The notes under the pieces: model-generated
Seen by the model: only the letters and a program-made list of their open reading frames with translations
The model's database searches: none
Told to the model about the DNA's origin: nothing
Assembly: GCF_018282115.1 (NCBI RefSeq)
Contig: NZ_CP054306.1
Location: 3,147,488 to 3,211,487 of the forward strand
From: Synechocystis sp. PCC 7338
Lineage (GTDB): Bacteria; Cyanobacteriota; Cyanobacteriia; Cyanobacteriales; Microcystaceae
Length of the DNA stretch: 64,000 nt
Direction of reading: 5' to 3'
In this document: in pieces, positions 1 through 64,000 of the stretch
Position numbering within the stretch: the stretch's first letter is position 1
Layout: each line of letters opens with the position of its first letter
Program-made: the position numbers and the translations under genes

Positions 1-785
1 AAATCCTGGGGATCCAGCACTTGGGTGGTTACCTCCCCCTGGTTGAAACTAGCTATGTCTGTGGGAGCCCCCAAGCCAGCTTCATCTAATTTCTCCCGAC
101 CATGGATCACCAAGGCCCTGGCAGTGCCCAAATTTTTTAAGGCGATCGCCATGACGGAGAGAAAATCCGGTGAATAAACCCCAATTACCTGGCCTGTGGG
201 ACGGAGAGGATTGACCAACGGGCCCAACAAATTGAATACAGTGCGGACTTTGAGGGTTTTACGAATGGGAGCCACACTTTTAAGGGCGGGATGCCAACCC
301 GGCGCAAACAAAAAAGTAATACCCACCGCCGACATCGCCGCTGCCACCTGCTCGGGCCCAGCTTGGAGGTTGAGGCCCAACGCTTCTAAGACATCAGCAG
401 AGCCAACTTTGCTAGAAGCCGAACGGTTACCGTGTTTGGCTACTTTCACTCCGCCAGCGGCCACTACAAACGCTACCGCCGTGGAAATATTAAAGGTCGA
501 AGAACCATCCCCCCCGGTGCCACAGGTATCCACTAACGGAGTCACCATCTCCGGTCTTTGAACCCCCTGGGACTGTTCCTGGAGTACCTGGGCCATCCCC
601 GTCAACTCTTCAGGATCTAACCCCTTAGCTTGGATCGCTGCCAGTATAGCTCCGGACAGGGCCGGGGGAATATCATCATCAAGCCAACCCTCCATTAACT
701 GCACCGCCTGTTGACGGGTGAGGGACTGTCGATCCAACAACTGCTGGAGAAAGATGGGCCAATGGGGGGAAGCCGTGGTGTTCAC
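1..785 (-). CDS. trpD: Anthranilate phosphoribosyltransferase, partial (3' end outside window)
   Basis: The enzyme transfers phosphoribosyl from PRPP to anthranilate in tryptophan synthesis, in the cytoplasm. Reading the minus strand from a GTG at 785-783 gives [18 protein letters not shown], then the helical N-terminal domain. The PRPP-binding glycine loop [18 protein letters not shown] follows at about residues 85-102, then [19 protein letters not shown] and the NLLGPLVNP motif, all diagnostic of TrpD. The frame stays open to base 1, so about 261 codons of the usual 340-350 are present. GTG is chosen because no in-frame ATG lies upstream and the N-terminus fits the family. Its plus-strand neighbour starts 240 bp away and is divergent. 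Confidence 0.93.
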
Positions 786-1028
786 AACAATGAAAAAAAT
801 ACGAGAAAACTAATTGCCACCCATTTTACGGGTTTAGGCGGCCTTTCCCGTGGGAGTGGCAGAATTTCCAGGTGAATTCCAGGTAAATGACAGCCATTGT
901 CCATACCTTGCTCAAAAGATTTTACCTATGCTGAAACCATCAACCAGTCAAAGGGACAGGATAGATCCCAACGTATCTGCTCGTTTCAGACCGTTTTCTT
1001 AGTTTTATTCATCAATTGGTAGAATCCC

Positions 1029-1445
1029 ATGAACAACAGTTTATTTACCATCCAACCCTATTGGTTAGGTCATACTTGGGTTTTTGATGCACCGGAAGTT
1101 GGGCTTTGGGCAGAACCGTTTGTAGCTGGAGCTGATGCAGTTTTAACTCAGTTAGTCAAAGCTCGTCTTGGTCTTGAACCCAGGGATGGCTCAATGTTCC
1201 AGTTGATTTTTAGTGCCCAGGGTTTTCCTGGCTATCATCTGCAGTTTGAACGTCGAGAAGAAGAATATGGTGGCTATTGGTACACCAGCAAAGATAAGGA
1301 CTGGGGCTGGCTTTGTCCGGCGACTCTACACTTTTTTCCCAATGGGCATCCGGAAAATTTATACATTAGGGTTTGTCCCATTTTTAATAGTTGCAAAATT
1401 GATGCTGTTTCTGTCAACAAAAAAAGCTTGATTTTCTGTGGCTAA
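1029..1445 (+). CDS. DUF6717-like small protein
   Basis: A 138-residue protein of unknown function. Residues 5-35 (IQPYWLGHTWVFDAPEVGL, then EPFVAGADAVL) and the later YWYTSKDKDWGWLCPATLHFFP match what I remember of the DUF6717 family. Family members usually end soon after the WLCPA..FPxxP..LY segment. Here about 25 further residues follow, of different character (CPIFNSCKIDAVSVNKKSLIFCG), so the tail may be read-through of a lost stop or a frameshift. No ribosome-binding site precedes the ATG. It stands alone between divergent trpD and the convergent sensor gene. Membership is by pattern memory only. Confidence 0.6.
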   Translation: MNNSLFTIQPYWLGHTWVFDAPEVGLWAEPFVAGADAVLTQLVKARLGLEPRDGSMFQLIFSAQGFPGYHLQFERREEEYGGYWYTSKDKDWGWLCPATLHFFPNGHPENLYIRVCPIFNSCKIDAVSVNKKSLIFCG

Positions 1446-1613
1446 AATACGTTCTGTAAATTTAAAGATGGCCATCCATGCTTCTGCATTTATACAGCAA
1501 ATTCCGGATCGATTTGATATCAACAGAATCGTTGTAACGCTTGCTCGACAAAGGTTTTGCTGTGCTACTTAGATACGGTAACCGCTGTAACTTATGAGGG
1601 AAATGATTTAAAA

Positions 1614-2624
1614 TCAAAGTTTAATCAGCAACAACCAGAGGGAGGCCATCACAGTAAACACCAGACCACCAATAAATAATTGCCCAGCACGGAATCTTGC
1701 CAAGTGAAACACTTCAGCCTGCTGAACTTCCACTAGTAAGGCAAAGCGATAGGCTGGCAACCAACGGTAAACTCCCAAAACAGGAATTTGTTCATAGTTT
1801 AAATACATACCTTGACCAGTTTCCAGCCCTAATGCCCTATTAATGCCATCGCTTTTCAAAGTAGGAATTGAGGTAGAATTTTCAGTATTATTAATAGTAT
1901 TAATTTGATTTCCTTCTCGATGAATATTATGGCTGACGAAAGTGTTAGTATTTAAAGACAATTTTCCAACTAAGTAACTGTCTATTTTTCCTACTAATTT
2001 ACTGACATTTTCTCTCGATTTTATAGGTTGGCTAATCCACTGGTCCAGATCAGATAAATTTAAATCTATGGTCAATACTCCAACCCTTGTTTCTGACTGG
2101 TCTAATAATGGACTTGCCAGGGTTATCATTGGCAGTTGATTGGTAGCAGACTGGTAAAAATTTGGTGTCAAATCATCAATATTTTCCAGCTTAAAATAGG
2201 TTGTGGTATTTTGCAGGGGACGATATTGTCCTTCTTGATCAGGGTCAGTGGAAAAAATAACCATGCCACTATTGGTAATTAACGAAGTGGCTAGGCGTTG
2301 CTGATATTTTTCACTAAAGCGTTTGTGTAAGTGGTGGTAGGCTTGTTGATAGTCTGGACTGATATTCACTCCTTCAGTCAGTAAAACAATGGCATTTTTT
2401 CTGACTTGAGTATCTGTTAAATCTGTTTTAAAGTCAGTTTTTAATTGATTAAACCAATGATTTGATTGCTCAATTTTTGCTTCTGCCACCTGTGCTAAAA
2501 ATTCAAAAATGGGCTGAACTACAGCTTGGCGTAGACTAATGTAGGTAATGAAAGCAGTAAAACTAGTGCAGGATAAACAGGCTAGAAGCACATAACTTAG
2601 AAACCTGCGTCGCCAGCTTTGCAT
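1614..2624 (-). CDS. Membrane-anchored Cache-type sensor protein without output domain
   Basis: A 336-residue protein with an N-terminal membrane helix (about residues 10-30), a periplasmic region of about 285 residues and a second helix (about 316-335) at the extreme C-terminus. Segments such as ATSLITNSGMVIFSTDPDQEG and ASPLLDQSETRVGVLTIDLN resemble double-Cache sensing domains. The protein stops right after the second helix, so there is no HAMP, kinase, phosphatase or methyl-acceptor domain. It lies 7 bp downstream of the solute-binding lipoprotein gene, so the two are probably co-transcribed and may work together. It may be a truncated receptor or may need a partner protein for output. 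Confidence 0.72.
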   Translation of the reverse strand: MQSWRRRFLSYVLLACLSCTSFTAFITYISLRQAVVQPIFEFLAQVAEAKIEQSNHWFNQLKTDFKTDLTDTQVRKNAIVLLTEGVNISPDYQQAYHHLHKRFSEKYQQRLATSLITNSGMVIFSTDPDQEGQYRPLQNTTTYFKLENIDDLTPNFYQSATNQLPMITLASPLLDQSETRVGVLTIDLNLSDLDQWISQPIKSRENVSKLVGKIDSYLVGKLSLNTNTFVSHNIHREGNQINTINNTENSTSIPTLKSDGINRALGLETGQGMYLNYEQIPVLGVYRWLPAYRFALLVEVQQAEVFHLARFRAGQLFIGGLVFTVMASLWLLLIKL

Positions 2625-2631
2625 AGAGAAA

Positions 2632-4023
2632 TTATTTCCATTGACTAAAAATATCAGTTATTTTTTCTATGGCTTGGTCAGCTCCTTTTTCAGGCGTTAT
2701 TTGATTGGTAGCAATGGCATGAATAACTTCTCCCCAGACGTTTTGGGCTAAAACTTCACTGTAGGCCGGGTTAAGCACCACGTAAGAACTACGGGCGTTG
2801 TCGAATTGGGTGATGGCCACTGCAATATGGGGATCTTTGCCACTAGACCAAAATTCATTAGAGGCGATCGCCGGCATGACAGGTAAAAATCGTCCCTGGG
2901 CTCCCTGCAAATATGCTTCCAGATTTTCTGTCTTGACCAAAAATGCTACCAAACTTTTTGCTTCCTCTAGGCGATCGGTCTCGGCTAGGATGGCAATTTG
3001 TTTAATAGAAGTGACATAGCGCATGGGGGTGTTGTCCGGCTTATTCGGCCAAGGAATTGTCCGCATCCTTCGGAAGTAATTAATTGGATCTCCCTTTTGA
3101 GAGCCAGGAATTGAGAGGGAACCATTGGCAGTCATCAAAGTACCATTGCTCAAAAAATTAATATTATTGTCCGGGTCTCCCCATTCTATGGCATTGGGAG
3201 GAACAAAATTTTCCAAATAGGGATTAGTATAGTCTTGCAATGCTTTAATAATGCCTTGACGGACTTGGGGATCATGAAAGCGGAGCTTACCTTCATCATC
3301 TAAAAGTTGCACATTGTAGGCTTCTAAAAACTGCTCAAATACTGTAAAAGTATCTGTTGCCACCGCAGACATAGGCAAACCAATAGCGTAAATATTGTTA
3401 ACATTCTGCTTAGTTAAATTTGTTTGAGCAACTTCCCAGAGACGCCAAAAACTATCCCATTCTTTAGGAAGCTTATCATTACTAACTCCTGCCTGAGCTA
3501 GTAAATCTTGCCAATAATGGATATAGGTTGTTTGTTGAGAAATGGGGACAGCGTAATAGGAACGCTTTTGAGTTTGATTATTGAAATAATTGACGTTTGT
3601 AAGCGCTTCTGGATCGTAGGACTCTTTAATCGGCCCAATGATGCTAGAAACGTCTGCCAATTTTCCCTCCCAAGCTAACCGGGGTAAGAGTACTAGATCA
3701 ATACTGTAACTATAGATAATATCCGGTGCATTGTCTGCTTTTATGGCATTTTCTACCTGTTGTACCAAATCTTTCTCGCTGAAAAAAGTTATCTGAACAT
3801 CAACATTATTTTCAGTTTGCCAGGCACTAATAGAAGATTGAATGGCTTCCGTTTCTTCTGGGTAATAACCTTCACTCCACCATACATTTAATACATTATC
3901 ATCGACAGGAGTTAAAACCGTGTTAACTTGATTTGAATCACAGCTAAATAAGACCAAAGAGCTAAAGGTTACCAAACAAATGGTAATGGGGAAGAATAAA
4001 AATCTTGGTAAAATTTTATGCAA
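2632..4023 (-). CDS. ABC-type sugar-binding lipoprotein (extracellular solute-binding family 1)
   Basis: A 463-residue protein with a lipoprotein signal: a hydrophobic segment ends in LFSC, making Cys28 the likely lipidated residue. The mature part starts with LNVWWSEGYYPEETEAIQSSI and carries DAPDIIYSYSIDLVLLPRLA and the later GTLMTANGSLSIPG and FLVKTENLEAYLQG segments. These are typical of the maltose/sugar-binding (SBP family 1) fold. No ABC permease or ATPase gene is next to it. The next genes are the Cache protein downstream and an AEC carrier upstream, so it may serve as a sensing rather than transport subunit. The ligand cannot be read from the sequence. Confidence 0.85.
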   Translation of the reverse strand: MHKILPRFLFFPITICLVTFSSLVLFSCDSNQVNTVLTPVDDNVLNVWWSEGYYPEETEAIQSSISAWQTENNVDVQITFFSEKDLVQQVENAIKADNAPDIIYSYSIDLVLLPRLAWEGKLADVSSIIGPIKESYDPEALTNVNYFNNQTQKRSYYAVPISQQTTYIHYWQDLLAQAGVSNDKLPKEWDSFWRLWEVAQTNLTKQNVNNIYAIGLPMSAVATDTFTVFEQFLEAYNVQLLDDEGKLRFHDPQVRQGIIKALQDYTNPYLENFVPPNAIEWGDPDNNINFLSNGTLMTANGSLSIPGSQKGDPINYFRRMRTIPWPNKPDNTPMRYVTSIKQIAILAETDRLEEAKSLVAFLVKTENLEAYLQGAQGRFLPVMPAIASNEFWSSGKDPHIAVAITQFDNARSSYVVLNPAYSEVLAQNVWGEVIHAIATNQITPEKGADQAIEKITDIFSQWK

Positions 4024-4071
4024 AATGTTGATACCAGTCAGTGATTAATGGTGAGTTTTAGGTAACCAAAT

Positions 4072-5142
4072 TTACCAAGTGGTAAAACCCCATAGCCAGA
4101 AAGGCAGGGTGAAAAACAACATCAATGAACTTAGCCCCAAGCACGTTACCACTAAATCCCGGTCTAGATCGTAAGCTTCTGCTAGTATGAGGCTGGCAAA
4201 AGCAGAGGGCATGGCGGATTGCAGTACCAGGACTAGACGAGGCGGCCCACTGAGTCCAGCGGTGGTCAGGGCCATGGCCATAACTAAGGGAACTAAGAGC
4301 ATTTTAATCGAGACGGCGCTGAAAGCGATCTTAATGTTGCTCCATGAGTCAAGTTGTTGTAGTCTCATACCCATTAATATTAGAGAAAGCATGATTATTG
4401 ACCATGCAAACCATCCTAGGGAAAGATCTAACCAGGGAGGAAAGACGATAGAACGCAAGATTAAGCCGAAAATAAAAGCAATTAAAGTAGGATTTTTAAC
4501 TAAAATGACTAAGTTATTTTGTAACCAACGCACAATTTGCAATAAAGATGATTTAATGGAATGGAACATAGTGGTTTGATCAATGGAAACTGTTGATGAT
4601 TCAGAGCCAAAGTTTATTACTTTGTTTCGGTTAGTAAGCAAACTGCGACTTGCTAAAATTGTCCCCAAACCATAAGCTGCCAAGAAGGTTCCCAAAAGAT
4701 CATATAAAATTGCCCAACCAAAATAATCTGGTCCCAGTTGAGGAAGCAATAAAATAATGGGAAAGCCGATGTAGCCAGTATTTCCCACTGTGCTAACGAG
4801 AGTAAAACTAGTTTGGGACGCAAGGGAAGGTTTTGGAAAAAAGGTTTGGAGCCAGAGCCAGCTTAAAAAAAGTCCCAGTAAAACTGCGCACCACGCCACG
4901 ATGGGGGAGAGCCAAATTCCTCCAGATAAGTTTGTTTTATGAATGAAATTGATTACCCCGAGGGGAACTCCAAACCAAAAGAGAAACTTGCCTAAGTAAT
5001 TAGGAATAATTAAAAAAAGATGATTGTTTTTTAAAAATCTGCCCTGTAATTTTTTAAGCAAAAAACTTAGTAAAATACCAATTAAAATTGCCAGACCTAT
5101 GGGTAGATAGAGACGGAAAATAATAATCAAGAATGAATTCAT
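4072..5142 (-). CDS. AEC-family (auxin efflux carrier-like) transporter
   Basis: A 356-residue integral membrane protein with about ten hydrophobic segments in two halves. FTLVSTVGNTGYIGFPIILLL in the first half and LVLQSAMPSAFASLILAEAYD in the second are the recognisable AEC motifs. Bacterial members carry organic acids such as malate, malonate or lactate. It sits 13 bp downstream of the LarA-like gene on the same strand, so an organic-acid substrate is reasonable but inferred. The gene lacks odd features; the start ATG at 5142 is directly followed by the first membrane helix. Confidence 0.87.
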   Translation of the reverse strand: MNSFLIIIFRLYLPIGLAILIGILLSFLLKKLQGRFLKNNHLFLIIPNYLGKFLFWFGVPLGVINFIHKTNLSGGIWLSPIVAWCAVLLGLFLSWLWLQTFFPKPSLASQTSFTLVSTVGNTGYIGFPIILLLPQLGPDYFGWAILYDLLGTFLAAYGLGTILASRSLLTNRNKVINFGSESSTVSIDQTTMFHSIKSSLLQIVRWLQNNLVILVKNPTLIAFIFGLILRSIVFPPWLDLSLGWFAWSIIMLSLILMGMRLQQLDSWSNIKIAFSAVSIKMLLVPLVMAMALTTAGLSGPPRLVLVLQSAMPSAFASLILAEAYDLDRDLVVTCLGLSSLMLFFTLPFWLWGFTTW

Positions 5143-5155
5143 TAGTTAACCATAA

Positions 5156-7291
5156 CTAGTGGTAAACAATTAATGGCTCTTGCAAGAAAGCAATACGTAA
5201 ATCTTGAGACTGGTGATTATAATATTGCCCATAGCTTACTGCTAATTCTAAGCATTGCTGGGGTGAATAAACCTTCAGATCAATGCCCCAAATACCTAGT
5301 AAATTTAGGCAAATTTTGTGTTCATTTAGTTTTTTTCTTAACGTTAAAGGAAGATAGTTGTTCAAATTTGGATCAAGCTTTGTTAAATAATTTAATACGG
5401 TTTGATTATCCGTGGCCAGCAAGAATATTTCAAATTTATGCAGTAGCTTTAAACACCGCAAAGCCCTTTGCCCCCCTTCTCCTAAACCCTCAGACAATTG
5501 ATAATATTGTTGGAGTTGATCGATTTTAGCAATCACTGCCATTAAATTTTGTTGGTTAAGATAGATATCAAGTAATTCTTGAACAGATTTTCCTTCTTCA
5601 CTGTAGTCATTGGCATAATTTGCCAAGGTTGCTTGCAGAAATTCCCTAGCATTAATTTGATCTTTTGATAAGCTAGATAGCTCTTGGATAATCAACACTA
5701 AATTTTTGACCATTATAAGAAAATCATCAAATTCACTAATCAATTGTAAATGATGATGCCAAGCGATTAAAACTTGTCGACGGTAACTTTTTATAATACC
5801 GATAACATCATCTAAATCTTTACAAATTTGTAACTGTTCATCAAGCAAATCTATTTTGCTGCAAACTATTTTTTGTAAAATATCTAATTGTTTTTTTGTC
5901 CCTTGATTACCAATGCCACCATGGTTTTGCTGTTCTCGACAAGGGTTAAATAGTAAGGCAACTCTTTGACGGGGAGTATCCGCCAACAGACAATTTTCTT
6001 CGCTATCCCACTCGCAGAAATACTGTAGAGCCCTAGCTCCAGCTAAAATATCGGTACCTTTCTTTTTATCTGTATCTGCTACTAAAATATGAATTTTTCT
6101 TGGTAAGTGAACAGTGTGACTTTCTTTAGCGATCGCCGTGAGAGATTGCCGATTTTTATCCTTTTGACCGAACCAAAAACCGTTAATATGCTGATTTTGC
6201 AAGGAAACAACGGAAAAACCAAGGGGATAGGTACGGGCAAGACAGGGAGTATGGGTTAATAGCGATTGATTAAAACACTCTACTAAATGCTCCAAGGTAT
6301 GAACAAAGGCATTTTCTGCTGTGCTCGGATTGATTGCCGAACTAAGCAAAACTTTAGTGCTGTGACTACGGCGAATGGCCTGAATATTGGCCAAACCCAC
6401 CACCAACATTTTATTTAAACCACCACTTCCACCTCTTCTTTCGTAGGGATGTAGCTCTGTGTCTCCTGCCACAATAGTGAGATGGTGTTGCCATAATTCC
6501 TCAGGTAAGCAAAGACAATATTCTTGAGATGAATTTAAATTATCAAATACATTCGTGATAATTTCTTGAGATTCCTCATTTAATTTATTCACTTGATCAG
6601 TGAATTCAAATTGTTTTTTTATTAATAAATTTTCATCTAAATCCGATAAATTAACTGCATGTGAATAAGCGATCACCTGATGTAATTGTTGTTGAAATTG
6701 GGCAGTGTTCCAATTCAAACTGGTAAAGCTATAATCAGAAATTTCGTCCAACTTTAACTGGTCTTGAATTTTAATTTCAACTTGGGGTTTTACCGGAGCA
6801 ATTGTGGTCTGTTGACGAATAATAACCCCTAGATCAATTAGTTTTCGATAACGCTCCTCTCCCAAATATTGGCTTACACTTTCGTCTGTCATAGGAGGAT
6901 GGGTACCCAAACCAAAAAGTATGGTAAATTGTAAATGGTTATAGGTTTTTTTGAAGTAAAAAATAGCGTCTAGAAGTAGATGGGTAGCAATGGCTGTACG
7001 GGTGTGATCAGGAAAAACTAGCAGTAATTTAGCTGAAAGATTGCTATTTAACAATCCTAATTTTTCCAAAGCTTTTGCCAGGTAATCAATACAAGCATTA
7101 AACACTTGACTATGGTTAAAGTGTTCATACAAGTTTATTCTAGCCGTTAAATAATAGCCTCCTTCAGGCAAACTTACACTAAGCCCTGGAAAACTTTGCA
7201 ACGTAATAGGCTGCTGGCTGTGACGTACGTGCAACGGCTCTGGCCGGTGGGGGGCAATTTGGCAATAGTTTGGCAGAGGTAACATCGCCAT
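5156..7291 (-). CDS. LarA-like (DUF2088) protein with long C-terminal extension
   Basis: A 711-residue protein. The first 450 residues resemble LarA, the lactate racemase that uses a nickel-pincer nucleotide: FPDHTRTA near 93-100, FGLGTHPPMTDE with His131, GDTELHPYERRGGSGGLNK with His281 and Lys294, and a His near 310. These match the spacing of the LarA catalytic His and Lys residues. The remaining 260 residues are helical and not recognised. It follows the RsbW-like kinase gene by 104 bp and precedes an AEC organic-acid carrier by 13 bp. The substrate is unknown. Activity would depend on LarB, LarC and LarE, which are not in this window. PCC 6803 carries a homologue at the same place in the icfG region, as far as I recall. 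Confidence 0.75.
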   Translation of the reverse strand: MAMLPLPNYCQIAPHRPEPLHVRHSQQPITLQSFPGLSVSLPEGGYYLTARINLYEHFNHSQVFNACIDYLAKALEKLGLLNSNLSAKLLLVFPDHTRTAIATHLLLDAIFYFKKTYNHLQFTILFGLGTHPPMTDESVSQYLGEERYRKLIDLGVIIRQQTTIAPVKPQVEIKIQDQLKLDEISDYSFTSLNWNTAQFQQQLHQVIAYSHAVNLSDLDENLLIKKQFEFTDQVNKLNEESQEIITNVFDNLNSSQEYCLCLPEELWQHHLTIVAGDTELHPYERRGGSGGLNKMLVVGLANIQAIRRSHSTKVLLSSAINPSTAENAFVHTLEHLVECFNQSLLTHTPCLARTYPLGFSVVSLQNQHINGFWFGQKDKNRQSLTAIAKESHTVHLPRKIHILVADTDKKKGTDILAGARALQYFCEWDSEENCLLADTPRQRVALLFNPCREQQNHGGIGNQGTKKQLDILQKIVCSKIDLLDEQLQICKDLDDVIGIIKSYRRQVLIAWHHHLQLISEFDDFLIMVKNLVLIIQELSSLSKDQINAREFLQATLANYANDYSEEGKSVQELLDIYLNQQNLMAVIAKIDQLQQYYQLSEGLGEGGQRALRCLKLLHKFEIFLLATDNQTVLNYLTKLDPNLNNYLPLTLRKKLNEHKICLNLLGIWGIDLKVYSPQQCLELAVSYGQYYNHQSQDLRIAFLQEPLIVYH

Positions 7292-7395
7292 GGGTGAGGA
7301 CGCAATAACAAGGGAAGGGTTGCAGTAGCCAAATCAAATATTTAAATGTTAGAAATTTTTGTAATTATTCAATTAATTTACTTCCCATAGCAATA

Positions 7396-7827
7396 TTAGC
7401 CATTGCCTGGGGAGTCTAGGTTCATCACCAAACAACTAATATTTTTATCATCCTTCACTTCATAGGTAAATTCATCTACACTTTGCAGAGCCAAAAAAAT
7501 TCCTAGTCCACCGATGGGTCGATCCTCCGCCTCTAAGCTCAGAATTGATTGATCAAATTGGCGATCGCGGGGATCATAGGCTAGACCAGTGTCCACCATT
7601 GTGACCTTTAATTTACGCTTATCTGCTTCTACTTGGATGCTAATTTGATTGTGTCCCGGTGCATTAGCATAACCATAGTTAATAATATTAGTTGCTAATT
7701 CATCCACTGCTAATCTCAATTTATAAGCTCTTTTTTTTTGTAATCCTACTGCTTGAGCTTGATCTAAAATATGTTTTCCAATACTATTTAAAGCGTCTAA
7801 ATCAGCGGGAAAATTTAAAATAGTCAT
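7396..7827 (-). CDS. RsbW/SpoIIAB-like serine kinase (anti-sigma switch kinase)
   Basis: A 143-residue GHKL ATPase. The N box is VDELATNIINYGY with Glu43 and Asn47, the G1 box is VDTGLAYDP with Asp79, and the G2 box is GGLGIFL. This fits the small RsbW kinases that phosphorylate STAS antagonists. It starts 5 bp after the icfG stop, so it is surely co-transcribed with the phosphatase. In PCC 6803 the equivalent (Slr1861) was shown to phosphorylate the STAS protein Slr1856, which IcfG dephosphorylates. The same pairing is inferred here from the identical gene order. Confidence 0.9.
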   Translation of the reverse strand: MTILNFPADLDALNSIGKHILDQAQAVGLQKKRAYKLRLAVDELATNIINYGYANAPGHNQISIQVEADKRKLKVTMVDTGLAYDPRDRQFDQSILSLEAEDRPIGGLGIFLALQSVDEFTYEVKDDKNISCLVMNLDSPGNG

Positions 7828-7832
7828 GGCAC

Positions 7833-9722
7833 CTAATTACGATAAACAGCAATCATAGTAATGTCATCGAACTGAATGGAATCATCAATATGACTGATTA
7901 GTTCTTGTTTGATTATGTCTAGGATTTTTGTTCCTGCCAAAAAATTTGTTGTTAATGTTTCCGCTAGTTTTTTACGTCCAAAAAATTCTTTAGTTGGCGA
8001 TCGGGCATCGGTAACACCATCAGTATAGCCAATTAACATTTCTCCAGGATCGATTGTTAGACTATCAATTGTGAAAGTGGAATCGGGCATCATCCCTACG
8101 GCGGGACTAGTGGACTTTAATTTGTGCTTGATACCCTCAGAATTTAAAATAAAAACCGGTTCATGACCAGCATTGATATAACTTAGATTGCCATTACTAA
8201 CATCAATTACACCAAAAAATAAGGTGGCAAACATGGCCATATCTCCGTGCTCAGTGGCGATGTAATCATTAGTGAGCCGCACTGCGTTTAAAAATTGAAC
8301 AATAACTTTCTTTTTGCTGTCACCATCACTAGCACTACATTTATGATTCACATCACGGATACAGGTATCCCCCGGCATCGTTTCTCCGGAAAATACCCTT
8401 AATAAACTACGGAATAGACCCATAAACATAGCGGCTCCTACCCCTTTATCGCATACGTCACCAATGACAATCGCCAGGTAATCATCACCTAATAAAAAAG
8501 CATCATAAAAATCCCCAGAAACAGACCGAGCTGGCTCAAAAACAGCATTTATTTGCCACTGGGGCAAATTAGGTAAACTAATGGGTAAAAAGTTTTGTTG
8601 AATTTGTCGGCCTTTTTCTAATTCCAAACGATTGACCCCATCCTTAATTTCCTGGGCAATCAGGGTTTTAATTTGATTTTTCATGTGGATGAAACTATTG
8701 CCCAAAATACCAATTTCATCTTTACCCTGGACTGTGATGGGATAATCTAAATTCCCCTCGGCGATCGCCTGGGATGCCTTCGTTAATTCCAAAATAGGAA
8801 TGGTACTGTGGTGGATGACACTCCAGGATGCGAGGGCAACAATAGTACCAATTACTACAACCAGTAAATAGCCAACTTTATTAATATCGTAAATAGCAGC
8901 TTCAATGCTAGCCTCTGAATCTTCTAAAATTATTCCCCAAGTTTTAGACCCCCTCAGTTGAATGGGAGAAAGATAGGCAAATTTACCGTTGCTATAAATA
9001 ATACCATTATGGTTTTTAAGTAGCTTGTCAACTAAGGGAGAATTTTGTCTATTTTCAAGCTGAGTATATTGATTAATATCAGTATCTGCATAAATATAAC
9101 CTTGGTAATTAACCAGTAAAATTCTGTTAACATCAGCATCTTTTGCTATATTTTCAATCAATTTTGCAATACTGGTTAATGGTAAACATTCAATCACGAC
9201 ACCGGTCTGGACTTCAGAATTGGGAGCAGTGATAGGCATAATCAAACAATCTTTACTGTCATTATAATCCTTGCCAGGAAACAGACGATTTAAATGTCTA
9301 TTTGCTTTTTTTACTTCGTCAAACCATTCTTTGGAAGGTAAGTTTTTCCCTGGACGATAATTATCGCTACTGGCAACTATTTTCCCCTGTGGATTAACAA
9401 TAAGAAAAAAACCATTCCATTGATGAAACCTGATAAATTCATTTAAAAAAAAGCGAGCCTCTTCGGCTCGAAAGTTAACTACCTCTGGTTGAGAAGCAAC
9501 AAAGGCTGTATTTTCACGCCGCTCCCGATCTAATCTAGTCACCATCTGAGCTGTTAGCTTTGCATGGCCTTCTAAGTCTTTTTGAGCAATTTTTTTTAGT
9601 TGTTTTTCTGTATATAAATCCAGCAGAAAAATTCCTCCCAGTGTAGAGGGAATTAGGCAAAGCAGGAGGAGGCCAACAATGCGAAACCGAATTGATTGCA
9701 TGAACGGTTGAATCAGTTTCAT
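7833..9722 (-). CDS. icfG: PP2C/SpoIIE-type phosphatase with Cache and HAMP domains, IcfG
   Basis: A membrane protein phosphatase of about 629 residues. A first membrane helix (about 15-35) leads to a periplasmic double-Cache region with GFFLIVNPQGKIVASSDNYR. A second helix near 285-305 is followed by a HAMP segment (LTKASQAIAEGNLDYPITVQ). The C-terminal SpoIIE phosphatase begins with ARSVSGDFYDAF and contains IGDVCDKGVGAAMFM, INAGHEPVFIL and GYTDGVTDAR, which carry the metal-binding Asp residues. It dephosphorylates STAS antagonists. In PCC 6803 IcfG is known to act on inorganic-carbon and glucose metabolism. The ATG at 9722 is preferred; GTG 9734 or TTG 9737 would add four or five residues. 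Confidence 0.93.
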   Translation of the reverse strand: MKLIQPFMQSIRFRIVGLLLLCLIPSTLGGIFLLDLYTEKQLKKIAQKDLEGHAKLTAQMVTRLDRERRENTAFVASQPEVVNFRAEEARFFLNEFIRFHQWNGFFLIVNPQGKIVASSDNYRPGKNLPSKEWFDEVKKANRHLNRLFPGKDYNDSKDCLIMPITAPNSEVQTGVVIECLPLTSIAKLIENIAKDADVNRILLVNYQGYIYADTDINQYTQLENRQNSPLVDKLLKNHNGIIYSNGKFAYLSPIQLRGSKTWGIILEDSEASIEAAIYDINKVGYLLVVVIGTIVALASWSVIHHSTIPILELTKASQAIAEGNLDYPITVQGKDEIGILGNSFIHMKNQIKTLIAQEIKDGVNRLELEKGRQIQQNFLPISLPNLPQWQINAVFEPARSVSGDFYDAFLLGDDYLAIVIGDVCDKGVGAAMFMGLFRSLLRVFSGETMPGDTCIRDVNHKCSASDGDSKKKVIVQFLNAVRLTNDYIATEHGDMAMFATLFFGVIDVSNGNLSYINAGHEPVFILNSEGIKHKLKSTSPAVGMMPDSTFTIDSLTIDPGEMLIGYTDGVTDARSPTKEFFGRKKLAETLTTNFLAGTKILDIIKQELISHIDDSIQFDDITMIAVYRN

Positions 9723-9834
9723 GGGTTGCTGCACCAAGGATAATTTAGTCTTCTACCAATGCGATTTCTGCTTTATTGTTAGGCAATTCCTTTCCCCCCC
9801 GGGTTAATGAAAGGATCATGAATGTTTATCGGCC

Positions 9835-10161
9835 TTAGATAGCAAAATCGTAACTATCTACCATGTGAAAGCTTTGATGCAGTCCTGTTTGTTCAATGGT
9901 ATCGTTAACCATTTCTTGAGTCCCTACCAAAAAAATCTCTACCCCCGTTCCCATTTTTTGTTTGGCGAATACCAAAACCCTTAAACCAGCGCTAGACATA
10001 TATTCTAACTGATCCATCATCAAAACTAATTTGGTGATATTGGCTTGGGCCGCTGTTTCGATTTGTTCTTTAAACAAGGGAGCAGTACCCCCATCTAATT
10101 CGCCGATGAGGGTTAATTTTGCCTGACCATTAATGGTTTCCAATTCAATGCTAAAAGCCAT
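9835..10161 (-). CDS. STAS-domain anti-sigma factor antagonist (Slr1859-like)
   Basis: A 108-residue single STAS domain. The motif QLEYMSSAGLRVLVF places the phosphorylatable serine at Ser57, in the position used by SpoIIAA and RsbV. It lies between glgX and icfG on the same strand. In PCC 6803 the equivalent protein is one of two phosphoproteins of the icfG cluster and is a substrate of IcfG. It would bind an RsbW-like kinase when unphosphorylated. It differs from the second STAS protein at 12.3-12.7 kb, so the two probably serve different partners. Confidence 0.92.
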   Translation of the reverse strand: MAFSIELETINGQAKLTLIGELDGGTAPLFKEQIETAAQANITKLVLMMDQLEYMSSAGLRVLVFAKQKMGTGVEIFLVGTQEMVNDTIEQTGLHQSFHMVDSYDFAI

Positions 10162-10208
10162 GGTTATAAAAAAGAATAATTGAATAAAATTAGGTTTGCT
10201 TTGGTAGT

Positions 10209-12332
10209 TTACTTCGCCAATAAAATTACTACACTCCGATCGCCAATGAGCAACGATGATTGGGGCTCTAGGGGCGGCTCTTCACCGGGGAGATGTATAT
10301 CTTCCGGGGGGTGGGCTCCCGTGTTGGCAAAAATGTGCCAGATCGTGCCCACCGGGGGCGCCGGCAGTTCAAACCAAAGACTTTCGTAGTGCATATTCAT
10401 AGCTACATAAATTTGATTGTCCTTAACTTTGCCTCCTTTAGCATGTTGACCACAGAGCATAAAAGCTAGAACCCGGCTATCGGCGGACCAATCAGCATGC
10501 CAGGCCCTTACTCCATGCCAACTGATATCTGGGAAACCCGCCCCCAGGTAATCGCAGTTCTGGAAATGTTCACTGTTGCGTAATACAGGATGGGCCAAAC
10601 GGAAGGCAATACAGTGTTTAACAAACCTAAACCAGTCTTGATTTTGTTTGGGTAAATCCCAATTGAGCCAATTTAAGGGGGAATCGTGGCAATAGGTATT
10701 ATTATTGCCCCCCTGGGTTTTGCCCATTTCGTCTCCCATCAACAACATGGGTACTCCCTGGCTCACCAATAAAATGGCGATCGCGTTACGCATTTGGCGT
10801 GCCCGCAGTAGGAGAATTGCCTCATCATCCGTAGGACCCTCTACGCCGCAGTTCCAACTGTAATTATCGTTGGCTCCGTCATTGTTATTCTCCCCGTTGG
10901 CATAGTTATGTTTGTAGTTATAGGCCACCAAATCCGCTAGGGTAAAACCGTCGTGGGCCGTAACGAAATTGATAGAAGTGGAGGGAGGTCTTCCTGCCCC
11001 TTGGTAAAGATCGGGAGAACCCTGTAGCCGTTGGGCCATTTCTCCAATTACCCCCGCATCCCCTTTGATAAATTTCCGCACCGTATCTCGGTATTTGCCG
11101 TTCCATTCTGCCCAGCGGCCATAGCTAGGAAAACAACCCACTTGGTACAGCCCCCCTGCGTCCCAAGCTTCGGCAATTAATTTAGACCGGGCCAAAATGG
11201 GATCAAAAGCTAGGGTTTCCAATAGGGGCGGATTAGCCAAAGGGTAACCCCAGGGATCCCGGCCCAAAATAGAAGCCAAATCGAAGCGAAAACCATCAAT
11301 GTGAAATTCCGCTGTCCAGTAGCGCAGGCAGTCCAACACCATGCCCCGCACAATGGGATTGTTGCAATTGAGAGTATTGCCAGTACCGCTGAAGTTGAAA
11401 TAGTAACCCTCGGGGGTGAGCATGTAATAGGTTTTGTTATCCAATCCCCGAAAGGAAATGGTGGGGCCCCGTTCATTGCCTTCTGCCGTGTGGTTAAATA
11501 CCACATCTAAAATAACGGAAATGCCTACTTTATGCAGTTCTTTGACTAGGTTTTTCAGCTCGTCAATCTGCATACCAAATTTGCCGGTGGCCGCGTAGCC
11601 CGCTTTGGGGGCAAAAAAGTTAACGGTGCTATAGCCCCAGTAGTTAACCAAAAACTCCCCTGTTTCTGGGTGGTAACGGCTATGTTCAAACTCGTCAAAC
11701 TCGAACACAGGCATTAGTTCAATGGTATTGATGCCCAATTCCTGCAGGTAGGGAATTTTGCCCAAAATACCGGCAAAGGTGCCTCGGTGATTTTCTTTTA
11801 CTCCAGAAGAAGGATCTTTGGTGAAGCCCCGCACATGCATTTCATAGATGACCATGTCTTCCAGGGGAACCTCCAGGGGGGAGTCATTTTCCCAATCAAA
11901 ATCGTCAAAGCTTAGGCGTCCCCGGTGTTGGTAAATGTCATCCCAATTGGGTTGGGCTCCCCAAACGTCCCGGCCGCTGACTACTTTGGCATAGGGATCA
12001 AGCAAAATTTTACTGGTATCGAACCAATGCCCTTGCTGGAAGTTGTTGGGGCCATCCATGCGGTAGCCGTATTCCAAATTTTCGAAATCCAGATCAAACA
12101 CCACCATGCAATAGACATTGCCAATGCGAAAAGATTCGGGAAAGGGAATTTCCACAAAGGGTTGGGCCCCCTGCTTCTCGAATAGCACGAGGGTACAGCC
12201 GTTACTATGGCTGGAATAGACGGAAAAGTTAACTCCCCCCGGTACAATGGTGGCTCCAAAGGGGAAAGGCTGGCCACAGCGGAGCTGATAACCGTTAATG
12301 GTGTGGGTCGGATGGACATCAATGCGTTCCAT
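10209..12332 (-). CDS. glgX: Glycogen debranching enzyme / isoamylase-type GH13
   Basis: A 707-residue debranching enzyme that cleaves alpha-1,6 branches of glycogen. An N-terminal CBM48-like domain (about 10-130) is followed by the GH13 barrel. Seen are VILDVVFNHTAEGN (region I), GFRFDLAS with the nucleophile Asp (near 350), LIAEAWDAGG with the acid Glu (near 385) and INFVTAHDGFTLADLV (near 460). It lies 6 bp after the stop of the upstream STAS gene and is followed by the second STAS gene. Debranching is thus embedded in the phospho-switch operon. Length and motifs are normal for cyanobacterial GlgX. Confidence 0.95.
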   Translation of the reverse strand: MERIDVHPTHTINGYQLRCGQPFPFGATIVPGGVNFSVYSSHSNGCTLVLFEKQGAQPFVEIPFPESFRIGNVYCMVVFDLDFENLEYGYRMDGPNNFQQGHWFDTSKILLDPYAKVVSGRDVWGAQPNWDDIYQHRGRLSFDDFDWENDSPLEVPLEDMVIYEMHVRGFTKDPSSGVKENHRGTFAGILGKIPYLQELGINTIELMPVFEFDEFEHSRYHPETGEFLVNYWGYSTVNFFAPKAGYAATGKFGMQIDELKNLVKELHKVGISVILDVVFNHTAEGNERGPTISFRGLDNKTYYMLTPEGYYFNFSGTGNTLNCNNPIVRGMVLDCLRYWTAEFHIDGFRFDLASILGRDPWGYPLANPPLLETLAFDPILARSKLIAEAWDAGGLYQVGCFPSYGRWAEWNGKYRDTVRKFIKGDAGVIGEMAQRLQGSPDLYQGAGRPPSTSINFVTAHDGFTLADLVAYNYKHNYANGENNNDGANDNYSWNCGVEGPTDDEAILLLRARQMRNAIAILLVSQGVPMLLMGDEMGKTQGGNNNTYCHDSPLNWLNWDLPKQNQDWFRFVKHCIAFRLAHPVLRNSEHFQNCDYLGAGFPDISWHGVRAWHADWSADSRVLAFMLCGQHAKGGKVKDNQIYVAMNMHYESLWFELPAPPVGTIWHIFANTGAHPPEDIHLPGEEPPLEPQSSLLIGDRSVVILLAK

Positions 12333-12338
12333 GGTGGC

Positions 12339-12671
12339 CTAAGAAAATGCGTTCTTGCCTTCAGCAAGGGTGGGACAAATCGAGAAAAAGTCGAGAAAAC
12401 CAGTTACGGCCATGGTGTCCAGTAGTTCCTCTGAAAGGCCGACTAGAACCAGTCGGGCGGAGTTACCTTTAGTTTGGCGATAGAGGTAGAGCAAAAGTCT
12501 TAACCCGGCGCTGGACATGTAGGGCACCCCGGTCATATCCAAGAGAATCTTTGCCCCCGGCTGGGCATGGGGAAGAATAGCTTGGTGGACTTGGGGAGCG
12601 GTGTTGGCGTCTACTTCCCCTCCTAAGGTGACAAGGATAATGTCTTCCTGTTGGTCAATCTGAATATCCAT
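12339..12671 (-). CDS. STAS-domain anti-sigma factor antagonist (Slr1856-like)
   Basis: A 110-residue STAS domain with the motif GVPYMSSAGLRLLLYLY. The phosphorylatable serine is Ser54. In PCC 6803 the equivalent protein is phosphorylated by the RsbW-like kinase and dephosphorylated by IcfG. It sits between the AGE epimerase gene (9 bp gap) and glgX (6 bp gap), which argues for one transcript. The C-terminal tail after TGFLDFFSICPTL is normal for the family. Confidence 0.93.
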   Translation of the reverse strand: MDIQIDQQEDIILVTLGGEVDANTAPQVHQAILPHAQPGAKILLDMTGVPYMSSAGLRLLLYLYRQTKGNSARLVLVGLSEELLDTMAVTGFLDFFSICPTLAEGKNAFS

Positions 12672-12680
12672 GGATTTGGG

Positions 12681-14504
12681 TTAGTGGGTGGGAATTAAAC
12701 GAACTTTTACTTTGACCCTTTCCTGGGTGTCGGGAAGCTGGACTGTCAGCTGTTGGGCATCAAAATTTTCGTATGGTTGTCCGTCAATTTCCACACTGGC
12801 GATCGCCACACTGCCGGGGGGAAGAATATCGGGGGCGACTCTTAAAATCCCGTCGGGGAAACTATTCGGCAGAGGCTTAAAGTAAAAGTCCATGGGGTGC
12901 TTGGTGATCAAGAAATTGGTATATACCGCCGCCAGATAGCACAATTCAAAGGAATGGTAACCACTCATGGAATGACTCCCCTTGGCCCGTTCGTTACCAC
13001 CGGCTAAGTAGGGGATGCCATTGGCGAGAACGTTAAAATAAATACCCCCATCCTCCAAATCCAGGAACCAAGCATTGTAAAAAGCGGCCGCTTCCCGAGC
13101 ATGGCGATGGTATTCGTCGCTATCTAAAGCCCCCCCCATGATCAGGTAGGCCAAAATGGCCTGTTCCTGCTGCCACCAGGCTTTGCGGTCATGCCAAACA
13201 AATTGATGGTAACCACTGTTGTTGTCCAGTAGGCGCTCCACTACGTCGTACCAGCCGCCCCGCTGTTGGTCACTGCCCACCGCCGGCATGAGGTCAGAAA
13301 TCTTCTTGGCCAACTCCACATATTTTTCCTTGGGTTTGAGGCTATTCATGCGCATCAAGTTCCAGGCAATTTTGAGGTTATGGCCCACCACCGCTCGATT
13401 TTGTTGCCAACCCCAGGTGGTGTCGTGGCTCCAATCTTCGTAAAATCTTTCCTGCACAAAGGGGCTGTTGTCGTAATCGGGAAAGTACTTCTCAATGGTG
13501 TCGAAGGTATATTCCAACATGTCTGCATATTTTTGTTCCCCGGTGGCGAGCAAAAGGTTAATTAAATAGGCTGGCGCATGGTCTCCGACAGAATTCCAAT
13601 TCTTCCTAGCTTGGTTGCGCCCCAAGGATTCACTGCGGGGATCGAGCATTAACGGGTCGAGGTGGGAGAAATAGCCGCCGTACTCGCTTTTATCTAAGAA
13701 AAATTTGTCAAATAGCTTGATGGTCTGCTCGGCGTCGTGGAGAATACGGCGATCGCCAGTGCAACGGTAGGTTTGGATTGGCCCGGCTAAGGCATAGATT
13801 TGTTCGTAGGCAGGAATAGCATCGTAGTCATCGCCAAATTCCGAAGCAAATATTTTTTGCTCCTTTTCCCCCTGCACATCAATGGCATGGTACCAATAAA
13901 TAATATCTTCGTCCTTATCTACAAAGCGCATGTGCTCCCGCAAATATTCCGTCCCTTTCTCCGCCGCTTCCAAGAATTGGTCTTCCCCGGTCATCATAAA
14001 GGCCGTGGCAAAACCATAAACAAGCCGGGAAATCGTATCCGTTTCTTGGCGAAAATTTACCGTTGAACGCTCGCCGCTCACGGATAAATCGGTGCGATAG
14101 TTACGGTAATCAATTTCTTCTGTGCCAAATTGAGCCTTAACATAAAACTTACCCAGGGCATAAACCTGTTTAATCCACCAATCCTGCTTTTCAAAGACAT
14201 ATTCCTCGGCTTTTTTACCAGCAAAAACCACCTGTTTCCCGTCAAAAATATCGCTGTCTGGATAAAAAACACCATAGACAAACAGAAATCTGCCGGGAGT
14301 CAACCAAGCCCCCATGGTTCCCGTTGCATCGATGTAGGCTTCATCAAAATTTTGGATTACCTTGGCATAGGCCATGGGACTAAGCTTAACTTTGAATTCC
14401 CGGTGATCGGAAGTGCTGAGGACAAAAATGCCATCCTCGGCGTTATAGCTCACCACATAACCAGCAATCAAATCAGAAACGGGGAAATTAATTCGAGCAT
14501 TCAT
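12681..14504 (-). CDS. N-acylglucosamine 2-epimerase (AGE) family protein
   Basis: A 607-residue protein. Residues about 100-530 form an (alpha/alpha)6-barrel of the AGE/cellobiose epimerase type, with segments such as YFSHLDPLMLD, KNWNSVGDHAPAYLI, VVGHNLKIAWNLMR and YHQFVWHDRKAWWQQEQAI, whose His residues probably bind the sugar. An N-terminal beta domain (about 1-90) and a C-terminal beta domain (about 540-607) flank it, making it longer than simple AGE enzymes. It is cytoplasmic, with no signal peptide. The context (glgX, STAS antagonists) suggests a role in saccharide metabolism; the true substrate is unknown. Confidence 0.85.
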   Translation of the reverse strand: MNARINFPVSDLIAGYVVSYNAEDGIFVLSTSDHREFKVKLSPMAYAKVIQNFDEAYIDATGTMGAWLTPGRFLFVYGVFYPDSDIFDGKQVVFAGKKAEEYVFEKQDWWIKQVYALGKFYVKAQFGTEEIDYRNYRTDLSVSGERSTVNFRQETDTISRLVYGFATAFMMTGEDQFLEAAEKGTEYLREHMRFVDKDEDIIYWYHAIDVQGEKEQKIFASEFGDDYDAIPAYEQIYALAGPIQTYRCTGDRRILHDAEQTIKLFDKFFLDKSEYGGYFSHLDPLMLDPRSESLGRNQARKNWNSVGDHAPAYLINLLLATGEQKYADMLEYTFDTIEKYFPDYDNSPFVQERFYEDWSHDTTWGWQQNRAVVGHNLKIAWNLMRMNSLKPKEKYVELAKKISDLMPAVGSDQQRGGWYDVVERLLDNNSGYHQFVWHDRKAWWQQEQAILAYLIMGGALDSDEYHRHAREAAAFYNAWFLDLEDGGIYFNVLANGIPYLAGGNERAKGSHSMSGYHSFELCYLAAVYTNFLITKHPMDFYFKPLPNSFPDGILRVAPDILPPGSVAIASVEIDGQPYENFDAQQLTVQLPDTQERVKVKVRLIPTH

Positions 14505-14528
14505 GGGGATTCAGTAACGATTTAAAAT

Positions 14529-15125
14529 CTAAGCTTCGATTTGCTCAACAAAAACTTTAACAAATTGCTCAATCATGCCAGGGTGTTTGCCGGTAATTAG
14601 ATCGCCGTCAATCACTAACTCAGAAGTTTGATCTCCTTCGTAAACAACATCAGCTCCAGCATTTTCCACGTCACAAATAATGTTGTGGGCGCAAGTAACT
14701 TTTTTTCCCTTAAGTAAATCGGGATCAGCGCAAAACAGCCACAAACTATGGCAAATAGTGCCTAATTTCAATCCTTTAGTAGCCACCGCCTTGCGCAGAA
14801 AAACCACCCCCGGAGCTTGATTTTTTTCTCCTTTTTTCACTGTAGCTTGGTACCGTAGACGATCCATGGCGTAGGCCCCAATGGCAATGATGCCTTTGTA
14901 ATTTTTGGGGTCAATATCATTAACCTCCGTTGTGACGGTGACATGGTATTCTACCTGATCATTTTCTGGGTTAGAACCAAATTTAAGTTCTGGCTGCCCC
15001 CAAAGGTGGCTGATGTATTCAACTTCATAACCATGGGCAGGAAAATATTCGTTGAACCAGCGGTATTCCGTGCCGTCAAAGTGTTCTTCAATAAGAACAC
15101 CAATTTTGCCTTTGATTGTTGCCAT
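14529..15125 (-). CDS. DJ-1/PfpI family protein
   Basis: A 198-residue protein of the class I glutamine amidotransferase-like superfamily. It opens with KIGVLIEEHFDGTEYRWFNEYFP, where Glu is in the PfpI acid position. The nucleophile elbow reads LGTICHSLWLFC with the reactive Cys near 122, followed by KKVTCAHNIICDVENAGADVVYEG. Family members act as deglycases, proteases or stress proteins; the exact role is unknown. It lies 24 bp downstream-adjacent to the AGE gene on the same strand and 181 bp from the preceding gene. That larger gap could hold an internal promoter. Confidence 0.88.
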   Translation of the reverse strand: MATIKGKIGVLIEEHFDGTEYRWFNEYFPAHGYEVEYISHLWGQPELKFGSNPENDQVEYHVTVTTEVNDIDPKNYKGIIAIGAYAMDRLRYQATVKKGEKNQAPGVVFLRKAVATKGLKLGTICHSLWLFCADPDLLKGKKVTCAHNIICDVENAGADVVYEGDQTSELVIDGDLITGKHPGMIEQFVKVFVEQIEA

Positions 15126-15306
15126 GGTTACTATTTAGATGAATTATTTCAGGTTAATTAAGATTAACAAAAAGAACTAGTTAAATTAGCAGTGGGTAGT
15201 GAAAGCTATCTCCAATCTGTGCCCATAAAATTACGGTCGTATTGAAGCAGATTTTGTCTTAGTTAACTTTAGGATTTTCAATCGTGCAGAAAAGGCTATC
15301 ACACCT

Positions 15307-15648
15307 TTAGGAAGATGGCTCAAAAATTGTCTTGAAGGCGGCGAAGGCACTGGCCGCTTTGTTGAATCCACCATAGACACACATGAACAAGAGCACTTCT
15401 TCGATTTCTTCCTTAGTTACCCCTTGTTTAAGAGCCATATCCACATGGGCTTGGAAGGGGCCGTTTAGGGTTTGGTTGGCCACGTCCACCGCAATAACAA
15501 TCAAAGCTTTGGTTTTTTGATCAATCAAAGGTAAACCCCAAGCTTCCCCCGCCGCTCGGGTACAGAAGTCACCAAATTTAGGGTTAATGCCGCCTAAAAT
15601 TGCTTGCAGATCCTGATCATCTAATACGGCATTTTTGAACTCACTCAT
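15307..15648 (-). CDS. Carboxymuconolactone decarboxylase (CMD/AhpD-like) family protein
   Basis: A 113-residue single-domain protein starting MSEFKNAVLDDQD. The family core IDQKTKALIVIAVDVANQTLNG and VDMALKQGVTKEEIEEVLLFMCVYGGFNKA is clear. The AhpD CxxC motif is absent: the Cys in LFMCVYGG stands alone, so peroxidase activity is unlikely. The ATG at 15648 is chosen over upstream in-frame codons because it restores the family N-terminus and leaves an 11-bp gap after the preceding gene. It is part of the same minus-strand operon; its function is unknown. Confidence 0.87.
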   Translation of the reverse strand: MSEFKNAVLDDQDLQAILGGINPKFGDFCTRAAGEAWGLPLIDQKTKALIVIAVDVANQTLNGPFQAHVDMALKQGVTKEEIEEVLLFMCVYGGFNKAASAFAAFKTIFEPSS

Positions 15649-15659
15649 GGGGCCAACTC

Positions 15660-16235
15660 CTAGGTGGTGATAAGTTTCAGCAAATTGTCCGGGGCAAACA
15701 CATCGCGGTAGAAAGTAAGTTGTTCGGTTTTGAGGTAACAACCGCCCCGGTGACCCCGCCGCACCCAGGTGACATTACCCTTGGCAATGGTCTCGTAGGT
15801 TTCGTCATCCACACACTTCCACTCAAAGAAAGTATGCTCACCATAGAACATGACAATGGGCCAGACCATGGTTACCCCTGGCTGGGCGATGAGGGCCCAC
15901 CAGTGCTTTTCCCGTTCTTGTTGTTGCTCCAAACCAGAGTAGGGGCCGTCCTGGCAAAAATACACCAAATCCTCCCGATACTCTCCGGTGAGAATGTCCC
16001 CCCGCCCCTGGCGCAGGGCTTCACAGTGGGTAGGCCACCAGTCCTTATTTTCTTGCTCAATGATTTCTAAGGTGTAGTTGGCATCAATGGCGGGCAAGGT
16101 GGCTTCTTTCATGGCCACATATTTAAGCCCTTCTTCGATTAGTTTCTGCCGTAGACCTTCCGGAACTAGCCCTGGTTGGGAATAGTTAGCCTTCAGGTTT
16201 AAATAATAATTTCTTCTTGCTGGCATAGATGACAT
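15660..16235 (-). CDS. NTF2/SnoaL-like conserved protein (Slr1852-like), first gene of the icfG-side operon
   Basis: A 191-residue protein starting MSSMPARRNYYLNLKANY. The core from about 60 on (DWWPTHCEALRQGRGDILTG, then YRED, GPYSGL and EHTFFEWKCVDDETYETIAKGN) looks like a nuclear-transport-factor-2 or SnoaL fold. The catalytic residues cannot be assigned. It is cytoplasmic and small. Its position at the 5' end of the minus-strand block makes it the likely promoter-proximal gene of the operon that leads to glgX and icfG. A longer reading from 16271 exists, but the ATG at 16235 fits the homologue length I remember (about 190). Confidence 0.8.
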   Translation of the reverse strand: MSSMPARRNYYLNLKANYSQPGLVPEGLRQKLIEEGLKYVAMKEATLPAIDANYTLEIIEQENKDWWPTHCEALRQGRGDILTGEYREDLVYFCQDGPYSGLEQQQEREKHWWALIAQPGVTMVWPIVMFYGEHTFFEWKCVDDETYETIAKGNVTWVRRGHRGGCYLKTEQLTFYRDVFAPDNLLKLITT

Positions 16236-16749
16236 AAAGATAACCCAAAAGGAATCTAATGGCGCAAACAATAGGGCATAAACAGGATTTTATCTTTCCC
16301 GTTGACCGATGGTTTGTTCAAAAGCATACCATGGCTTTATACCATGGGCTCTACTGTGACGAAATGTTACTTAAAACATCCTTGGGGCAGGTGCGTTTAA
16401 GCTTATTTTTCCTGCCTTGTCCTTGGGTAAGTGCTCTTTTAGTCAGGAAAGTTTGACTTTGGCGATCACCGAAATTTTTACATCCATGACAAGGACTACA
16501 TCTGAATTCTTGACGTAACAATCGGCACACTAGTTAATGTGAAAAAATGTTAAAAAAATAACGCTTGTTTAAGGTTTTTCTTATAATAGCTTGGGACGAC
16601 TCGGCGTGCTATTCTTTTTTCCAAAGCGCTACGGAGGGGTCTCTAATCCCACAATTAACAGGGGGCATGGAATCTCATGAGTTTTCCAGTACTGCTAGCA
16701 CTGCTTGTTTACTGGCCGCCATTTAACTATTCTTGCAATCATCTATGCC
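16236..16749. promoter_or_regulatory. Divergent intergenic region between the icfG-side operon and the exported-enzyme cluster
   Basis: About 510 bp without a convincing gene. On the plus strand TATAAT at 16582-16587 is a good -10 hexamer for the ABM gene, though no -35 at normal spacing was found. On the minus strand TAAAAT-like and TATAAA-like hexamers occur between 16280 and 16345. The word ATACCATGG appears twice, at 16326-16334 and 16339-16347, 13 bp apart. An AGGGGG sits just before a 19-codon reading frame at 16668-16727, which may be chance. Confidence 0.45.
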
Positions 16750-17190
16750 ATGAAAACTAGAGCTTTATTCCGTGGTCAGGCAGTTTTGCTCGGGGTACTT
16801 TTGACCCTAGTGATTCCACTGTTTTTTTTGTTGAGTATTTTTCTCCTTCCTTTGCCAGCTTGGGCAGATACCGATGACGTAGCCAATCAGTCTATTATCG
16901 TGGCAGGTAATATCAAGGTAAGACCGGAGAAAAGACAAGAATTCATTGCCCTGTCCCAAACTTTTATTGAGCCTTCTCGGTCGGAACCTGGTTGCATATC
17001 CTACAGTTTTTACGAAGATGAAACGGAGGATAACAAATTTTTATTTTTTGAAGTATGGCGAAATCGTGCGGCCTTAGATTACCATTTTCAGACTCCTTAC
17101 TTTCATGAATTTGTTGAGAAATCTCCAGATTTATTGGCTAAAGCAGCAGAAATCAAAGTCTATAAAATAGCTGGGTTTGAAACATTATAA
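16750..17190 (+). CDS. Exported antibiotic-biosynthesis-monooxygenase (ABM) domain protein
   Basis: A 146-residue protein. It begins MKTRALFRGQAVLLG, has a long hydrophobic signal segment and a probable cleavage after AWA. The mature domain (SIIVAGNIKVRPEKRQEFIA, SRSEPGCISYSFYED, FFEVWRNRAALDYHFQTPYF) is a standard ABM/YgiN-type ferredoxin-like dimer fold. Such proteins oxidise quinols or break down haem, but most bacterial ones are of unknown role. An export signal on an ABM protein is uncommon. A start 15 codons upstream (16705) is possible; 16750 gives a cleaner signal peptide. The next gene starts 24 bp downstream. Confidence 0.82.
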   Translation: MKTRALFRGQAVLLGVLLTLVIPLFFLLSIFLLPLPAWADTDDVANQSIIVAGNIKVRPEKRQEFIALSQTFIEPSRSEPGCISYSFYEDETEDNKFLFFEVWRNRAALDYHFQTPYFHEFVEKSPDLLAKAAEIKVYKIAGFETL

Positions 17191-17214
17191 ATTTCTGTCA
17201 ACCTCCATAAGAAC

Positions 17215-18012
17215 ATGAAAAATTTTTCCCTGCTGTTGTCTCGATTATTACTAGTTTTGTTGATAGTTATGGGAACCCTGACTATAATCAGCCCCAAAGC
17301 ATTGGCGATCGCCACGTTGGATAATTTTCCCACCCCCAACGTAGAGAAAACAGAAAAAATTCTGGGGCCAGCGGGGGAAATTTTTGAGTTCTCCACCTGT
17401 AATGCCGAGGGAATTGGTTTCACCATTGCCAATGCCCAAATTCCTGCTGGGGCAGGGCCATTACCCCACATTCACCACTACACCAACGAGTGGTTTTGGA
17501 CTCCCCAGGGCGGTTTAGAGTTATTTCAAAGCATAAAAGAATACCCCGATCTAGACAATCCTGCCACGGTCAATCAGGGGGGAAATACCACCATTTACAC
17601 AGTGCAAACCGAGCCCAATCAAATTGTCTACGGCCCCAAATATCGAGTGCATGGTTTTGTTAATGTCACCTCGGAAACTCGTCCCCTTACTTTCATTTGG
17701 CGGCAGGATCCCACTTCCCCAGAATACAAATTTCATGATGGCGGTATTCGTGAGTATTTCCAAGACGTGGGCATTCCAATTAAAAGTATGAAAAAACTGC
17801 CAAAAATCACTGATCAGGCCAGGGAAAAATTCGTTACCCACGCCCCTGACTATGGCATCAACCAAAGTTACTATTTTTTGCAGTATGTTAACAAGGTTGA
17901 TAATCAGCCGCCGGAGACCCTGGGCAATCTCCAAGACGATCAAAGTTTAAGTGAGATTATTGAAGCGATTAATGCCTATAATCAAGGCGACAGTTCTGTT
18001 ACATGTTTTTAG
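17215..18012 (+). CDS. Periplasmic cupin-like protein, copy 1
   Basis: A 265-residue protein with a signal peptide (MKNFSLLLSRLLLVLLIV..., likely cut after ALA near residue 31). The core reads AQIPAGAGPLPHIHHYTNEWFW then GGLELFQ and later YRVHGFVNVT. The two His in PHIHHYTNEWFW plus the Glu, and the later His, form the metal site expected of a cupin. The end SSVTCF pairs with an early STCN, a possible disulfide. It shares clear similarity along its length with the protein encoded at 18266-19069. It resembles a periplasmic protein of unknown function known from PCC 6803 (Slr1406, by memory). Substrate unknown. Confidence 0.82.
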   Translation: MKNFSLLLSRLLLVLLIVMGTLTIISPKALAIATLDNFPTPNVEKTEKILGPAGEIFEFSTCNAEGIGFTIANAQIPAGAGPLPHIHHYTNEWFWTPQGGLELFQSIKEYPDLDNPATVNQGGNTTIYTVQTEPNQIVYGPKYRVHGFVNVTSETRPLTFIWRQDPTSPEYKFHDGGIREYFQDVGIPIKSMKKLPKITDQAREKFVTHAPDYGINQSYYFLQYVNKVDNQPPETLGNLQDDQSLSEIIEAINAYNQGDSSVTCF

Positions 18013-18039
18013 TCTTTCGAGAATTTTTAGGGGAAATTT

Positions 18040-18210
18040 ATGAATAAGGAATTAGGCTTTGCTATTCTTGGAGGATGGATTTTGGGAGTAATTTTTGGCT
18101 TTTTCAAGTTACCCCTACCCGTCCCGCCGTTTGAAGGCTTAGTTGCTGCAGGGGCATGCCTTTTGGGGCAGGTTACTTACACTTTGATTAAGCAAAAATT
18201 TGGTTTTTAG
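18040..18210 (+). CDS. XapX-domain (DUF1427) small membrane protein
   Basis: A 56-residue protein, MNKELGFAILGGWILGVIFG and onward, with two short membrane segments separated by KLPLPVPPFEGLVAAG. The paired Pro-rich turn and the Gly-rich first helix are the signature of the XapX family, small inner-membrane proteins of unknown function. A purine-rich stretch (TAGGGGAAAT) sits directly ahead of the ATG at 18040. It lies between the two cupin paralogues, 27 bp after the first and 55 bp before the second. Co-transcription is therefore likely. Confidence 0.72.
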   Translation: MNKELGFAILGGWILGVIFGFFKLPLPVPPFEGLVAAGACLLGQVTYTLIKQKFGF

Positions 18211-18265
18211 AAATTTAAAAATATTTTCTGATCAACACTTATTCTCAATTTAGGGGAAGTTAACT

Positions 18266-19069
18266 ATGTTCAGGCTTAAAAGTTGGGGTTGGGCTGTGGT
18301 GTTGGCGATCGCCGTGGGAGGGGTAGTCTTTTTCCAAAATTTGGCTCAATCTAAGGATTTGCTTGCCCATAGCATTGAAAATATTCCCATGCCAAAGTTG
18401 GAAAATCCCCTGCGAATTCTGACCCCTGCCAACGAAATCTTTGAAATTGCTTCCTGCTCCACCAAGGACTTTGGCTTTGCCATTGCTAATGCTCAAATTC
18501 CCCCTGGTGCTGGGCCTTTACCCCATGTCCATTACTACATCAATGAATTTTTCTGGCCTCCCCAGGGGGGCATCGAAATTTTCCACAGTGAACGTAAGTT
18601 TCCCGACATCAATGAGCCACCTACCATGGATGGGGCTGGCCGCGCCCCCTTGTACAGTGTTACGCCCCAACCAAAGCAAGTGATTTATTCGCCCCATACC
18701 TTTATGCACGGCTTTGTTAACCCCACAGATCAAACTTTGCCCATCACCATGATCTGGGTGCGGGATGCGGTAGCTCCAGACTTTGAATATCACGATGGCG
18801 GAATGCGGGAATATTTCTCTGCCGTTGGGGCCCACATTGAGGACTTGAACAACTTGCCCACTGTCACCTCTGCGGAACGGAACGCCTTTGTCACTGAAGC
18901 GCCAAAGTTCGGCATTAACCAAAGCTCGTTTATGATGCAGTATGTTTCTGCCATTAGTGATAAATTTCCGAATAATTTGGCCAAGCTGGAAAATACAAAA
19001 GCCTTGACTAAAGTGGTGGAAACAATTGAAGCTTTTAACCGTGGCGATAAATCGGTAACTTGCTCATGA
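18266..19069 (+). CDS. Periplasmic cupin-like protein, copy 2
   Basis: A 267-residue paralogue of the product of the gene at 17215. It has a signal segment near residues 8-30 and the matching core AQIPPGAGPLPHVHYYINEFFW, GGIEIFHSERKFPD and FMHGFVNPTD, plus the shared tail KFGINQSSFMMQYVS and a terminal VTCS. The cupin His pair is kept, but the second copy reads HVHYY instead of HIHHY. GGGGAAG eight bases before the ATG is a good ribosome-binding site. Its stop overlaps the next start as ATGA (19066-19069), so translation of the isomerase is coupled to it. Confidence 0.83.
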   Translation: MFRLKSWGWAVVLAIAVGGVVFFQNLAQSKDLLAHSIENIPMPKLENPLRILTPANEIFEIASCSTKDFGFAIANAQIPPGAGPLPHVHYYINEFFWPPQGGIEIFHSERKFPDINEPPTMDGAGRAPLYSVTPQPKQVIYSPHTFMHGFVNPTDQTLPITMIWVRDAVAPDFEYHDGGMREYFSAVGAHIEDLNNLPTVTSAERNAFVTEAPKFGINQSSFMMQYVSAISDKFPNNLAKLENTKALTKVVETIEAFNRGDKSVTCS

Positions 19070-19929
19070 TTGCCTCTCCCCAAATCAAATTTGGAGTTCA
19101 TACCTTTATCTGGAAAAAAGAATTTCTGGGGGAAGAAGAGTATGTTTTTGCAGAAGCAAAAGCTTGGGGTTTTGATGGGGTAGAAATTGCCAGCCACTTC
19201 TTTGATCAAATTGATCCTGGACGTCTGAAGGATTTTGCTTGTCAATCAGGCTTGGAGCTAACGTTTTGCACTAGTTTACCTCCGGGTTTATCCCTGACCA
19301 CCGAGGATGAAGCCGGTTGGCGGGATTCCATTGCCTATCTACAAAGGGCAATTGCATTCTGTCAGCAATGTGGCATCACCCAACTGTCGGGACCGTTTCC
19401 CCATCCTGTGGGTCAACTCAGTGGGGAACCCCTACAAAAAAAGGAAACCATTCGTATGCAGGATGCCTTTAAGTTGGTGGCGGAAACCCTGGTTAAAACT
19501 GATATTAGATTGGCGATCGAGCCCCTAAATCGCTTTCAAGGTTATGCTCTAAACACCGTATCCCAAGGTTTAGAATTGCTCGATGCAGTGAATTGCTCTC
19601 AACTGGGACTATTACTGGATTTATTCCACATGAATATTGAAGAAAAAGATGTACTTCAAGCTTTTCATCAGGCAGGAAGTAGTTGCTTTCATATCCACGC
19701 CTGCGCTAAGGACAGAGGAACCCCCGGTAGTGATTCTTTTCCTTGGGATGATTGGTTTCAAGTTTTGCAAGAAATTAATTATCGAGGTTGGGTAACCATT
19801 GAAAGTTTTAATTTTGAAGACAAAGAATTAGCTTCCGGAGCCCGTCTTTGGCGTCCCCTAGCTCCTAGCAGTGCAGATATTGCCAGGGATGGAGTGAAAT
19901 TTCTGCGGCAAACTTACCAAAATCAATAA
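19066..19929 (+). CDS. Sugar phosphate isomerase/epimerase family TIM-barrel protein
   Basis: A 287-residue cytoplasmic protein of the AP-endonuclease-2-like barrel family (xylose isomerase-like). It opens QIKFGVHTFIWKKEF. LAIEPLNRFQGYALNTV carries the first metal-binding Glu, LGLLLDLFHMNIEE the Asp and His, FHIHACAKDRGTPG a metal His, and GWVTIESFNFED the second metal Glu. This fits ketose 3-epimerases and related enzymes. Start: ATG 19066, within the ATGA overlap with the upstream cupin gene; TTG 19060 is possible but less likely. It is one of two cytoplasmic enzymes of the cluster, so imported products may be processed here. Confidence 0.86.
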   Translation: MIASPQIKFGVHTFIWKKEFLGEEEYVFAEAKAWGFDGVEIASHFFDQIDPGRLKDFACQSGLELTFCTSLPPGLSLTTEDEAGWRDSIAYLQRAIAFCQQCGITQLSGPFPHPVGQLSGEPLQKKETIRMQDAFKLVAETLVKTDIRLAIEPLNRFQGYALNTVSQGLELLDAVNCSQLGLLLDLFHMNIEEKDVLQAFHQAGSSCFHIHACAKDRGTPGSDSFPWDDWFQVLQEINYRGWVTIESFNFEDKELASGARLWRPLAPSSADIARDGVKFLRQTYQNQ

Positions 19930-19949
19930 ATTTATCAAGTAAATAAACT

Positions 19950-20837
19950 ATGAATAATCCCTTTATTTCCATCACCCTGCCATCTGGGTTTGACCACATC
20001 TACACCAATGTTGATGGAGTAACTCTCCATGCCATTGAAGGGGGAAGCGGGCAACCATTACTTTTACTTGGTGGCTGGCCCCAAACCTGTTATGTCTGGC
20101 GGTTATTGCTAGAAAAATTGGGACAACATTTCCGAGTTATTGCTTTAGATATGCGGGGTCAAGGGGATTCGGATATTCCCGATGGCCCCTATGATTGCGG
20201 TACAGCGGCAAGGGAAATCCAATCCTTTTTAGCAAAAAAAGAGATTAATTCTTTTTACTTAGTAGGTCACGACGTAGGGGCTTGGGCTGCCTTTACAGTG
20301 TTGAAATTTTTTCCCGACGCAGTGCTTGGAGCTGGGTTAATTGATGCGGCTATTCCTGGCTTAGTTAGTAATGATTTCTTTTCTGTGGTTAATGCCCCAA
20401 AAGTTTGGCAATTTTATTTCCATATGGTACCAGATTTAGCCAGTAGCTTGGTAGCGGGAAAAGAGAGGGAATATCTCAGTTGGTACTTCACTAACAAATC
20501 TAAGCGCAAGCAAAATCTCACTCCAGAAGTAATAGATTACTATGCCCGTTACTACAGTCGTCCTGGGGCGATGAAAGCTGGTTTTCTGTGGTATTCAGCC
20601 TTGGAGGAAACAACTAAAGCTAACACCCCAACCGAGGCTATCCGTTTTACCCAGCCCATTTTTGCTATGGGGGGGGAGTGTGCTACTAAATCGTTAATTT
20701 ATAACGGTATTTCTCCCTATTGTGATGACATTACTAGTTACGTAATTGAACAGTGTGGTCATTACATTCCGGAGGAAGCACCGGAGGAAATTTTGCAGGC
20801 AATTTTAACCACTTTTACTACTACCAAGGAGTCTTGA
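19950..20837 (+). CDS. Alpha/beta hydrolase, epoxide-hydrolase type
   Basis: A 295-residue cytoplasmic alpha/beta hydrolase. The oxyanion segment GGWPQTCYVWRLLLEKL precedes VIALDMRGQGDSDIP and the nucleophile elbow YLVGHDVGAWAAF, in which Asp replaces Ser. That Asp is typical of epoxide hydrolases and haloalkane dehalogenases. The catalytic His is in VIEQCGHYIPEEAP. There is a lid domain from about 140 to 210. It is 20 bp after the isomerase gene and 3 bp before the deacetylase gene, so the three are one transcript. The substrate cannot be inferred. Confidence 0.88.
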   Translation: MNNPFISITLPSGFDHIYTNVDGVTLHAIEGGSGQPLLLLGGWPQTCYVWRLLLEKLGQHFRVIALDMRGQGDSDIPDGPYDCGTAAREIQSFLAKKEINSFYLVGHDVGAWAAFTVLKFFPDAVLGAGLIDAAIPGLVSNDFFSVVNAPKVWQFYFHMVPDLASSLVAGKEREYLSWYFTNKSKRKQNLTPEVIDYYARYYSRPGAMKAGFLWYSALEETTKANTPTEAIRFTQPIFAMGGECATKSLIYNGISPYCDDITSYVIEQCGHYIPEEAPEEILQAILTTFTTTKES

Positions 20838-20840
20838 ATT

Positions 20841-21848
20841 ATGCAACGAAGAGATTTGTTTAAATATGGTTTAGCCACCGGGGCTGGGGCGATCGCCAGT
20901 TATAGCTTCATGGGGGCTAAACCTTTACTGGCCCAGCAATCACCCGTTAGGAATGGCAAGTTTTGGCCCGACGATATCCGTTTACCGATTTCCCTTTCCC
21001 TCATGTTTGAAACGGGCAGTCAACCGGCAAAAGGCGCTCCTACTCCCTTTGGAAACTTTACGCCGCCGCCGGATTACTACGATATGCCTACCATTACCTG
21101 GTATCGGTACGGCTACACGGAAGGAGTGCCTCGCATTCTTGATTTGCTAGATAAGTACAAGATTAAAATGACATCCCATATGTCCGGGCGCACAGTGGAA
21201 ATGTACCCAGACCGGGCGAAGGAAATTGTTCAACGTGGCCATGAAGCGGCGGCCCATGGTTGGGATTGGGACAATGAATTTAATATGACAGCCGTCCAGG
21301 AAAGGGATTTTATTCAACGTAACGTGGATATAGTACTAAAAGTTACGGGGCAGCGACCAGTAGGCTACAATGCACCAGGTTTACGAGGCTCAGTCAACAT
21401 TCTTACTGTACTGAACGAATTGGGCTTTGTTTACCACATTGACGATGTCAGCCGAGATGAACCTTTCATTGTTAATCTTAACAATGAAAGGTTCATTATG
21501 GTGGTACCCTATGCAGTTTATATGAATGATATTCGTGCCTATGAAGCCCGTTATTTTCCCTCGGAGCTATATTTAACTGAACTAAAACGTTCCTTCGATC
21601 GCCTTTATGAGGAAGCGGCTTACCGTCGCCGGATGATGGCGGTAACTATGCACGATCGCCTGCAACGGCCGGAGCACGTTGATGTGTTTGAAGATTTTCT
21701 TAAATATGTAATGAAGAAACCAGGGGTGGCATTTATGAAAAAAATTGACATTGCCAACTTCGCTTTGAACGACAAAAATACCATTCGTGAAGACATTCAA
21801 AATGTTTATCCCAATGTGCCTAATTTTGTCCCCGGTGCCACCAGTTAA
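20841..21848 (+). CDS. Tat-exported polysaccharide deacetylase, PuuE/allantoinase type
   Basis: A 335-residue protein with a twin-arginine signal MQRRDLFKYGLATGAGAI and probable cleavage after LLAQ. The NodB-like barrel starts LPISLSLMFETG, where Glu stands in the place of the usual DD pair, as in PuuE-type enzymes. The metal His pair lies in RGHEAAAHGWDWDNEF, and RPVGYNAPGLRGS is a further family motif. AAGGAG at 20826-20831 is a good ribosome-binding site. Such enzymes open cyclic ureides or remove acyl groups from sugars. Folded export by Tat suggests a bound metal. It closes the enzyme part of the plus-strand cluster. Confidence 0.86.
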   Translation: MQRRDLFKYGLATGAGAIASYSFMGAKPLLAQQSPVRNGKFWPDDIRLPISLSLMFETGSQPAKGAPTPFGNFTPPPDYYDMPTITWYRYGYTEGVPRILDLLDKYKIKMTSHMSGRTVEMYPDRAKEIVQRGHEAAAHGWDWDNEFNMTAVQERDFIQRNVDIVLKVTGQRPVGYNAPGLRGSVNILTVLNELGFVYHIDDVSRDEPFIVNLNNERFIMVVPYAVYMNDIRAYEARYFPSELYLTELKRSFDRLYEEAAYRRRMMAVTMHDRLQRPEHVDVFEDFLKYVMKKPGVAFMKKIDIANFALNDKNTIREDIQNVYPNVPNFVPGATS

Positions 21849-21898
21849 TTAACTCTAATATCCAGACAATCTTTTTATTTTTGAACAAAAACTAACCC

Positions 21899-22426
21899 AT
21901 GCTCAAATCAATTTTTGCTCCGTTACTAACCACCGTTGCTTTAACCGGTTTAACTCTGCCGGCCTTTGCCTTAGAAGAAACCCCTGTCCTATCATCGACC
22001 GTTGCCATTCAAGCGGCCCAAGCGGCGATCGCCGCTTGTCTTCAAGAAGGTTATGGGGTAACTGCCACAGTGGTTAATCCCGAAGGCAACGTGCTAGTGG
22101 TAATTCGTAGCGATGGGGCTTTGGTGCATACGGTGCAAACTTCATTTAATAAAGCCTATTCCGCTGTTACGTTGGCTGCCAATCATAATCTGGAGGCAAC
22201 TTCCGGGATTCTCGCTTCTATGCAGGCCAAGGGAGCCCAGGGAGTCGGGACATGGCCTATGCCCGCCGATCCTCTCACTGGCATCACCCTTTTTCCCGGT
22301 GGAGTGAATTTACTTTCCCAGGGCAAAGTGGTGGGGGGTTTGGGGGTGTCCGGTACCCCCGATGGCAAAATTGATGAACGCTGTGCTCTTAAAGGCCGAG
22401 ATGTCGTTTTGCCAGATTTACGTTAA
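21899..22426 (+). CDS. Exported HbpS/GlcG-family (DUF336) haem-binding-like protein, copy 1
   Basis: A 175-residue protein with a signal peptide ending near AFA (residue 24). The domain (AIAACLQEGYGVTATVVNPEGN, VVIRSDGALVHTVQTSFNKAY, PLTGITLFPGGVNLLSQGKVVGGLGVSG, DERCALKG) is of the HbpS/GlcG type. Family members bind haem or sense redox stress in the periplasm. Some cyanobacterial ones are of unknown role. It is the last gene of the plus-strand group and faces another propeller/HbpS group on the minus strand. A similar copy is encoded at 24474-25019. Confidence 0.85.
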   Translation: MLKSIFAPLLTTVALTGLTLPAFALEETPVLSSTVAIQAAQAAIAACLQEGYGVTATVVNPEGNVLVVIRSDGALVHTVQTSFNKAYSAVTLAANHNLEATSGILASMQAKGAQGVGTWPMPADPLTGITLFPGGVNLLSQGKVVGGLGVSGTPDGKIDERCALKGRDVVLPDLR

Positions 22427-22470
22427 ATCGCCAAAAATTGCCAAGCTTGGGGGAAATACTAATTTTCTCC

Positions 22471-23475
22471 CTACTTCAACTCCAGCAAAATAATGGTGCC
22501 ATGGTAAGCGGCGATCGCCAAATTTTTCCCGTTGGGATGAAAGGACACACTGCCCAATCTTTCCAAATTTGGATTGTAACTATCTAACAAACTACCCTGC
22601 AAATTCCAGAGCCGTAAAACTCCGTCATCGGAAACGGTGGCGATTAGATTGTTCTCATTGATGGCAACCCCGGTAACCCAACCATCATCAAGCACATCAA
22701 TTTTTAATAGTTCTTGACCTTGGAGATTAAAAACCCGAGCAGTACCATCAAAACCACCAGAAACCAATAACTTGCCATCTTTACTAAAACGAACACTATT
22801 GAGGCGGCCTTGATTGGTTTCAATAATTTTCACCACTTCCCCCGCCAGATTTAGCAAGGTAATTTCGCCAATATCTTGGGTAACTGCAATTAGATTTGCC
22901 TGGGCATTAAAGTCCATATTCCGACTTACCCCTGGGCGAGTCACTGTAAACAGCGGCTCCTTAATATTCGACCACCCCTTAATGGTGCCATCGTCGGAAC
23001 TGGTGGCCACCCCCATATCTTCACTAAAGAAAACCACATCAGTAACGGCGGAAGTGTGTCCCCTAATTTCCCCCAAAATATTGCCTTGCAGATCCCAAAT
23101 ACGAGCAACACCATTGTAACCGGCGGTAATAATAGCCGCTCCGTCAGGACTGAATGCCCCATTGAAAATCATCGCTACAGGACTACCGGCAAATTTTTTT
23201 ACCAATTGCCCGTCCATTGTCCAAAGTTTTGCCAAACCATCGGTGGCCGTTGAGAGCAAATAATTGCCGTCTCCACTGTAATGAATTTGGATAATGGCTT
23301 CCCCTTTAAGCTCATGGCCTAGATAGGTTTTAATTACCTCCAACTCTATTTGGGATGGGGGTTTATTTTCCTTAACGGCATAATGGGTAAAGGGTACAGT
23401 CTGGGCAATAACATTAGGGCCGCAAAAACTGATCGTTAAACCGAGGCAAAAACCGGCTAAAAATTTGTATCGCAT
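22471..23475 (-). CDS. Periplasmic WD40-type beta-propeller, copy 2
   Basis: A 334-residue protein with a signal peptide (MRYKFLAGFCLGLTIS..., likely cut after AQ near residue 25). Repeats such as GAFSPDGAAIITAGYNGVARIW, GVATSSDDGTIKGW and SVRFSKDGKLLVSGGFDGTA give a seven-bladed WD40 propeller. Eukaryote-like WD40 proteins are normally intracellular; here export is clear. It lies 14 bp after the other propeller gene. PCC 6803 has two such periplasmic WD proteins side by side (Slr1409 and Slr1410, by memory). It probably acts as a protein-binding scaffold; the partner is unknown. Confidence 0.84.
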   Translation of the reverse strand: MRYKFLAGFCLGLTISFCGPNVIAQTVPFTHYAVKENKPPSQIELEVIKTYLGHELKGEAIIQIHYSGDGNYLLSTATDGLAKLWTMDGQLVKKFAGSPVAMIFNGAFSPDGAAIITAGYNGVARIWDLQGNILGEIRGHTSAVTDVVFFSEDMGVATSSDDGTIKGWSNIKEPLFTVTRPGVSRNMDFNAQANLIAVTQDIGEITLLNLAGEVVKIIETNQGRLNSVRFSKDGKLLVSGGFDGTARVFNLQGQELLKIDVLDDGWVTGVAINENNLIATVSDDGVLRLWNLQGSLLDSYNPNLERLGSVSFHPNGKNLAIAAYHGTIILLELK

Positions 23476-23489
23476 ACAACCATCAATCC

Positions 23490-24473
23490 CTAATTAGATA
23501 CATTAAAAATCCAAATTTGCCCTTGATTGCTAGTGACGGCCAATTGATTACCGTCAGGGGAAAAACTTAAACTAGTTAGCTTGCCATTATTCAACGGTAA
23601 TTCCTGTAATAAAAGACCGTCTGTTTGCCAAAGTCTTAAAGTACCGTCGTCACTGCCAGTGGCAATCCACTGCCCATCGGGATGAAATTGGGCGCTATTA
23701 GTCCATCCCATTATGGGATTCTTAACTTCTGCAATCAAGGTTCCATCTAGCTGCCATAACTTTGCCGAACCATTAGTGCCAGCCGTCAGTAACTGTTGAC
23801 CATCAGGACTAAAACTGACATTATTGATCCGCCCTTGGCCAGTGGCAATTTCTCGATCTATCTCCCCATTGGAATTGATTAAATAAAGGGAACCATTATC
23901 GGAAACACTAGCAATCAAAATACCTTGGGGATGATAGGCTAAATTTCGAGCTGTGCCGGGGTTTAAAACCCCCACTAATTTTTCCCCCTGCCGAGTAAAA
24001 ATTTGGACTTGGCCGTCATCAGAACAGGTGACAATGGTTTGGCCATCGGGGCTAAATAGGACATCGGCCACTGCCGCTCGATGGGGACGTTGTTCTTGCA
24101 GTAGCTCCCCCTGTAAATTCCACAGGCGAATAGTACCGTCATAGCCAGTGGTAATTAAAGTTTGGCGATCGGGAGCAAAGCGGGCGTTAAACATGGGGGG
24201 TTTTTGTCCCTGCAATTCTACCAGTTTTTGTCCGTCCTTAGTCCATAAAGTGCCCACACCATCGGCAGAAGCAGTCAGTAACAATTCTCCATCGGGACTG
24301 AAATGGATGCGATTGAGAGCAACTTCACTGCCCACAAACTGCTGCTGTAAATCTAGCGTAATTGCTGATTTTTTTTGGTTAATGGAGACGGGAATATTGG
24401 CGTCTGCGGTGCTAATTTCCGGGCTGATGGCCGAAAAACCTAGGACAAGGAAAATGATCGGCAAGATTCTCAT
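23490..24473 (-). CDS. Periplasmic WD40-type beta-propeller, copy 1
   Basis: A 327-residue protein with a signal peptide (MRILPIIFLVLGFSA..., cut near ADA). Seven clear WD repeats can be counted: FSPDGELLLTASADGVGTLW, FAPDRQTLITTGYDGTIRLW, FSPDGQTIVTCSDDGQVQIF, then YHPQ, FSPD, FHPD and FSPD blades. It starts directly after the stop of the HbpS-like gene with no gap (TAA then ATG), so they are translationally linked. Together with the following propeller gene this forms a three-gene unit facing the enzyme cluster. Function unknown. Confidence 0.86.
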   Translation of the reverse strand: MRILPIIFLVLGFSAISPEISTADANIPVSINQKKSAITLDLQQQFVGSEVALNRIHFSPDGELLLTASADGVGTLWTKDGQKLVELQGQKPPMFNARFAPDRQTLITTGYDGTIRLWNLQGELLQEQRPHRAAVADVLFSPDGQTIVTCSDDGQVQIFTRQGEKLVGVLNPGTARNLAYHPQGILIASVSDNGSLYLINSNGEIDREIATGQGRINNVSFSPDGQQLLTAGTNGSAKLWQLDGTLIAEVKNPIMGWTNSAQFHPDGQWIATGSDDGTLRLWQTDGLLLQELPLNNGKLTSLSFSPDGNQLAVTSNQGQIWIFNVSN

Positions 24474-25019
24474 TTACGGCACCAAACGAGATTTGATTTT
24501 TTCAATACCCTTAATTCCACAGGCTTGGTCTAAGTTGCCATTGGGGGCACCGGAAACACCGATCGCCGCTATGAGTTGGTCTTCCACTTTGATAGCTAAT
24601 CCGCCAGTGCTGAAGTTAATGCCCGTGAGGGGATCCGGCGCTAAGGGCAGGGAACCCACCGGCAATGGTGCAGGGGTCATTTTTTCGGCGATCGCCTGGG
24701 TAGAATCCTGCTTGGTAATGGGTCCTAGAGTGATTACAGTAAAAGCTTTATAAAGACTATTTTCGATGGTGTGGGGAGTGGCCCCATCCCCCCGGACAAC
24801 GGCCTGCACTAAACCTTCATGGTTAACCACTGTGGCAGTGACATTGTAGCCATCCCCTTGACAACTATTCACCGCTTCCATAGCAGCCTCTACCGCCAGG
24901 GCCACCGGTAATTGATAATAGGTTTTTAAAGCTAGGGCACTGGAGGAAAAAGTCAAAGATAGGCCAAGAGAAATCCCCAGCACTAGACAGGGACGAAAAA
25001 CTATTTTTTTCAATTTCAC
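24474..25019 (-). CDS. Exported HbpS/GlcG-family (DUF336) haem-binding-like protein, copy 2
   Basis: A 181-residue protein; the signal segment KIVFRPCLVLGISLGLSLTF ends near ALA. The domain AAMEAVNSCQGDGYNVTATV, VVRGDGATPHTIENSLYKAF and PDPLTGINFSTGGLAIKVED matches the HbpS/GlcG fold. A terminal DQACGIKG mirrors DERCALKG of the copy at 21899. A start at GTG 25019 (VKLKKIVFRP) gives a compact signal; a TTG at 25043 would add eight residues. It heads the minus-strand unit, with the propeller start immediately after its stop. Confidence 0.82.
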   Translation of the reverse strand: MKLKKIVFRPCLVLGISLGLSLTFSSSALALKTYYQLPVALAVEAAMEAVNSCQGDGYNVTATVVNHEGLVQAVVRGDGATPHTIENSLYKAFTVITLGPITKQDSTQAIAEKMTPAPLPVGSLPLAPDPLTGINFSTGGLAIKVEDQLIAAIGVSGAPNGNLDQACGIKGIEKIKSRLVP

Positions 25020-25339
25020 AGGAAGCTCTCTGGAGTAAAACAATCCTAATTTTACTCATATTTGGCGTATTTGACTTTCCCTGGGGAAACCCTACATCTG
25101 GCCCCAAAGGGTCACTGGAGAATGGGAGCAGGGGGACAATTTTGTTCTACATGTGAATTGTATTTCAGGTGGGGCAACGAGCGCATCAATGAACATCTAG
25201 TTACCGCAGACCTGATACGTAACTGCTCCTCAGGTATACACTATCGTGGGAAAGTGAAGCCTATACCAGAAGCCTTGATTTGATGTAGGAGAACTTCACG
25301 ATTTTATTTACTGGGGCCAGGCCCCATCCAATGGGTTAA
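25020..25339. other. Intergenic region downstream of the giant gene
   Basis: About 320 bp. It holds the 3' side of the giant gene and the promoter side of the minus-strand HbpS gene. A reading frame at 25062-25283 (plus) has the look of a decayed C-terminus but matches no family I can name. The only clear structure is the hairpin at 25312-25326. Nothing else was recognised. Confidence 0.5.
25312..25326 (-). terminator. Hairpin just past the stop of the giant gene
   Basis: TGGGGCC, one A, then GGCCCCA: seven perfect pairs with a one-base centre on paper, so the real loop must be larger. It lies 13 bp beyond the stop of the giant gene. No T-run follows on either strand, so it is a possible transcript-end structure rather than a classical terminator. 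Confidence 0.4.
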
Positions 25340-28300
25340 TCAGATAGCATCCAGACCAAAAATTGACTGTTGTTCTAGGGCCTGGAGAGAACCAGTGGTA
25401 AAAACGTCTGATGACAGCCAATTCCAGTCTCCATCTGTGTTCCAAACACCAATTTCACCAGTCCCAAAATTTTGCCAAAGTACTTGGTTAATCCCATTAA
25501 CCATTTCTGCCGCTAGACCCTGCCAATCACCAAGATTGTTTTCAAATACTTCACCTAGATATTTGATCGGCGCTGTTAAATCATCTCTGGTTTGAACATA
25601 ATAGTTACCAAAAATACCTTCTAGGAAACTAGTGTTACCTTGGGTTTCAATATTGGTGAGGCGATCGCCAAGAAGTTCATCACCGTTAAGATCGACCTGG
25701 AAAGTAATTTCTGCTTCCAAAGTTTTAAAAGAATTGGCAGGCCAAGTTTCAGACGAAATCCAGTTCCAGTTACTATCGGCATTCCAAACCCCAATTTCGC
25801 CAGTATCAGGATTTTCCCAAAGCACCTGATTAATGCCATTGACCGTTTCTGCTTCTAGAATTTGCCAATTACCAAAACTACCGCTTACAAAAGGCTGATT
25901 CTGGTACAAAAGAGTTACTTCACTACCGTCGGCCAATTGTACGAAGAAAAGATTACCTTCAACAACAACATCTATCTCATTCTGTGGCTCGGGAGCAAGG
26001 GGAGGAACATTGAATAGACTCTCTGCGGTATTAGAGTAGGAATTGATCGTGCCATAGACATCATTATTGTTTTGGAACTGGCCATAAACATTGCTAAAAC
26101 TCCCGCCAGGGCTACTAGGGGCAGAATTATTACTGAATAGCAAATTGTCACCGGCCACGGCAGAATTGTCGGTGATAAAGATAGCACCGCCCAATGCTTG
26201 CCCAGGATTACCACCGCTTCCTGCTTGGGTTGTGTTGTTTTGGAACGTGGAATTGGTAATGGTAACCGTGGCAGCATTAACAACCACTGCACCACCTAAA
26301 CCAGAACCACCGCCGCCGGTGCCCCCACCTCCAGGGCTACTGCCACTAAATACTTCTGGATCTTCTCCGTCACTACCATTGGTTCCATTGCCACCAATGC
26401 CAGATCCACCACCGCTACCGCCGGATCCGCCACCGCCTGCACGATTGGCATCATTAGTAGCTTTAGGGCCGGCTCCACCACCGCCTCCTCCAGCTCCGCC
26501 ACCAGCACCGAAGCCGCCAACTCCACCAATACCACCGTTGCCACCATTTGAAACATCAGTTCCAAATGTACCGCCACTACCACCACCACCACCACCAGCT
26601 CCACCACCACCGATCCCAAAGCTGGGACCGGAAGTACCATTGCCGCCGGTGCCGCCACTTTTACCGTTCTCTACGGATCCTGCTGCCCCCCCATTACTGG
26701 AAGTACCATTGTTATTGAAAAGCCCACCACCACCGCCGGCTTGGGGTTTATCATCAGGGGTTCCGGCAAATTCACCGCCGCCACCACGGGCCCCGGCCGT
26801 TCCGTTGCCGCCCACCGCTCGATTGCTATCAAAAACTACATTATCAACAATAACGGTGCTGCCTGAGCGGATTGTGAGGGCACCACCACCGCCGACACCA
26901 CCGCCACCGCCCATTGCTCCGCTGCTCCCTTGGGCATGGCCCCCTTGTAGGTTCATGTAGGAAAGGGAAACCGTAGCCCCAGCGATATCAAAAATATTAT
27001 TGAAGGCTGAGCCGGGAGCTTTAATGGTTGGGCTACCAAAGACTCCTGCGGTCTGAAAGGTAATATCATTGCCCGTACTGATCGAGGGCAATCGACTACT
27101 TAGTTGAATAGTATTATTACCAATGCTAGTTAAATCAATTGTGTCAGCACCAGGGTTATTGCCCGCATCAATAATGGCCTGCCGGAGGGAACCCGCGCCA
27201 GAATCATTTGTATTGGTTACGGTAATGGGAGCTGACGCTTGAGCGCCTTGAACAAATAAATCCGTGCCATTGGAGACAACCTCTAAAAGGGGAAGAAAAA
27301 CACTCTGCACCCTGGCTAAATATTCATCATCGAGGGCAATCAAAACATCCGGGCCATACTGAATTAAGCTGAGATCCCCCTGACGGGAAGCTAATCCCTT
27401 AAGCCCGATGATGTCTAGATCTAATTCAAAGTCCAGAATTGCGTTGAAAGAATTGCCAAAATCAACATCCGCAATCCAAAACTGATCTGCTCCGGCTCCT
27501 CCTGTCATCAGGTTTTTACCACTGCCCCGCACAAAGAAAACATCATTACCATCACCACCGAAGGCTTTATCTCTCTGTCCCAGGAAGAACGTATCGTCGC
27601 CATCACCTCCATCTAGGTTATTGGCTCCACGATCGCCGGAAGCATCGAGGATATCGTTTCCTAAGCCCCCAAAGAGGGAATCATTTTGTCCCGCAATCAG
27701 GTTGTCATTGCCCGCACCACCATAAACTTGATTGTTACCCTGGCCCAGACTCAAATCTACTAAGTCATCTCCCCCTAGGGCAAAGACGAAATTGTCCTTG
27801 CCGACAAATCCAGGAAAAATTCCCGGCACAATGGTTTCGCCATCTTCGGTACCAGAGACTGTGTTAGACGCAATAGCGGTGGATTCAAATAGATTATTGC
27901 TTTGTTGAATCAAGAGTTTAGTTCCTTCATTTACATATTGGTCGTAGGTAATGTCCCGTTCCGTAACCGTTCCTTGCTTTATCCAGTTCTGGAAGTCACT
28001 GGCAACAATGAAGGAGTCATGACCCAGGACAGTGAAAATATTCGTGGTATCAGACAGAGTTGTGAGGGTTTCCACATTTAAAGTGACTCGATTGTTAACC
28101 CCTAGGTCAATGACTTCAATACCCCTAATCCGGCTACCAATTGTGGTATCGGTGAGGTCGAGGTTGTTGGAAGACAGAATGAAACTGTTGAGTTGCAAAG
28201 TATCTTTTCCACTGCCCCCGTCCAAGCGTTCAAAGTTAAGACTGCCGATGGAAAGTAGGTCATTGCCTTGGCCGCCATTCATCACCACTCGTCCTCCGGC

Positions 28301-31300
28301 GGAGACGTTAACGCCAGCACTCTGGAGAATGTCATTACCCTGACCCCCATTCATAATGTGGGGAGCGGCGGCTGTGGCTAACTGGGTCGCCGAAAAAATG
28401 TCGTTATCAACGGTGCCCAGATAGGTAACATTTTGGGTAAAATCTCCACCAAAGACGTTGTAACCCAACCCCGAAACCCCCTGGGAATTATCACCCTGGG
28501 CCCCAATGCCAAGGTCTGCAAAGCCATCGCCATTGACATCGCTCAGTCCACCGACAAAGGAACCGGCAAAGGAATTGGCTTCGGCGCCAACGGTTTCAAA
28601 TCCATTACTGCCATTTAAATTGGACAGATCAACCGATCCACCAACTCCTAAATTAGCCCCCCCAAATAGGGTATAAACGCTACCTTTCGTATCACCCTGA
28701 TTATTTCCTGCGCTGGGGGCGCTCACCACTAGATCATCATAGCCATCGCCATTGATATCACCACCGCCGGTGACACTGTAGCCGACAATGCCCGAACTAC
28801 TAGGATCCTGGATGGTGAAGCCATTGCCACCATTTAAGTTGTTGAGGCTGAAAGAACCACTACTGCCAAGGCTACGACCTCCAAAGACAACGTAGGCCGC
28901 GCCAGTCTGGCCAGCATTAAGATCATTGGTCAAACCAACAATAAAGTCCCCAAAGCCATCGCCGTTGAGATCCCCGGCCAAGCTAATGCTTCCCACTCCT
29001 CCTTGCTCTGCTAAAGCGGAGCCTGCGATTGGGGCGAGCTCAAAGCCGTTACTACCATTGAGAGTTGCTAAATTGATGGAGGAATTGGACGCTAAATTGT
29101 TTTTGCCAAACACAACATAGCCGAAGAGGTTATTGGCAGAAAAATCAATGCCGACTAATCCAAAATCTTCGAAACCGTCGCCATTAACATCCCCGAGGGA
29201 GTTGATCGCAGAAATAGGTTTTCCGGCTTCGATTTGAATGGGTAAAGATTGACTTAACACATTGACGTTGCTAGTGCTCCCATTGCTCCAAGCCTGTTGT
29301 CCGAAAACAATGAAGGGGTTAAGGTTGGCACTACTGATCAAAACATCATCAATGCCGTCGCCATTAAAATCGCCGGAGGCTAGATTAACTAGTTTTCCTT
29401 GATTGGGAACGCCAGTCACGGTGATGTTGACACCTCCATTGCTCGCCAGTAAATCGTTGATACCAATGCCGGTATTGGGGTTAACGTTTGACCAGATGGA
29501 GGAATCTTCGCTACCGAAAACAATGGTTGCGTAGCTCTGTCCTTGGGCACCACTGCGAGCAACAACAAAATCGGTGATGCCATCGTTGTTGAAGTCGCCA
29601 TAGTCGAGGGTTTGCTGACCTAAAATCAAGCCATCATCGCTGGCGATCGTTATTGACACACTGTCCACAAAGGTGCTGGGTTGGGCTGGGTCACTGCCAA
29701 AAAAGATGTAGGCAACTTTCCCTCCTGCGCCATTAAAGCCCGCATCCGCAATTAATGTGTCAATATAGCCGTCATTATTGATATCTGCCCCCAACTTTAC
29801 TGTTCCAATTTCATTACCGGTGATGGGCTGGAAAACAAAGCCGTTATCACTCCGCAATTTGGTCACATCGATACTGCCGCCGGCCCCGACCCATGGATGC
29901 CCATAGGCAATATAAATTTGGCTAGTTTCCACCCCTGGATAGAGTTGAGGCGTGGCGATCGCCAAATCGGGGGAGCCATCTCCATTGACATCCCCAATGG
30001 AGCCTAGGCCTAGGCCCAATTGGGTGCCGGAGTTGGGGTTATTAAATAAAAAGACACGGTTGTTGAGAGTATTGACATCCGATAGTTCCAACACCCCTTG
30101 ATTAAGGAAATCAGACCATTGGCCAGTGCCCAAAATTAGATAACTCTGGCCGGTGGCACTGCTGGGTCCGTTAGTCCCTAGGGTGGGGGCACTGATTATA
30201 AAGTCGTCAAACAAGTCATTATTGATATCCCCGACAGCGGAAATGGAGTAACCTGCATTGCCTCCCACGTTTTGGGTAGTGTCGTAAATGCCGTTGATGA
30301 TAAACCCATCGGTACCATCGAGATTTTGTAGGTCAATCGCGTTATCCCACCCCGAAGCCTTACCAAAAACCACATAGGCCCGTCCTAAACCATTAATGCC
30401 ATTGGCGGCGGAATTGGCGGCACTGACAATAAAGTCATCGAAACCATCATTGTTAATGTCCCCGGCATTGACCACATTGGTGCCAGCGTTGTCGGCGATG
30501 GTGAAGTCCGGTTGCAGATTTGGATCCGTTGGCGTCCCTCCATCCACGTTGGAGGGATTATAAAAAGCTTGTCCGTTGAGAATTAGGCCATTACTGCCAT
30601 TGAGTTGGTTTAAATTCAAAGAACCACTTAAACCCGTGCCACCAAAGGCAACATAGACTTGACCGCCGAAGGCCGGAGGCTTACTATCCGCATCTTCACT
30701 GCCGGAATAATCTACCGGATTAGCCTGGGGTGCCCCGAGTAACAGATCGGAAACACCATCCCCATTGATGTCTGCTACCCCTAGTCCTGTCCCGATCTGA
30801 CCTGTACCCGTATTGAGAACGAAGCCGCCACTACCTAAGTTGTCAAGATTCAGGGAAGTGGTGTTGCCCAAGGCATTTTTAATGGTTGACCCATAGACTA
30901 CATAGACCGTATTAATAGCAGGAGCACTAACAATCACATCCGCGACCCCATCCCCTGTCACATCGGCGATCGCCGTTTTAAAGCCGGCTCCATTCCCCGC
31001 TTGATTGGACTCCAAAACCAAGGCAGTGGAAAGATCAATGGCGCTTTGGCCACCGTTAACGTCACTACCACGCAGAATATACACTTTGCCGGCCAAGTTT
31101 TGTACTGAATTTTGAGGGGCACCCAAAACCAGGTCATTCAGGCCGTCACCATCTAAATCAGCGGCCGCCATGGCGGTTCCCAACAGGCTTTGACTGGCTC
31201 CTTGGATAATCACACCATTGCTACCGTCAAGACTATCCAGGGATAGGCCCTGATCCCGGATGCCCACAATCGAGTCGCCATAGATAACATAGACAGCACC

Positions 31301-34300
31301 ATTGCCACTATTTTTGGCCGGTGCACCCACTAGGAAATCATCAGTCCCATCCCCGTTAATATCTCCCGCCGGGGCGATCGCCATACCGGCTTGGGCAAGG
31401 GGATCCGCATTTAAAATAAAACCACTGTCAATTTCCGCTAAATTGGTCGGTTCATCATCTGTCGTCGTCACCGTAGCCACCAGTTCCAGCTTCCCATTCC
31501 CCAAACGCAAACCATCCAGGCGAATATGGGCATCTTCGTGGTCACTGGTAAACAATACCCGGAATTTTTCACTCCGCCGTTCGGTAATCTCGTCATTTAG
31601 GATATCGATACTAATTTCCTTGAGAATTTCCCCTGGGGCAAAGCTCAACATTCCCGCCTGGGCAAGATAATCCGCCCCCGCTGTGGCAGAGCCATCCACC
31701 GTACGGTAATTAAAACTTACCGCTTCTTCAACGTCCCCAGTACGGCGCACCACCACAACCGCAGAACCATCGCTCTCTTTCACCTGAATGGGCGCAACCT
31801 GGAGTTGACTAGAACCTGTACTGTTACTGTGGGGAATGTGTAAGCGCAAGTCACTTTCCGCCGCAATACCGTTATGGGTAGGCTGATCAAAAGCAGAATT
31901 AACCGTTTGATTGCTGATGCTGTTGCTAATTTCGATCACCTCCGCCACGGTTTGGAAGGTGGTGAGGTTCGATAAATCCGGGCTAAACAAAGCCGCTGGT
32001 GCCCATTCCGCAAACTGCTGATTGTAAGAACTGTAAAAAATACTCACGCCATCATCGGCGGCGGGATTCACTTCTGTCCAGAATATTGTCGGTTCGCCCC
32101 CCACCGTTGCCGACACTGGCGTTTCCAGTAAACGTAGGTCGCCGCTGGCTATCTCTTGGGCATTGCTCCAGCCTGTGCCATTCCAAAAAGAACCGAACAA
32201 GGTATCTTCTTTGGTGCCATCACCATCATCATCCGCCACTACCCAGGAAAGAAGTAATTCACCATTGCCCATCTGATTTAGGGTCAAGGCTTGAGGGGAT
32301 TGAATACTTGGATAAATGGGAGTGGCATCACTCCAGGTTGCGCCATTGTCCCTGGAAATAGAGAAAAGTAGCGTACTTGTAGATAAGGACTCTACCAAGT
32401 TTGACTGATTAACCGTCCCATCGGGGTTAAAAATATCTGGATTACCGTTATTCCAGACTATTAGAATATCTCCACTGGCAGTCTCGGCAATTACTGGATC
32501 AAAATTCATCCCATCGCTATTGGGAATCACCAACAAATCGCCCCAGGTAGTACCTCCATCGGTAGAGCTGGCTAACAACACCTGAGATAAATTATCGTCA
32601 TGGGTATCTTTCACCCATGTAACAAAAATATTGCCATTACCGGCATTCAAAACACTGGGGGAAAGATCATTGGTCACATCTGAGCTGATGCTATCTCCCA
32701 CCAAGGGATTGCCCGGATGAATTGCAGTGCTTCCTTGGATGAAATTAGGATCTATCCCTACGAACAGATTATCAGGGTCGAAACCAACGAGTCGGTTCTC
32801 CGCCACCAGGCTCGGGTTGTCAAAGTCCTGCTCAACGGTGAAAGTATCCGACCAATTTTTGCCAAAAAGGGTTAGACCCAGGGTTAAAAGCTCTTGCAAA
32901 CTATCAAAACCAGGATTGGGAAAAACCTCGAAGTTGGACTGGATATCAAGTTTGCTGTTAAATTCGAGCAATGTAACGTTAAAAGCTGCTAGCTTTAATT
33001 TGCCCGACAGTCCAACGCCAAAACCAAGAAATCCAGAATTTTCTACGCCTGGAATTAGGGCTAGGGTTTCTGATTGTTGGGGGCTAGGGGCTTCCAAACT
33101 AAAGGGAGGAGCAAGAAAATCCGTCTCAGCTTGTTCTGTGTCGATCAGCCAGTTGAGTTGGCTTGGGTCATCTCCCGGCTGAGCAGGAGTTCCATCAGGG
33201 CGAACTAAAGAGAACCGGTAATTACTGTCGATGGTTTCTGCCTGGGCATTGGCCAAGCTTGAATCACCAGTAACTAGGGCTTGGGGAGTGAAGTCAAAGT
33301 CCGTACTCCATTTTTGTTTGAGCGTAAAAGATAAACTAAAAAACAACCCTAGTAAAGCTTCAGCATCGGCGCCAAAAAACTCGAAGGTAGTTTTTCCTGG
33401 CAACAAATTACGTTCATACTCTCCCCTGAGCCGTAAAGAGTCTGAAGCCGAAAATGTGTTCCCACTGCCATCAAACAAAAAATCTAGGCTTAACTTGCCT
33501 TGGAGACGGCCCTTGAGAGAGACTTTATTTTTGCCAAAAGTGAGCGCCCCCGATAACTCATCTTGCAACTGAAGAAAGGCTGAAATCCCGCGAGTATCTG
33601 AACCAATCAGGTCTGTAAAATTGATGCCTCCACCAAAGGCCAAAGCATTACTAAAAGTCAAAGAGCCATTAAAAAAGCTCACTGGAAGGTCAATTTTTTT
33701 ACTATTTGTTTTTGTGACCAAAAAAGTTCCCGGAACCTGGATATCACCCCCATCAGGAGCGACAAGTTCTAAGGTAAGAGGTGCATTGGGGGCAATAAAG
33801 CTACTAGGATTGAGGGGCTTGACCTGGGTAAGGGTGGTGTGGAGGATTTCCCAGTTTCTGAGGTCGATGACTTGGCTATACAAGTCCTTGTCAGCCTGGG
33901 GATCATTAAGGTCAATTTTTTCGGTAATTAGGAGTAAGTTCCCGTCGGCGGTCGTCTGCAACCGCATATTTTCGTCATTTACCGCGTCGTCGGTGAGCTT
34001 GAATTTTTCGCCCCAGTTATACTGTCCTAGGCTATTGAGAATACCGCTGGCCCCTTGAATATCCGCGTTATTACCGTCTCCCTCGATCCAGGAAATGAAA
34101 ATGCCTTCTACGGAACTTGCGGCGTCTTGGCCTTTGCTTTGTACCCCCGTTGTAATTCTGAGTTCTTTGGCACTAACACTGTCGGCGATCGGAGCAGATT
34201 CCCGCCATCGCCTAGCGGACGGGTCGTAGTAAGCGTGGTAAATGACGTTATTTTGGTTCCAAACCAAATGGGTGAAACCATTGGCATCAGTGGCGATCGC

Positions 34301-34324
34301 CGGAGTCTGGGTAGAGGTAGCCAT
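25340..34324 (-). CDS. Giant multidomain RTX/FG-GAP/Calx-beta surface or secreted protein
   Basis: A protein of about 2994 residues. In order: a propeller-like region (1-180), an unrecognised region (210-480), a second sialidase-like part with Asp-boxes SSTDGGTTWG and SRDNGATWS (560-840) and a Calx-beta domain (about 850-970). Then come fourteen FG-GAP/integrin-like repeats of type DINGDGxxDFLVGAP (985-1970). RTX repeats such as GGAGNDNLIAGQND follow (2000-2290), then a Gly-rich beta-helix segment (2380-2760), and two Trp-rich repeats at the C-terminus. There is no signal peptide; the RTX repeats suggest type I secretion. The ATG at 34324 is preferred to TTG 34363. PCC 6803 has a similar protein of about 3000 residues (Slr1403, by memory). 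Role in adhesion or calcium binding is inferred. Confidence 0.88.
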   Translation of the reverse strand: MATSTQTPAIATDANGFTHLVWNQNNVIYHAYYDPSARRWRESAPIADSVSAKELRITTGVQSKGQDAASSVEGIFISWIEGDGNNADIQGASGILNSLGQYNWGEKFKLTDDAVNDENMRLQTTADGNLLLITEKIDLNDPQADKDLYSQVIDLRNWEILHTTLTQVKPLNPSSFIAPNAPLTLELVAPDGGDIQVPGTFLVTKTNSKKIDLPVSFFNGSLTFSNALAFGGGINFTDLIGSDTRGISAFLQLQDELSGALTFGKNKVSLKGRLQGKLSLDFLFDGSGNTFSASDSLRLRGEYERNLLPGKTTFEFFGADAEALLGLFFSLSFTLKQKWSTDFDFTPQALVTGDSSLANAQAETIDSNYRFSLVRPDGTPAQPGDDPSQLNWLIDTEQAETDFLAPPFSLEAPSPQQSETLALIPGVENSGFLGFGVGLSGKLKLAAFNVTLLEFNSKLDIQSNFEVFPNPGFDSLQELLTLGLTLFGKNWSDTFTVEQDFDNPSLVAENRLVGFDPDNLFVGIDPNFIQGSTAIHPGNPLVGDSISSDVTNDLSPSVLNAGNGNIFVTWVKDTHDDNLSQVLLASSTDGGTTWGDLLVIPNSDGMNFDPVIAETASGDILIVWNNGNPDIFNPDGTVNQSNLVESLSTSTLLFSISRDNGATWSDATPIYPSIQSPQALTLNQMGNGELLLSWVVADDDGDGTKEDTLFGSFWNGTGWSNAQEIASGDLRLLETPVSATVGGEPTIFWTEVNPAADDGVSIFYSSYNQQFAEWAPAALFSPDLSNLTTFQTVAEVIEISNSISNQTVNSAFDQPTHNGIAAESDLRLHIPHSNSTGSSQLQVAPIQVKESDGSAVVVVRRTGDVEEAVSFNYRTVDGSATAGADYLAQAGMLSFAPGEILKEISIDILNDEITERRSEKFRVLFTSDHEDAHIRLDGLRLGNGKLELVATVTTTDDEPTNLAEIDSGFILNADPLAQAGMAIAPAGDINGDGTDDFLVGAPAKNSGNGAVYVIYGDSIVGIRDQGLSLDSLDGSNGVIIQGASQSLLGTAMAAADLDGDGLNDLVLGAPQNSVQNLAGKVYILRGSDVNGGQSAIDLSTALVLESNQAGNGAGFKTAIADVTGDGVADVIVSAPAINTVYVVYGSTIKNALGNTTSLNLDNLGSGGFVLNTGTGQIGTGLGVADINGDGVSDLLLGAPQANPVDYSGSEDADSKPPAFGGQVYVAFGGTGLSGSLNLNQLNGSNGLILNGQAFYNPSNVDGGTPTDPNLQPDFTIADNAGTNVVNAGDINNDGFDDFIVSAANSAANGINGLGRAYVVFGKASGWDNAIDLQNLDGTDGFIINGIYDTTQNVGGNAGYSISAVGDINNDLFDDFIISAPTLGTNGPSSATGQSYLILGTGQWSDFLNQGVLELSDVNTLNNRVFLFNNPNSGTQLGLGLGSIGDVNGDGSPDLAIATPQLYPGVETSQIYIAYGHPWVGAGGSIDVTKLRSDNGFVFQPITGNEIGTVKLGADINNDGYIDTLIADAGFNGAGGKVAYIFFGSDPAQPSTFVDSVSITIASDDGLILGQQTLDYGDFNNDGITDFVVARSGAQGQSYATIVFGSEDSSIWSNVNPNTGIGINDLLASNGGVNITVTGVPNQGKLVNLASGDFNGDGIDDVLISSANLNPFIVFGQQAWSNGSTSNVNVLSQSLPIQIEAGKPISAINSLGDVNGDGFEDFGLVGIDFSANNLFGYVVFGKNNLASNSSINLATLNGSNGFELAPIAGSALAEQGGVGSISLAGDLNGDGFGDFIVGLTNDLNAGQTGAAYVVFGGRSLGSSGSFSLNNLNGGNGFTIQDPSSSGIVGYSVTGGGDINGDGYDDLVVSAPSAGNNQGDTKGSVYTLFGGANLGVGGSVDLSNLNGSNGFETVGAEANSFAGSFVGGLSDVNGDGFADLGIGAQGDNSQGVSGLGYNVFGGDFTQNVTYLGTVDNDIFSATQLATAAAPHIMNGGQGNDILQSAGVNVSAGGRVVMNGGQGNDLLSIGSLNFERLDGGSGKDTLQLNSFILSSNNLDLTDTTIGSRIRGIEVIDLGVNNRVTLNVETLTTLSDTTNIFTVLGHDSFIVASDFQNWIKQGTVTERDITYDQYVNEGTKLLIQQSNNLFESTAIASNTVSGTEDGETIVPGIFPGFVGKDNFVFALGGDDLVDLSLGQGNNQVYGGAGNDNLIAGQNDSLFGGLGNDILDASGDRGANNLDGGDGDDTFFLGQRDKAFGGDGNDVFFVRGSGKNLMTGGAGADQFWIADVDFGNSFNAILDFELDLDIIGLKGLASRQGDLSLIQYGPDVLIALDDEYLARVQSVFLPLLEVVSNGTDLFVQGAQASAPITVTNTNDSGAGSLRQAIIDAGNNPGADTIDLTSIGNNTIQLSSRLPSISTGNDITFQTAGVFGSPTIKAPGSAFNNIFDIAGATVSLSYMNLQGGHAQGSSGAMGGGGGVGGGGALTIRSGSTVIVDNVVFDSNRAVGGNGTAGARGGGGEFAGTPDDKPQAGGGGGLFNNNGTSSNGGAAGSVENGKSGGTGGNGTSGPSFGIGGGGAGGGGGGSGGTFGTDVSNGGNGGIGGVGGFGAGGGAGGGGGGAGPKATNDANRAGGGGSGGSGGGSGIGGNGTNGSDGEDPEVFSGSSPGGGGTGGGGSGLGGAVVVNAATVTITNSTFQNNTTQAGSGGNPGQALGGAIFITDNSAVAGDNLLFSNNSAPSSPGGSFSNVYGQFQNNNDVYGTINSYSNTAESLFNVPPLAPEPQNEIDVVVEGNLFFVQLADGSEVTLLYQNQPFVSGSFGNWQILEAETVNGINQVLWENPDTGEIGVWNADSNWNWISSETWPANSFKTLEAEITFQVDLNGDELLGDRLTNIETQGNTSFLEGIFGNYYVQTRDDLTAPIKYLGEVFENNLGDWQGLAAEMVNGINQVLWQNFGTGEIGVWNTDGDWNWLSSDVFTTGSLQALEQQSIFGLDAI

Positions 34325-34995
34325 AAATACTTTATATGGAACAGAAAAAAAAGAGGGCGTCAAACAAAATAGAAAGTATGTATGTCTGTAGCCGGCAGGT
34401 GGAAGCCTCCGGGGAAACTGCCTAGGGTCATAGATAAGTTACCATTATTTTTCCAGAAAATCTCATAACCTTTGCTTAACCATCTTTCATGCCGGTGTTA
34501 CGCCCCACAATTTAAGCAACAATTTTTAGAAAGCTAAACCCTTCATTTGGAGGGTTTTTCCAGATAATTTCCCCGGCCGCTTTTTTCTGAGTCCTTACTT
34601 CTAAGCTGTTTAACACTCCCTGCCGTAAACGACGAGGAACCTTTAGCTATTGCCCCTCTCCAACCGGAGCTTTAGTGAGGAGAACTAAGAAAGAACAACT
34701 CCAATGGGTTAATCTTTTCTAAGTCGGCATGATGGGCAGTGGCAAGATTAGTGGGGGGCTCCTATTGACAGAACAGTTGAGATAGCGTTCTTCTGACTCT
34801 GATGTGTTGATTGAACGGGTGACAGACTAGGCGATCGCCGCTCCAAATTTATTGTTCAACCCACATTCCAGCTGATCGCCACTCAGAATTTACTACCATT
34901 GCCATTTTTTCTGCTGATTTTCCCAAAATATCCCAACTTTTGGGACTTCACACTGACGGTTCAAAGTTTCAAATAACATTTCTGGAGATACACCA
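34325..34995. other. Long intergenic region between the giant gene and the SDR gene
   Basis: About 670 bp with no credible protein gene. It must hold the promoter of the giant gene (minus) and of the SDR gene (plus). One hairpin with a short T-run lies at 34536-34560. A 15-base word (TCCAATGGGTTAATC) at 34700-34714 recurs at 25327-25341, next to the stop of the giant gene. A HIP1 octamer lies near 34831. The SDR start has GGAG at 34983-34986. Confidence 0.5.
34536..34560 (+). terminator. Possible Rho-independent terminator or small-RNA end
   Basis: AAACCCT, an eight-base loop, AGGGTTT and two more T: a seven-pair stem with a T-run on the plus strand. No plus-strand gene lies upstream within the region, so it may end a short non-coding RNA or be chance. 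Confidence 0.35.
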
Positions 34996-35736
34996 ATGGC
35001 TTGCGATATTGCCAATAAAATCATTCTCGTGACCGGTGCCAATCGGGGTATAGGTAAGGTGCTGGTAGAGTCTTTTTTGGAGCACGGAGCCGCTAGAGTT
35101 TACGCCGCCGTCAGAAACCTGGACAGTGCCGCCCCTCTAGTGGAGCAATATGGCGACAAAGTCGTCCCTATTTTTATCGATCTGGCAGACCCAGAATCCA
35201 TTGCCACCGCCGCCCAAACCGCAACGGATGTGGAAATTGTGGTCAACAATGCCGGGGTACAAAAAGTGGCATCTCCCTTAGCTGAAGAGGCGATCGCCTG
35301 TCTGAAATTTGAAATGGAGACCAATGTGTATGGCTTAATTACCATGGCCCAGTCCTTTGCGCCGGTGCTCAAGGCCAATGGGGGAGGAGCTTTTGTGCAA
35401 CTTAACTCAGTAGTTTCCCTAAAATCATTTTCCAATGTGGCCACCTACTCGGCTTCCAAAGCGGCAGCTTATTCCATCACCCAGGCATTGTGGGAATTGC
35501 TTAGTGAGCAAGGCACTCTGGTTCTGAGTGTCCACCCCGGCCCCCTGGCCACCGAAATGACCCATGCTTCTGGAAGGGCCGATATTGCCGAGCCCCCCAC
35601 CTTAGCGGCAGATGCCATTATCGAAGCCCTCAGATCCGGCGAGTTTCATGTTTTTCCCCACGACACCATGGCCAAACAAATGGGTACTGCCTATCAGAGC
35701 TTTGCCAAAAGTGTAATTGAGGTTAATTATGGCTAA
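34996..35736 (+). CDS. Short-chain dehydrogenase/reductase (SDR)
   Basis: A 246-residue classical SDR. TGANRGIG binds NAD(P) near residues 14-21, VVNNAGVQ is the structural NNAG motif and YSASK carries the catalytic Tyr and Lys near 154-158. A Ser in VQLNSVVSLKS supplies the third catalytic residue. It is cytoplasmic and of normal length. GGAG lies ten bases ahead of the ATG. The substrate is not known. The following gene starts 85 bp downstream on the same strand. Confidence 0.9.
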   Translation: MACDIANKIILVTGANRGIGKVLVESFLEHGAARVYAAVRNLDSAAPLVEQYGDKVVPIFIDLADPESIATAAQTATDVEIVVNNAGVQKVASPLAEEAIACLKFEMETNVYGLITMAQSFAPVLKANGGGAFVQLNSVVSLKSFSNVATYSASKAAAYSITQALWELLSEQGTLVLSVHPGPLATEMTHASGRADIAEPPTLAADAIIEALRSGEFHVFPHDTMAKQMGTAYQSFAKSVIEVNYG

Positions 35737-35821
35737 AAGCTAGAGTGCTGGTGAGGATTTTAGTTTTTCACGACAACGATTCAGGGTCAAAATATAGCCA
35801 AAATATAAATTTCGCCCACCC

Positions 35822-36931
35822 ATGAAACATTCCCGCAGAAATTTTCTTACCTTAGCCGGGGCGAGTTCCCTCCTAGCGATCGCCGCCCCAAAATTATTAG
35901 CCCAGGGCATTCCCCAGGAAATTTTAAACAAAATTTTGCCCCTGCCCGGTAAATATGGCGAGTATTATGGCCAAGCAAAAATTCGCGCCTTTCATCTCCA
36001 TAACCAACCAGAAACCAGTCCCTTACATAAAGCCCTAGAAGAACTGTGGATAGAGGTATTCAAACAAACAGAGGGAGAGCTATTTGTTTCCCCCATTCCC
36101 CACGACGCTTCCATCCCTGCCGGTGATCCCCAGGCAGTGCAATTTATTACCGATGGCCGTTTTGAAATTGTCAGCGTTGCCGGCCCCATCATTGACCAAG
36201 TAGCTCCCGATGTCATCGGTATTCAAAATATTGCCTTAATTTATCAATCTTCCCAGGATGCCTTTGAAATTATTAATCAGCCCCTATTTGCGGAAACCCT
36301 CAATGGCTCCGTTACCAAATATAACCTAACTTACTTGCCCTATGGAACCTTCGACAATGGCATGAGAGTTGTAACATCCATTGCCAATAAACCAATTTAT
36401 CAACTAGAAGATTTCCGTAATTTAACTATCCGTATTCCTCCTTCCAATGACATGGCCATGACCATGGCAGCCCTAGGGGCAATACCAGAAAAAGTTACGA
36501 TGAATCAGGTTTTTCAATCTCTCAAAAGTGGCGCAGTTCAAGCCCAAGAAAATCCCCTGTCCGTCGCCCTCGGTTTTAAACTGTACGAAGTGACCAAGTA
36601 TTTAAACATGACTAACCATGCTTGGTCTGGCTATAACACTTTTTTTAATACTGATTTCTGGAATAGTCTTTCCCCTGAAGTCCAGAAAGTAATTCAAAAT
36701 CTTTTACCGGTTTACCAAGCCAAACAAATCAAAGCCCAGGAAGAATATAACCAATATGCCTATGAGCAATTAGTTGGCACACTAGGGATGGTGGAAATTA
36801 AACCAAATTTATCCGGAGCTTCCCGAGAGTTAATTAAAGTATATCGTTCCATTTATAATCGTCTGAATCCCCAAGCCCAATCTTTGATTAGAAGTAAGTT
36901 GGAAGAAAGGACTGGCAGTAAGTTTGCTTAA
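35822..36931 (+). CDS. TRAP-type solute-binding protein (DctP family), Tat-exported, orphan
   Basis: A 369-residue protein with a twin-arginine signal (SRRNFLTLAGASSLLAIAAP, cut near LAQG). The DctP-type fold is recognised from RAFHLHNQPETSPLHKALEELW, FQSLKSGAVQAQENPLSVAL and KYLNMTNHAWSGYNTFFNT. Such proteins capture carboxylates for a DctQ-DctM membrane unit. No DctQ or DctM gene is in this window, so it either pairs with a distant permease or acts otherwise. Tat export of a TRAP receptor is known but not the rule. It is followed 41 bp later by a propeller gene. Confidence 0.85.
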   Translation: MKHSRRNFLTLAGASSLLAIAAPKLLAQGIPQEILNKILPLPGKYGEYYGQAKIRAFHLHNQPETSPLHKALEELWIEVFKQTEGELFVSPIPHDASIPAGDPQAVQFITDGRFEIVSVAGPIIDQVAPDVIGIQNIALIYQSSQDAFEIINQPLFAETLNGSVTKYNLTYLPYGTFDNGMRVVTSIANKPIYQLEDFRNLTIRIPPSNDMAMTMAALGAIPEKVTMNQVFQSLKSGAVQAQENPLSVALGFKLYEVTKYLNMTNHAWSGYNTFFNTDFWNSLSPEVQKVIQNLLPVYQAKQIKAQEEYNQYAYEQLVGTLGMVEIKPNLSGASRELIKVYRSIYNRLNPQAQSLIRSKLEERTGSKFA

Positions 36932-36972
36932 GTTCAATCACTTTTTCGAGATTATTTTCAGCACCGTTCGCA

Positions 36973-38046
36973 ATGATTGGCAATAATATGAAGCGAATAC
37001 TCGCATTTTTTCAGCCCTGGCTCCACTTTCGCCCCAGCGACATTGAGCGTTGGCCATTAATTATTCTTCTCCTGATCGGCTTGTGGTTATTGCCCCGGCA
37101 GGAAAAAATTTGGAGTCAGGAACAATCCTTTGTAGTCAAAAAAATTGATCTAACCCAGTACAGTACGGTGGCTTCCATTGCCCAGGATCCAGAATCGAAG
37201 CAACTGGCCATTGGTTTTTATAACTGTAATTTGATTTTCCTTGATGCCAACTTAAACTTAGATCAAGAAAAGAAAGTATTCCTCAGGGATTGCAAACGCT
37301 TTTTTCGGGCAAGATACGGTCAACTTGGCGCCCTTCCTTTTGTCGTCTCTTCCCTTTATACCGGCAGTAGCGTTTTGCGTAATTCCTCGGAAAATTTTGA
37401 CATTCCCCTCCATAAAGCGGCGGTGACGGATTCCTTAATTGTCAAGGATTATTTATTATCTTCCTCTGACGATGGTTCGGTGACCATATCGCGACTATTA
37501 AGCCTTTCTCCCCCCAAAGTTAATACTATAAAGCTTTATCAATCCATTGGTGTGGCTAGAAATCTTGCCTTTGTTAACACTCCGGATCCAGACGTTGGCA
37601 AAGTTGCCGTCAGCTATGATACGGGGGAAATTACTATTTTTGATATTGACCGCAATGCAGGCTCAAACCCGATTGAATCAACTACCTTTAAAGATATTAA
37701 TAGTCGAATTAACACTTTTCAATTTACCAGGGATGGCTCCAAATTATTAATCGGCTACTTTACAGGGGAATTGGTGGAATTAGATTTAACAAACGGCGCC
37801 CATCGTACCCTTTTTAAAGTTAATTCTTGGCTCAATAGCTTGGATATCAATGGTCAAAATTTGGTGGCGATCGCCGATGATCAAGGCTTTGTAAGAATTA
37901 TTTCCTTAACCACGGGAAAAGTTGTTGAAGAACATCAAATTTCCTCGACAGGAATTAACGCTGTAATCTTCACCGATTATCAGACCATACTTGCTGCCGA
38001 CGCCTCTGGGATGGTCTATCAAGGGAAACTAGCAAGTTCTAGCTAA
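36973..38046 (+). CDS. Membrane-anchored WD40-like propeller protein
   Basis: A 357-residue protein. An N-terminal helix WPLIILLLIGLWLLP (about 31-45) anchors the chain. After it come weak WD-type blades: SIAQDPESKQLAIGFYNCNLIFLD, SSSDDGSVTISRL, DVGKVAVSYDTGEITIFDI, FTRDGSKLLIGYFTGELVELD and AIADDQGFVRIISLTTG. The blades are more divergent than in the two propellers near 23 kb. ATG 36988 is an alternative start five codons in. Topology (outside or inside) cannot be fixed. It may pair with the solute-binding protein just upstream. Confidence 0.72.
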   Translation: MIGNNMKRILAFFQPWLHFRPSDIERWPLIILLLIGLWLLPRQEKIWSQEQSFVVKKIDLTQYSTVASIAQDPESKQLAIGFYNCNLIFLDANLNLDQEKKVFLRDCKRFFRARYGQLGALPFVVSSLYTGSSVLRNSSENFDIPLHKAAVTDSLIVKDYLLSSSDDGSVTISRLLSLSPPKVNTIKLYQSIGVARNLAFVNTPDPDVGKVAVSYDTGEITIFDIDRNAGSNPIESTTFKDINSRINTFQFTRDGSKLLIGYFTGELVELDLTNGAHRTLFKVNSWLNSLDINGQNLVAIADDQGFVRIISLTTGKVVEEHQISSTGINAVIFTDYQTILAADASGMVYQGKLASSS

Positions 38047-38230
38047 ACTGACTACCAGCTAAATGTTCAATGCTGGTCGATACTCCCCCGAGATAGTTCG
38101 AGGAGATTCCTGCGTCTATGGTTATGGTTTATGTCCACTGTTACGGTGAGGAGGGCAAGGCCCTGGCCATTATCCTTTAAAATTCTAGGTGACTTTATGA
38201 ATCCATTGCTGAGAAAGGAGTGTGTAACCA

Positions 38231-38500
38231 ATGGCTAAATATGTACTTTGGGGAACCTATTGCGACAATGTGGAAGAAAAAAGGGCACCCCATCGTCAAG
38301 CCCATCTGGACGGACTTAAGGCCCAAAAAGAAAGTGGCATTTTAGTTACCATTGGGCCGACCAGGGATTTACGCCAGGTTTTTGCCATCTATGACGCACC
38401 AGACCAGGACACAGTGGAGAAGTTGGTGCAAGGTGACCCCTACTGGCAAAACGGGATCTGGACGGAGTACGAAGTCAAGGAGTGGATTCAAGCTTTTTAG
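38231..38500 (+). CDS. YciI-family (YCII-related) protein
   Basis: An 89-residue protein of the YciI fold: KYVLWGTYCDNVEEKRAPHRQAHLDGL holds the conserved His pair, followed by GPTRDLRQVFAIYDAPDQ and VEKLVQGDPYW with the conserved Asp-Pro-Tyr. These small proteins have a putative His-Asp active site of unknown activity. AAGGAG at 38215-38220 gives a strong ribosome-binding site. Its stop is 58 bp before the convergent psbN. Confidence 0.88.
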   Translation: MAKYVLWGTYCDNVEEKRAPHRQAHLDGLKAQKESGILVTIGPTRDLRQVFAIYDAPDQDTVEKLVQGDPYWQNGIWTEYEVKEWIQAF

Positions 38501-38558
38501 CCTTGCCACCACTATTGCTCCAAGTCAAGAGTAGGAGACCATTCTCCCAGGAAAAATT

Positions 38559-38690
38559 CTAATCTTCGTGGTCATCAAAGGGATCACCCAGCTCGGCGGA
38601 GGGAGGACCAAAGGAAGTGTATACTGCCAAGCCAGTGATGGCAATGAGAATGACAGCAAAAGTAATGCTAAGAACTGTTGCGGATTCCAT
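38559..38690 (-). CDS. psbN: PsbN, photosystem II assembly protein
   Basis: A 43-residue protein, MESATVLSITFAVILIAITG then LAVYTSFGPPSAELGDPFDDHED. One membrane helix with the Tyr-Thr-Ser-Phe-Gly-Pro-Pro motif is diagnostic of PsbN, which helps assemble and repair the photosystem II reaction centre and is not a stable subunit. It is divergent from psbH, which starts 86 bp away, the arrangement known in cyanobacteria and plastids. Confidence 0.95.
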   Translation of the reverse strand: MESATVLSITFAVILIAITGLAVYTSFGPPSAELGDPFDDHED

Positions 38691-38699
38691 GGGGTAAGA

Positions 38700-38729
38700 T
38701 TGATAGTTGTTTCTGTTGTCTTATATTAT
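38700..38729 (+). promoter_or_regulatory. Probable psbH promoter
   Basis: TTGATA at 38700-38705 is followed after 18 bp by TATTAT (38724-38729); a 16-bp spacing to TATATT is equally possible. It lies about 47 bp ahead of the psbH ATG. Confidence 0.45.
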
Positions 38730-38775
38730 TACAGAACATTACAAAAACTCATTTAGTCATTTTTACGGGAAATCT

Positions 38776-38970
38776 ATGGCACAGCGCACTCGGTTAGGAG
38801 ATATCCTCAGACCCCTCAACTCGGAATACGGTAAGGTCGTACCGGGCTGGGGCACCACTCCTGTCATGGGGGTATTTATGGCTCTTTTTCTGGTTTTCTT
38901 ACTGATTATTTTACAGATTTATAACTCTTCTCTGATTCTTGAAGGCTTCAGTGTGGACTGGGCTGGTTGA
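38776..38970 (+). CDS. psbH: Photosystem II protein PsbH
   Basis: A 64-residue protein, [20 protein letters not shown] then [11 protein letters not shown] and one membrane helix. It is the PSII core phosphoprotein homologue; the phosphorylation Thr region of plants is shortened, as usual in cyanobacteria. An upstream reading to 38707 is a shadow: the ATG at 38776 gives the standard N-terminus. A clear terminator lies 67 bp downstream. Confidence 0.97.
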
Positions 38971-39300
38971 TTTGGGTTTGTCGACGTATTCCTGACCCAA
39001 TTTAATCTCAACTTAATTTTGGTTAATCTTTTTTTGATCCCGCCCCGTCGGGATTTTTTTGTCTTCTAGGGCATGGGGGGACGAAAACTAAAACTGTTAA
39101 CGGCAGATCAAGAAATGTAGCCCAAAGCCTTGTCTAGATGGGCTGGTGCGTTTTCTGTCATAATCGAACAGGACTTGTTACATTTTTTATTGCAAATCCC
39201 CGGGGTGGCAGTAACTTATCCGATCTGCCTCTCTGTAACGATGTTGCCGGGCTTCCTCCGGTGAATGTTAGTAAAAATCCTTAAATTTAGACGGTTCATT
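38971..39300 (+). promoter_or_regulatory. Intergenic region between psbH and petC
   Basis: A 330-bp region with no gene. The psbH terminator is at 39037-39061. The remainder must carry the petC-petA promoter; AT-rich stretches near 39175-39195 are candidates but no confident -35/-10 pair was found. Confidence 0.45.
39037..39061 (+). terminator. Rho-independent terminator of psbH
   Basis: ATCCCG, six-base loop, CGGGAT, followed by a run of T: six perfect pairs and a strong T tract. It lies 67 bp past the psbH stop. Confidence 0.85.
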
Positions 39301-39843
39301 ATGACACAGATTTCTGGCTCCCCTGATGTCCCCGATTTGGGTCGGCGTCAGTTTATGAACTTATTGACCTTTGGTACGATCACTGGGGTGGCGGCCGGAG
39401 CCCTCTATCCAGCGGTAAAGTATTTGATCCCTCCTTCCAGTGGTGGGGCCGGTGGCGGAGTAACCGCAAAGGATGCCCTCGGTAATGATGTTAATGTGAC
39501 AAAATTTTTGGCTTCCCATAACGCTGGCGATCGGGTGTTGGCCCAGGGCTTGAAGGGCGACCCGACCTATATTGTAGTCCAGGGGGATGACACGATCGCC
39601 GACTATGGTATTAATGCGGTTTGTACCCATTTGGGCTGTGTGGTGCCCTGGAATGCCAGCGAAAATAAATTTATGTGCCCTTGCCACGGTTCCCAGTACA
39701 ACGCCGAAGGTAAGGTGGTGCGTGGCCCGGCTCCCCTTTCTTTGGCTTTGGCCCATGCCACAGTTACTGACGATGACAACTTAGTGTTTAGCCCCTGGAC
39801 GGAAACCGATTTCCGCACCGACGAAGATCCCTGGTGGGCTTAG
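39301..39843 (+). CDS. petC: Cytochrome b6f Rieske iron-sulfur subunit
   Basis: A 180-residue protein. It begins [20 protein letters not shown], a Tat-type N-terminus (RRQFMN) that stays as the membrane anchor ([20 protein letters not shown]). The Rieske cluster ligands are in CTHLGC and CPCHGSQY, two Cys and two His, with the disulfide Cys pair. It transfers electrons from plastoquinol to cytochrome f in the thylakoid membrane. The ATG at 39301 is preferred to 39265. petA follows 112 bp later, the usual cyanobacterial petCA operon. Confidence 0.97.
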
Positions 39844-39955
39844 GTTTAGCTTTGCTATCCGTTGAGTAAGCAACACTGTTGTAATTTTGTGTAATTGTCT
39901 GAGACTGGTCTTTTTCCCCTACTGTTTACCTAAACCTAATCCGTTCAACTTAACG

Positions 39956-40942
39956 ATGAGAAACCCTGATACTTTGGGGCTGTGGACGAAAACCATGGTT
40001 GCTCTGCGCCGCTTCACGGTGTTGGCGATCGCCACAGTCAGCGTCTTTTTAATCACCGATATCAGCCTACCCCAGGCCGCCTCTGCCTATCCCTTTTGGG
40101 CCCAGGAAACGGCTCCTTTGACCCCCCGGGAAGCCACTGGTCGCATTGTTTGTGCTAACTGTCACCTCGCCCAGAAGCCAGCAGAAGTGGAAATTCCCCA
40201 GGCGGTTTTGCCCGACACCGTGTTTGAAGCGGTGGTGAAAATTCCCTACGACCTCGATAGCCAACAGGTGCTGGGGGATGGTTCCAAGGGCGGCTTGAAC
40301 GTAGGGGCCGTGTTGATGTTGCCCGAAGGGTTTAAAATTGCGCCCCCCGATCGTCTGTCTGAGGAACTGAAAGAAAAAGTTGGTGGCACCTACTTCCAGC
40401 CCTACCGGGAAGACATGGAAAATGTGGTTATTGTTGGCCCCTTGCCCGGTGAGCAGTATCAGGAAATCGTTTTCCCCGTGCTATCCCCCGATCCCGCCAA
40501 GGATAAAAGCATTAACTACGGTAAATTCGCTGTCCACCTGGGGGCTAACCGTGGCCGGGGACAAATTTATCCCACTGGTTTGCTGAGCAATAACAATGCC
40601 TTTAAAGCGCCCAAAGCTAGCACCATTTCAGAAGTTAACGCCCTGGAAGCCGGTGGCTACCAACTTATCCTCACCACCGCCGACGGTACGGAAACCGTGG
40701 ACATTCCCGCCGGCCCCGAATTGATCGTCAGTGCCGGTCAAACTGTGGAAGCAGGGGAATTTTTGACCAATAACCCCAATGTGGGCGGTTTTGGCCAGAA
40801 AGATACGGAAGTGGTGCTACAAAATCCCACCCGCATCAAATTCCTGGTCCTCTTCTTGGCGGGGATTATGCTTTCCCAAATTCTGTTGGTGTTGAAGAAA
40901 AAACAAATTGAAAAAGTTCAAGCCGCTGAACTTAATTTCTAG
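39956..40942 (+). CDS. petA: Cytochrome f
   Basis: A 328-residue protein with a signal peptide ([19 protein letters not shown]..., cut after ASA so that Tyr becomes the haem ligand: [19 protein letters not shown]). The haem-binding motif CANCH follows. The C-terminal anchor [21 protein letters not shown] holds it in the thylakoid membrane. It carries electrons from the Rieske protein to plastocyanin or cytochrome c6. The ATG at 39956 gives the standard N-terminus; 39887 is a shadow extension. Confidence 0.97.
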
Positions 40943-40971
40943 TTCATTTCTCCACCGGATTATCCCACCAT

Positions 40972-40996
40972 AGGGGCAGAGCCTAGGTTCTCCCCT
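40972..40996 (+). terminator. Long hairpin after petA
   Basis: AGGGG, bulged C, AGAGCC, a two-base centre, GGTTCT, CCCCT: about eleven pairs including one G-T. It begins 30 bp after the petA stop. No T-run follows, so it may stabilise the petCA mRNA end rather than terminate. Confidence 0.45.
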
Positions 40997-41116
40997 GGGG
41001 GCTATCGAAGGATGCTCAGCTTGAGTTATGTCGTCGGTGGCCCCATTGATTTTTGCAGAACTACCCTAGCTCGATATGCTGGTAGGAATAGACAATTTTT
41101 AGATTTTGCTGACTCT

Positions 41117-41533
41117 ATGCGTGTTTACGTTCTTTTATTCAACGCAGGTACGGATAATGAAGGCATCCACACCGTACAAATGGGGGGACGCAATAAGATT
41201 TTGATGTTCGCTTCCGAGGATGATGCCACCCGTTACGCCCTGCTTTTAGAAGCCCAGGATTTCCCGCCCCCCTCCATTGAAGCCATGGATTCTCGGGATA
41301 TTGAAGAGTTTTGCCAAGAGGCTGGCTACGATTGCGAGATCGTGGCGGAAGGTATGCTGGCCATTCCCCCGGAAAAAAATGTGGCGGAACCGGAATGGGA
41401 CCCAGACGGGGTTTTGCAGGCGGCCCGGGAAGCCCAGAGCAATGACCAAGGCCAGGGGGAAGAAAAGCCAGACACCGAATTTTCCGATGCGGAGCTAGAA
41501 AATATTCGCCGTCGTTTAGAAGGATTGTTGTAG
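41117..41533 (+). CDS. DUF3110 domain protein
   Basis: A 138-residue protein, MRVYVLLFNAGTDNEGIHTV then MLFASEDDATRYALLLEAQDFPPPSIEAMDS, the DUF3110 core common in cyanobacteria. An acidic linker (PEPEWDP-like and EEKPDTEF) leads to a helical C-terminus (SDAELENIRRRLEGLL). Function unknown. A start at 41012 is open but gives an unrelated N-terminus; the ATG at 41117 matches the family. Confidence 0.82.
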   Translation: MRVYVLLFNAGTDNEGIHTVQMGGRNKILMFASEDDATRYALLLEAQDFPPPSIEAMDSRDIEEFCQEAGYDCEIVAEGMLAIPPEKNVAEPEWDPDGVLQAAREAQSNDQGQGEEKPDTEFSDAELENIRRRLEGLL

Positions 41534-41689
41534 AAAAACTGTAGTCATGCTTGTTCTGACTTTAACTAACCATGGTTTTAAAGCTTATTCCCAGTTGGTT
41601 CACTAAATGTGATTTGGTTGATTTTGTTTAATTTCTAATTTATTTTTTCTTTACCTGATAATCCTGCCCCCAATTCTCCCCCATACCCC

Positions 41690-42610
41690 ATGCCTAGTAA
41701 GGAAAGCATAGAAGAGCGCGGCCATTTATTAACAGAGCAGGCCAATCCCCAAAGCCAAGATTTAGACCAGTTATCTAGCCTGGAGTTGGTAGATTTATTT
41801 AACCAACAGGATCAACTGACGGTAACGGCGATCGCCGCGACGAGGGAAGATTTAGCGGCAGCCATTGAAATTATTAGTGATGCTTTAGCTAAAAAGGGCC
41901 GGCTTTTCTACATTGGGGCCGGCACCAGTGGCCGCCTGGGGGTGTTGGATGCGGTGGAATGTCCCCCCACTTTTTGTACCCCGCCGGAGTTGGTGCAGGG
42001 TATTTTAGCCGGGGGAGCTAGTGCCCTACTCCGCAGTTCGGAAGGGTTGGAAGATATTGCGGAGGATGGAGCCCGGGCGATCGCCGACCATCGCATTACC
42101 CAATTGGACGTGGTGGTGGGCATTACGGCCGGGGGAACAACGCCCTATGTCCATGGAGCTTTGGATGCGGCCCGGGCCCGGGGAGCAAAAACGATTTTCA
42201 TTGCCTGTGTGCCGGAAATCCAAGCCCCCAGGCCAGCGGATGTAAATATTCGACTGTTGACCGGGCCAGAAATTTTAGCTGGCTCCACCCGTTTGAAAGC
42301 GGGCACGGTGACTAAAATGGCGTTGAACATTCTTTCCACCGGTGCCATGGTCAAATTAGGCAAAGTTTACGGCAATCGCATGGTGGATGTGGCTGTAACC
42401 AACCGCAAACTAGAAGACCGGGCAGTGCGTATTTTGCAAGATTTAACTGATTTAAATCGGGAGCAAGCGGGCCAATTACTGAATGCCAGTGGCCAACGGG
42501 TTAAGTTAGCGTTGTTAATGCATTGGTCCGGACTCAGTCTGGAAGCCGCCGAAGCCCAACTGCTCAGCCATGGTGGTAATTTACGCCAGGCCATGGATGC
42601 CTTGCCCTAG
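41690..42610 (+). CDS. murQ: N-acetylmuramic acid 6-phosphate etherase
   Basis: A 306-residue SIS-fold enzyme that cleaves the lactyl ether of MurNAc-6-phosphate, giving GlcNAc-6-phosphate and lactate, in cell-wall recycling. Motifs: YIGAGTSGRLGVLDAVECPP near residue 70-90, GITAGGTTPYVHGALDAAR, and STRLKAGTVTKMALNILSTG. Length is normal. It stands alone between the DUF3110 gene and the site-2 protease gene, 57 bp from the latter. Confidence 0.95.
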   Translation: MPSKESIEERGHLLTEQANPQSQDLDQLSSLELVDLFNQQDQLTVTAIAATREDLAAAIEIISDALAKKGRLFYIGAGTSGRLGVLDAVECPPTFCTPPELVQGILAGGASALLRSSEGLEDIAEDGARAIADHRITQLDVVVGITAGGTTPYVHGALDAARARGAKTIFIACVPEIQAPRPADVNIRLLTGPEILAGSTRLKAGTVTKMALNILSTGAMVKLGKVYGNRMVDVAVTNRKLEDRAVRILQDLTDLNREQAGQLLNASGQRVKLALLMHWSGLSLEAAEAQLLSHGGNLRQAMDALP

Positions 42611-42666
42611 CCCCCTAACCTTGCCCAGAGATAGTTCCACTCCCAACTCCCAACATTGCTTTACCC

Positions 42667-44181
42667 ATGCCCACTACCCTAGACCAGTTTTTAACCCCCA
42701 TTGTCTTCGTCATTTTTGCCCTGGCGATCGGTGTTTTAGTCTGGGGCTACCGGCGGGCCAAACCCTTCGGTAAGCTTGGCAAACTTGCTTGGCTACAGTC
42801 CGTGGTGCTGATGGCCCCTTGGCTGTTGTATTTTGTCCTTTTTAGCTTAGGGTTGTCCCTCAGTTTGCCCGCAGTATTAATTCTACTTTTGGTATCGGCG
42901 GGAATTTACATCTATCTCGGTCGGCAAATGCGGGAGGCAGGGCAAGCGGAACTGTTGCGTCAAAAAGCAGCCCAACGATTGCAGAATTTGGCCAAGGAGC
43001 CAGATCAGGGCACAACTGTTGGCGAAGTCAATGCCACCACTAGCCTTGAAGAGGATGCTTCCCCCATTCCACCGGAAGATTTGGCAATTATTAAAGGGAT
43101 TTTTAGCATTGATAGTTTTTTTGCCACGGAGACCATTGCCTACCAGGAGGGGGCAATTTTTAAGGGCAATTTACGGACGGAGGCGGAGGAAGCCTTTGGC
43201 AAACTTTCGGCTAAACTCAAGGATTTGATGGGGGATAAATACCGTCTCTTTTTGGTGGAAGGTAGCGAAGACCGGCCAGTGGTAGTTATTCTCCCCAGCA
43301 GTAATGACCCCCAGCCCAGCACCCTGGCCCAGAAAAATTTGGCGGTGGTATTACTGGTGGCCACCATTGTCACTACGTTGGAAGCCAGTGCGGCCCTGTT
43401 GGGCTTTGACTTAGTAGACAATTGGCAACGGGTGGGGGAAACGGTTCCCCTGGCGATCGCCGTGGGTATTATCCTGCTGGCCCATGAATTGGGTCACCTC
43501 TGGCAGGCAAAAAAATGGGGAGTGCGGTTGAGTTGGCCCTTCTTTCTGCCTAACTGGCAAATCGGTTCCTTTGGAGCCATCACCCGTTTTGAATCCCTGC
43601 TACCCAGTCGCAATGCTCTCTTTGACGTGGCGATCGCCGGGCCAGCGGTGGGGGGCTTAGTGTCCCTGTTATTCCTGATAGTGGGTTTGGTACTTTCCAG
43701 GGAAGATAGCCTTTTTCAATTGCCGGTGCAGTTTTTGCAGGGCTCCTTGCTTGTGGGCACTGTGGCTAAGGTCATCCTCGGAGATGCCTTAACCAAGGAC
43801 ATTGTGGCTATTCATCCCCTAACAGTACTGGGTTGGTTGGGTTTAGTAATCAATGGCTTAAATCTACTCCCGGCAGGCCAATTAGACGGTGGTCGCATTA
43901 TTCAAGCTATCTACGGCCGCAAAGTAGCCCGGCGTACCACCATTGCCACGTTGATTATTTTGGGAGGCATTACCCTCTTTAACCCTGCTAATCCCATTCC
44001 CCTCTATTGGGCAATCGTGGTTTTATTTTTGCAACGGCAACTGGAACGGCCCAGTTTAAACGAGTTGACAGAACCCGATGACACCAGGGCTGGTTTGGGC
44101 CTGCTGGCCCTGCTATTGATGTTACTCACCCTCATTCCCTTTAGCCCCAACTGGGCCCTAAGGTTAGGGATTGGAGCTTAG
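42667..44181 (+). CDS. Site-2 protease-type membrane metalloprotease (EGY-like)
   Basis: A 504-residue intramembrane zinc protease. AHELGHLWQAKKWG near residue 272 holds the metal His-Glu-His, and NGLNLLPAGQLDGGRI near 398 gives the third ligand Asp. Several membrane helices surround them, with two more near the N-terminus. A soluble region (about 100-230) precedes the catalytic core, as in plant EGY proteins. It resembles an S2P homologue known in PCC 6803 (Sll0862, by memory). Targets might be anti-sigma or membrane regulators. The next gene starts 31 bp after. Confidence 0.9.
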   Translation: MPTTLDQFLTPIVFVIFALAIGVLVWGYRRAKPFGKLGKLAWLQSVVLMAPWLLYFVLFSLGLSLSLPAVLILLLVSAGIYIYLGRQMREAGQAELLRQKAAQRLQNLAKEPDQGTTVGEVNATTSLEEDASPIPPEDLAIIKGIFSIDSFFATETIAYQEGAIFKGNLRTEAEEAFGKLSAKLKDLMGDKYRLFLVEGSEDRPVVVILPSSNDPQPSTLAQKNLAVVLLVATIVTTLEASAALLGFDLVDNWQRVGETVPLAIAVGIILLAHELGHLWQAKKWGVRLSWPFFLPNWQIGSFGAITRFESLLPSRNALFDVAIAGPAVGGLVSLLFLIVGLVLSREDSLFQLPVQFLQGSLLVGTVAKVILGDALTKDIVAIHPLTVLGWLGLVINGLNLLPAGQLDGGRIIQAIYGRKVARRTTIATLIILGGITLFNPANPIPLYWAIVVLFLQRQLERPSLNELTEPDDTRAGLGLLALLLMLLTLIPFSPNWALRLGIGA

Positions 44182-44212
44182 CGGACTTAATTTCGTGAAA
44201 ATTTCAACATCA

Positions 44213-44596
44213 ATGCCCCATCGCTTAATGCCCGATCAGTGTTTGAGCAAACCCGCCTATCGTCTCTACCAAGCGGGGGTCTATGGCCGTTGGCTGGTGG
44301 TGGCACTACTTTGGTGTACCCTCATCCCTTGGTCCCTCTGGCAATTCCGGGAAGACATTGTGCTATTACAGGACCATTTCACCTGGGTAGCAATTCGTTA
44401 TGGTTTTGCTTTTCAGTTGGTGCCGGCCTTTACTTTGTTTGCTAGCATCGGTTTCACTGGGGCGGTGTTGATCCGGCAAAGCTGCCATCTTCTCTGGGGC
44501 TTATCCATCAAAGAAAGGAATAATCTCATCCGGGGCACCGCTAGAATTCGTAAAATCGGCCCCCGTCATCCCCTCTGGAATTGGCTATTTCACTAG
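44213..44596 (+). CDS. Conserved membrane protein of unknown function
   Basis: A 127-residue protein with two hydrophobic segments (VVALLWCTLIPWSLW and LVPAFTLFASIGFTGAVL). A basic C-terminus (RIRKIGPRHPLWNWLF) would face the cytoplasm. No known family was recognised. Start: ATG 44213 chosen; GTG 44195 or TTG 44171 could add six to fourteen residues and would bring the start near or into the upstream gene. Confidence 0.7.
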   Translation: MPHRLMPDQCLSKPAYRLYQAGVYGRWLVVALLWCTLIPWSLWQFREDIVLLQDHFTWVAIRYGFAFQLVPAFTLFASIGFTGAVLIRQSCHLLWGLSIKERNNLIRGTARIRKIGPRHPLWNWLFH

Positions 44597-44662
44597 AATG
44601 TGGGAGATTGCCAGAATTTTTACAGGATTGCGAAAAGAGCGTAGGGGGAACTGACGGAAGTG

Positions 44663-45157
44663 ATGCAAGTAAGTCTTAGTCGGGCTCACCAGGCCCAGAT
44701 CTATCGCCATGGGGAATGTTGTTATCCAGAGGAGTGTTGTGGTCTGTTGTTGGGGCGGGTGATCACCCAAGCGAACGGTGCACCGCCCAGCGGATCTCTG
44801 CAAGATCGCCATTGGCAGGTGCTAGAAGTACAGCCAACGGAAAATTGTTGGGGCGATGTGGAAGAATTTCAGCAGGATAGCAATCAAGGCAGTAAGTTGT
44901 ATTACTTTGCCATTGACCCCAAAGTTTTACTTTCTGCCCAAAAGGATTGTCGTCGGAGGGGTTTAAGCATTATTGGTATTTTCCATTCCCATCCCCATAG
45001 CCAACCCGTACCATCGGAATTTGACCGGGCCATTGCCTGGCCAGAGTATGTTTACCTCATTGCTGCTGGCAAGGATGGCAAGTTCAGCACCAGCAGAAGT
45101 TGGTATCTAAACGAAGCGGGAAATTTTCTGGAAGTGGATTCAACGCTGTTGCTGTAA
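44663..45157 (+). CDS. JAB/JAMM (Mov34/MPN) family metallopeptidase
   Basis: A 164-residue protein with the complete JAMM site: an upstream Glu in YPEECCGLLLG and the zinc motif GIFHSHPHSQPVPSEFD, two His and an Asp in canonical spacing. Family members cut ubiquitin-like or cysteine-synthesis carrier proteins. No ubiquitin-like gene is next to it. GTG 44660 directly precedes the ATG at 44663. Its 3' end overlaps the convergent amidase gene by 18 bp. Confidence 0.88.
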   Translation: MQVSLSRAHQAQIYRHGECCYPEECCGLLLGRVITQANGAPPSGSLQDRHWQVLEVQPTENCWGDVEEFQQDSNQGSKLYYFAIDPKVLLSAQKDCRRRGLSIIGIFHSHPHSQPVPSEFDRAIAWPEYVYLIAAGKDGKFSTSRSWYLNEAGNFLEVDSTLLL

Positions 45158-46912
45158 CCAAATGGTAATTCCCGTCGCCAAGGCTTGCACCAATTGTTCC
45201 TGGGCCTGGGGGTTGGTAATCCATTCGAATTCCTGGGGACTGATCATAAATCCTAGTTCGAGGAGAACCGCTGGGGCGATGGTGGGACGGGTTAAGGCCA
45301 AATTATTCCAATAAACCCCATGGGAATTTCTGCCTAAATTCTGCACTAAATACCGTTGTAAAAAGTTGGCTAAATCGGCGGCCTGGGCATTGTACCAAAA
45401 TATACTGATACCGTCGGTTTCATTGGGATTACCACTATCGGGCAAAGCATTGTAATGAATGGAAAGGGCGATCGCCGGTTGCATTTGGTCAATTTGGATT
45501 TGGCGATCGACTAGGGAAACAAATTCATCCCCGGTGCGGGTCAGATGGACATTAGCCCCCTGGGCCCGGAGGCGATCAGCCAGTCGCAGGGAAATCAATA
45601 AGTTAATATCTTTTTCAGGATAACCAGTGGGGCCCACTGCCCCCGCTTCACTGCCCCCATGGCCTGGGTCGAGCAAAATTTTTACCCCCTGTAAGTTACC
45701 TGGTTGGGAAGAAATACGGGGAGGATGGCGCAGGGACAAAATTAACGTGGTGCCCTCATAAAGGAGATCGTAACCCCACTGTTGATCGGTTTTAAAAGTG
45801 AAGTAATAATCAATCCGATCTGGGCCAATTTGTTGCCAGGTTAAATTACGAATAATGGGGTCATTATCAATGCGAATGGTATCAGTTTGAGCAGTGGTGT
45901 TGTAAAGACTTAAAGTGAAGCCTGTTTCAGTCTGATGTACTGTGACCGGCACCGGCAATTGTAGGGGGAAACGCATTTCGGTGCGATCGCCAAAAACCTG
46001 ATAACCCACACTGCGAATGATGGAACGGGGCGGAGCTTGACTGGGTAGAGTGGCAGTTTCATCCGCTTTAATCCAGCCGCCATAGTCTAAGCGCAACCAG
46101 TCCCCATCCCGACCGGTAACGCTGGCTTGACTCCCCTGGGGCAAAGGGGTCAACCGGGAATAATCGGTGCCAGGACCTGTGCGGGCCACCCCTGCCTGAC
46201 TGGTCACTGTAATCACCTGGGGGCGATCGCCGTTAAGTAAGGTAACGCTGCCAGGGCCAGGGGCAGAAAAAGTTTGTCCCCGCCATTGCAAATTAAATTG
46301 GGGTGTGCCCAAGGAACTAGGCAAATTACTAGCACTGAATTTTTGACAACCTTTATACTGATCCGCTGCCCTTACTTTGGGCTGGTTTTCTCCGTGCAAA
46401 ATTGTGTTATTGGCCGGCAACTGTACCACATTGCCCTGGGGGGTAAGGGGAATGATTTGGCCTGCCAAAGTTACTGTAGCCGTGGCATCGGTGGGGGCGA
46501 TCGCCGTAAAGCAAATCGGTTTGTCGGCGGGACGACTGATGGGCACCGCCGGAGTGAGGGAACCGGGGACAAACCCTCCCTGGGCAGGTAATGTCGCCCC
46601 CCTGGTAATGCGGGTAATGGTACGCTCAATCCGTTGGGAACCCGCCTGGAAGATAAATTGATTTTCCCCCATCTGGAGAGGAATCACAGGGGCAAAATTG
46701 CCTTGGATACTGCGTTCAATCACCTGACCATTCAGGGTAACCGTCACATCCGGGGCGGCGGAACCGATGAAAAAAATCGTCGGGCTACTGGTTTGATGAT
46801 TTTGGGGAGGATAGGCCAAAAATAAGGGCTGGGTCTGGGCCATCAACGGCGTGGCAGTAACCATCACCATACCGACACCAATCATTGTCCCCAACCAAGA
46901 TTCCATTGTCAT
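45140..46912 (-). CDS. N-acetylmuramoyl-L-alanine amidase with AMIN-like and SH3 domains
   Basis: A 590-residue exported peptidoglycan hydrolase. A signal peptide (cut near PLMAQ) is followed by beta-rich regions, an SH3-type segment (ARTGPGTDYSRLTPLPQGSQ) and an AMIN-like domain (SVGYQVFGDRTEMRFPLQLP). The Amidase_3 domain at about 400-590 follows. Catalytic zinc ligands lie in LLDPGHGGSEAGAVGP, ALSIHYNALPD and a Glu in VLLELGFM. It cleaves the amide between MurNAc and the stem peptide, in daughter-cell separation or wall turnover. It is divergent from uvrC. Confidence 0.93.
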   Translation of the reverse strand: MTMESWLGTMIGVGMVMVTATPLMAQTQPLFLAYPPQNHQTSSPTIFFIGSAAPDVTVTLNGQVIERSIQGNFAPVIPLQMGENQFIFQAGSQRIERTITRITRGATLPAQGGFVPGSLTPAVPISRPADKPICFTAIAPTDATATVTLAGQIIPLTPQGNVVQLPANNTILHGENQPKVRAADQYKGCQKFSASNLPSSLGTPQFNLQWRGQTFSAPGPGSVTLLNGDRPQVITVTSQAGVARTGPGTDYSRLTPLPQGSQASVTGRDGDWLRLDYGGWIKADETATLPSQAPPRSIIRSVGYQVFGDRTEMRFPLQLPVPVTVHQTETGFTLSLYNTTAQTDTIRIDNDPIIRNLTWQQIGPDRIDYYFTFKTDQQWGYDLLYEGTTLILSLRHPPRISSQPGNLQGVKILLDPGHGGSEAGAVGPTGYPEKDINLLISLRLADRLRAQGANVHLTRTGDEFVSLVDRQIQIDQMQPAIALSIHYNALPDSGNPNETDGISIFWYNAQAADLANFLQRYLVQNLGRNSHGVYWNNLALTRPTIAPAVLLELGFMISPQEFEWITNPQAQEQLVQALATGITIWLQQQR

Positions 46913-47013
46913 TACTAAAAATTTCCTCTTCTAATGATGCGATAACTTTCTAGAAGTTGGCCTGTTTGCTGACAACCATACCATCAGGTATTGTAATATT
47001 TTTTTTGTTCCAG

Positions 47014-47027
47014 TGTTCATAAGAACA
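47014..47027. promoter_or_regulatory. 14-bp perfect palindrome upstream of uvrC
   Basis: TGTTC ATAA GAACA, perfect arms of five with a four-base centre, lies 101 bp before the uvrC ATG and the same distance from the divergent amidase start. It looks like a repressor or activator half-site pair. No matching known operator was identified. Confidence 0.4.
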
Positions 47028-47128
47028 AGCGGTAATATTCGTCGACTATTATTCCCAGATTAATTTGCTACAGTGTTAGTTTTTCTAAAACTTCCTACAA
47101 TTGAAATTTAAACCTTTCTTTTTTAGCA

Positions 47129-49036
47129 ATGGTAGTCACTGCCAATTCCATTCCCTTAATACAACAGCCGGATTTATTGGAGCAAAGACTGCAGCAAATT
47201 CCCCAGGAGCCAGGGGTTTACTTCATGGGCGATCGCCAAGGGGAAATTCTTTACATCGGCAAGGCAAAAAAATTGAGAACCAGGGTGAGGTCCTATTTTC
47301 GGGACTCCCAACCCCACACTGCTCGCATTGCTTTGATGGTGCAACAGATAGCAGACATAGAATTCATTGTCACCGATACGGAAGCGGAAGCTTTAGCTTT
47401 AGAAGCAAACTTAATTAAACAACATCAACCCCATTTTAATGTCCTGCTTAAAGATGACAAAAAATACCCCTATGTTTGCATAACTTGGTCTGAAATTTAC
47501 CCTCGTATTTTTATTACGAGAAAACGCCGCTTAAATCAAGCAAAAGACCGCTATTATGGTCCCTATGTGGATAGTTTTAGTTTACGGCAAACACTGAGAT
47601 TAATACAGCGTATTTTCCCCCTGCGGCAGCGTCGTCAGCCCCTGTTTAAAAATCGTCCTTGTTTAAATTATGACATTGGTCGCTGTCCCGGAGTATGCCA
47701 AGAATTAATTACTCCGGAAGATTACCGCCAAACGTTGCAGAAAGTGGCCATGGTTTTCCAGGGTCGTACCCAAGAGCTACATAAACTATTGACAGAACAA
47801 ATGGAAAAAGCCGCAGCAGACTTAAAATTTGAACAGGCGGCTACCATTCGAGATCAAATTAATTCTTTGGGCAAACTTAACGCTGATCAAAAAGTTTCCC
47901 TCCCCCAGGACACTATTTCCAGAGATGCGATCGCCGTGGCCAGCGATGGACAAATTAGTGCCATTCAACTGTTTCAAATTCGAGCGGGAAGATTGGTGGG
48001 GCGGCTGGGATTTTTTGCTGATGGAGTGGAGTCATTGCAAGAAAAAGGAGAGGTGCTGCAGAGGGTTTTAGAACAACATTATCAACAGGTGGAAGCAGTA
48101 GAAATTCCCAGTGAAATTATTCTGCCCTGTGCCTTACCCGATGGGGAATTGCTCAACGACTGGTTAACCATTCAACGGGGGCGAAAAGTAATGTTTAATG
48201 TGCCCCAAAGACAAAGCAAAGCTGAGCTATTGGAAATGGTGGAGCGTAACGCCCAATACGAGTTGGAAAGGCTACAAAAACAGACTGCTAAGAACGTTAC
48301 AGCCTTAGAAGATTTAGAGGAAATTTTAGACCTAGAAACATTGCCAAAACGCATTGAAGGCTATGATATTTCCCACATTCAAGGTTCTAACGCTGTGGCT
48401 TCCCAAGTCGTATTCATTGATGGAGTGCCAGCCCAACAATATTATCGCCATTATAAAATCAAAAATCCATCTATTAAAGTTGGCCACTCCGACGATTTTG
48501 CCAGTTTAGCGGAAGTAATTAGCCGTCGTTTCCGTCCGTCTGGAAAAGGTCAACATAGTAATCAAGATTGGCCAGATTTGATCGTGATTGATGGCGGTAA
48601 AGGACAACTATCAGCAGTGGTTAAAGTGCTAACAGAAATGGACTTACTGGACAAATTTACGGTGGTTAGCTTAGCAAAACAAAGGGAAGAAATTTTTCTG
48701 CCAGGGGAATCTCAACCCTTGCCCACCCATGCAGAACAACCTGGGGTGCAATTGCTACGTCGTTTGCGGGATGAAGCTCACCGCTTTGCTGTCAGTTTCC
48801 ACCGTCAACAAAGACTTAGTAAAAGTCGGCGATCGCGCCTAGATGAAATCCCCGGTTTAGGTTTTAGTCGTCAAAAACAATTGTTAGCCCATTTCCGTTC
48901 TCTGGACTATATTCGGGAAGCCGGTGTTAAACAATTACAGGAAGTGCCGGGTATTGGTCCCCAGTTAGCTCAAGCAATTTATGATTACTTTCATCCTACA
49001 AGTGAACAAACTGTTATTTCCACAATCGAGTCTTAG
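47129..49036 (+). CDS. uvrC: Excinuclease ABC subunit C
   Basis: A 635-residue nuclease of nucleotide excision repair. The GIY-YIG domain at about 25-105 reads [21 protein letters not shown]. Then come the UVR segment ([19 protein letters not shown]), the RNase-H-like C-terminal nuclease with [16 protein letters not shown] and [14 protein letters not shown], and two helix-hairpin-helix motifs ([28 protein letters not shown]). It makes the 3' and 5' cuts around UvrB-bound lesions. Length is normal. Confidence 0.96.
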
Positions 49037-49113
49037 TTGTGAATAGCCATGCGGATGCGTTGACAACTTTACTACCAAAGTTTTCAGAAAATTTATTGCC
49101 CGTGAGAGTAAAA

Positions 49114-49443
49114 TTACCGTATATTTTTTACCAGAGCAGTAGGAATATTAGGACTTTCAGGATTGACCATAATGGTTTGTGAACGGGGACTAATAACTAA
49201 ATCCACATCTTCCAAAGGAACAGTCCCTAGCAACACTGCATCTCCTAAGACTAGGGCTCCAGTAAAACAATTACGACTACCAAACCTCACTTGCACCGGC
49301 CCCACATAATCAACTAGTCTTTTTTTGCTGTCGGCAGTAGTAACTTCCCGTTGTTCCAACGTTTCTAACTTAAGTTGAATCACAACATGCTCAGGAATAC
49401 AAAGTGTGATCGCTCCTGTATCAACTAAGGCATTGACCTTCAT
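49114..49443 (-). CDS. Clan AA retropepsin-like aspartic protease, start codon probably altered
   Basis: A 109-residue single-domain retropepsin-like protein. NALVDTGAITLCIP carries the catalytic Asp-Thr-Gly, and LLGTVPLEDVDLVI is the family second motif. Homologues begin about 20 residues earlier with a GLVYANIELINP segment. That segment is present here in frame (49500 down to 49444), but the codon in front of it (49503-49501) is ATA, not ATG, and a stop lies four codons further upstream. So translation must start at ATG 49443 or at a non-standard codon. No ribosome-binding site is seen at 49443. Confidence 0.75.
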   Translation of the reverse strand: MKVNALVDTGAITLCIPEHVVIQLKLETLEQREVTTADSKKRLVDYVGPVQVRFGSRNCFTGALVLGDAVLLGTVPLEDVDLVISPRSQTIMVNPESPNIPTALVKNIR

Positions 49444-49578
49444 TGGTTGTAGAGCCTGTTCTTTGGGATTGATAAGCTCAATATTGGCATAAACTAAACC
49501 TATTTTTTGACCTCAAGTAAACTATAATATTTTGATCCTAACCTGGCAAACATAACCTTTTTTTAGACAGGCTAATTA

Positions 49579-51225
49579 TTATTTTAATCTTCCTGATCGA
49601 AGAATACTAATTACCAACCAAAAACCAATTACCGTAGCGGCCACAAACATAATATTGGCAATTAAAGTTAGCTGTTGATCATTTCCGGTGGAAAGGATTG
49701 CCGCCCCCATAATGAGGGAACCAAGCACAATGCCAAAGGAGAGACGGTTAGCAGATTTGTCGATGGTACGCCGTAGGGGTTCCAGACCTTCAATGCGTAC
49801 ATTCCATTGCAACGTTTCCGTTGTCAGGCGATCGAGTAACACGTCCATTTGCCTGGGAGTTTTGAGGGAAACGGCTTTGAGGTCCAAGACCGTTCTTAAG
49901 GCTGTTTGCAAAGGGTTAGAGCCAAACAGTTGCCGACGGAAAAGATCGGTAATCAGGGGATTAATTTCAGTGAATAAATTTAACTCAGGATTAAATTGTC
50001 TTCCCGCCCCTTCGAGGTTGGCTAAACATTTGGCGTATAGTCCCAGGCAAGCGGGAACTTTGAGTTTATTTACCCTGGCAATGCGCAGAAATTCATAAAC
50101 AACTTCACTGAAGTTAAATTCGGACAAACTCAGGTCATAATATTTCCGCAACATGCGCTCGTAATCCACCTCTAACCGCTGGAAGTTAACGTGGCCCACC
50201 GATTCTGACAACTCCACCGTTAACTGGGCACAACGTTTGGCATCCAAATCAACGATCGCCAATAGCATTTCCGTTAATAATTGCCTGGTGCGGGGATCAA
50301 GACGACCCACCATGCCGCAATCAATTAGAGCTAAACGACCATCTTCTAAGTAAAAAATATTGCCTGGATGGGGATCAGCGTGGAAAAAACCATCGACATA
50401 AAGTTGCTGGAAAAATGCCCGGAATAATAGGGTGGTAATTTCCTTTTTGCGTTCAGTAATATTTTTTTCACTAGGTGGCCGACTTAAATCTGCCGTTAAA
50501 ATTGGCACCCCATTAAGCCATTCCAGCACCAGAAATTTCTCGTTAGTTAATTTCCAATAAACCTTCGGAATTATTAATTGATTGGGATCAAACCAGGTAG
50601 TTTTAGATAAATTGGATCGTAGAGTATTGGTATAGATTGCTTCGGTATCGAAATTCAATTCGGCTTTAACCGTTTGGGTAAACTCATCCGCTAGTTTGAC
50701 AATGTCGTAATTCTGGCCAAATTCTGTTCGGGAAATTAACTCAGCCACATCTTTAATCAGTAAACTATCCTGTTCCACGACGGCATCAATGCCAGGACGT
50801 TTAACTTTGATGGCAACGGTTTCCCCACTCTGCAACACCGCTCGATGGATCTGACCAATGGAACCGGCGGCGATGGGTTCAGGCTCAATTTCTTGGAAGG
50901 TTTCCCCCAGTGGTTGGGGAAATTCCCGCTGCAACAAATCCTCGATCGCCGACCAAGGTAGGGGAGGAACATTGGATTGCAGGGCAGTGAGGGCGTTGAT
51001 GTAGCGGGGGGGTAAAAGGTCGGGGCGGGTGCTGAGCAGTTGCCCCAATTTGACGTAAAACGGCCCCAACTCGACGAGGATTTTGGTGAGAACTTCTGGT
51101 GTCGGAATTTGTGGTTCCCCCACTTTCCCCATGGTTAGGAGGCCGTTCATGTAGTCCCAGCCGTTGCTGAGCAGTACTTTAATGATCTCGCCACGGCGAT
51201 CGCCGGCTTGAGGTAAGGCAAACAT
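49579..51225 (-). CDS. ABC1/UbiB (AarF) family atypical kinase
   Basis: A 548-residue protein of the UbiB/ABC1 family. PIAAGSIGQIHRAVLQSGETVAIKVKRP is the Ala-rich nucleotide loop plus the invariant Lys, and DGFFHADPHPGNIFY with LIDCGMVGRL gives the catalytic and metal-binding Asp residues. Two membrane helices end the chain (LIMGAAIL and FVAATVIGFWLVISIL). Such proteins support quinone or isoprenoid-lipid metabolism. It is followed by the 51.2-kb gene upstream in the same direction, 20 bp gap. Confidence 0.92.
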   Translation of the reverse strand: MFALPQAGDRRGEIIKVLLSNGWDYMNGLLTMGKVGEPQIPTPEVLTKILVELGPFYVKLGQLLSTRPDLLPPRYINALTALQSNVPPLPWSAIEDLLQREFPQPLGETFQEIEPEPIAAGSIGQIHRAVLQSGETVAIKVKRPGIDAVVEQDSLLIKDVAELISRTEFGQNYDIVKLADEFTQTVKAELNFDTEAIYTNTLRSNLSKTTWFDPNQLIIPKVYWKLTNEKFLVLEWLNGVPILTADLSRPPSEKNITERKKEITTLLFRAFFQQLYVDGFFHADPHPGNIFYLEDGRLALIDCGMVGRLDPRTRQLLTEMLLAIVDLDAKRCAQLTVELSESVGHVNFQRLEVDYERMLRKYYDLSLSEFNFSEVVYEFLRIARVNKLKVPACLGLYAKCLANLEGAGRQFNPELNLFTEINPLITDLFRRQLFGSNPLQTALRTVLDLKAVSLKTPRQMDVLLDRLTTETLQWNVRIEGLEPLRRTIDKSANRLSFGIVLGSLIMGAAILSTGNDQQLTLIANIMFVAATVIGFWLVISILRSGRLK

Positions 51226-51245
51226 TAAATTCCACTAGAAATTGG

Positions 51246-51752
51246 TCAATGGCGCACTGCTCCTTGGTAAGACCAGCGTAGGAGAGTTAGTCCCACCGCC
51301 AATTTAACTAATTCTAGCCCCCAATAGAGCCAGTGCAGGGGCATCATGGCCGCAGGCATTTCCCCGGTACTAGTGAAACTCGCCATATCAAAGCCTAAAT
51401 CGGTGATGGCTGGAGTCAAAATATAGGTACAAACAATGGCGATCGCCAATAAAATAATGGCTAAGATTCGACTAAATCTTTGTCCTTGAGGGGAAAAAAA
51501 GCCTTGCTGATGGAGTAAAAAACAACCAGATACTATCAGACCGGCAAATAAGAGTTCTAGATGATTAAAAACGGAAAATAGCAAATGGCCAGCACTGATA
51601 AAGCCAGATTCGGCCATCATACCGGCGGCGGAAAGACTGGGCACCACCAGTAAATCCATCACCAAGCTACCGGTGAGCCACATGGCCAAACTGCCCATCA
51701 CGAGCAGGGGCCAATCCACCATGGCAATGGTTAATTTAGCGGTACGGTTCAT
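51246..51752 (-). CDS. Four-helix membrane protein (DUF4149-like)
   Basis: A 168-residue protein with four membrane segments (MVDWPLLVMGSLAMWLTGSL, HLELLFAGLIVSGCFLL, ILAIILLAIAIVCTYI, WGLELVKLAVGLTLL). The layout resembles DUF4149/TMEM205-like proteins, with conserved Pro and Gly in the third loop region. Role unknown. GAGGTG lies 8 bp before the ATG on the minus strand. A likely promoter TTGATT-N16-TAAATA precedes it, with an inverted repeat between promoter and start. Confidence 0.75.
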   Translation of the reverse strand: MNRTAKLTIAMVDWPLLVMGSLAMWLTGSLVMDLLVVPSLSAAGMMAESGFISAGHLLFSVFNHLELLFAGLIVSGCFLLHQQGFFSPQGQRFSRILAIILLAIAIVCTYILTPAITDLGFDMASFTSTGEMPAAMMPLHWLYWGLELVKLAVGLTLLRWSYQGAVRH

Positions 51753-51762
51753 AGGTCACCTC

Positions 51763-51779
51763 ACTCTGGTTGACAGAGT
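51763..51779. promoter_or_regulatory. Inverted repeat in the leader of the four-helix membrane protein gene
   Basis: ACTCTG-GTTGA-CAGAGT: six-base perfect arms and a five-base centre, 11 bp before the start codon at 51752. It could be an operator or an mRNA hairpin near the ribosome-binding site. Confidence 0.35.
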
Positions 51780-51969
51780 TGTATTTAAAGTTGAACAAAA
51801 TTCAATCAAACTGGAATAATGGGGTAAAAATTACCCAAAAAATAATTGCAGATACCTTCATTATTGGCAGGGGATTCAGTGCCGAGGAAAAGATTGAGAC
51901 GGATCTTTACAAAATCGGCATAAATTAGAGCTTTTCGTAATTTTTGTTTACGTTGGTTTGAGTAAAAAT

Positions 51970-52779
51970 TCAGCGATTCATTACCCAATAGCCAGCCAGT
52001 AGGTCATACTCTCGACTCTGGGCGGAAGCAAAATTTAACCAGTATCCTCCCTCCTCCCCCACCCTATTGATGGGCACAATTTCGACGCCGCTATTGCTGT
52101 AGGCCAAACCCTGAAAAGTGCGGACCAAATCCTTTGACCACCAATCGCCGTGGATAGTTATACTCTGCTTCTTCAACCACCTCTGTAAATGCTGGAGGGT
52201 AATACCCGGTAATTGTTGTCCTGTTAAAGGGGGCGTAAAAAATTCACCTTCCCGCCAACCCCAAAGATTACCCGTGGCTGTCTCCAACCAATGGCCGCTA
52301 ACGTCGGTCAAAATAGCTTCCTGGGCATTGTTTTCTTGGGCAATACGTTGGGCTAACCAAGGGGCGAAATAATTACCCGTTTTCAATTCCGCTAGGGAAC
52401 GCTGGTAACGACCAGGGGGCATTAACCAGGCATTAATACCTGATTTTTGCCTTTGTTCTACATCCTTGGCCAATTCCCGCCCTGTAATTAATATCTGACC
52501 GGAAGGAAAACAGGTTAGGCGCAGAAGTGGATACCGTTGGCTCAAATGCCGAGCGGCTTGATCTACTTGCCCCCAGTCTGGGGCAGGCCATTGCAGACTA
52601 ACTAAACTTTGCCCCAGGCGATCGCCATGGTCGGCCCAGTGGGTGAGGGGATGATCAAGACATTGTTGGTAAACCCTCAGAGTGGTAAATACCGTGGCAC
52701 CGTACAGTAACCCAGGCTCATGCACAGGTAACTGGATGACATCCTGCTCAAACCATTGCCCATCCCACCAGTACAGCAT
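51970..52779 (-). CDS. pabC: Class IV aminotransferase, probable 4-amino-4-deoxychorismate lyase
   Basis: A 269-residue PLP enzyme. The PLP lysine is in LAELKTGNYFAPWLAQ, the Glu that holds the PLP ring nitrogen in GHWLETATGNLWGW, and PGITLQHLQRWL is a family motif. PabC releases pyruvate from aminodeoxychorismate to give 4-aminobenzoate for folate. It overlaps the fabG stop by one base (TGATG), so it is translated with fabG. A branched-chain or D-amino-acid transaminase is the alternative; context and length favour PabC. Confidence 0.8.
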   Translation of the reverse strand: MLYWWDGQWFEQDVIQLPVHEPGLLYGATVFTTLRVYQQCLDHPLTHWADHGDRLGQSLVSLQWPAPDWGQVDQAARHLSQRYPLLRLTCFPSGQILITGRELAKDVEQRQKSGINAWLMPPGRYQRSLAELKTGNYFAPWLAQRIAQENNAQEAILTDVSGHWLETATGNLWGWREGEFFTPPLTGQQLPGITLQHLQRWLKKQSITIHGDWWSKDLVRTFQGLAYSNSGVEIVPINRVGEEGGYWLNFASAQSREYDLLAGYWVMNR

Positions 52780-53522
52780 CAGAACATCACCATGCCGCCA
52801 TCCACATTAAAGGTTTGCCCCGTGATGTAGGCCGCCGCTGGATCCGTAGCCAAAAAGCGGATAGTGCCGGCCACTTCCTCCGGTTGACCGTAGCGAGCCA
52901 GGGGAATAAATTGCAAAATTGGCTCTGCATCGAGACTTTCAGTCATATCCGTGGCAATGAAACCAGGGGCCACCGCATTTACCGTTACCCCTCGACTGGC
53001 CAATTCTTTGGCAACGGTTTTGGTGAACCCAATTACCCCCGCTTTGGCGGCGCTGTAGTTAGCTTGCCCCGGATTTCCCATCATGCCCGCCACGGAGGTG
53101 ATATTAATGATGCGCCCACTTTTTTGCTTGAGCATTAATTTGGACACAGCTTTAGTACAAATGAAGACCCCGGTTAAATTCAGGTCAATGACCGCTTGCC
53201 AATCTTCCAATTTCATCCTTAACAGCAACGAATCTCTGGTAATGCCAGCATTGTTCACCAACACATCGATGCGGCCAAATTTATCCAGCGTCGTTTTAAT
53301 CAAATTATCTACTTCATCACTGTTAGCCACATTGGCCTGCACGGCGATCGCCTCTCCCCCGTTGGCAATGATTTCCGCTACCACAGCATCGGCGGCCGTA
53401 CTGGATTGGGCATAGTTCACCGCCACTTTCATGCCCGTGGCGGCCAGGGCCAAAGCCGTCGCCCGGCCAATACCCCGAGATGCCCCTGTTACCAATGCCA
53501 CCTGTGCCGTCAATGCCGTCAT
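52779..53522 (-). CDS. fabG: 3-oxoacyl-[acyl-carrier-protein] reductase
   Basis: A 247-residue [11 protein letters not shown] binds [22 protein letters not shown] and [20 protein letters not shown] hold the catalytic Ser-Tyr-Lys set, and [11 protein letters not shown] is the conserved FabG C-terminal segment. It reduces 3-oxoacyl-ACP in fatty acid synthesis. The start is ATG 53522 with AGGAGA eight to nine bases upstream; an open frame to 53558 is a shadow. It shares one base with pabC. Confidence 0.95.
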
Positions 53523-53638
53523 AAACTGTTCTCCTATAGGGACGTAATCAATGGCCAATCAGCCATTACGCCGTAATTTCAAGCTAATTTTGTTTTTGTA
53601 ATGAAAACCGATGTTTATTTTAGAGGTTTGGTGTAGGT

Positions 53639-56407
53639 TTAGGTACTCCATCCAGTCCTCATCAGGGTGTCAATACTCCGGCGTGATAACACCTGAGCAC
53701 AATTCCTCCATTCATCTTCCTCCGTGTCTAAATTGGCGTTGTAGCGGATGTCAAACCCATTAACTCGCTTTTGGGTTTCAATATACTCATCTAACTTCTC
53801 ATCTAATCGTTCGATATTTTCAATCCAATCATCCTGGATGGTATCGGGCAGGGAACCAAATAGCTCGAAACGATCTTTCATCCGGGCTGACAAGGTCTCA
53901 TAAATTTTTTCATCGACAGTGTCTTGGTAAACAAGATTAAGCATGTCAACGGTGGGTCTGACTTGCCCAAAGCGTTTAATCCGGCCAATGCGCTGTTCAA
54001 GCCGAGTGGGATTCCAAGGGAGGTCAATATTAATCAGTGTGCCCAGTCGCTGGAGGTTTAACCCCTCGCAGGCGGCATCGGTGGCAACCATGATAGGAAT
54101 GGACTGATCTTCAACTAATTTTTTTAACTTTTCCCTATCCTCTTCGTTGCGATCGCCGGGGCCACGAAAAAGGGCACTTTTGCCTGCGCCAGCATAAAGA
54201 CCAATGAGGGTATCGGGAAAGCTGTGGGCTAGTTGCTCAGCGATCCAAGCGGCGGTGTCATAGTACTGGCTAAAAATAATGCAACCATGGCGTACCCAGT
54301 TTTCGTTAATCAAGAAATGCTTAACAGCTTTCAGTTTGGGATCTTCTACTTGGATGCGTTCTAAGGCGGTAATTAATCGTTCTAGGGCTTCCTGTTCGGC
54401 GGTCACGGTGTCAATAATTTGGTCGAAAAATTCATCTGACTCATCTTCAATGGCCTGATCGTCTAAAATTTTACGGGCTGTGTTAATTCCGGCGGCGCAA
54501 CTGGAGCATAACCGCTGTTGCATAAGGTTTTTCATAAATCCCGCCGCTTTTACCCGTTTGCCGTAGGCGGTGCCAAAATCGTTGGCGGCTTCGTAGGCTT
54601 CGGCAAAGTTTTCATCGGTTCTCAGAGCTTGGTACCGAAACAGAACAGTAAAGGCAGTGGGGTCTTGAGATTTTTGGGGATCAGGATGGAGCGCAACGCC
54701 GACTTTAGGCAATAAGCCGGCCGCCTCTAGCACGGTGCGTTTACGTAACACCACATGGCGGACGATGGGATTATGGCGTTGGAAAAAGCGGTTGTTTGCC
54801 TGCTGGGATTCTAATAAATCTTCGAGGTCATCCCGCACGGCACTGGGTAAATCCACCACGGGGGCATAACAGTTAAATTCCTGGGGTTTGAGTCCTAATT
54901 CACCACGGATTTCGTGCATCACCCGCCGAAAGTCCTTTTCTTCCGAGGAGCCTAATGGGGGCAACGGCGATCGCAAAAAGCGCCAAGCGGTTTCTGGGTC
55001 ATTGGGATTTTCTAGGCCGGTGACGACGGGAAGAACGGAATCGGCATGGTGCCAGGGGCTAAAGTCACTGCCTAGGACAAAGTTTCCGTCGCCTTGATGG
55101 AGGATATTGAGTTGATCCCAGAGGTCTTCAACTTTGGTTTGCATGGGCGTCGCCGTACCCAGCAGAACATGTTTCGATCGCCGGGCGGCATCAATCATAA
55201 AGCGGAGGAGGGCATTGGGTTCCCCGGCTTTTTTGCCTAAACCTTGCTTGGTGCGGGATTTGTGGGATTCGTCTTGGATCAGGATCTCGAAATTGACTTG
55301 GCTCAGCAGATCCCGTTCGAGGGTGGGTTGGGTGATCAGTCCTGTGGAAATGATGCCAATGCGGAAGGGGCAACGGCTGATATTTTCTGGGCCAGCGGGG
55401 GAAATAATCCGGGCTTCGGTATCGAGCCAAACTTTCCGGCGGGAATCCCAGCGGGCACAGGGAACCCCCAATTTATCCAGCATTTCCGTTTGCCATTGTT
55501 CTGTGAGGGTGGCGGGGGCAAAAATGGCGATCGCCTTGCGTCGAATCCGTCCTCCTTTTTTCGCCAGTTCTTGTTCGCTTAACAGAGCTAGGGTCAATGC
55601 TGCTGTGCCCAACGATAGGGTTTTGCCGAGTCCCACTTCATCCGCGATTAATAAACGGACTGTGCCATACCAGCGCAAATGTTTAAGACATTCCCCCACA
55701 AAGGCCCGCTGCCAGGGTTGCAAGGATAATCCTTCCCGATACATGGGACATTCCACCAGGGCCGCTGGCGGCAACATTTCGCTATTCTCAGCTTGGTCGA
55801 GGGTAATTTCCTTGCGGTGGGCCCGTCGTCCGAGTTCTTGGACAATGGCCCGGGGTAAGGACACGGCATTTTGCCAGAGGGCATCAAATTCAGTTTGTAT
55901 CCAGTCCACCCCCTCTTGGCTTTCATCTAGCCAAACAATTTCATAATGCTCCTGCCAACCGGCTTTCGTCTCATTCATGGAGCCGATGAAGCCCAGACGA
56001 GATCCGTCTTTTTTTTCGATCACGCCCGCTTTACCGTGGACAAATCCACAATAGTTATCGGGGGCAACGCGAATAGCGTCAGGATGTTGGTGCAAAAAAT
56101 CGTACAACCATTGGTAACGGGGACGATTTAACAAGGATTCTGCTTCTACGGGCTGGGTATTTAAGCGACCCAATAATTTTGATTCACAGATTTTGGCAAT
56201 TTTTATATCTTCGGATCTAACATCGGAGTTACAAACGATTTTGACTTCTTCTATGCCTTCCAAATATTCCCCCGCTATTTCAAATAGGGAACTGGTGAAA
56301 TACCCGGCGATGCGATGGTAGCGTTTGGCTCCTTTAAGATGTTCTACTAAAACGGAGCGGTCAATGCGATGGGTGCGGGAGGAATATCGTTGGATGGAGA
56401 AATTCAT
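53639..56407 (-). CDS. PLD-SNF2 helicase of an Hma-like anti-phage system
   Basis: A 922-residue protein. Residues 1-190 are a phospholipase D-like domain (YHRIAGYFTSSLFEIAG; HGKAGVIEKKD with His124 and Lys126; IGSMNETKAG). Then an SNF2-type helicase: ADEVGLGKTLSLG (Walker A, about 256-268), LIQDESHKSR (Walker B, DESH box, near 378), and GLNLQRLGTLINIDLPWNPT with QRIGRIKRFGQ (motifs V-VI, near 790-815). The PLD His-Lys spacing to Asp is wider than in classical PLD. It is the downstream member of the set DUF499, DUF3780, DUF1156, helicase; these together are recognised as an anti-phage set. Two toxin-antitoxin pairs separate it from the methyltransferase. HIP1 octamers in the gene argue it is not a very recent arrival. 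Confidence 0.88.
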   Translation of the reverse strand: MNFSIQRYSSRTHRIDRSVLVEHLKGAKRYHRIAGYFTSSLFEIAGEYLEGIEEVKIVCNSDVRSEDIKIAKICESKLLGRLNTQPVEAESLLNRPRYQWLYDFLHQHPDAIRVAPDNYCGFVHGKAGVIEKKDGSRLGFIGSMNETKAGWQEHYEIVWLDESQEGVDWIQTEFDALWQNAVSLPRAIVQELGRRAHRKEITLDQAENSEMLPPAALVECPMYREGLSLQPWQRAFVGECLKHLRWYGTVRLLIADEVGLGKTLSLGTAALTLALLSEQELAKKGGRIRRKAIAIFAPATLTEQWQTEMLDKLGVPCARWDSRRKVWLDTEARIISPAGPENISRCPFRIGIISTGLITQPTLERDLLSQVNFEILIQDESHKSRTKQGLGKKAGEPNALLRFMIDAARRSKHVLLGTATPMQTKVEDLWDQLNILHQGDGNFVLGSDFSPWHHADSVLPVVTGLENPNDPETAWRFLRSPLPPLGSSEEKDFRRVMHEIRGELGLKPQEFNCYAPVVDLPSAVRDDLEDLLESQQANNRFFQRHNPIVRHVVLRKRTVLEAAGLLPKVGVALHPDPQKSQDPTAFTVLFRYQALRTDENFAEAYEAANDFGTAYGKRVKAAGFMKNLMQQRLCSSCAAGINTARKILDDQAIEDESDEFFDQIIDTVTAEQEALERLITALERIQVEDPKLKAVKHFLINENWVRHGCIIFSQYYDTAAWIAEQLAHSFPDTLIGLYAGAGKSALFRGPGDRNEEDREKLKKLVEDQSIPIMVATDAACEGLNLQRLGTLINIDLPWNPTRLEQRIGRIKRFGQVRPTVDMLNLVYQDTVDEKIYETLSARMKDRFELFGSLPDTIQDDWIENIERLDEKLDEYIETQKRVNGFDIRYNANLDTEEDEWRNCAQVLSRRSIDTLMRTGWST

Positions 56408-56415
56408 AAAGACAC

Positions 56416-56865
56416 TTAAATTTCATGCCAATTTTTGGCAGTTATAAAAAGCGATAAATGTTTCGGATTACTTGTTGCGATAAGTACTTGATGATCCATT
56501 TCAGATAGTAGAATTGCCTGGGCAGCTAAAATCACGTCACCGTCTAGCGCTCTATCATCTGCTGTGGGTTTTCCCTGTTGCCTAACCTGTGCCCAAAGTT
56601 TAGCTGCTTTTAGCATTACAGCGGTTGTAATCGGTAAAAATAAGATTTCTTCTTTGAGTTGATCCAGTCGTCTAATACCGGCTAGTTTCCTCGCTCGGAT
56701 AAGTTCACGCCGTACTTCATAGTCAATGATTTCTGGAAAGACAGGAAGATAGTTTCTTTCTGCGAGATTTTGAAACCATTCTTGACAGTCTTGGGTATTA
56801 GAAGAAGCCTTGGGATTAGTGATTAGGCTTAATGGCGTGGAATCTAGCAGAATTAAAATTGCTAT
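56416..56865 (-). CDS. PIN-domain toxin-like protein, start codon ATA
   Basis: An open frame of 150 codons encoding a PIN-domain protein. It reads LLDSTPLSLITNPKASS, YEVRRELIRARKLAG, then LDGDVILAAQA and HQVLIATSNPKHLSLF, giving the acidic metal ligands (Asp near 8, Glu, two Asp). The first conserved residues (AILILLDSTPLS) are preceded by ATA, at exactly the point where the antitoxin stop TAA would overlap an ATG as TAATG; the sequence is TAATA. Neither GTG nor TTG is in reach. The frame is otherwise intact, so either the toxin is silenced by start-codon loss or ATA is used. The antitoxin-like partner lies directly upstream. Confidence 0.7.
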   Translation of the reverse strand: MAILILLDSTPLSLITNPKASSNTQDCQEWFQNLAERNYLPVFPEIIDYEVRRELIRARKLAGIRRLDQLKEEILFLPITTAVMLKAAKLWAQVRQQGKPTADDRALDGDVILAAQAILLSEMDHQVLIATSNPKHLSLFITAKNWHEI

Positions 56866-57209
56866 TAAATAGACACCTCTTCTGTTTCTAACATTACCTT
56901 AAGCGTTTCAATTTGTTCGCTTTGATCACCTTCTTCAAGCCAAGAAATTAATAAGTTTTTGAGTTTTTCTTGTTGAGATAAACTACTTTTTTGATCAATT
57001 TCTTGAGCAAGATTATCCCAGTTGGATGTCTGATAATTCGGAGCTATATTTTCAAGAGATGATAATGAACTATTTTTTAAGTCCTGGGAATCAATGGATT
57101 CGTCAATTACAAGGACAACTTTAAATTTGCCAATTGGTAGATGCTCAACTTGGCTGAGTTGAATGTGTCCGTTAGCGCTGATGGTGGCGATCGCCTCGAT
57201 AGTTTTCAT
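56865..57209 (-). CDS. Antitoxin-like protein of the PIN pair
   Basis: A 114-residue protein starting MKTIEAIATISANGHIQLSQ. The N-terminal VVLVIDES-type beta segment and the helical acidic C-terminus (LKVMLETEEVSI) fit small antitoxins that neutralise PIN toxins. It is immediately upstream of the PIN frame and its stop overlaps that frame by one base. The start at 57209 is preferred to 57239. No named family was identified. Confidence 0.65.
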   Translation of the reverse strand: MKTIEAIATISANGHIQLSQVEHLPIGKFKVVLVIDESIDSQDLKNSSLSSLENIAPNYQTSNWDNLAQEIDQKSSLSQQEKLKNLLISWLEEGDQSEQIETLKVMLETEEVSI

Positions 57210-57330
57210 GAAGATTTTTGTTAAAAATGGAATGAACATTGTTTAGAGCTTTTAAGTAAAAAGTTCTGAAGAAACTTGAAAATGGTATTATTCTTCTGTT
57301 TAAATAGCACAGGGCAAAATTATTTTGCAT

Positions 57331-57600
57331 TTAAGGGGATTCTTCTACTTGAATATACTGACGTAAAGCTTCATTGATGAGATGTGAATAATTCTCTCCT
57401 TTTGATTTAAACCACTGTATTAAATCCGAATCAATCTCAACCAAATTTTTAGCTTGAGTGGAAGGGATGACTAACTTGGCTCGTTCAAAAAAGGAGTTAG
57501 TTAAGGGCGGAATATCAGAATAATCAATATCTTCATCTGACAAAGATTCTAATGCTGACCAATTAGTGCGAGATGTAGCGTTGGAATCGTTTTTTTTCAT
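57331..57600 (-). CDS. brnA: BrnA-like antitoxin
   Basis: An 89-residue protein starting MKKNDSNATSRTNWSALESL. The C-terminal half (VEIDSDLIQWFKSKGENYSHLINEALRQYI) is a ribbon-helix-helix segment as in BrnA. It overlaps the 3' end of brnT by 38 bp, the usual arrangement. BrnA binds BrnT and represses the operon. An open frame to 57675 is a shadow. Confidence 0.82.
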   Translation of the reverse strand: MKKNDSNATSRTNWSALESLSDEDIDYSDIPPLTNSFFERAKLVIPSTQAKNLVEIDSDLIQWFKSKGENYSHLINEALRQYIQVEESP

Positions 57601-57841
57601 GGTTATTTGCCCGTCGTGCTGAGATAATTCGGATAAGATTTTGGAACCGCTCTGTCCAGACAACAACGGCAACACCAGGGCCTAGAAACCCTATTCCGAT
57701 CCACCGTTCTTCGCCGTAATCAGATCGATTGTCAAATTCGATTAACATTTCACTATCAAACATGGTTGGGACATCGGCAAAGTCAATTTCATGCTTACGA
57801 ATATTTTCTAAGTTTTTAGCTTCGTCCCACTCAAACTGCAT
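57563..57841 (-). CDS. brnT: BrnT ribonuclease toxin
   Basis: A 92-residue BrnT-type toxin: FEWDEAKNLENIRKHEIDFADV at the start, GIGFLGPGVAVVVWTERFQ and RIISARRANNHEKKRF near the end. The Trp-Asp-Lys-Asn-His core is typical. It is translated just before the antitoxin and lies 29 bp downstream of the methyltransferase stop on the same strand. Confidence 0.88.
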   Translation of the reverse strand: MQFEWDEAKNLENIRKHEIDFADVPTMFDSEMLIEFDNRSDYGEERWIGIGFLGPGVAVVVWTERFQNLIRIISARRANNHEKKRFQRYISH

Positions 57842-57870
57842 GACAGTAACAGATTGTTTCTAGACGTATT

Positions 57871-60800
57871 TTAACCCCCTAAACCTTCATTTTGGATGCG
57901 GCTAGCGATGATCTGAGCTTTTTGGGCTTCCTGGGGTCGTTGATTTTCCAGCATTTCGGCCATGTATTGACTCATGGCGCTCAGATGGGGGCGTTTGGCG
58001 AAGTAGGTGTCATCGAGGCTGGTGCGGATTTGGCTCATGACGACTTTGGGGTCTTTGTCGGCCAGCAGTTCTTGGATCGCCATCAGAATTTCACTCAAGA
58101 GGGTTCCCGCTAGATCGCCACTAGCCAATTCACGGGGTTTGAAGTCCTGGGCAGTTTTGAGGCGGGCATTGTTGGGTTTGACGGAAGCCATTAGGGGTTG
58201 ATAGTTGATATGGAAGGCTTTAGCGAAGTTTTGATAATTATCCAGTTTGCCTGCGCCGGTTTGCTCGATCGCCAACATGCGTAGATAGAACCGTTCGACG
58301 CCGCTAATTTCGCCCCAGGTTTCGGCATTAATGGCTCTGAGGCGATCGGGAATGAGGAGGTTATTGGCAATTTCGGAGGCGTATTGCACGATGTCATCGA
58401 CGACGGTGGTTTGACCTTTTTGGCGGGGTTGCAGGGCCAGGGCGGTCACATCCCGGCCATCGACTTCGGTATATTGGGTCAGGACTTTCATGGCGGCGGC
58501 ATAACCGGCCATTTGTAGATCGGAGTCATTGAAAACGCTTTCCCCGTGGGCACTGGCAGCTTCGTTGAGGTTAAGCATGGCTTCGATTTGGGCGGCCACT
58601 TCTTTACGGATTTTGGGCAATAGTCGTTGTTTAAAGGTGCTGGCGGTCTGGAGGCGTTTTCGTAGTAGCAGGGTAACGGTTCCTTGGACGTAGCCCCCTT
58701 GTTTGAGGGCGGAACTGGTTTCGGTAGCGATGTACCAGGCGCTGGCTACTTGCAGTCCAGCGGCCCAGAAGATGGAGACCATATCCGACCAAACGCTGGT
58801 GTCTTGATGGGTGAACATGACGCACTGCAAGCCGTTATCAGGCATATTTTGGGTCATGGCACTGTAGGCGGCGACCATACCCCGGCGGAAGTCTTCTCCA
58901 TCGCCTTTAATAGCTAAACTGCGGCGGGAATCCCAAATCCATTGATCGAAGGGCGGCGGCGGATTTTTGCGGAGCCAAGCAATAAAAAATTCGGTGATTT
59001 CTTCGTAGTTGACGGCATCAGCATAGGGGGGATCTGTTATCCATATTTCTACATAATTTTTTATATCAAACGCATCCAAACAGTTAATTGAAAAGTTAAT
59101 TTTAGGGATTGAAAAACCATAAGATTGATATTGAAGAATGTCTTCTAGAAAAAACCAGCCTCTCTCAGCTCGATTGAATAAAGTGCTTAATTTTTGTTGT
59201 GAAAAAGTATTATTATTTTTGTCTCGATTTGATGGGCCTACCCAAGTTGTTAGTTTTGAGTTAAAGTCTAAAATTCTCGGAAAAAAAAGCTTATTTTCCA
59301 CTAAAGTACTCAATTTTAAAATTGTTGAGTTGACTAATAATTGTCTAGGACTAAATAAATTGTGCCAATAACGCCAACCCTTTTCACGAATTGGTTGCTC
59401 TGTATTGTATCCAGTTTCTATCGCCATATCAGGCACTAAACCCTTTTCTTGCCAAGTGCTTAAATTTTTCTCAACAATTTCTTCTACCTTCTTTTCATTG
59501 GCTAAATCCCAAGCTGTTACCGACGCAAAATAGGTTTCTTGAGTCGATTTTTTTAGCGTTTCCTTCGTAATCCATTGGATACAATAGAGCCGTTCTTGAA
59601 AAATATCATCAGGACGGGGTTTAAAATCAGACTTTTCCCATTGCCTTAACTGATTACGATTAACTTTATCCTGATCTTTGTAATCTCCTCGCAGGGTTTT
59701 AATCGAAGTTTGATAGGTTTTTCCATCTAATTCATAAACTAAATTGCCATCCTGTACCGTCCCCTTTTCTGCTGCTTCCATTTCCTCCTGACCTGCCCCA
59801 GTAATAATCTCAATCTCAAAGCGTTTATTTTGATAATCAGGAATTAATTTTGCATAAGCCTTGTGATTTGTACTGATTATTTGGGTTGTAGTTAAGGGAA
59901 CCATCCAACCTGTTTCAGGACAAAGGGTTTCTAAACAGTACAAAAAATTTCGTGCTCGATCGCCCCGTTCATTGTGTTCAATCCCCAACGCCACAATTTC
60001 CCGATCCACCGCCGCCGCCACTTCCTTCTGAGCCTGTTCAATTTCCGCCCGCCGTTCGGCACTTGCCCCGATAATATTCAACGCCCCCCAGGTCAACATA
60101 CAAGCCACCGGATTGAGATCCGACGCATAAACATCACAGCCCAACCGCGCCGCCTCAAAGGGAATCGAACCGCCGCCACAAAACGTATCCCCCACCTTCG
60201 GACGATGACCAAACCGCAAAATCCCCAACTGCTCCACTAATTCCTCATGGGACTCCGCCTTAATGCCAAAGCGACCCAAATGGGCATTTACTTGGGGCCA
60301 AATGGGGCCATACAACACCGCTGGATCAAGTTCCTCTGGTCGCTTACAGAGATTCACCTTTTCCTCATAGGTCATCCCCGCCAACGCCAAACCATAGATT
60401 TTTTGCTTCTCCGTTTCCGGCAAACCCCGCTTCCACCGCACCTTTAAAGCCACCTTGAGAGGAAAAGTCAAATTGGCGATCATATCCCCCCCTTTTCCAA
60501 GGGGGGTAAGGGGGGATTCCTCTTCGACACCGCCCCTTACTAAAAGCTTGCTGGGAGAGGATTTCGGTAATGTGTAATCAAAAAAATCCCAGGGATTGTC
60601 CAACGTCACCAACTGCGGCAAGTCCTTGACCTTAAACTTGGGTTCTCGGCGGGTAAAGGCCTCATCATCAATGGCCATCAATTGCTCAAAAATCCGTAAA
60701 TCTGCCTCCAAATCCTCCGTCGCTGGCAACAAACAACCTAATACAATGGCCCGCACCATGATCAACGGCTTGCGACCCTTCCAATAGGAACCCAACGCCG

Positions 60801-60924
60801 TTAAAGTTTGCCCCGCCCCTGCCTTCCGTTCCTTCTGGGCCTCTGCCGAAATCTTCTGGGCCGGAAAAATTCGCTCAATTAGGGCCGGTGCATCTTGGAG
60901 GGCTAAAGGAATTAGATCGGGCAT
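57871..60924 (-). CDS. DUF1156-family DNA methyltransferase of an Hma-like anti-phage system
   Basis: A 1017-residue adenine-type DNA methyltransferase. It starts MPDLIPLALQDAPALIERIF. The SAM-binding motif is GDTFCGGGSIPFEAARLGCD (near 245) with ASDLNPVACML, and the catalytic motif WITDPPYADAVNYEE is near 630. The N-terminal part with QKISAEAQKERKAG and the DUF1156 signature confirm the family. It would modify host DNA for self-recognition, with a DUF499 ATPase and a PLD helicase as partners. A palindromic repeat is read through at 60486-60518, adding the peptide ESPLTPLGKGGD near residues 135-148. ATG 60924 is preferred to TTG 60939. Confidence 0.88.
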   Translation of the reverse strand: MPDLIPLALQDAPALIERIFPAQKISAEAQKERKAGAGQTLTALGSYWKGRKPLIMVRAIVLGCLLPATEDLEADLRIFEQLMAIDDEAFTRREPKFKVKDLPQLVTLDNPWDFFDYTLPKSSPSKLLVRGGVEEESPLTPLGKGGDMIANLTFPLKVALKVRWKRGLPETEKQKIYGLALAGMTYEEKVNLCKRPEELDPAVLYGPIWPQVNAHLGRFGIKAESHEELVEQLGILRFGHRPKVGDTFCGGGSIPFEAARLGCDVYASDLNPVACMLTWGALNIIGASAERRAEIEQAQKEVAAAVDREIVALGIEHNERGDRARNFLYCLETLCPETGWMVPLTTTQIISTNHKAYAKLIPDYQNKRFEIEIITGAGQEEMEAAEKGTVQDGNLVYELDGKTYQTSIKTLRGDYKDQDKVNRNQLRQWEKSDFKPRPDDIFQERLYCIQWITKETLKKSTQETYFASVTAWDLANEKKVEEIVEKNLSTWQEKGLVPDMAIETGYNTEQPIREKGWRYWHNLFSPRQLLVNSTILKLSTLVENKLFFPRILDFNSKLTTWVGPSNRDKNNNTFSQQKLSTLFNRAERGWFFLEDILQYQSYGFSIPKINFSINCLDAFDIKNYVEIWITDPPYADAVNYEEITEFFIAWLRKNPPPPFDQWIWDSRRSLAIKGDGEDFRRGMVAAYSAMTQNMPDNGLQCVMFTHQDTSVWSDMVSIFWAAGLQVASAWYIATETSSALKQGGYVQGTVTLLLRKRLQTASTFKQRLLPKIRKEVAAQIEAMLNLNEAASAHGESVFNDSDLQMAGYAAAMKVLTQYTEVDGRDVTALALQPRQKGQTTVVDDIVQYASEIANNLLIPDRLRAINAETWGEISGVERFYLRMLAIEQTGAGKLDNYQNFAKAFHINYQPLMASVKPNNARLKTAQDFKPRELASGDLAGTLLSEILMAIQELLADKDPKVVMSQIRTSLDDTYFAKRPHLSAMSQYMAEMLENQRPQEAQKAQIIASRIQNEGLGG
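60486..60518. repeat. Palindromic C/G-rich repeat inside the methyltransferase gene
   Basis: Seven C, TTTTCCAA, six G, TAA, six G: a hairpin-forming unit. It is the type of palindromic repeat known in many cyanobacterial genomes, often read as SPLTPLGKGG when translated. It is in frame and adds no stop. Confidence 0.75.
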
Positions 60925-60990
60925 GGGTAAAAACCGCAAAACAGCGTGTTATAACAAAATATAATAACGTTAAATTGAGAGAAGCCAGAC

Positions 60991-61317
60991 GTGAGTAACA
61001 AAATTTATCCCATCAGCCCAGCCAAAATTGGCAACCAAGACGGCTTTCGTTTACCCCGTGCTTTTTCCAGAGAGCATCCCGAATTAATTAATGCCTGCGG
61101 CGAAGTAGAGGTTTTGGATCACAATACCCTGTTAATCCGCTTAGAACCCTCTCCCCTGGAAAACGAAGACGAGGATGACGAAGAAAGTCTTGTTATGGGG
61201 CTTTTTCTCGATTTCCTGATGAAAACAGCGATTAACCAACCAGAGACCTTGGTGCCCTATACCGAAGCGATGAGCGCAGAGATAGATCAATTATTAGCAG
61301 GCGTGACGGTGGAATGA
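60991..61317 (+). CDS. PrlF-like antitoxin (first gene of a YhaV pair)
   Basis: A 108-residue protein starting at GTG 60991 (MSNKIYPISPAKIGNQDGFR). The N-terminal beta segment with PRAFSREHPELINACGEVEV resembles an AbrB/SpoVT-type DNA-binding fold. A strongly acidic stretch (ENEDEDDEESL) and helical C-terminus follow. It overlaps the YhaV-like toxin start by four bases (ATGA). The family is not certain; role as antitoxin is inferred from the partner. Confidence 0.72.
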   Translation: MSNKIYPISPAKIGNQDGFRLPRAFSREHPELINACGEVEVLDHNTLLIRLEPSPLENEDEDDEESLVMGLFLDFLMKTAINQPETLVPYTEAMSAEIDQLLAGVTVE

Positions 61318-61757
61318 GTGCCATTATTCGCAACCAGTGGCAAATTTACTTTCATCCCCTCTTTGCTCAACAATGGGGTGAATTAGTGCAAGAAGTTAAA
61401 CGTCTCAAAGAAAAACTCGATCTGGATGTCTTTATTCGCCACCCCAAAGCCAAACTTCTAAAAGCCATTGACCAGGGCATCAAAGTCACAATTCCCCAAG
61501 ACCCTTTAGCCAGTTACTTTGCGCTACAGGGTTCCTTACGACCATTTTGTCGACTCAAAAAGTTAGGTTTACCAGCTCGATACCGCTTATTTTTTCGGGT
61601 TTTTCCTGAACAAAAAACGATCATTATTCTTTGGCTAGGTTTTCCCCGCAAACAAGGAGATAAAAAAGATTGCTATGCTGTGTTTGAAAAATTAGTGAGG
61701 CAAGGAGAATTTCCTCAGACTATGACAGAGTTTTTGGGTTACATTAACAAAAATTAA
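61314..61757 (+). CDS. YhaV-family ribonuclease toxin
   Basis: A 147-residue protein, NQWQIYFHPLFAQQWGELVQ, followed by KLLKAIDQGIKVTIPQDPL and PARYRLFFRVFPEQKTIIIL. These are the features of YhaV, a RelE-fold mRNA ribonuclease toxin. It overlaps its antitoxin by four bases. It is on the plus strand, opposite the defence genes around it. Confidence 0.83.
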   Translation: MSAIIRNQWQIYFHPLFAQQWGELVQEVKRLKEKLDLDVFIRHPKAKLLKAIDQGIKVTIPQDPLASYFALQGSLRPFCRLKKLGLPARYRLFFRVFPEQKTIIILWLGFPRKQGDKKDCYAVFEKLVRQGEFPQTMTEFLGYINKN

Positions 61758-61799
61758 TCCGTGTTAAAATTGCAAAGATCAATTCACTGTAGAGAGACT

Positions 61800-62024
61800 A
61801 TGAATTATCAAAATATCATCACGATTGAGCCTGGAAAACGTAGCGGCAAGCCCTGTATTCGGGGAATGAGAATCACTGTGTATGACATCTTAGAGTATTT
61901 AGCAGGTGGTATGACTGAGGCAGAAATACTGGAAGATTTTTCTGAACTGACTCAGGAAGATATCAAGGCTTGTCTTGCGTTTGCCGCTGATCGGGAGAAA
62001 AAGTTATTTTTGGCACCTCTGTGA
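61800..62024 (+). CDS. DUF433 antitoxin-like protein
   Basis: A 74-residue protein: TIEPGKRSGKPCIRGMRITV, then YDILEYLAGGMTEAEILEDF and LAFAADREKKLF. This is the DUF433 fold, a small winged-helix antitoxin. Its stop overlaps the GTG start of the next gene. ATG 61800 is preferred; a longer frame from 61761 is less likely. Confidence 0.9.
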   Translation: MNYQNIITIEPGKRSGKPCIRGMRITVYDILEYLAGGMTEAEILEDFSELTQEDIKACLAFAADREKKLFLAPL

Positions 62025-62353
62025 AACTGCTTTTAGACGAAAATTTATCTGACCGGATTATTCAGAAAATCATCGATTTATTCCCAGATTCTGAACATAT
62101 TAAGACCTTGGGGCTAATCAATACTGATGATTTAATTATTTGGGAATATGCAAAGGTTAATGGCTTTGTGATAGTTTCAAAAGATTCGGATTTTCATCAA
62201 CGCAGTTTGCTTTATGGTCATCCGCCTAAATTTATTTATCTTCGAGTTGGTAACTGCCCAACATCAGCAATTACTCAGATTTTAAGAGACAATTTGGACA
62301 CTATTATTCAGTTCGCAAGTAGCCAAACGGAAAGTGTTTTAATACTTTTATAG
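62021..62353 (+). CDS. DUF5615 PIN-like toxin
   Basis: A 110-residue protein starting at GTG 62021: MKLLLDENLSDRIIQKIID, then DLIIWEYAKVNGFVIVSKDSDF. The Asp-Glu and Lys-Asp-Ser-Asp sets form the PIN-like nuclease site of the DUF5615 family. It pairs with the DUF433 antitoxin upstream, overlapping it by four bases. Confidence 0.89.
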   Translation: MKLLLDENLSDRIIQKIIDLFPDSEHIKTLGLINTDDLIIWEYAKVNGFVIVSKDSDFHQRSLLYGHPPKFIYLRVGNCPTSAITQILRDNLDTIIQFASSQTESVLILL

Positions 62354-62421
62354 TTTGATGTTTGAGGAATAATAAAAAGAATACTTGGAAAGTGGAAGGT
62401 TCTGATACGGGGGAAACAAAT

Positions 62422-62839
62422 TTAAGAGTCTTGATGAATTTGCCAAAAATGTTCACTCAGTAAGGGTTCTAACTCCGTCGAGAAAGTCCACTGGTCAGGA
62501 AAAGATACCGTTAAATACTCATCCCTCACATCGGCGATCGCCAATTCCCAGGCTTGAATAAACGTCTTTGACCAAATCATTTTCAGACTGGGGGCATCTT
62601 TCAATTTTCAATAAAATGCGAATTTGCTTACGTTGTTCGCGAATCGTTCGTTCCCACCTTTGTAATCATCGGGCAAATTGACATAAAGCCGTTTGAGCAA
62701 ATGTTCTAGCAGAGTTGTCAGTCGACTTAATAGTTCTCTCTTTTGCAAAATCCTGGGCCTTGAGTTTAGCGACCGTATCTTCGACCCAGAGTAGAATATC
62801 TTGATCGTAAAGTGATTTTGCCTCTGCAACCCTAGTCAT
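62422..62839 (-). pseudogene. Decayed DUF29 family gene
   Basis: Three frames hold consecutive parts of one DUF29 protein. The start MTRVAEAKSLYDQDILLWVED (62839) runs to KAQDF. A deletion of about 20 codons then shifts frame into KRELLSRLTTLLEHLLKRLYVNLPDDYKG. Another shift leads to WERTIREQRKQIRILLKIE, and a third to DAPSLKMIWSKTFIQAWELA and WTFSTELEPLLSEHFWQ, which ends at 62422. At least three lesions are present, so no intact protein is made. Confidence 0.8.
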
Positions 62840-62890
62840 TGGAAAAGCCCCCAGAACTATCAACACTCCTATAGCTTAGCCAATGGAGCA

Positions 62891-63499
62891 TCAAGATTGA
62901 AACAACGGCAAGGTTTCAAAAATATTGGTTTCCACCGGCTTCTTTGCCCGTCGTATCGGTAGCCGTCCTGATTGGGGCGTATCTCCCAACGCATAACGCA
63001 ACGCCATGCGCCACCCCTTACCCTGATCCTTCGCTAAACCCACCGTCGTCGCTGTCATCCCAAACAACCACCAGCGTTCTTCCGGGCGTAATGCTAACCA
63101 ATTGCCTACCGCGTTCCCGACCTTTTCCGACGCTAGTCCCTCCACCGCCCAAGCCAGTACACAGAGTTCTTTCCCCAACAGGCGATCGATCAAGTTATCC
63201 CCCACCTTCCATTGTCCGGCTTTGAGGTTATGGCTTTTTAGGCGTTGATTGAAGTGCCGTTTGACAGGCCCAGAAATCTCTGTCCACAAAGGCCGGTCTA
63301 AAATAGCTCGCTCTAGGGGTTCCATGGTGTCCTCTTCAGACGACATTCCCAAATTTTCAATGATGTGGACAGGCTGATAGTTACCCCGAGGGATTTTCAC
63401 CACAAAATGATGGGGGTCAAGGGTTGTCGGTACGCCAAAGCCGAGGGTGGGATGGGAGGGGGCTTGGGAAGTGGAACGGGATTTAGACGACCGGGGCAT
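62891..63499 (-). CDS. DUF3780 protein of an Hma-like anti-phage system
   Basis: A 202-residue protein starting MPRSSKSRSTSQAPSHPTLG. The core HHFVVKIPRGNYQPVHIIENLG, RALDRPLWTEI-like and AGQWKVGDNLIDRLLGKELC, then RPEERWWLFGMTATTVGL, match the DUF3780 family found with DUF499 and DUF1156 genes. The exact role is unknown. It starts 34 bp after the DUF499 stop. The ATG at 63499 is preferred; an open frame to 63583 overlaps DUF499. Confidence 0.82.
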   Translation of the reverse strand: MPRSSKSRSTSQAPSHPTLGFGVPTTLDPHHFVVKIPRGNYQPVHIIENLGMSSEEDTMEPLERAILDRPLWTEISGPVKRHFNQRLKSHNLKAGQWKVGDNLIDRLLGKELCVLAWAVEGLASEKVGNAVGNWLALRPEERWWLFGMTATTVGLAKDQGKGWRMALRYALGDTPQSGRLPIRRAKKPVETNIFETLPLFQS

Positions 63500-63533
63500 G
63501 GGATTCTCAACGTGGTTGTTAACAGCCAAGGGG

Positions 63534-64000
63534 TTACTGTTCCACCTTATCGGGGGTGAGATTAATCCCGGTGATTTCGGCAAATTGTTTTAAATCAAAG
63601 CCTTTGTCAAAGTCGGCCCCGTCTCGAATTTTGACGGTGATCAGGGCATCGGGTTCTTCTAAGTTTTCCCGCAGGGAATTAATTACTTTTTCCAACATAT
63701 TAGGAGTCACATGGCGATCGTGAAATCGTACCTGAACCGCTCTTTCTCCTTCCCCCACTTCTAAAATGACCCCGTGAAAAGTAATTCCTTGCCGTTCCTT
63801 AAACCGCTCAATGACCTTAAAGACTTTGTAGGTAGAGTCAATGTTAGTTTTTTCTTGAACTAATCTGGCGGGCTTGTTTTCATCAATGACAACTCGTTTA
63901 TCGCCCCTTGCCGGGATAGTAAAGGTTTCTAAGCAAGTGGCTTCCCCTGCCTGGGCATAGACCTGTAGGGTAATTTTGTCGTCGGTAATGGCAAAGGGTT
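63534..64000 (-). CDS. DUF499 ATPase of an Hma-like anti-phage system, C-terminal part only
   Basis: The last 155 codons of a gene that continues beyond the right edge. The frame reads PFAITDDKITLQVYAQAGEA, then VIDENKPARLVQEKTNIDS and FKERQGITFHGVILEVGEGE, ending ALITVKIRDGADFDKGFDL and TPDKVEQ. This matches the C-terminus of large DUF499 ATPases found with DUF1156 and DUF3780. The ATPase motifs lie outside the window and cannot be checked. It is upstream of the DUF3780 gene in the same direction. Confidence 0.75.
   Translation of the reverse strand, partial: PFAITDDKITLQVYAQAGEATCLETFTIPARGDKRVVIDENKPARLVQEKTNIDSTYKVFKVIERFKERQGITFHGVILEVGEGERAVQVRFHDRHVTPNMLEKVINSLRENLEEPDALITVKIRDGADFDKGFDLKQFAEITGINLTPDKVEQ

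Follow-up and report, generated by a model that had tools for sequence, protein, structure and literature searches.

The 64,000-nucleotide stretch of the Synechocystis sp. PCC 7338 genome analysed here (the window) carries a rare, conserved block of genes that is tied to a carbon-control cluster and probably serves to oxidise a carbon compound outside the cell. The locus is the version in this strain of the named sll1783-1785/sll1304-1307 operon of Synechocystis PCC 6803, an identification based on the match of its cupins to CucA and of the whole block to the published operon. The first-pass annotation knew of no such pathway in cyanobacteria, but the locus itself is not new there, the PCC 6803 operon with its copper cupin CucA having been published. 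The locus and its co-regulation are therefore already known; the conservation of the block, a cupin-ABM fusion and a likeness to quercetinases are added here, and were not found in the open-licence literature.

Gene content and relation to the sll1783 operon

All 11 genes of the region 16750-25019 are present. The unit is wider than this region, and also takes in SDR-DctP-propeller genes (34996-38046) and a divergent icfG-type operon (about 7396-16271, minus strand). The main block and its satellites comprise:

16750..17190, plus: exported ABM-domain protein (Sll1783-like), 146 aa; Pfam ABM 1.7e-23, N-terminal signal by eye, dN/dS 0.11
17215..18012, plus: cupA, exported CucA-family cupin; PDB 2xl7 (SLL1785) E 6.6e-81
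18040..18210, plus: XapX-like membrane-type protein, 56 aa; 98% identical in two relatives
18266..19069, plus: cupB, exported CucA-family cupin, nearer CucA; 2xl7 E 1.1e-112
19066..19929, plus: D-tagatose/ketose 3-epimerase-like TIM barrel; PDB D-tagatose 3-epimerase E 4.7e-29
19950..20837, plus: Cif-like, epoxide-hydrolase-type alpha/beta hydrolase, no signal seen; top PDB match 7jqz (9.6e-60), then Cif-like proteins
20841..21848, plus: Tat-type exported, PuuE-like CE4-fold protein (Sll1306-like 'deacetylase'); PDB PuuE 1.4e-28, RR signal
21899..22426, plus: HbpS-like exported protein 1; Pfam HbpS-like 4.4e-22
22471..23475, minus: exported WD40 propeller 1; Pfam WD40 1.5e-35
23490..24473, minus: exported WD40 propeller 2; Pfam WD40 2.9e-48
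24474..25043, minus: HbpS-like exported protein 2; Pfam HbpS-like 8.8e-22
35822..36931, plus: orphan DctP-type solute-binding protein with Tat-type signal, satellite of the block; 60% identical to a Pseudanabaena protein
36973..38046, plus: divergent propeller paired with DctP; 48% identical to its Pseudanabaena partner

The eight plus-strand genes (16750-22426) are separated by 24, 27, 55, -4, 20, 3 and 50 bp. The close packing described in the first-pass annotation is thus borne out, while the several overlaps reduce to a single one of 4 bp, where the start of the epimerase-like gene overlaps the cupB stop (ATGA). Read by eye from the N-termini, without a signal-peptide program, export signals are carried by eight proteins, namely the ABM protein, both cupins, the Tat-type CE4 protein, two HbpS-like proteins and two propellers; export itself was correctly noted earlier, but the count of seven in eleven was not, the annotation's own list also giving eight. 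The dN/dS values of 0.005-0.142 across twelve tested genes indicate purifying selection, six of the eight plus-strand genes being compared with two relatives and the remaining tested genes with one. A simple scan revealed no terminator-like site on the plus strand upstream of 21945, and an Rfam scan of 12000-39000 gave zero matches at gathering scores. The promoter scan was uninformative (14 sites versus 11.3 expected from shuffling), and the divergent promoter region aligned well between the window and S. salina and poorly with genome G003, so that no motif is claimed.

The operon of PCC 6803 has been reported to form one transcript linked to cyAbrB1, to be divergent from icfG, and to be repressed together with it by salt. 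Likewise, in the window CucA-type cupins lie between the ABM gene and the sll1304-1307 set with icfG divergent, and the likeness to the PCC 6803 sll1783, icfG (slr1852-1862) and slr1406-1410 operons extends to the protein families, the published arrangement and the sequence match to CucA, with locus tags other than sll1785 assigned from gene order and published descriptions rather than from the PCC 6803 record. The window represents another species, however, and its cupB is 67% identical to CucA. The same-genus genome G003 has a copy with all block genes; its DctP gene lies within about 1 kb, whereas in the window HbpS 2 and the SDR-DctP genes have a 9-kb gene between them. The Pseudanabaena counterpart of the solute-binding protein belongs to DctP (Pfam 9.8e-57). 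The name sll1314 was considered for the DctP protein and not adopted, as no supporting paper was found in the open-licence literature. A TRAP membrane part of its own was considered and rejected, the one DctM above cut-off in the genome being distant.

The divergent minus-strand arm comprises:

15660..16271, minus: slr1852-like protein, icfG-linked; no Pfam family at E 0.01
15307..15741, minus: carboxymuconolactone-decarboxylase (CMD)-family protein; Pfam CMD 1.6e-16
14529..15125, minus: DJ-1/PfpI-family protein; Pfam 2.1e-16
12681..14504, minus: AGE-like (slr1855-like) protein, 607 aa; weak cellobiose 2-epimerase matches
10209..12671, minus: GlgX debranching enzyme and anti-sigma-factor antagonist; NCBIfam GlgX 1.8e-212, ant_ant_sig 1.3e-29
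7833-9737, minus: IcfG-like phosphatase; weak SiaA-type matches, synteny
7396-7827, minus: RsbW-like kinase; named from ORF reading, synteny

An AlphaFold model of the slr1852-like protein was set aside (mean pLDDT 41).

Cupins and their partner proteins

The two cupins share 46% identity and have no Pfam match at E 0.01. The AlphaFold model of cupB (pLDDT 86) superimposes on CucA (PDB 2xl7) with Z 37.5, at 66-67% identity and with the metal ligand motif kept; the window differs in having two cupin copies, whose Cu binding is predicted from sequence. Ranked by structural similarity, the first nine entries after CucA are without exception quercetinases (Z 11.7-14.0), including the Ni form of quercetin dioxygenase (5flh) and 1juh/1h1i, which we take to be the fungal Cu form. 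The H-x-H, E, H metal-ligand columns are invariant in all 12 aligned cupins, and this is presumably also the ligand pattern of quercetinases. The identity to quercetinases is only 12-16% over 156-180 residues, so the likeness is one of fold and enzyme activity of the cupins is putative.

Several of the partners fall outside the curated families after which they might be named. The epimerase-like protein is a TIM barrel (Pfam E 6.7e-39) in which E152, D185, H211, R217 and E246, which we take to be the metal ligands and catalytic residues of ketose 3-epimerases, are invariant in 8/8 sequences; for all this likeness to D-psicose/D-tagatose 3-epimerases, it scores 151.3 bits against the NCBIfam D-psicose 3-epimerase cut-off of 300. 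The ABM protein scores 36.3 bits against LsrG, the closest named ABM enzyme (cut-off 135), and the XapX-like ORF 19.2 bits against TIGR03510, below the 27.8-bit cut-off. Both HbpS-like proteins, at 78.9 and 77.9 bits, lie above the Pfam gathering score of 25.

The CE4-type domain of the Sll1306-like protein is recognised by Pfam (E 2.7e-24), but HGWDW stands where the CE4 deacetylase 3qbu has HGYSH, and the HxxxH metal motif is thus lacking; HGWDW is kept in genome G303 and G003 has HGWNW. The label of deacetylase was rejected because the second metal histidine is absent. PuuE allantoinase, to whose fold family the protein belongs, likewise has W in this place; the window protein differs from it in being exported and in scoring 126.2 bits against the PuuE NCBIfam cut-off of 424.6. 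Of the names given in the first-pass annotation, deacetylase therefore fails on its motif, and isomerase (here epimerase-like) and XapX stand below curated cut-offs.

The hydrolase (alpha/beta hydrolase Pfam E 1.2e-17) has the Cif and Cif-like epoxide hydrolases as its best PDB family. Its D108, presumably the nucleophile, and H158, Y215 and H271, presumably the His/Tyr ring-opening pair and the further His, are invariant in 8/8 sequences. It differs from Cif in having no visible export signal, and its activity is putative.

Distribution in cyanobacterial genomes

High-scoring cupin, epimerase-like and hydrolase genes were found in precisely the same six of 386 cyanobacterial genomes and are always clustered there, in agreement with the earlier proposal that the genes belong together, which therefore withstood the co-occurrence check named in the first-pass annotation; the division between exported oxidation-type proteins and signal-less epimerase and hydrolase is conserved as well. 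Additional copies of the block occur in Pseudanabaena and in G003, the latter counted apart since it is absent from the 386-genome matches (seemingly not drawn). The cupin profile matched nine of the 386 genomes at E 0.001, of which G141, G166 and G226 were excluded from the strong set, their best matches reaching 20.5-59.2 bits versus at least 158.4 in the six. Many genomes have a weaker relative of the hydrolase (65/386 at E 1e-40), and no block surrounds the hydrolases of this second tier in G282 and G411 or the weak epimerase match of G276. The G411 hydrolase, which is Cif-like, nevertheless has a small cupin gene beside it that distantly resembles cupA (25%, E 1.5e-5). The CE4-fold protein is confined to the blocks of G000, G003 and G303, and is absent from the five other stretches searched.

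Relatives of the icfG-linked AGE gene are present in 35 of 386 genomes, including all six with the block (hypergeometric 3.7e-7 by genome, 0.0013 by genus). The AGE gene and the block lie apart in G183, G222 and G337, so the block and icfG are not invariably neighbours. Among 45 chosen genomes, the slr1852-like gene was found in 22 of 28 with AGE (27 from the AGE search plus G003) versus 0 of 17 without; AGE-bearing genomes lacking it are G041, G050, G264, G315, G317 and G399.

G141, G183 and G222 encode a fusion protein that combines a CucA-like cupin with an ABM domain; its gene adjoins a CMD gene and has the slr1852-like gene nearby, and it is this fusion that the cupin profile matched in G141. 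His-rich stretches are seen in two of these three proteins. At E 1e-10, a search with the fusion protein matched 32 of 199 genomes; four of these matches span cupin and ABM, and 28 cover only the C-terminal part. Among plasmids, the cupin search gave one record, a distant match in Pantoea, where the CucA-like cupin gene adjoins two FAD monooxygenase genes; the hydrolase search gave 231 records, all below 60% identity, and was uninformative.

Proposed function and its alternatives

The reading that we tentatively prefer, at somewhat less than even confidence, is a periplasmic oxidation by Cu-cupins and ABM protein under the control of carbon status, followed by cytoplasmic epimerase-like and hydrolase steps. 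When carbon status is permissive, the ABM protein and the two Cu(II) cupins would be exported, and the cupins, acting as a pair, would use O2 to oxidise a carbon compound, either periplasmically or on the cell surface. The PuuE-like protein and/or the DctP binding protein may help there, together with HbpS and the propellers; the 56-aa XapX-like protein would lie in the membrane, and the ketose-3-epimerase-like and Cif-like proteins would complete the product in the cytoplasm. We infer the oxygenase activity, the step order, the substrate and the icfG control of the plus-strand operon, just as the 'full pathway' of the first-pass annotation was inferred. The cupin-ABM fusion, the invariant ligands, the quercetinase folds and the block co-occurrence argue for the oxidation. 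It is weakened by the fold-level nature of the quercetinase likeness and by the scores of the epimerase-like, PuuE-like and ABM proteins below NCBIfam cut-offs.

As to substrate, a carbohydrate-type compound (exopolysaccharide or a sugar-derived enediol or carbonyl) appears likeliest, with phenolics second. The carbohydrate context is suggested by GlgX, AGE, DUF4432 and OprB in icfG-type loci and by a monooxygenase deletion which, according to a review, flocculates and has increased exopolysaccharide. The company of CMD, EthD, SnoaL and ABM and the Pantoea FAD monooxygenases would equally fit aromatic chemistry. Such an aromatic or phenolic module, in which the Cu cupins would be quercetinase-like ring- or enol-cleaving dioxygenases and ABM, CMD and Cif-like hydrolase would process the resulting quinones or epoxides, so that phenolics of plants or algae are detoxified or used, is the strongest alternative, though an unlikely one. 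Quercetinases as the nearest folds after CucA, the EthD, SnoaL, VOC, CMD, ABM and Cif-like domains found in the block and icfG-type loci, the Pantoea plasmid and the G411 cupin beside its hydrolase are in keeping with it, but the ketose-epimerase-like, AGE-like and GlgX partners and the reported glucose phenotypes of icfG mutants are not.

Copper handling, with CucA-type cupins storing copper or passing it to plastocyanin and oxidase next to unrelated stress genes, is less probable still. CucA (Sll1785) of PCC 6803 has been described as a periplasmic Cu(II) cupin whose metal loading and secretion need copper ATPases, and the authors of a proteomics study proposed that it is a (luminal) copper supply protein, which also weakens the oxidation reading; the His-rich stretches of the fusions point the same way. 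Against this, distant genomes keep the cupins together with the same enzyme-like genes, fusions join them to ABM, and CucA/sll1785 goes unmentioned in the main text of a paper on the transcriptome response to copper. Envelope remodelling, in which exported proteins would modify exopolysaccharide or cell wall chiefly by deacetylation, agrees with the cell wall role proposed in the salt study, the flocculating deletion strain and the published term putative chitooligosaccharide deacetylase for Sll1306, but is similarly improbable given that the CE4-fold protein is PuuE-like, has no second metal histidine and is missing from five of the stretches searched.

A more specific form of the preferred oxidation, which we regard as a long shot, is that CucA-type cupins are quercetinase-like Cu(II) enediol dioxygenases which, with ABM, would carry out a periplasmic oxidation of reductone or dicarbonyl sugars, and that in cyanobacteria the icfG locus is a docking site for interchangeable cassettes salvaging or detoxifying sugar-derived carbonyls at carbon excess. 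The cassettes would be cupin with ABM, EthD with SnoaL, DJ-1, VOC and epimerases. If true, a prominent cyanobacterial periplasmic copper protein would gain a function; its structure is solved and its copper loading has been studied, but the literature passages at hand assign it no enzymatic role. The comparison provides CucA with fixed partners (ABM, epimerase-like protein, Cif-like hydrolase and XapX-like protein), a physical link in the ABM fusion, a candidate reaction class in quercetinase-like oxygenation and a candidate regulator in icfG, and thereby opens the role of this copper cupin to experiment in a standard laboratory strain.

Identity and layout of the cupin block

The block occupies positions 16750-22426 and consists of eight successive genes:

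16750-17190, plus strand, ABM protein
17215-18012, plus strand, CucA-family cupin (cupA)
18040-18210, plus strand, XapX-like protein
18266-19069, plus strand, CucA-family cupin (cupB)
19066-19929, plus strand, epimerase-like protein
19950-20837, plus strand, Cif-like hydrolase
20841-21848, plus strand, PuuE-like Tat-type protein
21899-22426, plus strand, HbpS1

All genes named here by the first-pass annotation are present. Their spacing (24, 27, 55, -4, 20, 3 and 50 bp) agrees with the close packing it described, while the several overlaps it reported come down to a single one of 4 bp. The minus strand of the region carries two propeller genes and HbpS2.

Each cupin has one sequence match in the PDB, Sll1785 (CucA) of Synechocystis PCC 6803, with E-values of 6.6e-81 for cupA and 1.1e-112 for cupB. 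Three operons of that strain are repressed by salt according to PMC8670252: slr1406-1410; sll1307-1304, with sll1784-1785 lying on the other strand; and the icfG-containing slr1852-1862. The gene layout of the window is the same; locus tags other than sll1785 were mapped by gene order and published description. The locus is the published CucA operon, a near-certain identification, and so is already known in cyanobacteria. Other publications report consistent regulation of sll1783-1785 across perturbations (PMC2924297) and, in a review, flocculation and increased exopolysaccharide upon deletion of the monooxygenase, printed as 'slr1783' (PMC7690835).

In comparisons with S. salina and/or G003, another genome of the genus, dN/dS did not exceed 0.142 in any of the twelve genes tested. 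The best-conserved member within the genus is the XapX-like protein (56 aa), which is 98% identical in both despite divergence at silent sites (dS 1.3 and 1.5; dN/dS about 0.006).

Distribution of the block in cyanobacteria

Profiles of the cupin, epimerase-like protein and hydrolase were searched over 386 cyanobacterial genomes. Consistent with the first-pass view of a unit, strong matches of all three were found in exactly the same six genomes, representing four genera (G000, the source genome, G004, G183, G222, G337 and G303). The best match per genome was 158-510 bits for the cupin (next genome 59), 404-523 for the epimerase-like protein (next 106) and 452-558 for the hydrolase (next 302); inclusion of members from the six genomes raised these scores, although the gaps are still wide. 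On tblastn maps the genes are grouped together in the six (for G000, in the window); G003 and Pseudanabaena sp. SR411, the latter assigned to a different taxonomic order, show the same grouping. The G222 stretch contains just cupA, XapX, epimerase-like and hydrolase genes, and searches of the same-genus genomes G001 and G002 for cupin and epimerase gave no match.

Other members vary. The PuuE-like protein and HbpS1 lie within the blocks of G000, G003 and G303. In G303 (2.1 Mb; L057) these two share 61-72% identity with the window, versus about 28-38% only for the cupins, epimerase-like protein and hydrolase, so that the modules seem to have separate histories. G000, G003, G004, SR411 and G183 carry DctP together with a divergent propeller, and G337 has a more distant DctP; none was found in G222 and G303. 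In G003 (L031) about 1 kb at most separates DctP from HbpS2, and in the window DctP starts at 35822, past a 9-kb gene. The latter (25340-34363, minus strand) encodes a repeat-rich protein of 3007 aa, FG-GAP-like by eye with a long glycine-rich region, and stands between the block and the SDR-DctP-propeller satellite. The orphan DctP, with a Tat-type signal, and its divergent propeller span 35822-38046 (plus strand), the DctM gene of the genome being far off.

Association with the icfG-type locus

Of the 386 genomes, 35 have relatives of the slr1855-like AGE gene adjoining icfG, and all six genomes that carry the block are among them (hypergeometric probability 3.7e-7 by genome and 0.0013 by genus, the count by genus being the only correction for relatedness). 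GlgX, an anti-sigma antagonist and AGE adjoin the block in G000, G003, G004, SR411 and G303; AGE lies away from it in G183, G222 and G337. Within a chosen set of 45 genomes, the slr1852-like protein g203 is present in 22 of 28 with AGE and 0 of 17 without. The G003 AGE-like gene (L031:4056-5873, minus strand) has one in-frame stop and that of G222 is split, with about 2.3 kb between its two pieces; each may be either a pseudogene or a sequence error.

Some other icfG-type loci (L070, L071, L072) contain EthD, SnoaL, VOC, SDR or DUF4432 proteins. In G002, a congener that lacks the block, the interval from g203 to DJ-1 codes for an EthD-SnoaL protein, an SDR and a DUF4432 protein. In the window, minus-strand genes 3' of the icfG-like genes encode a LarA-N-domain protein (711 aa; 5156-7291), a Mem_trans permease (4072-5142) and a solute-binding protein (2632-4023).

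A protein of 949-1155 aa combining a CucA-like cupin region with an ABM domain (L065, L066, L067) adjoins g203 and a carboxymuconolactone-decarboxylase-family gene in G183 and G222, and in G141 it is part of the icfG-type locus. Of 199 genomes searched, 4 have a full-length relative. All three fusions examined have the H-x-H...E pattern; two of them also have both a His-rich stretch and, in the form sought, the histidine of the second motif. The fusion provides independent support for joint action of cupin and ABM protein; since a free ABM gene is also found near it in G183 and G141, this arrangement is not universal.

Two further cupin contexts were observed. On a plasmid of Pantoea sp. JZ29 (L064:14923-18598) the gene of a CucA-like cupin without an evident signal has one base in common with the first of a pair of genes for FAD-dependent monooxygenases. 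Three tandem, distantly CucA-like cupins in G226 (L058:7941-12413), with signal- and anchor-like ends by eye, adjoin an oxidoreductase GMC-type in appearance.

Conserved residues, folds and proposed function

The cupin ligand columns H87, H89, E94 and H148 are unchanged in 12 of 12 sequences. In a second structural ranking with the model of cupB (pLDDT 86), CucA (Z 37.5) is followed by quercetinases alone in rows 5-13 (Z 11.7-14.0, with 156-180 residues aligned at rmsd 2.8-3.9) and then by entries at Z 10.3; Foldseek's own order places quercetinases first, then a mixture with other cupins. An aromatic or phenolic module is a less probable alternative to the reading favoured below. Copper handling is less probable again; CucA itself is a Cu(II)-binding Sec substrate dependent on copper ATPases, according to PMC4192464 and PMC4284471.

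The epimerase-like and hydrolase columns that we take to be catalytic are unchanged in 8 of 8 sequences. The CE4-fold protein has HGWDW where 3qbu has HGYSH, resembling PuuE (HGYRW) at this site. Several proteins stay under the curated cut-offs of the named families: the epimerase-like protein (151.3 of 300 bits), the PuuE-like protein (126.2 of 424.6), the XapX-like protein (19.2 of 27.8) and the ABM protein, tested against LsrG (36.3 of 135).

The block is likely a functional module; its substrate, its reaction and its control by icfG are what we infer. The favoured reading is a periplasmic oxidation by the Cu-cupin and ABM protein, controlled by carbon status, whose product would supply cytoplasmic epimerase and hydrolase steps.
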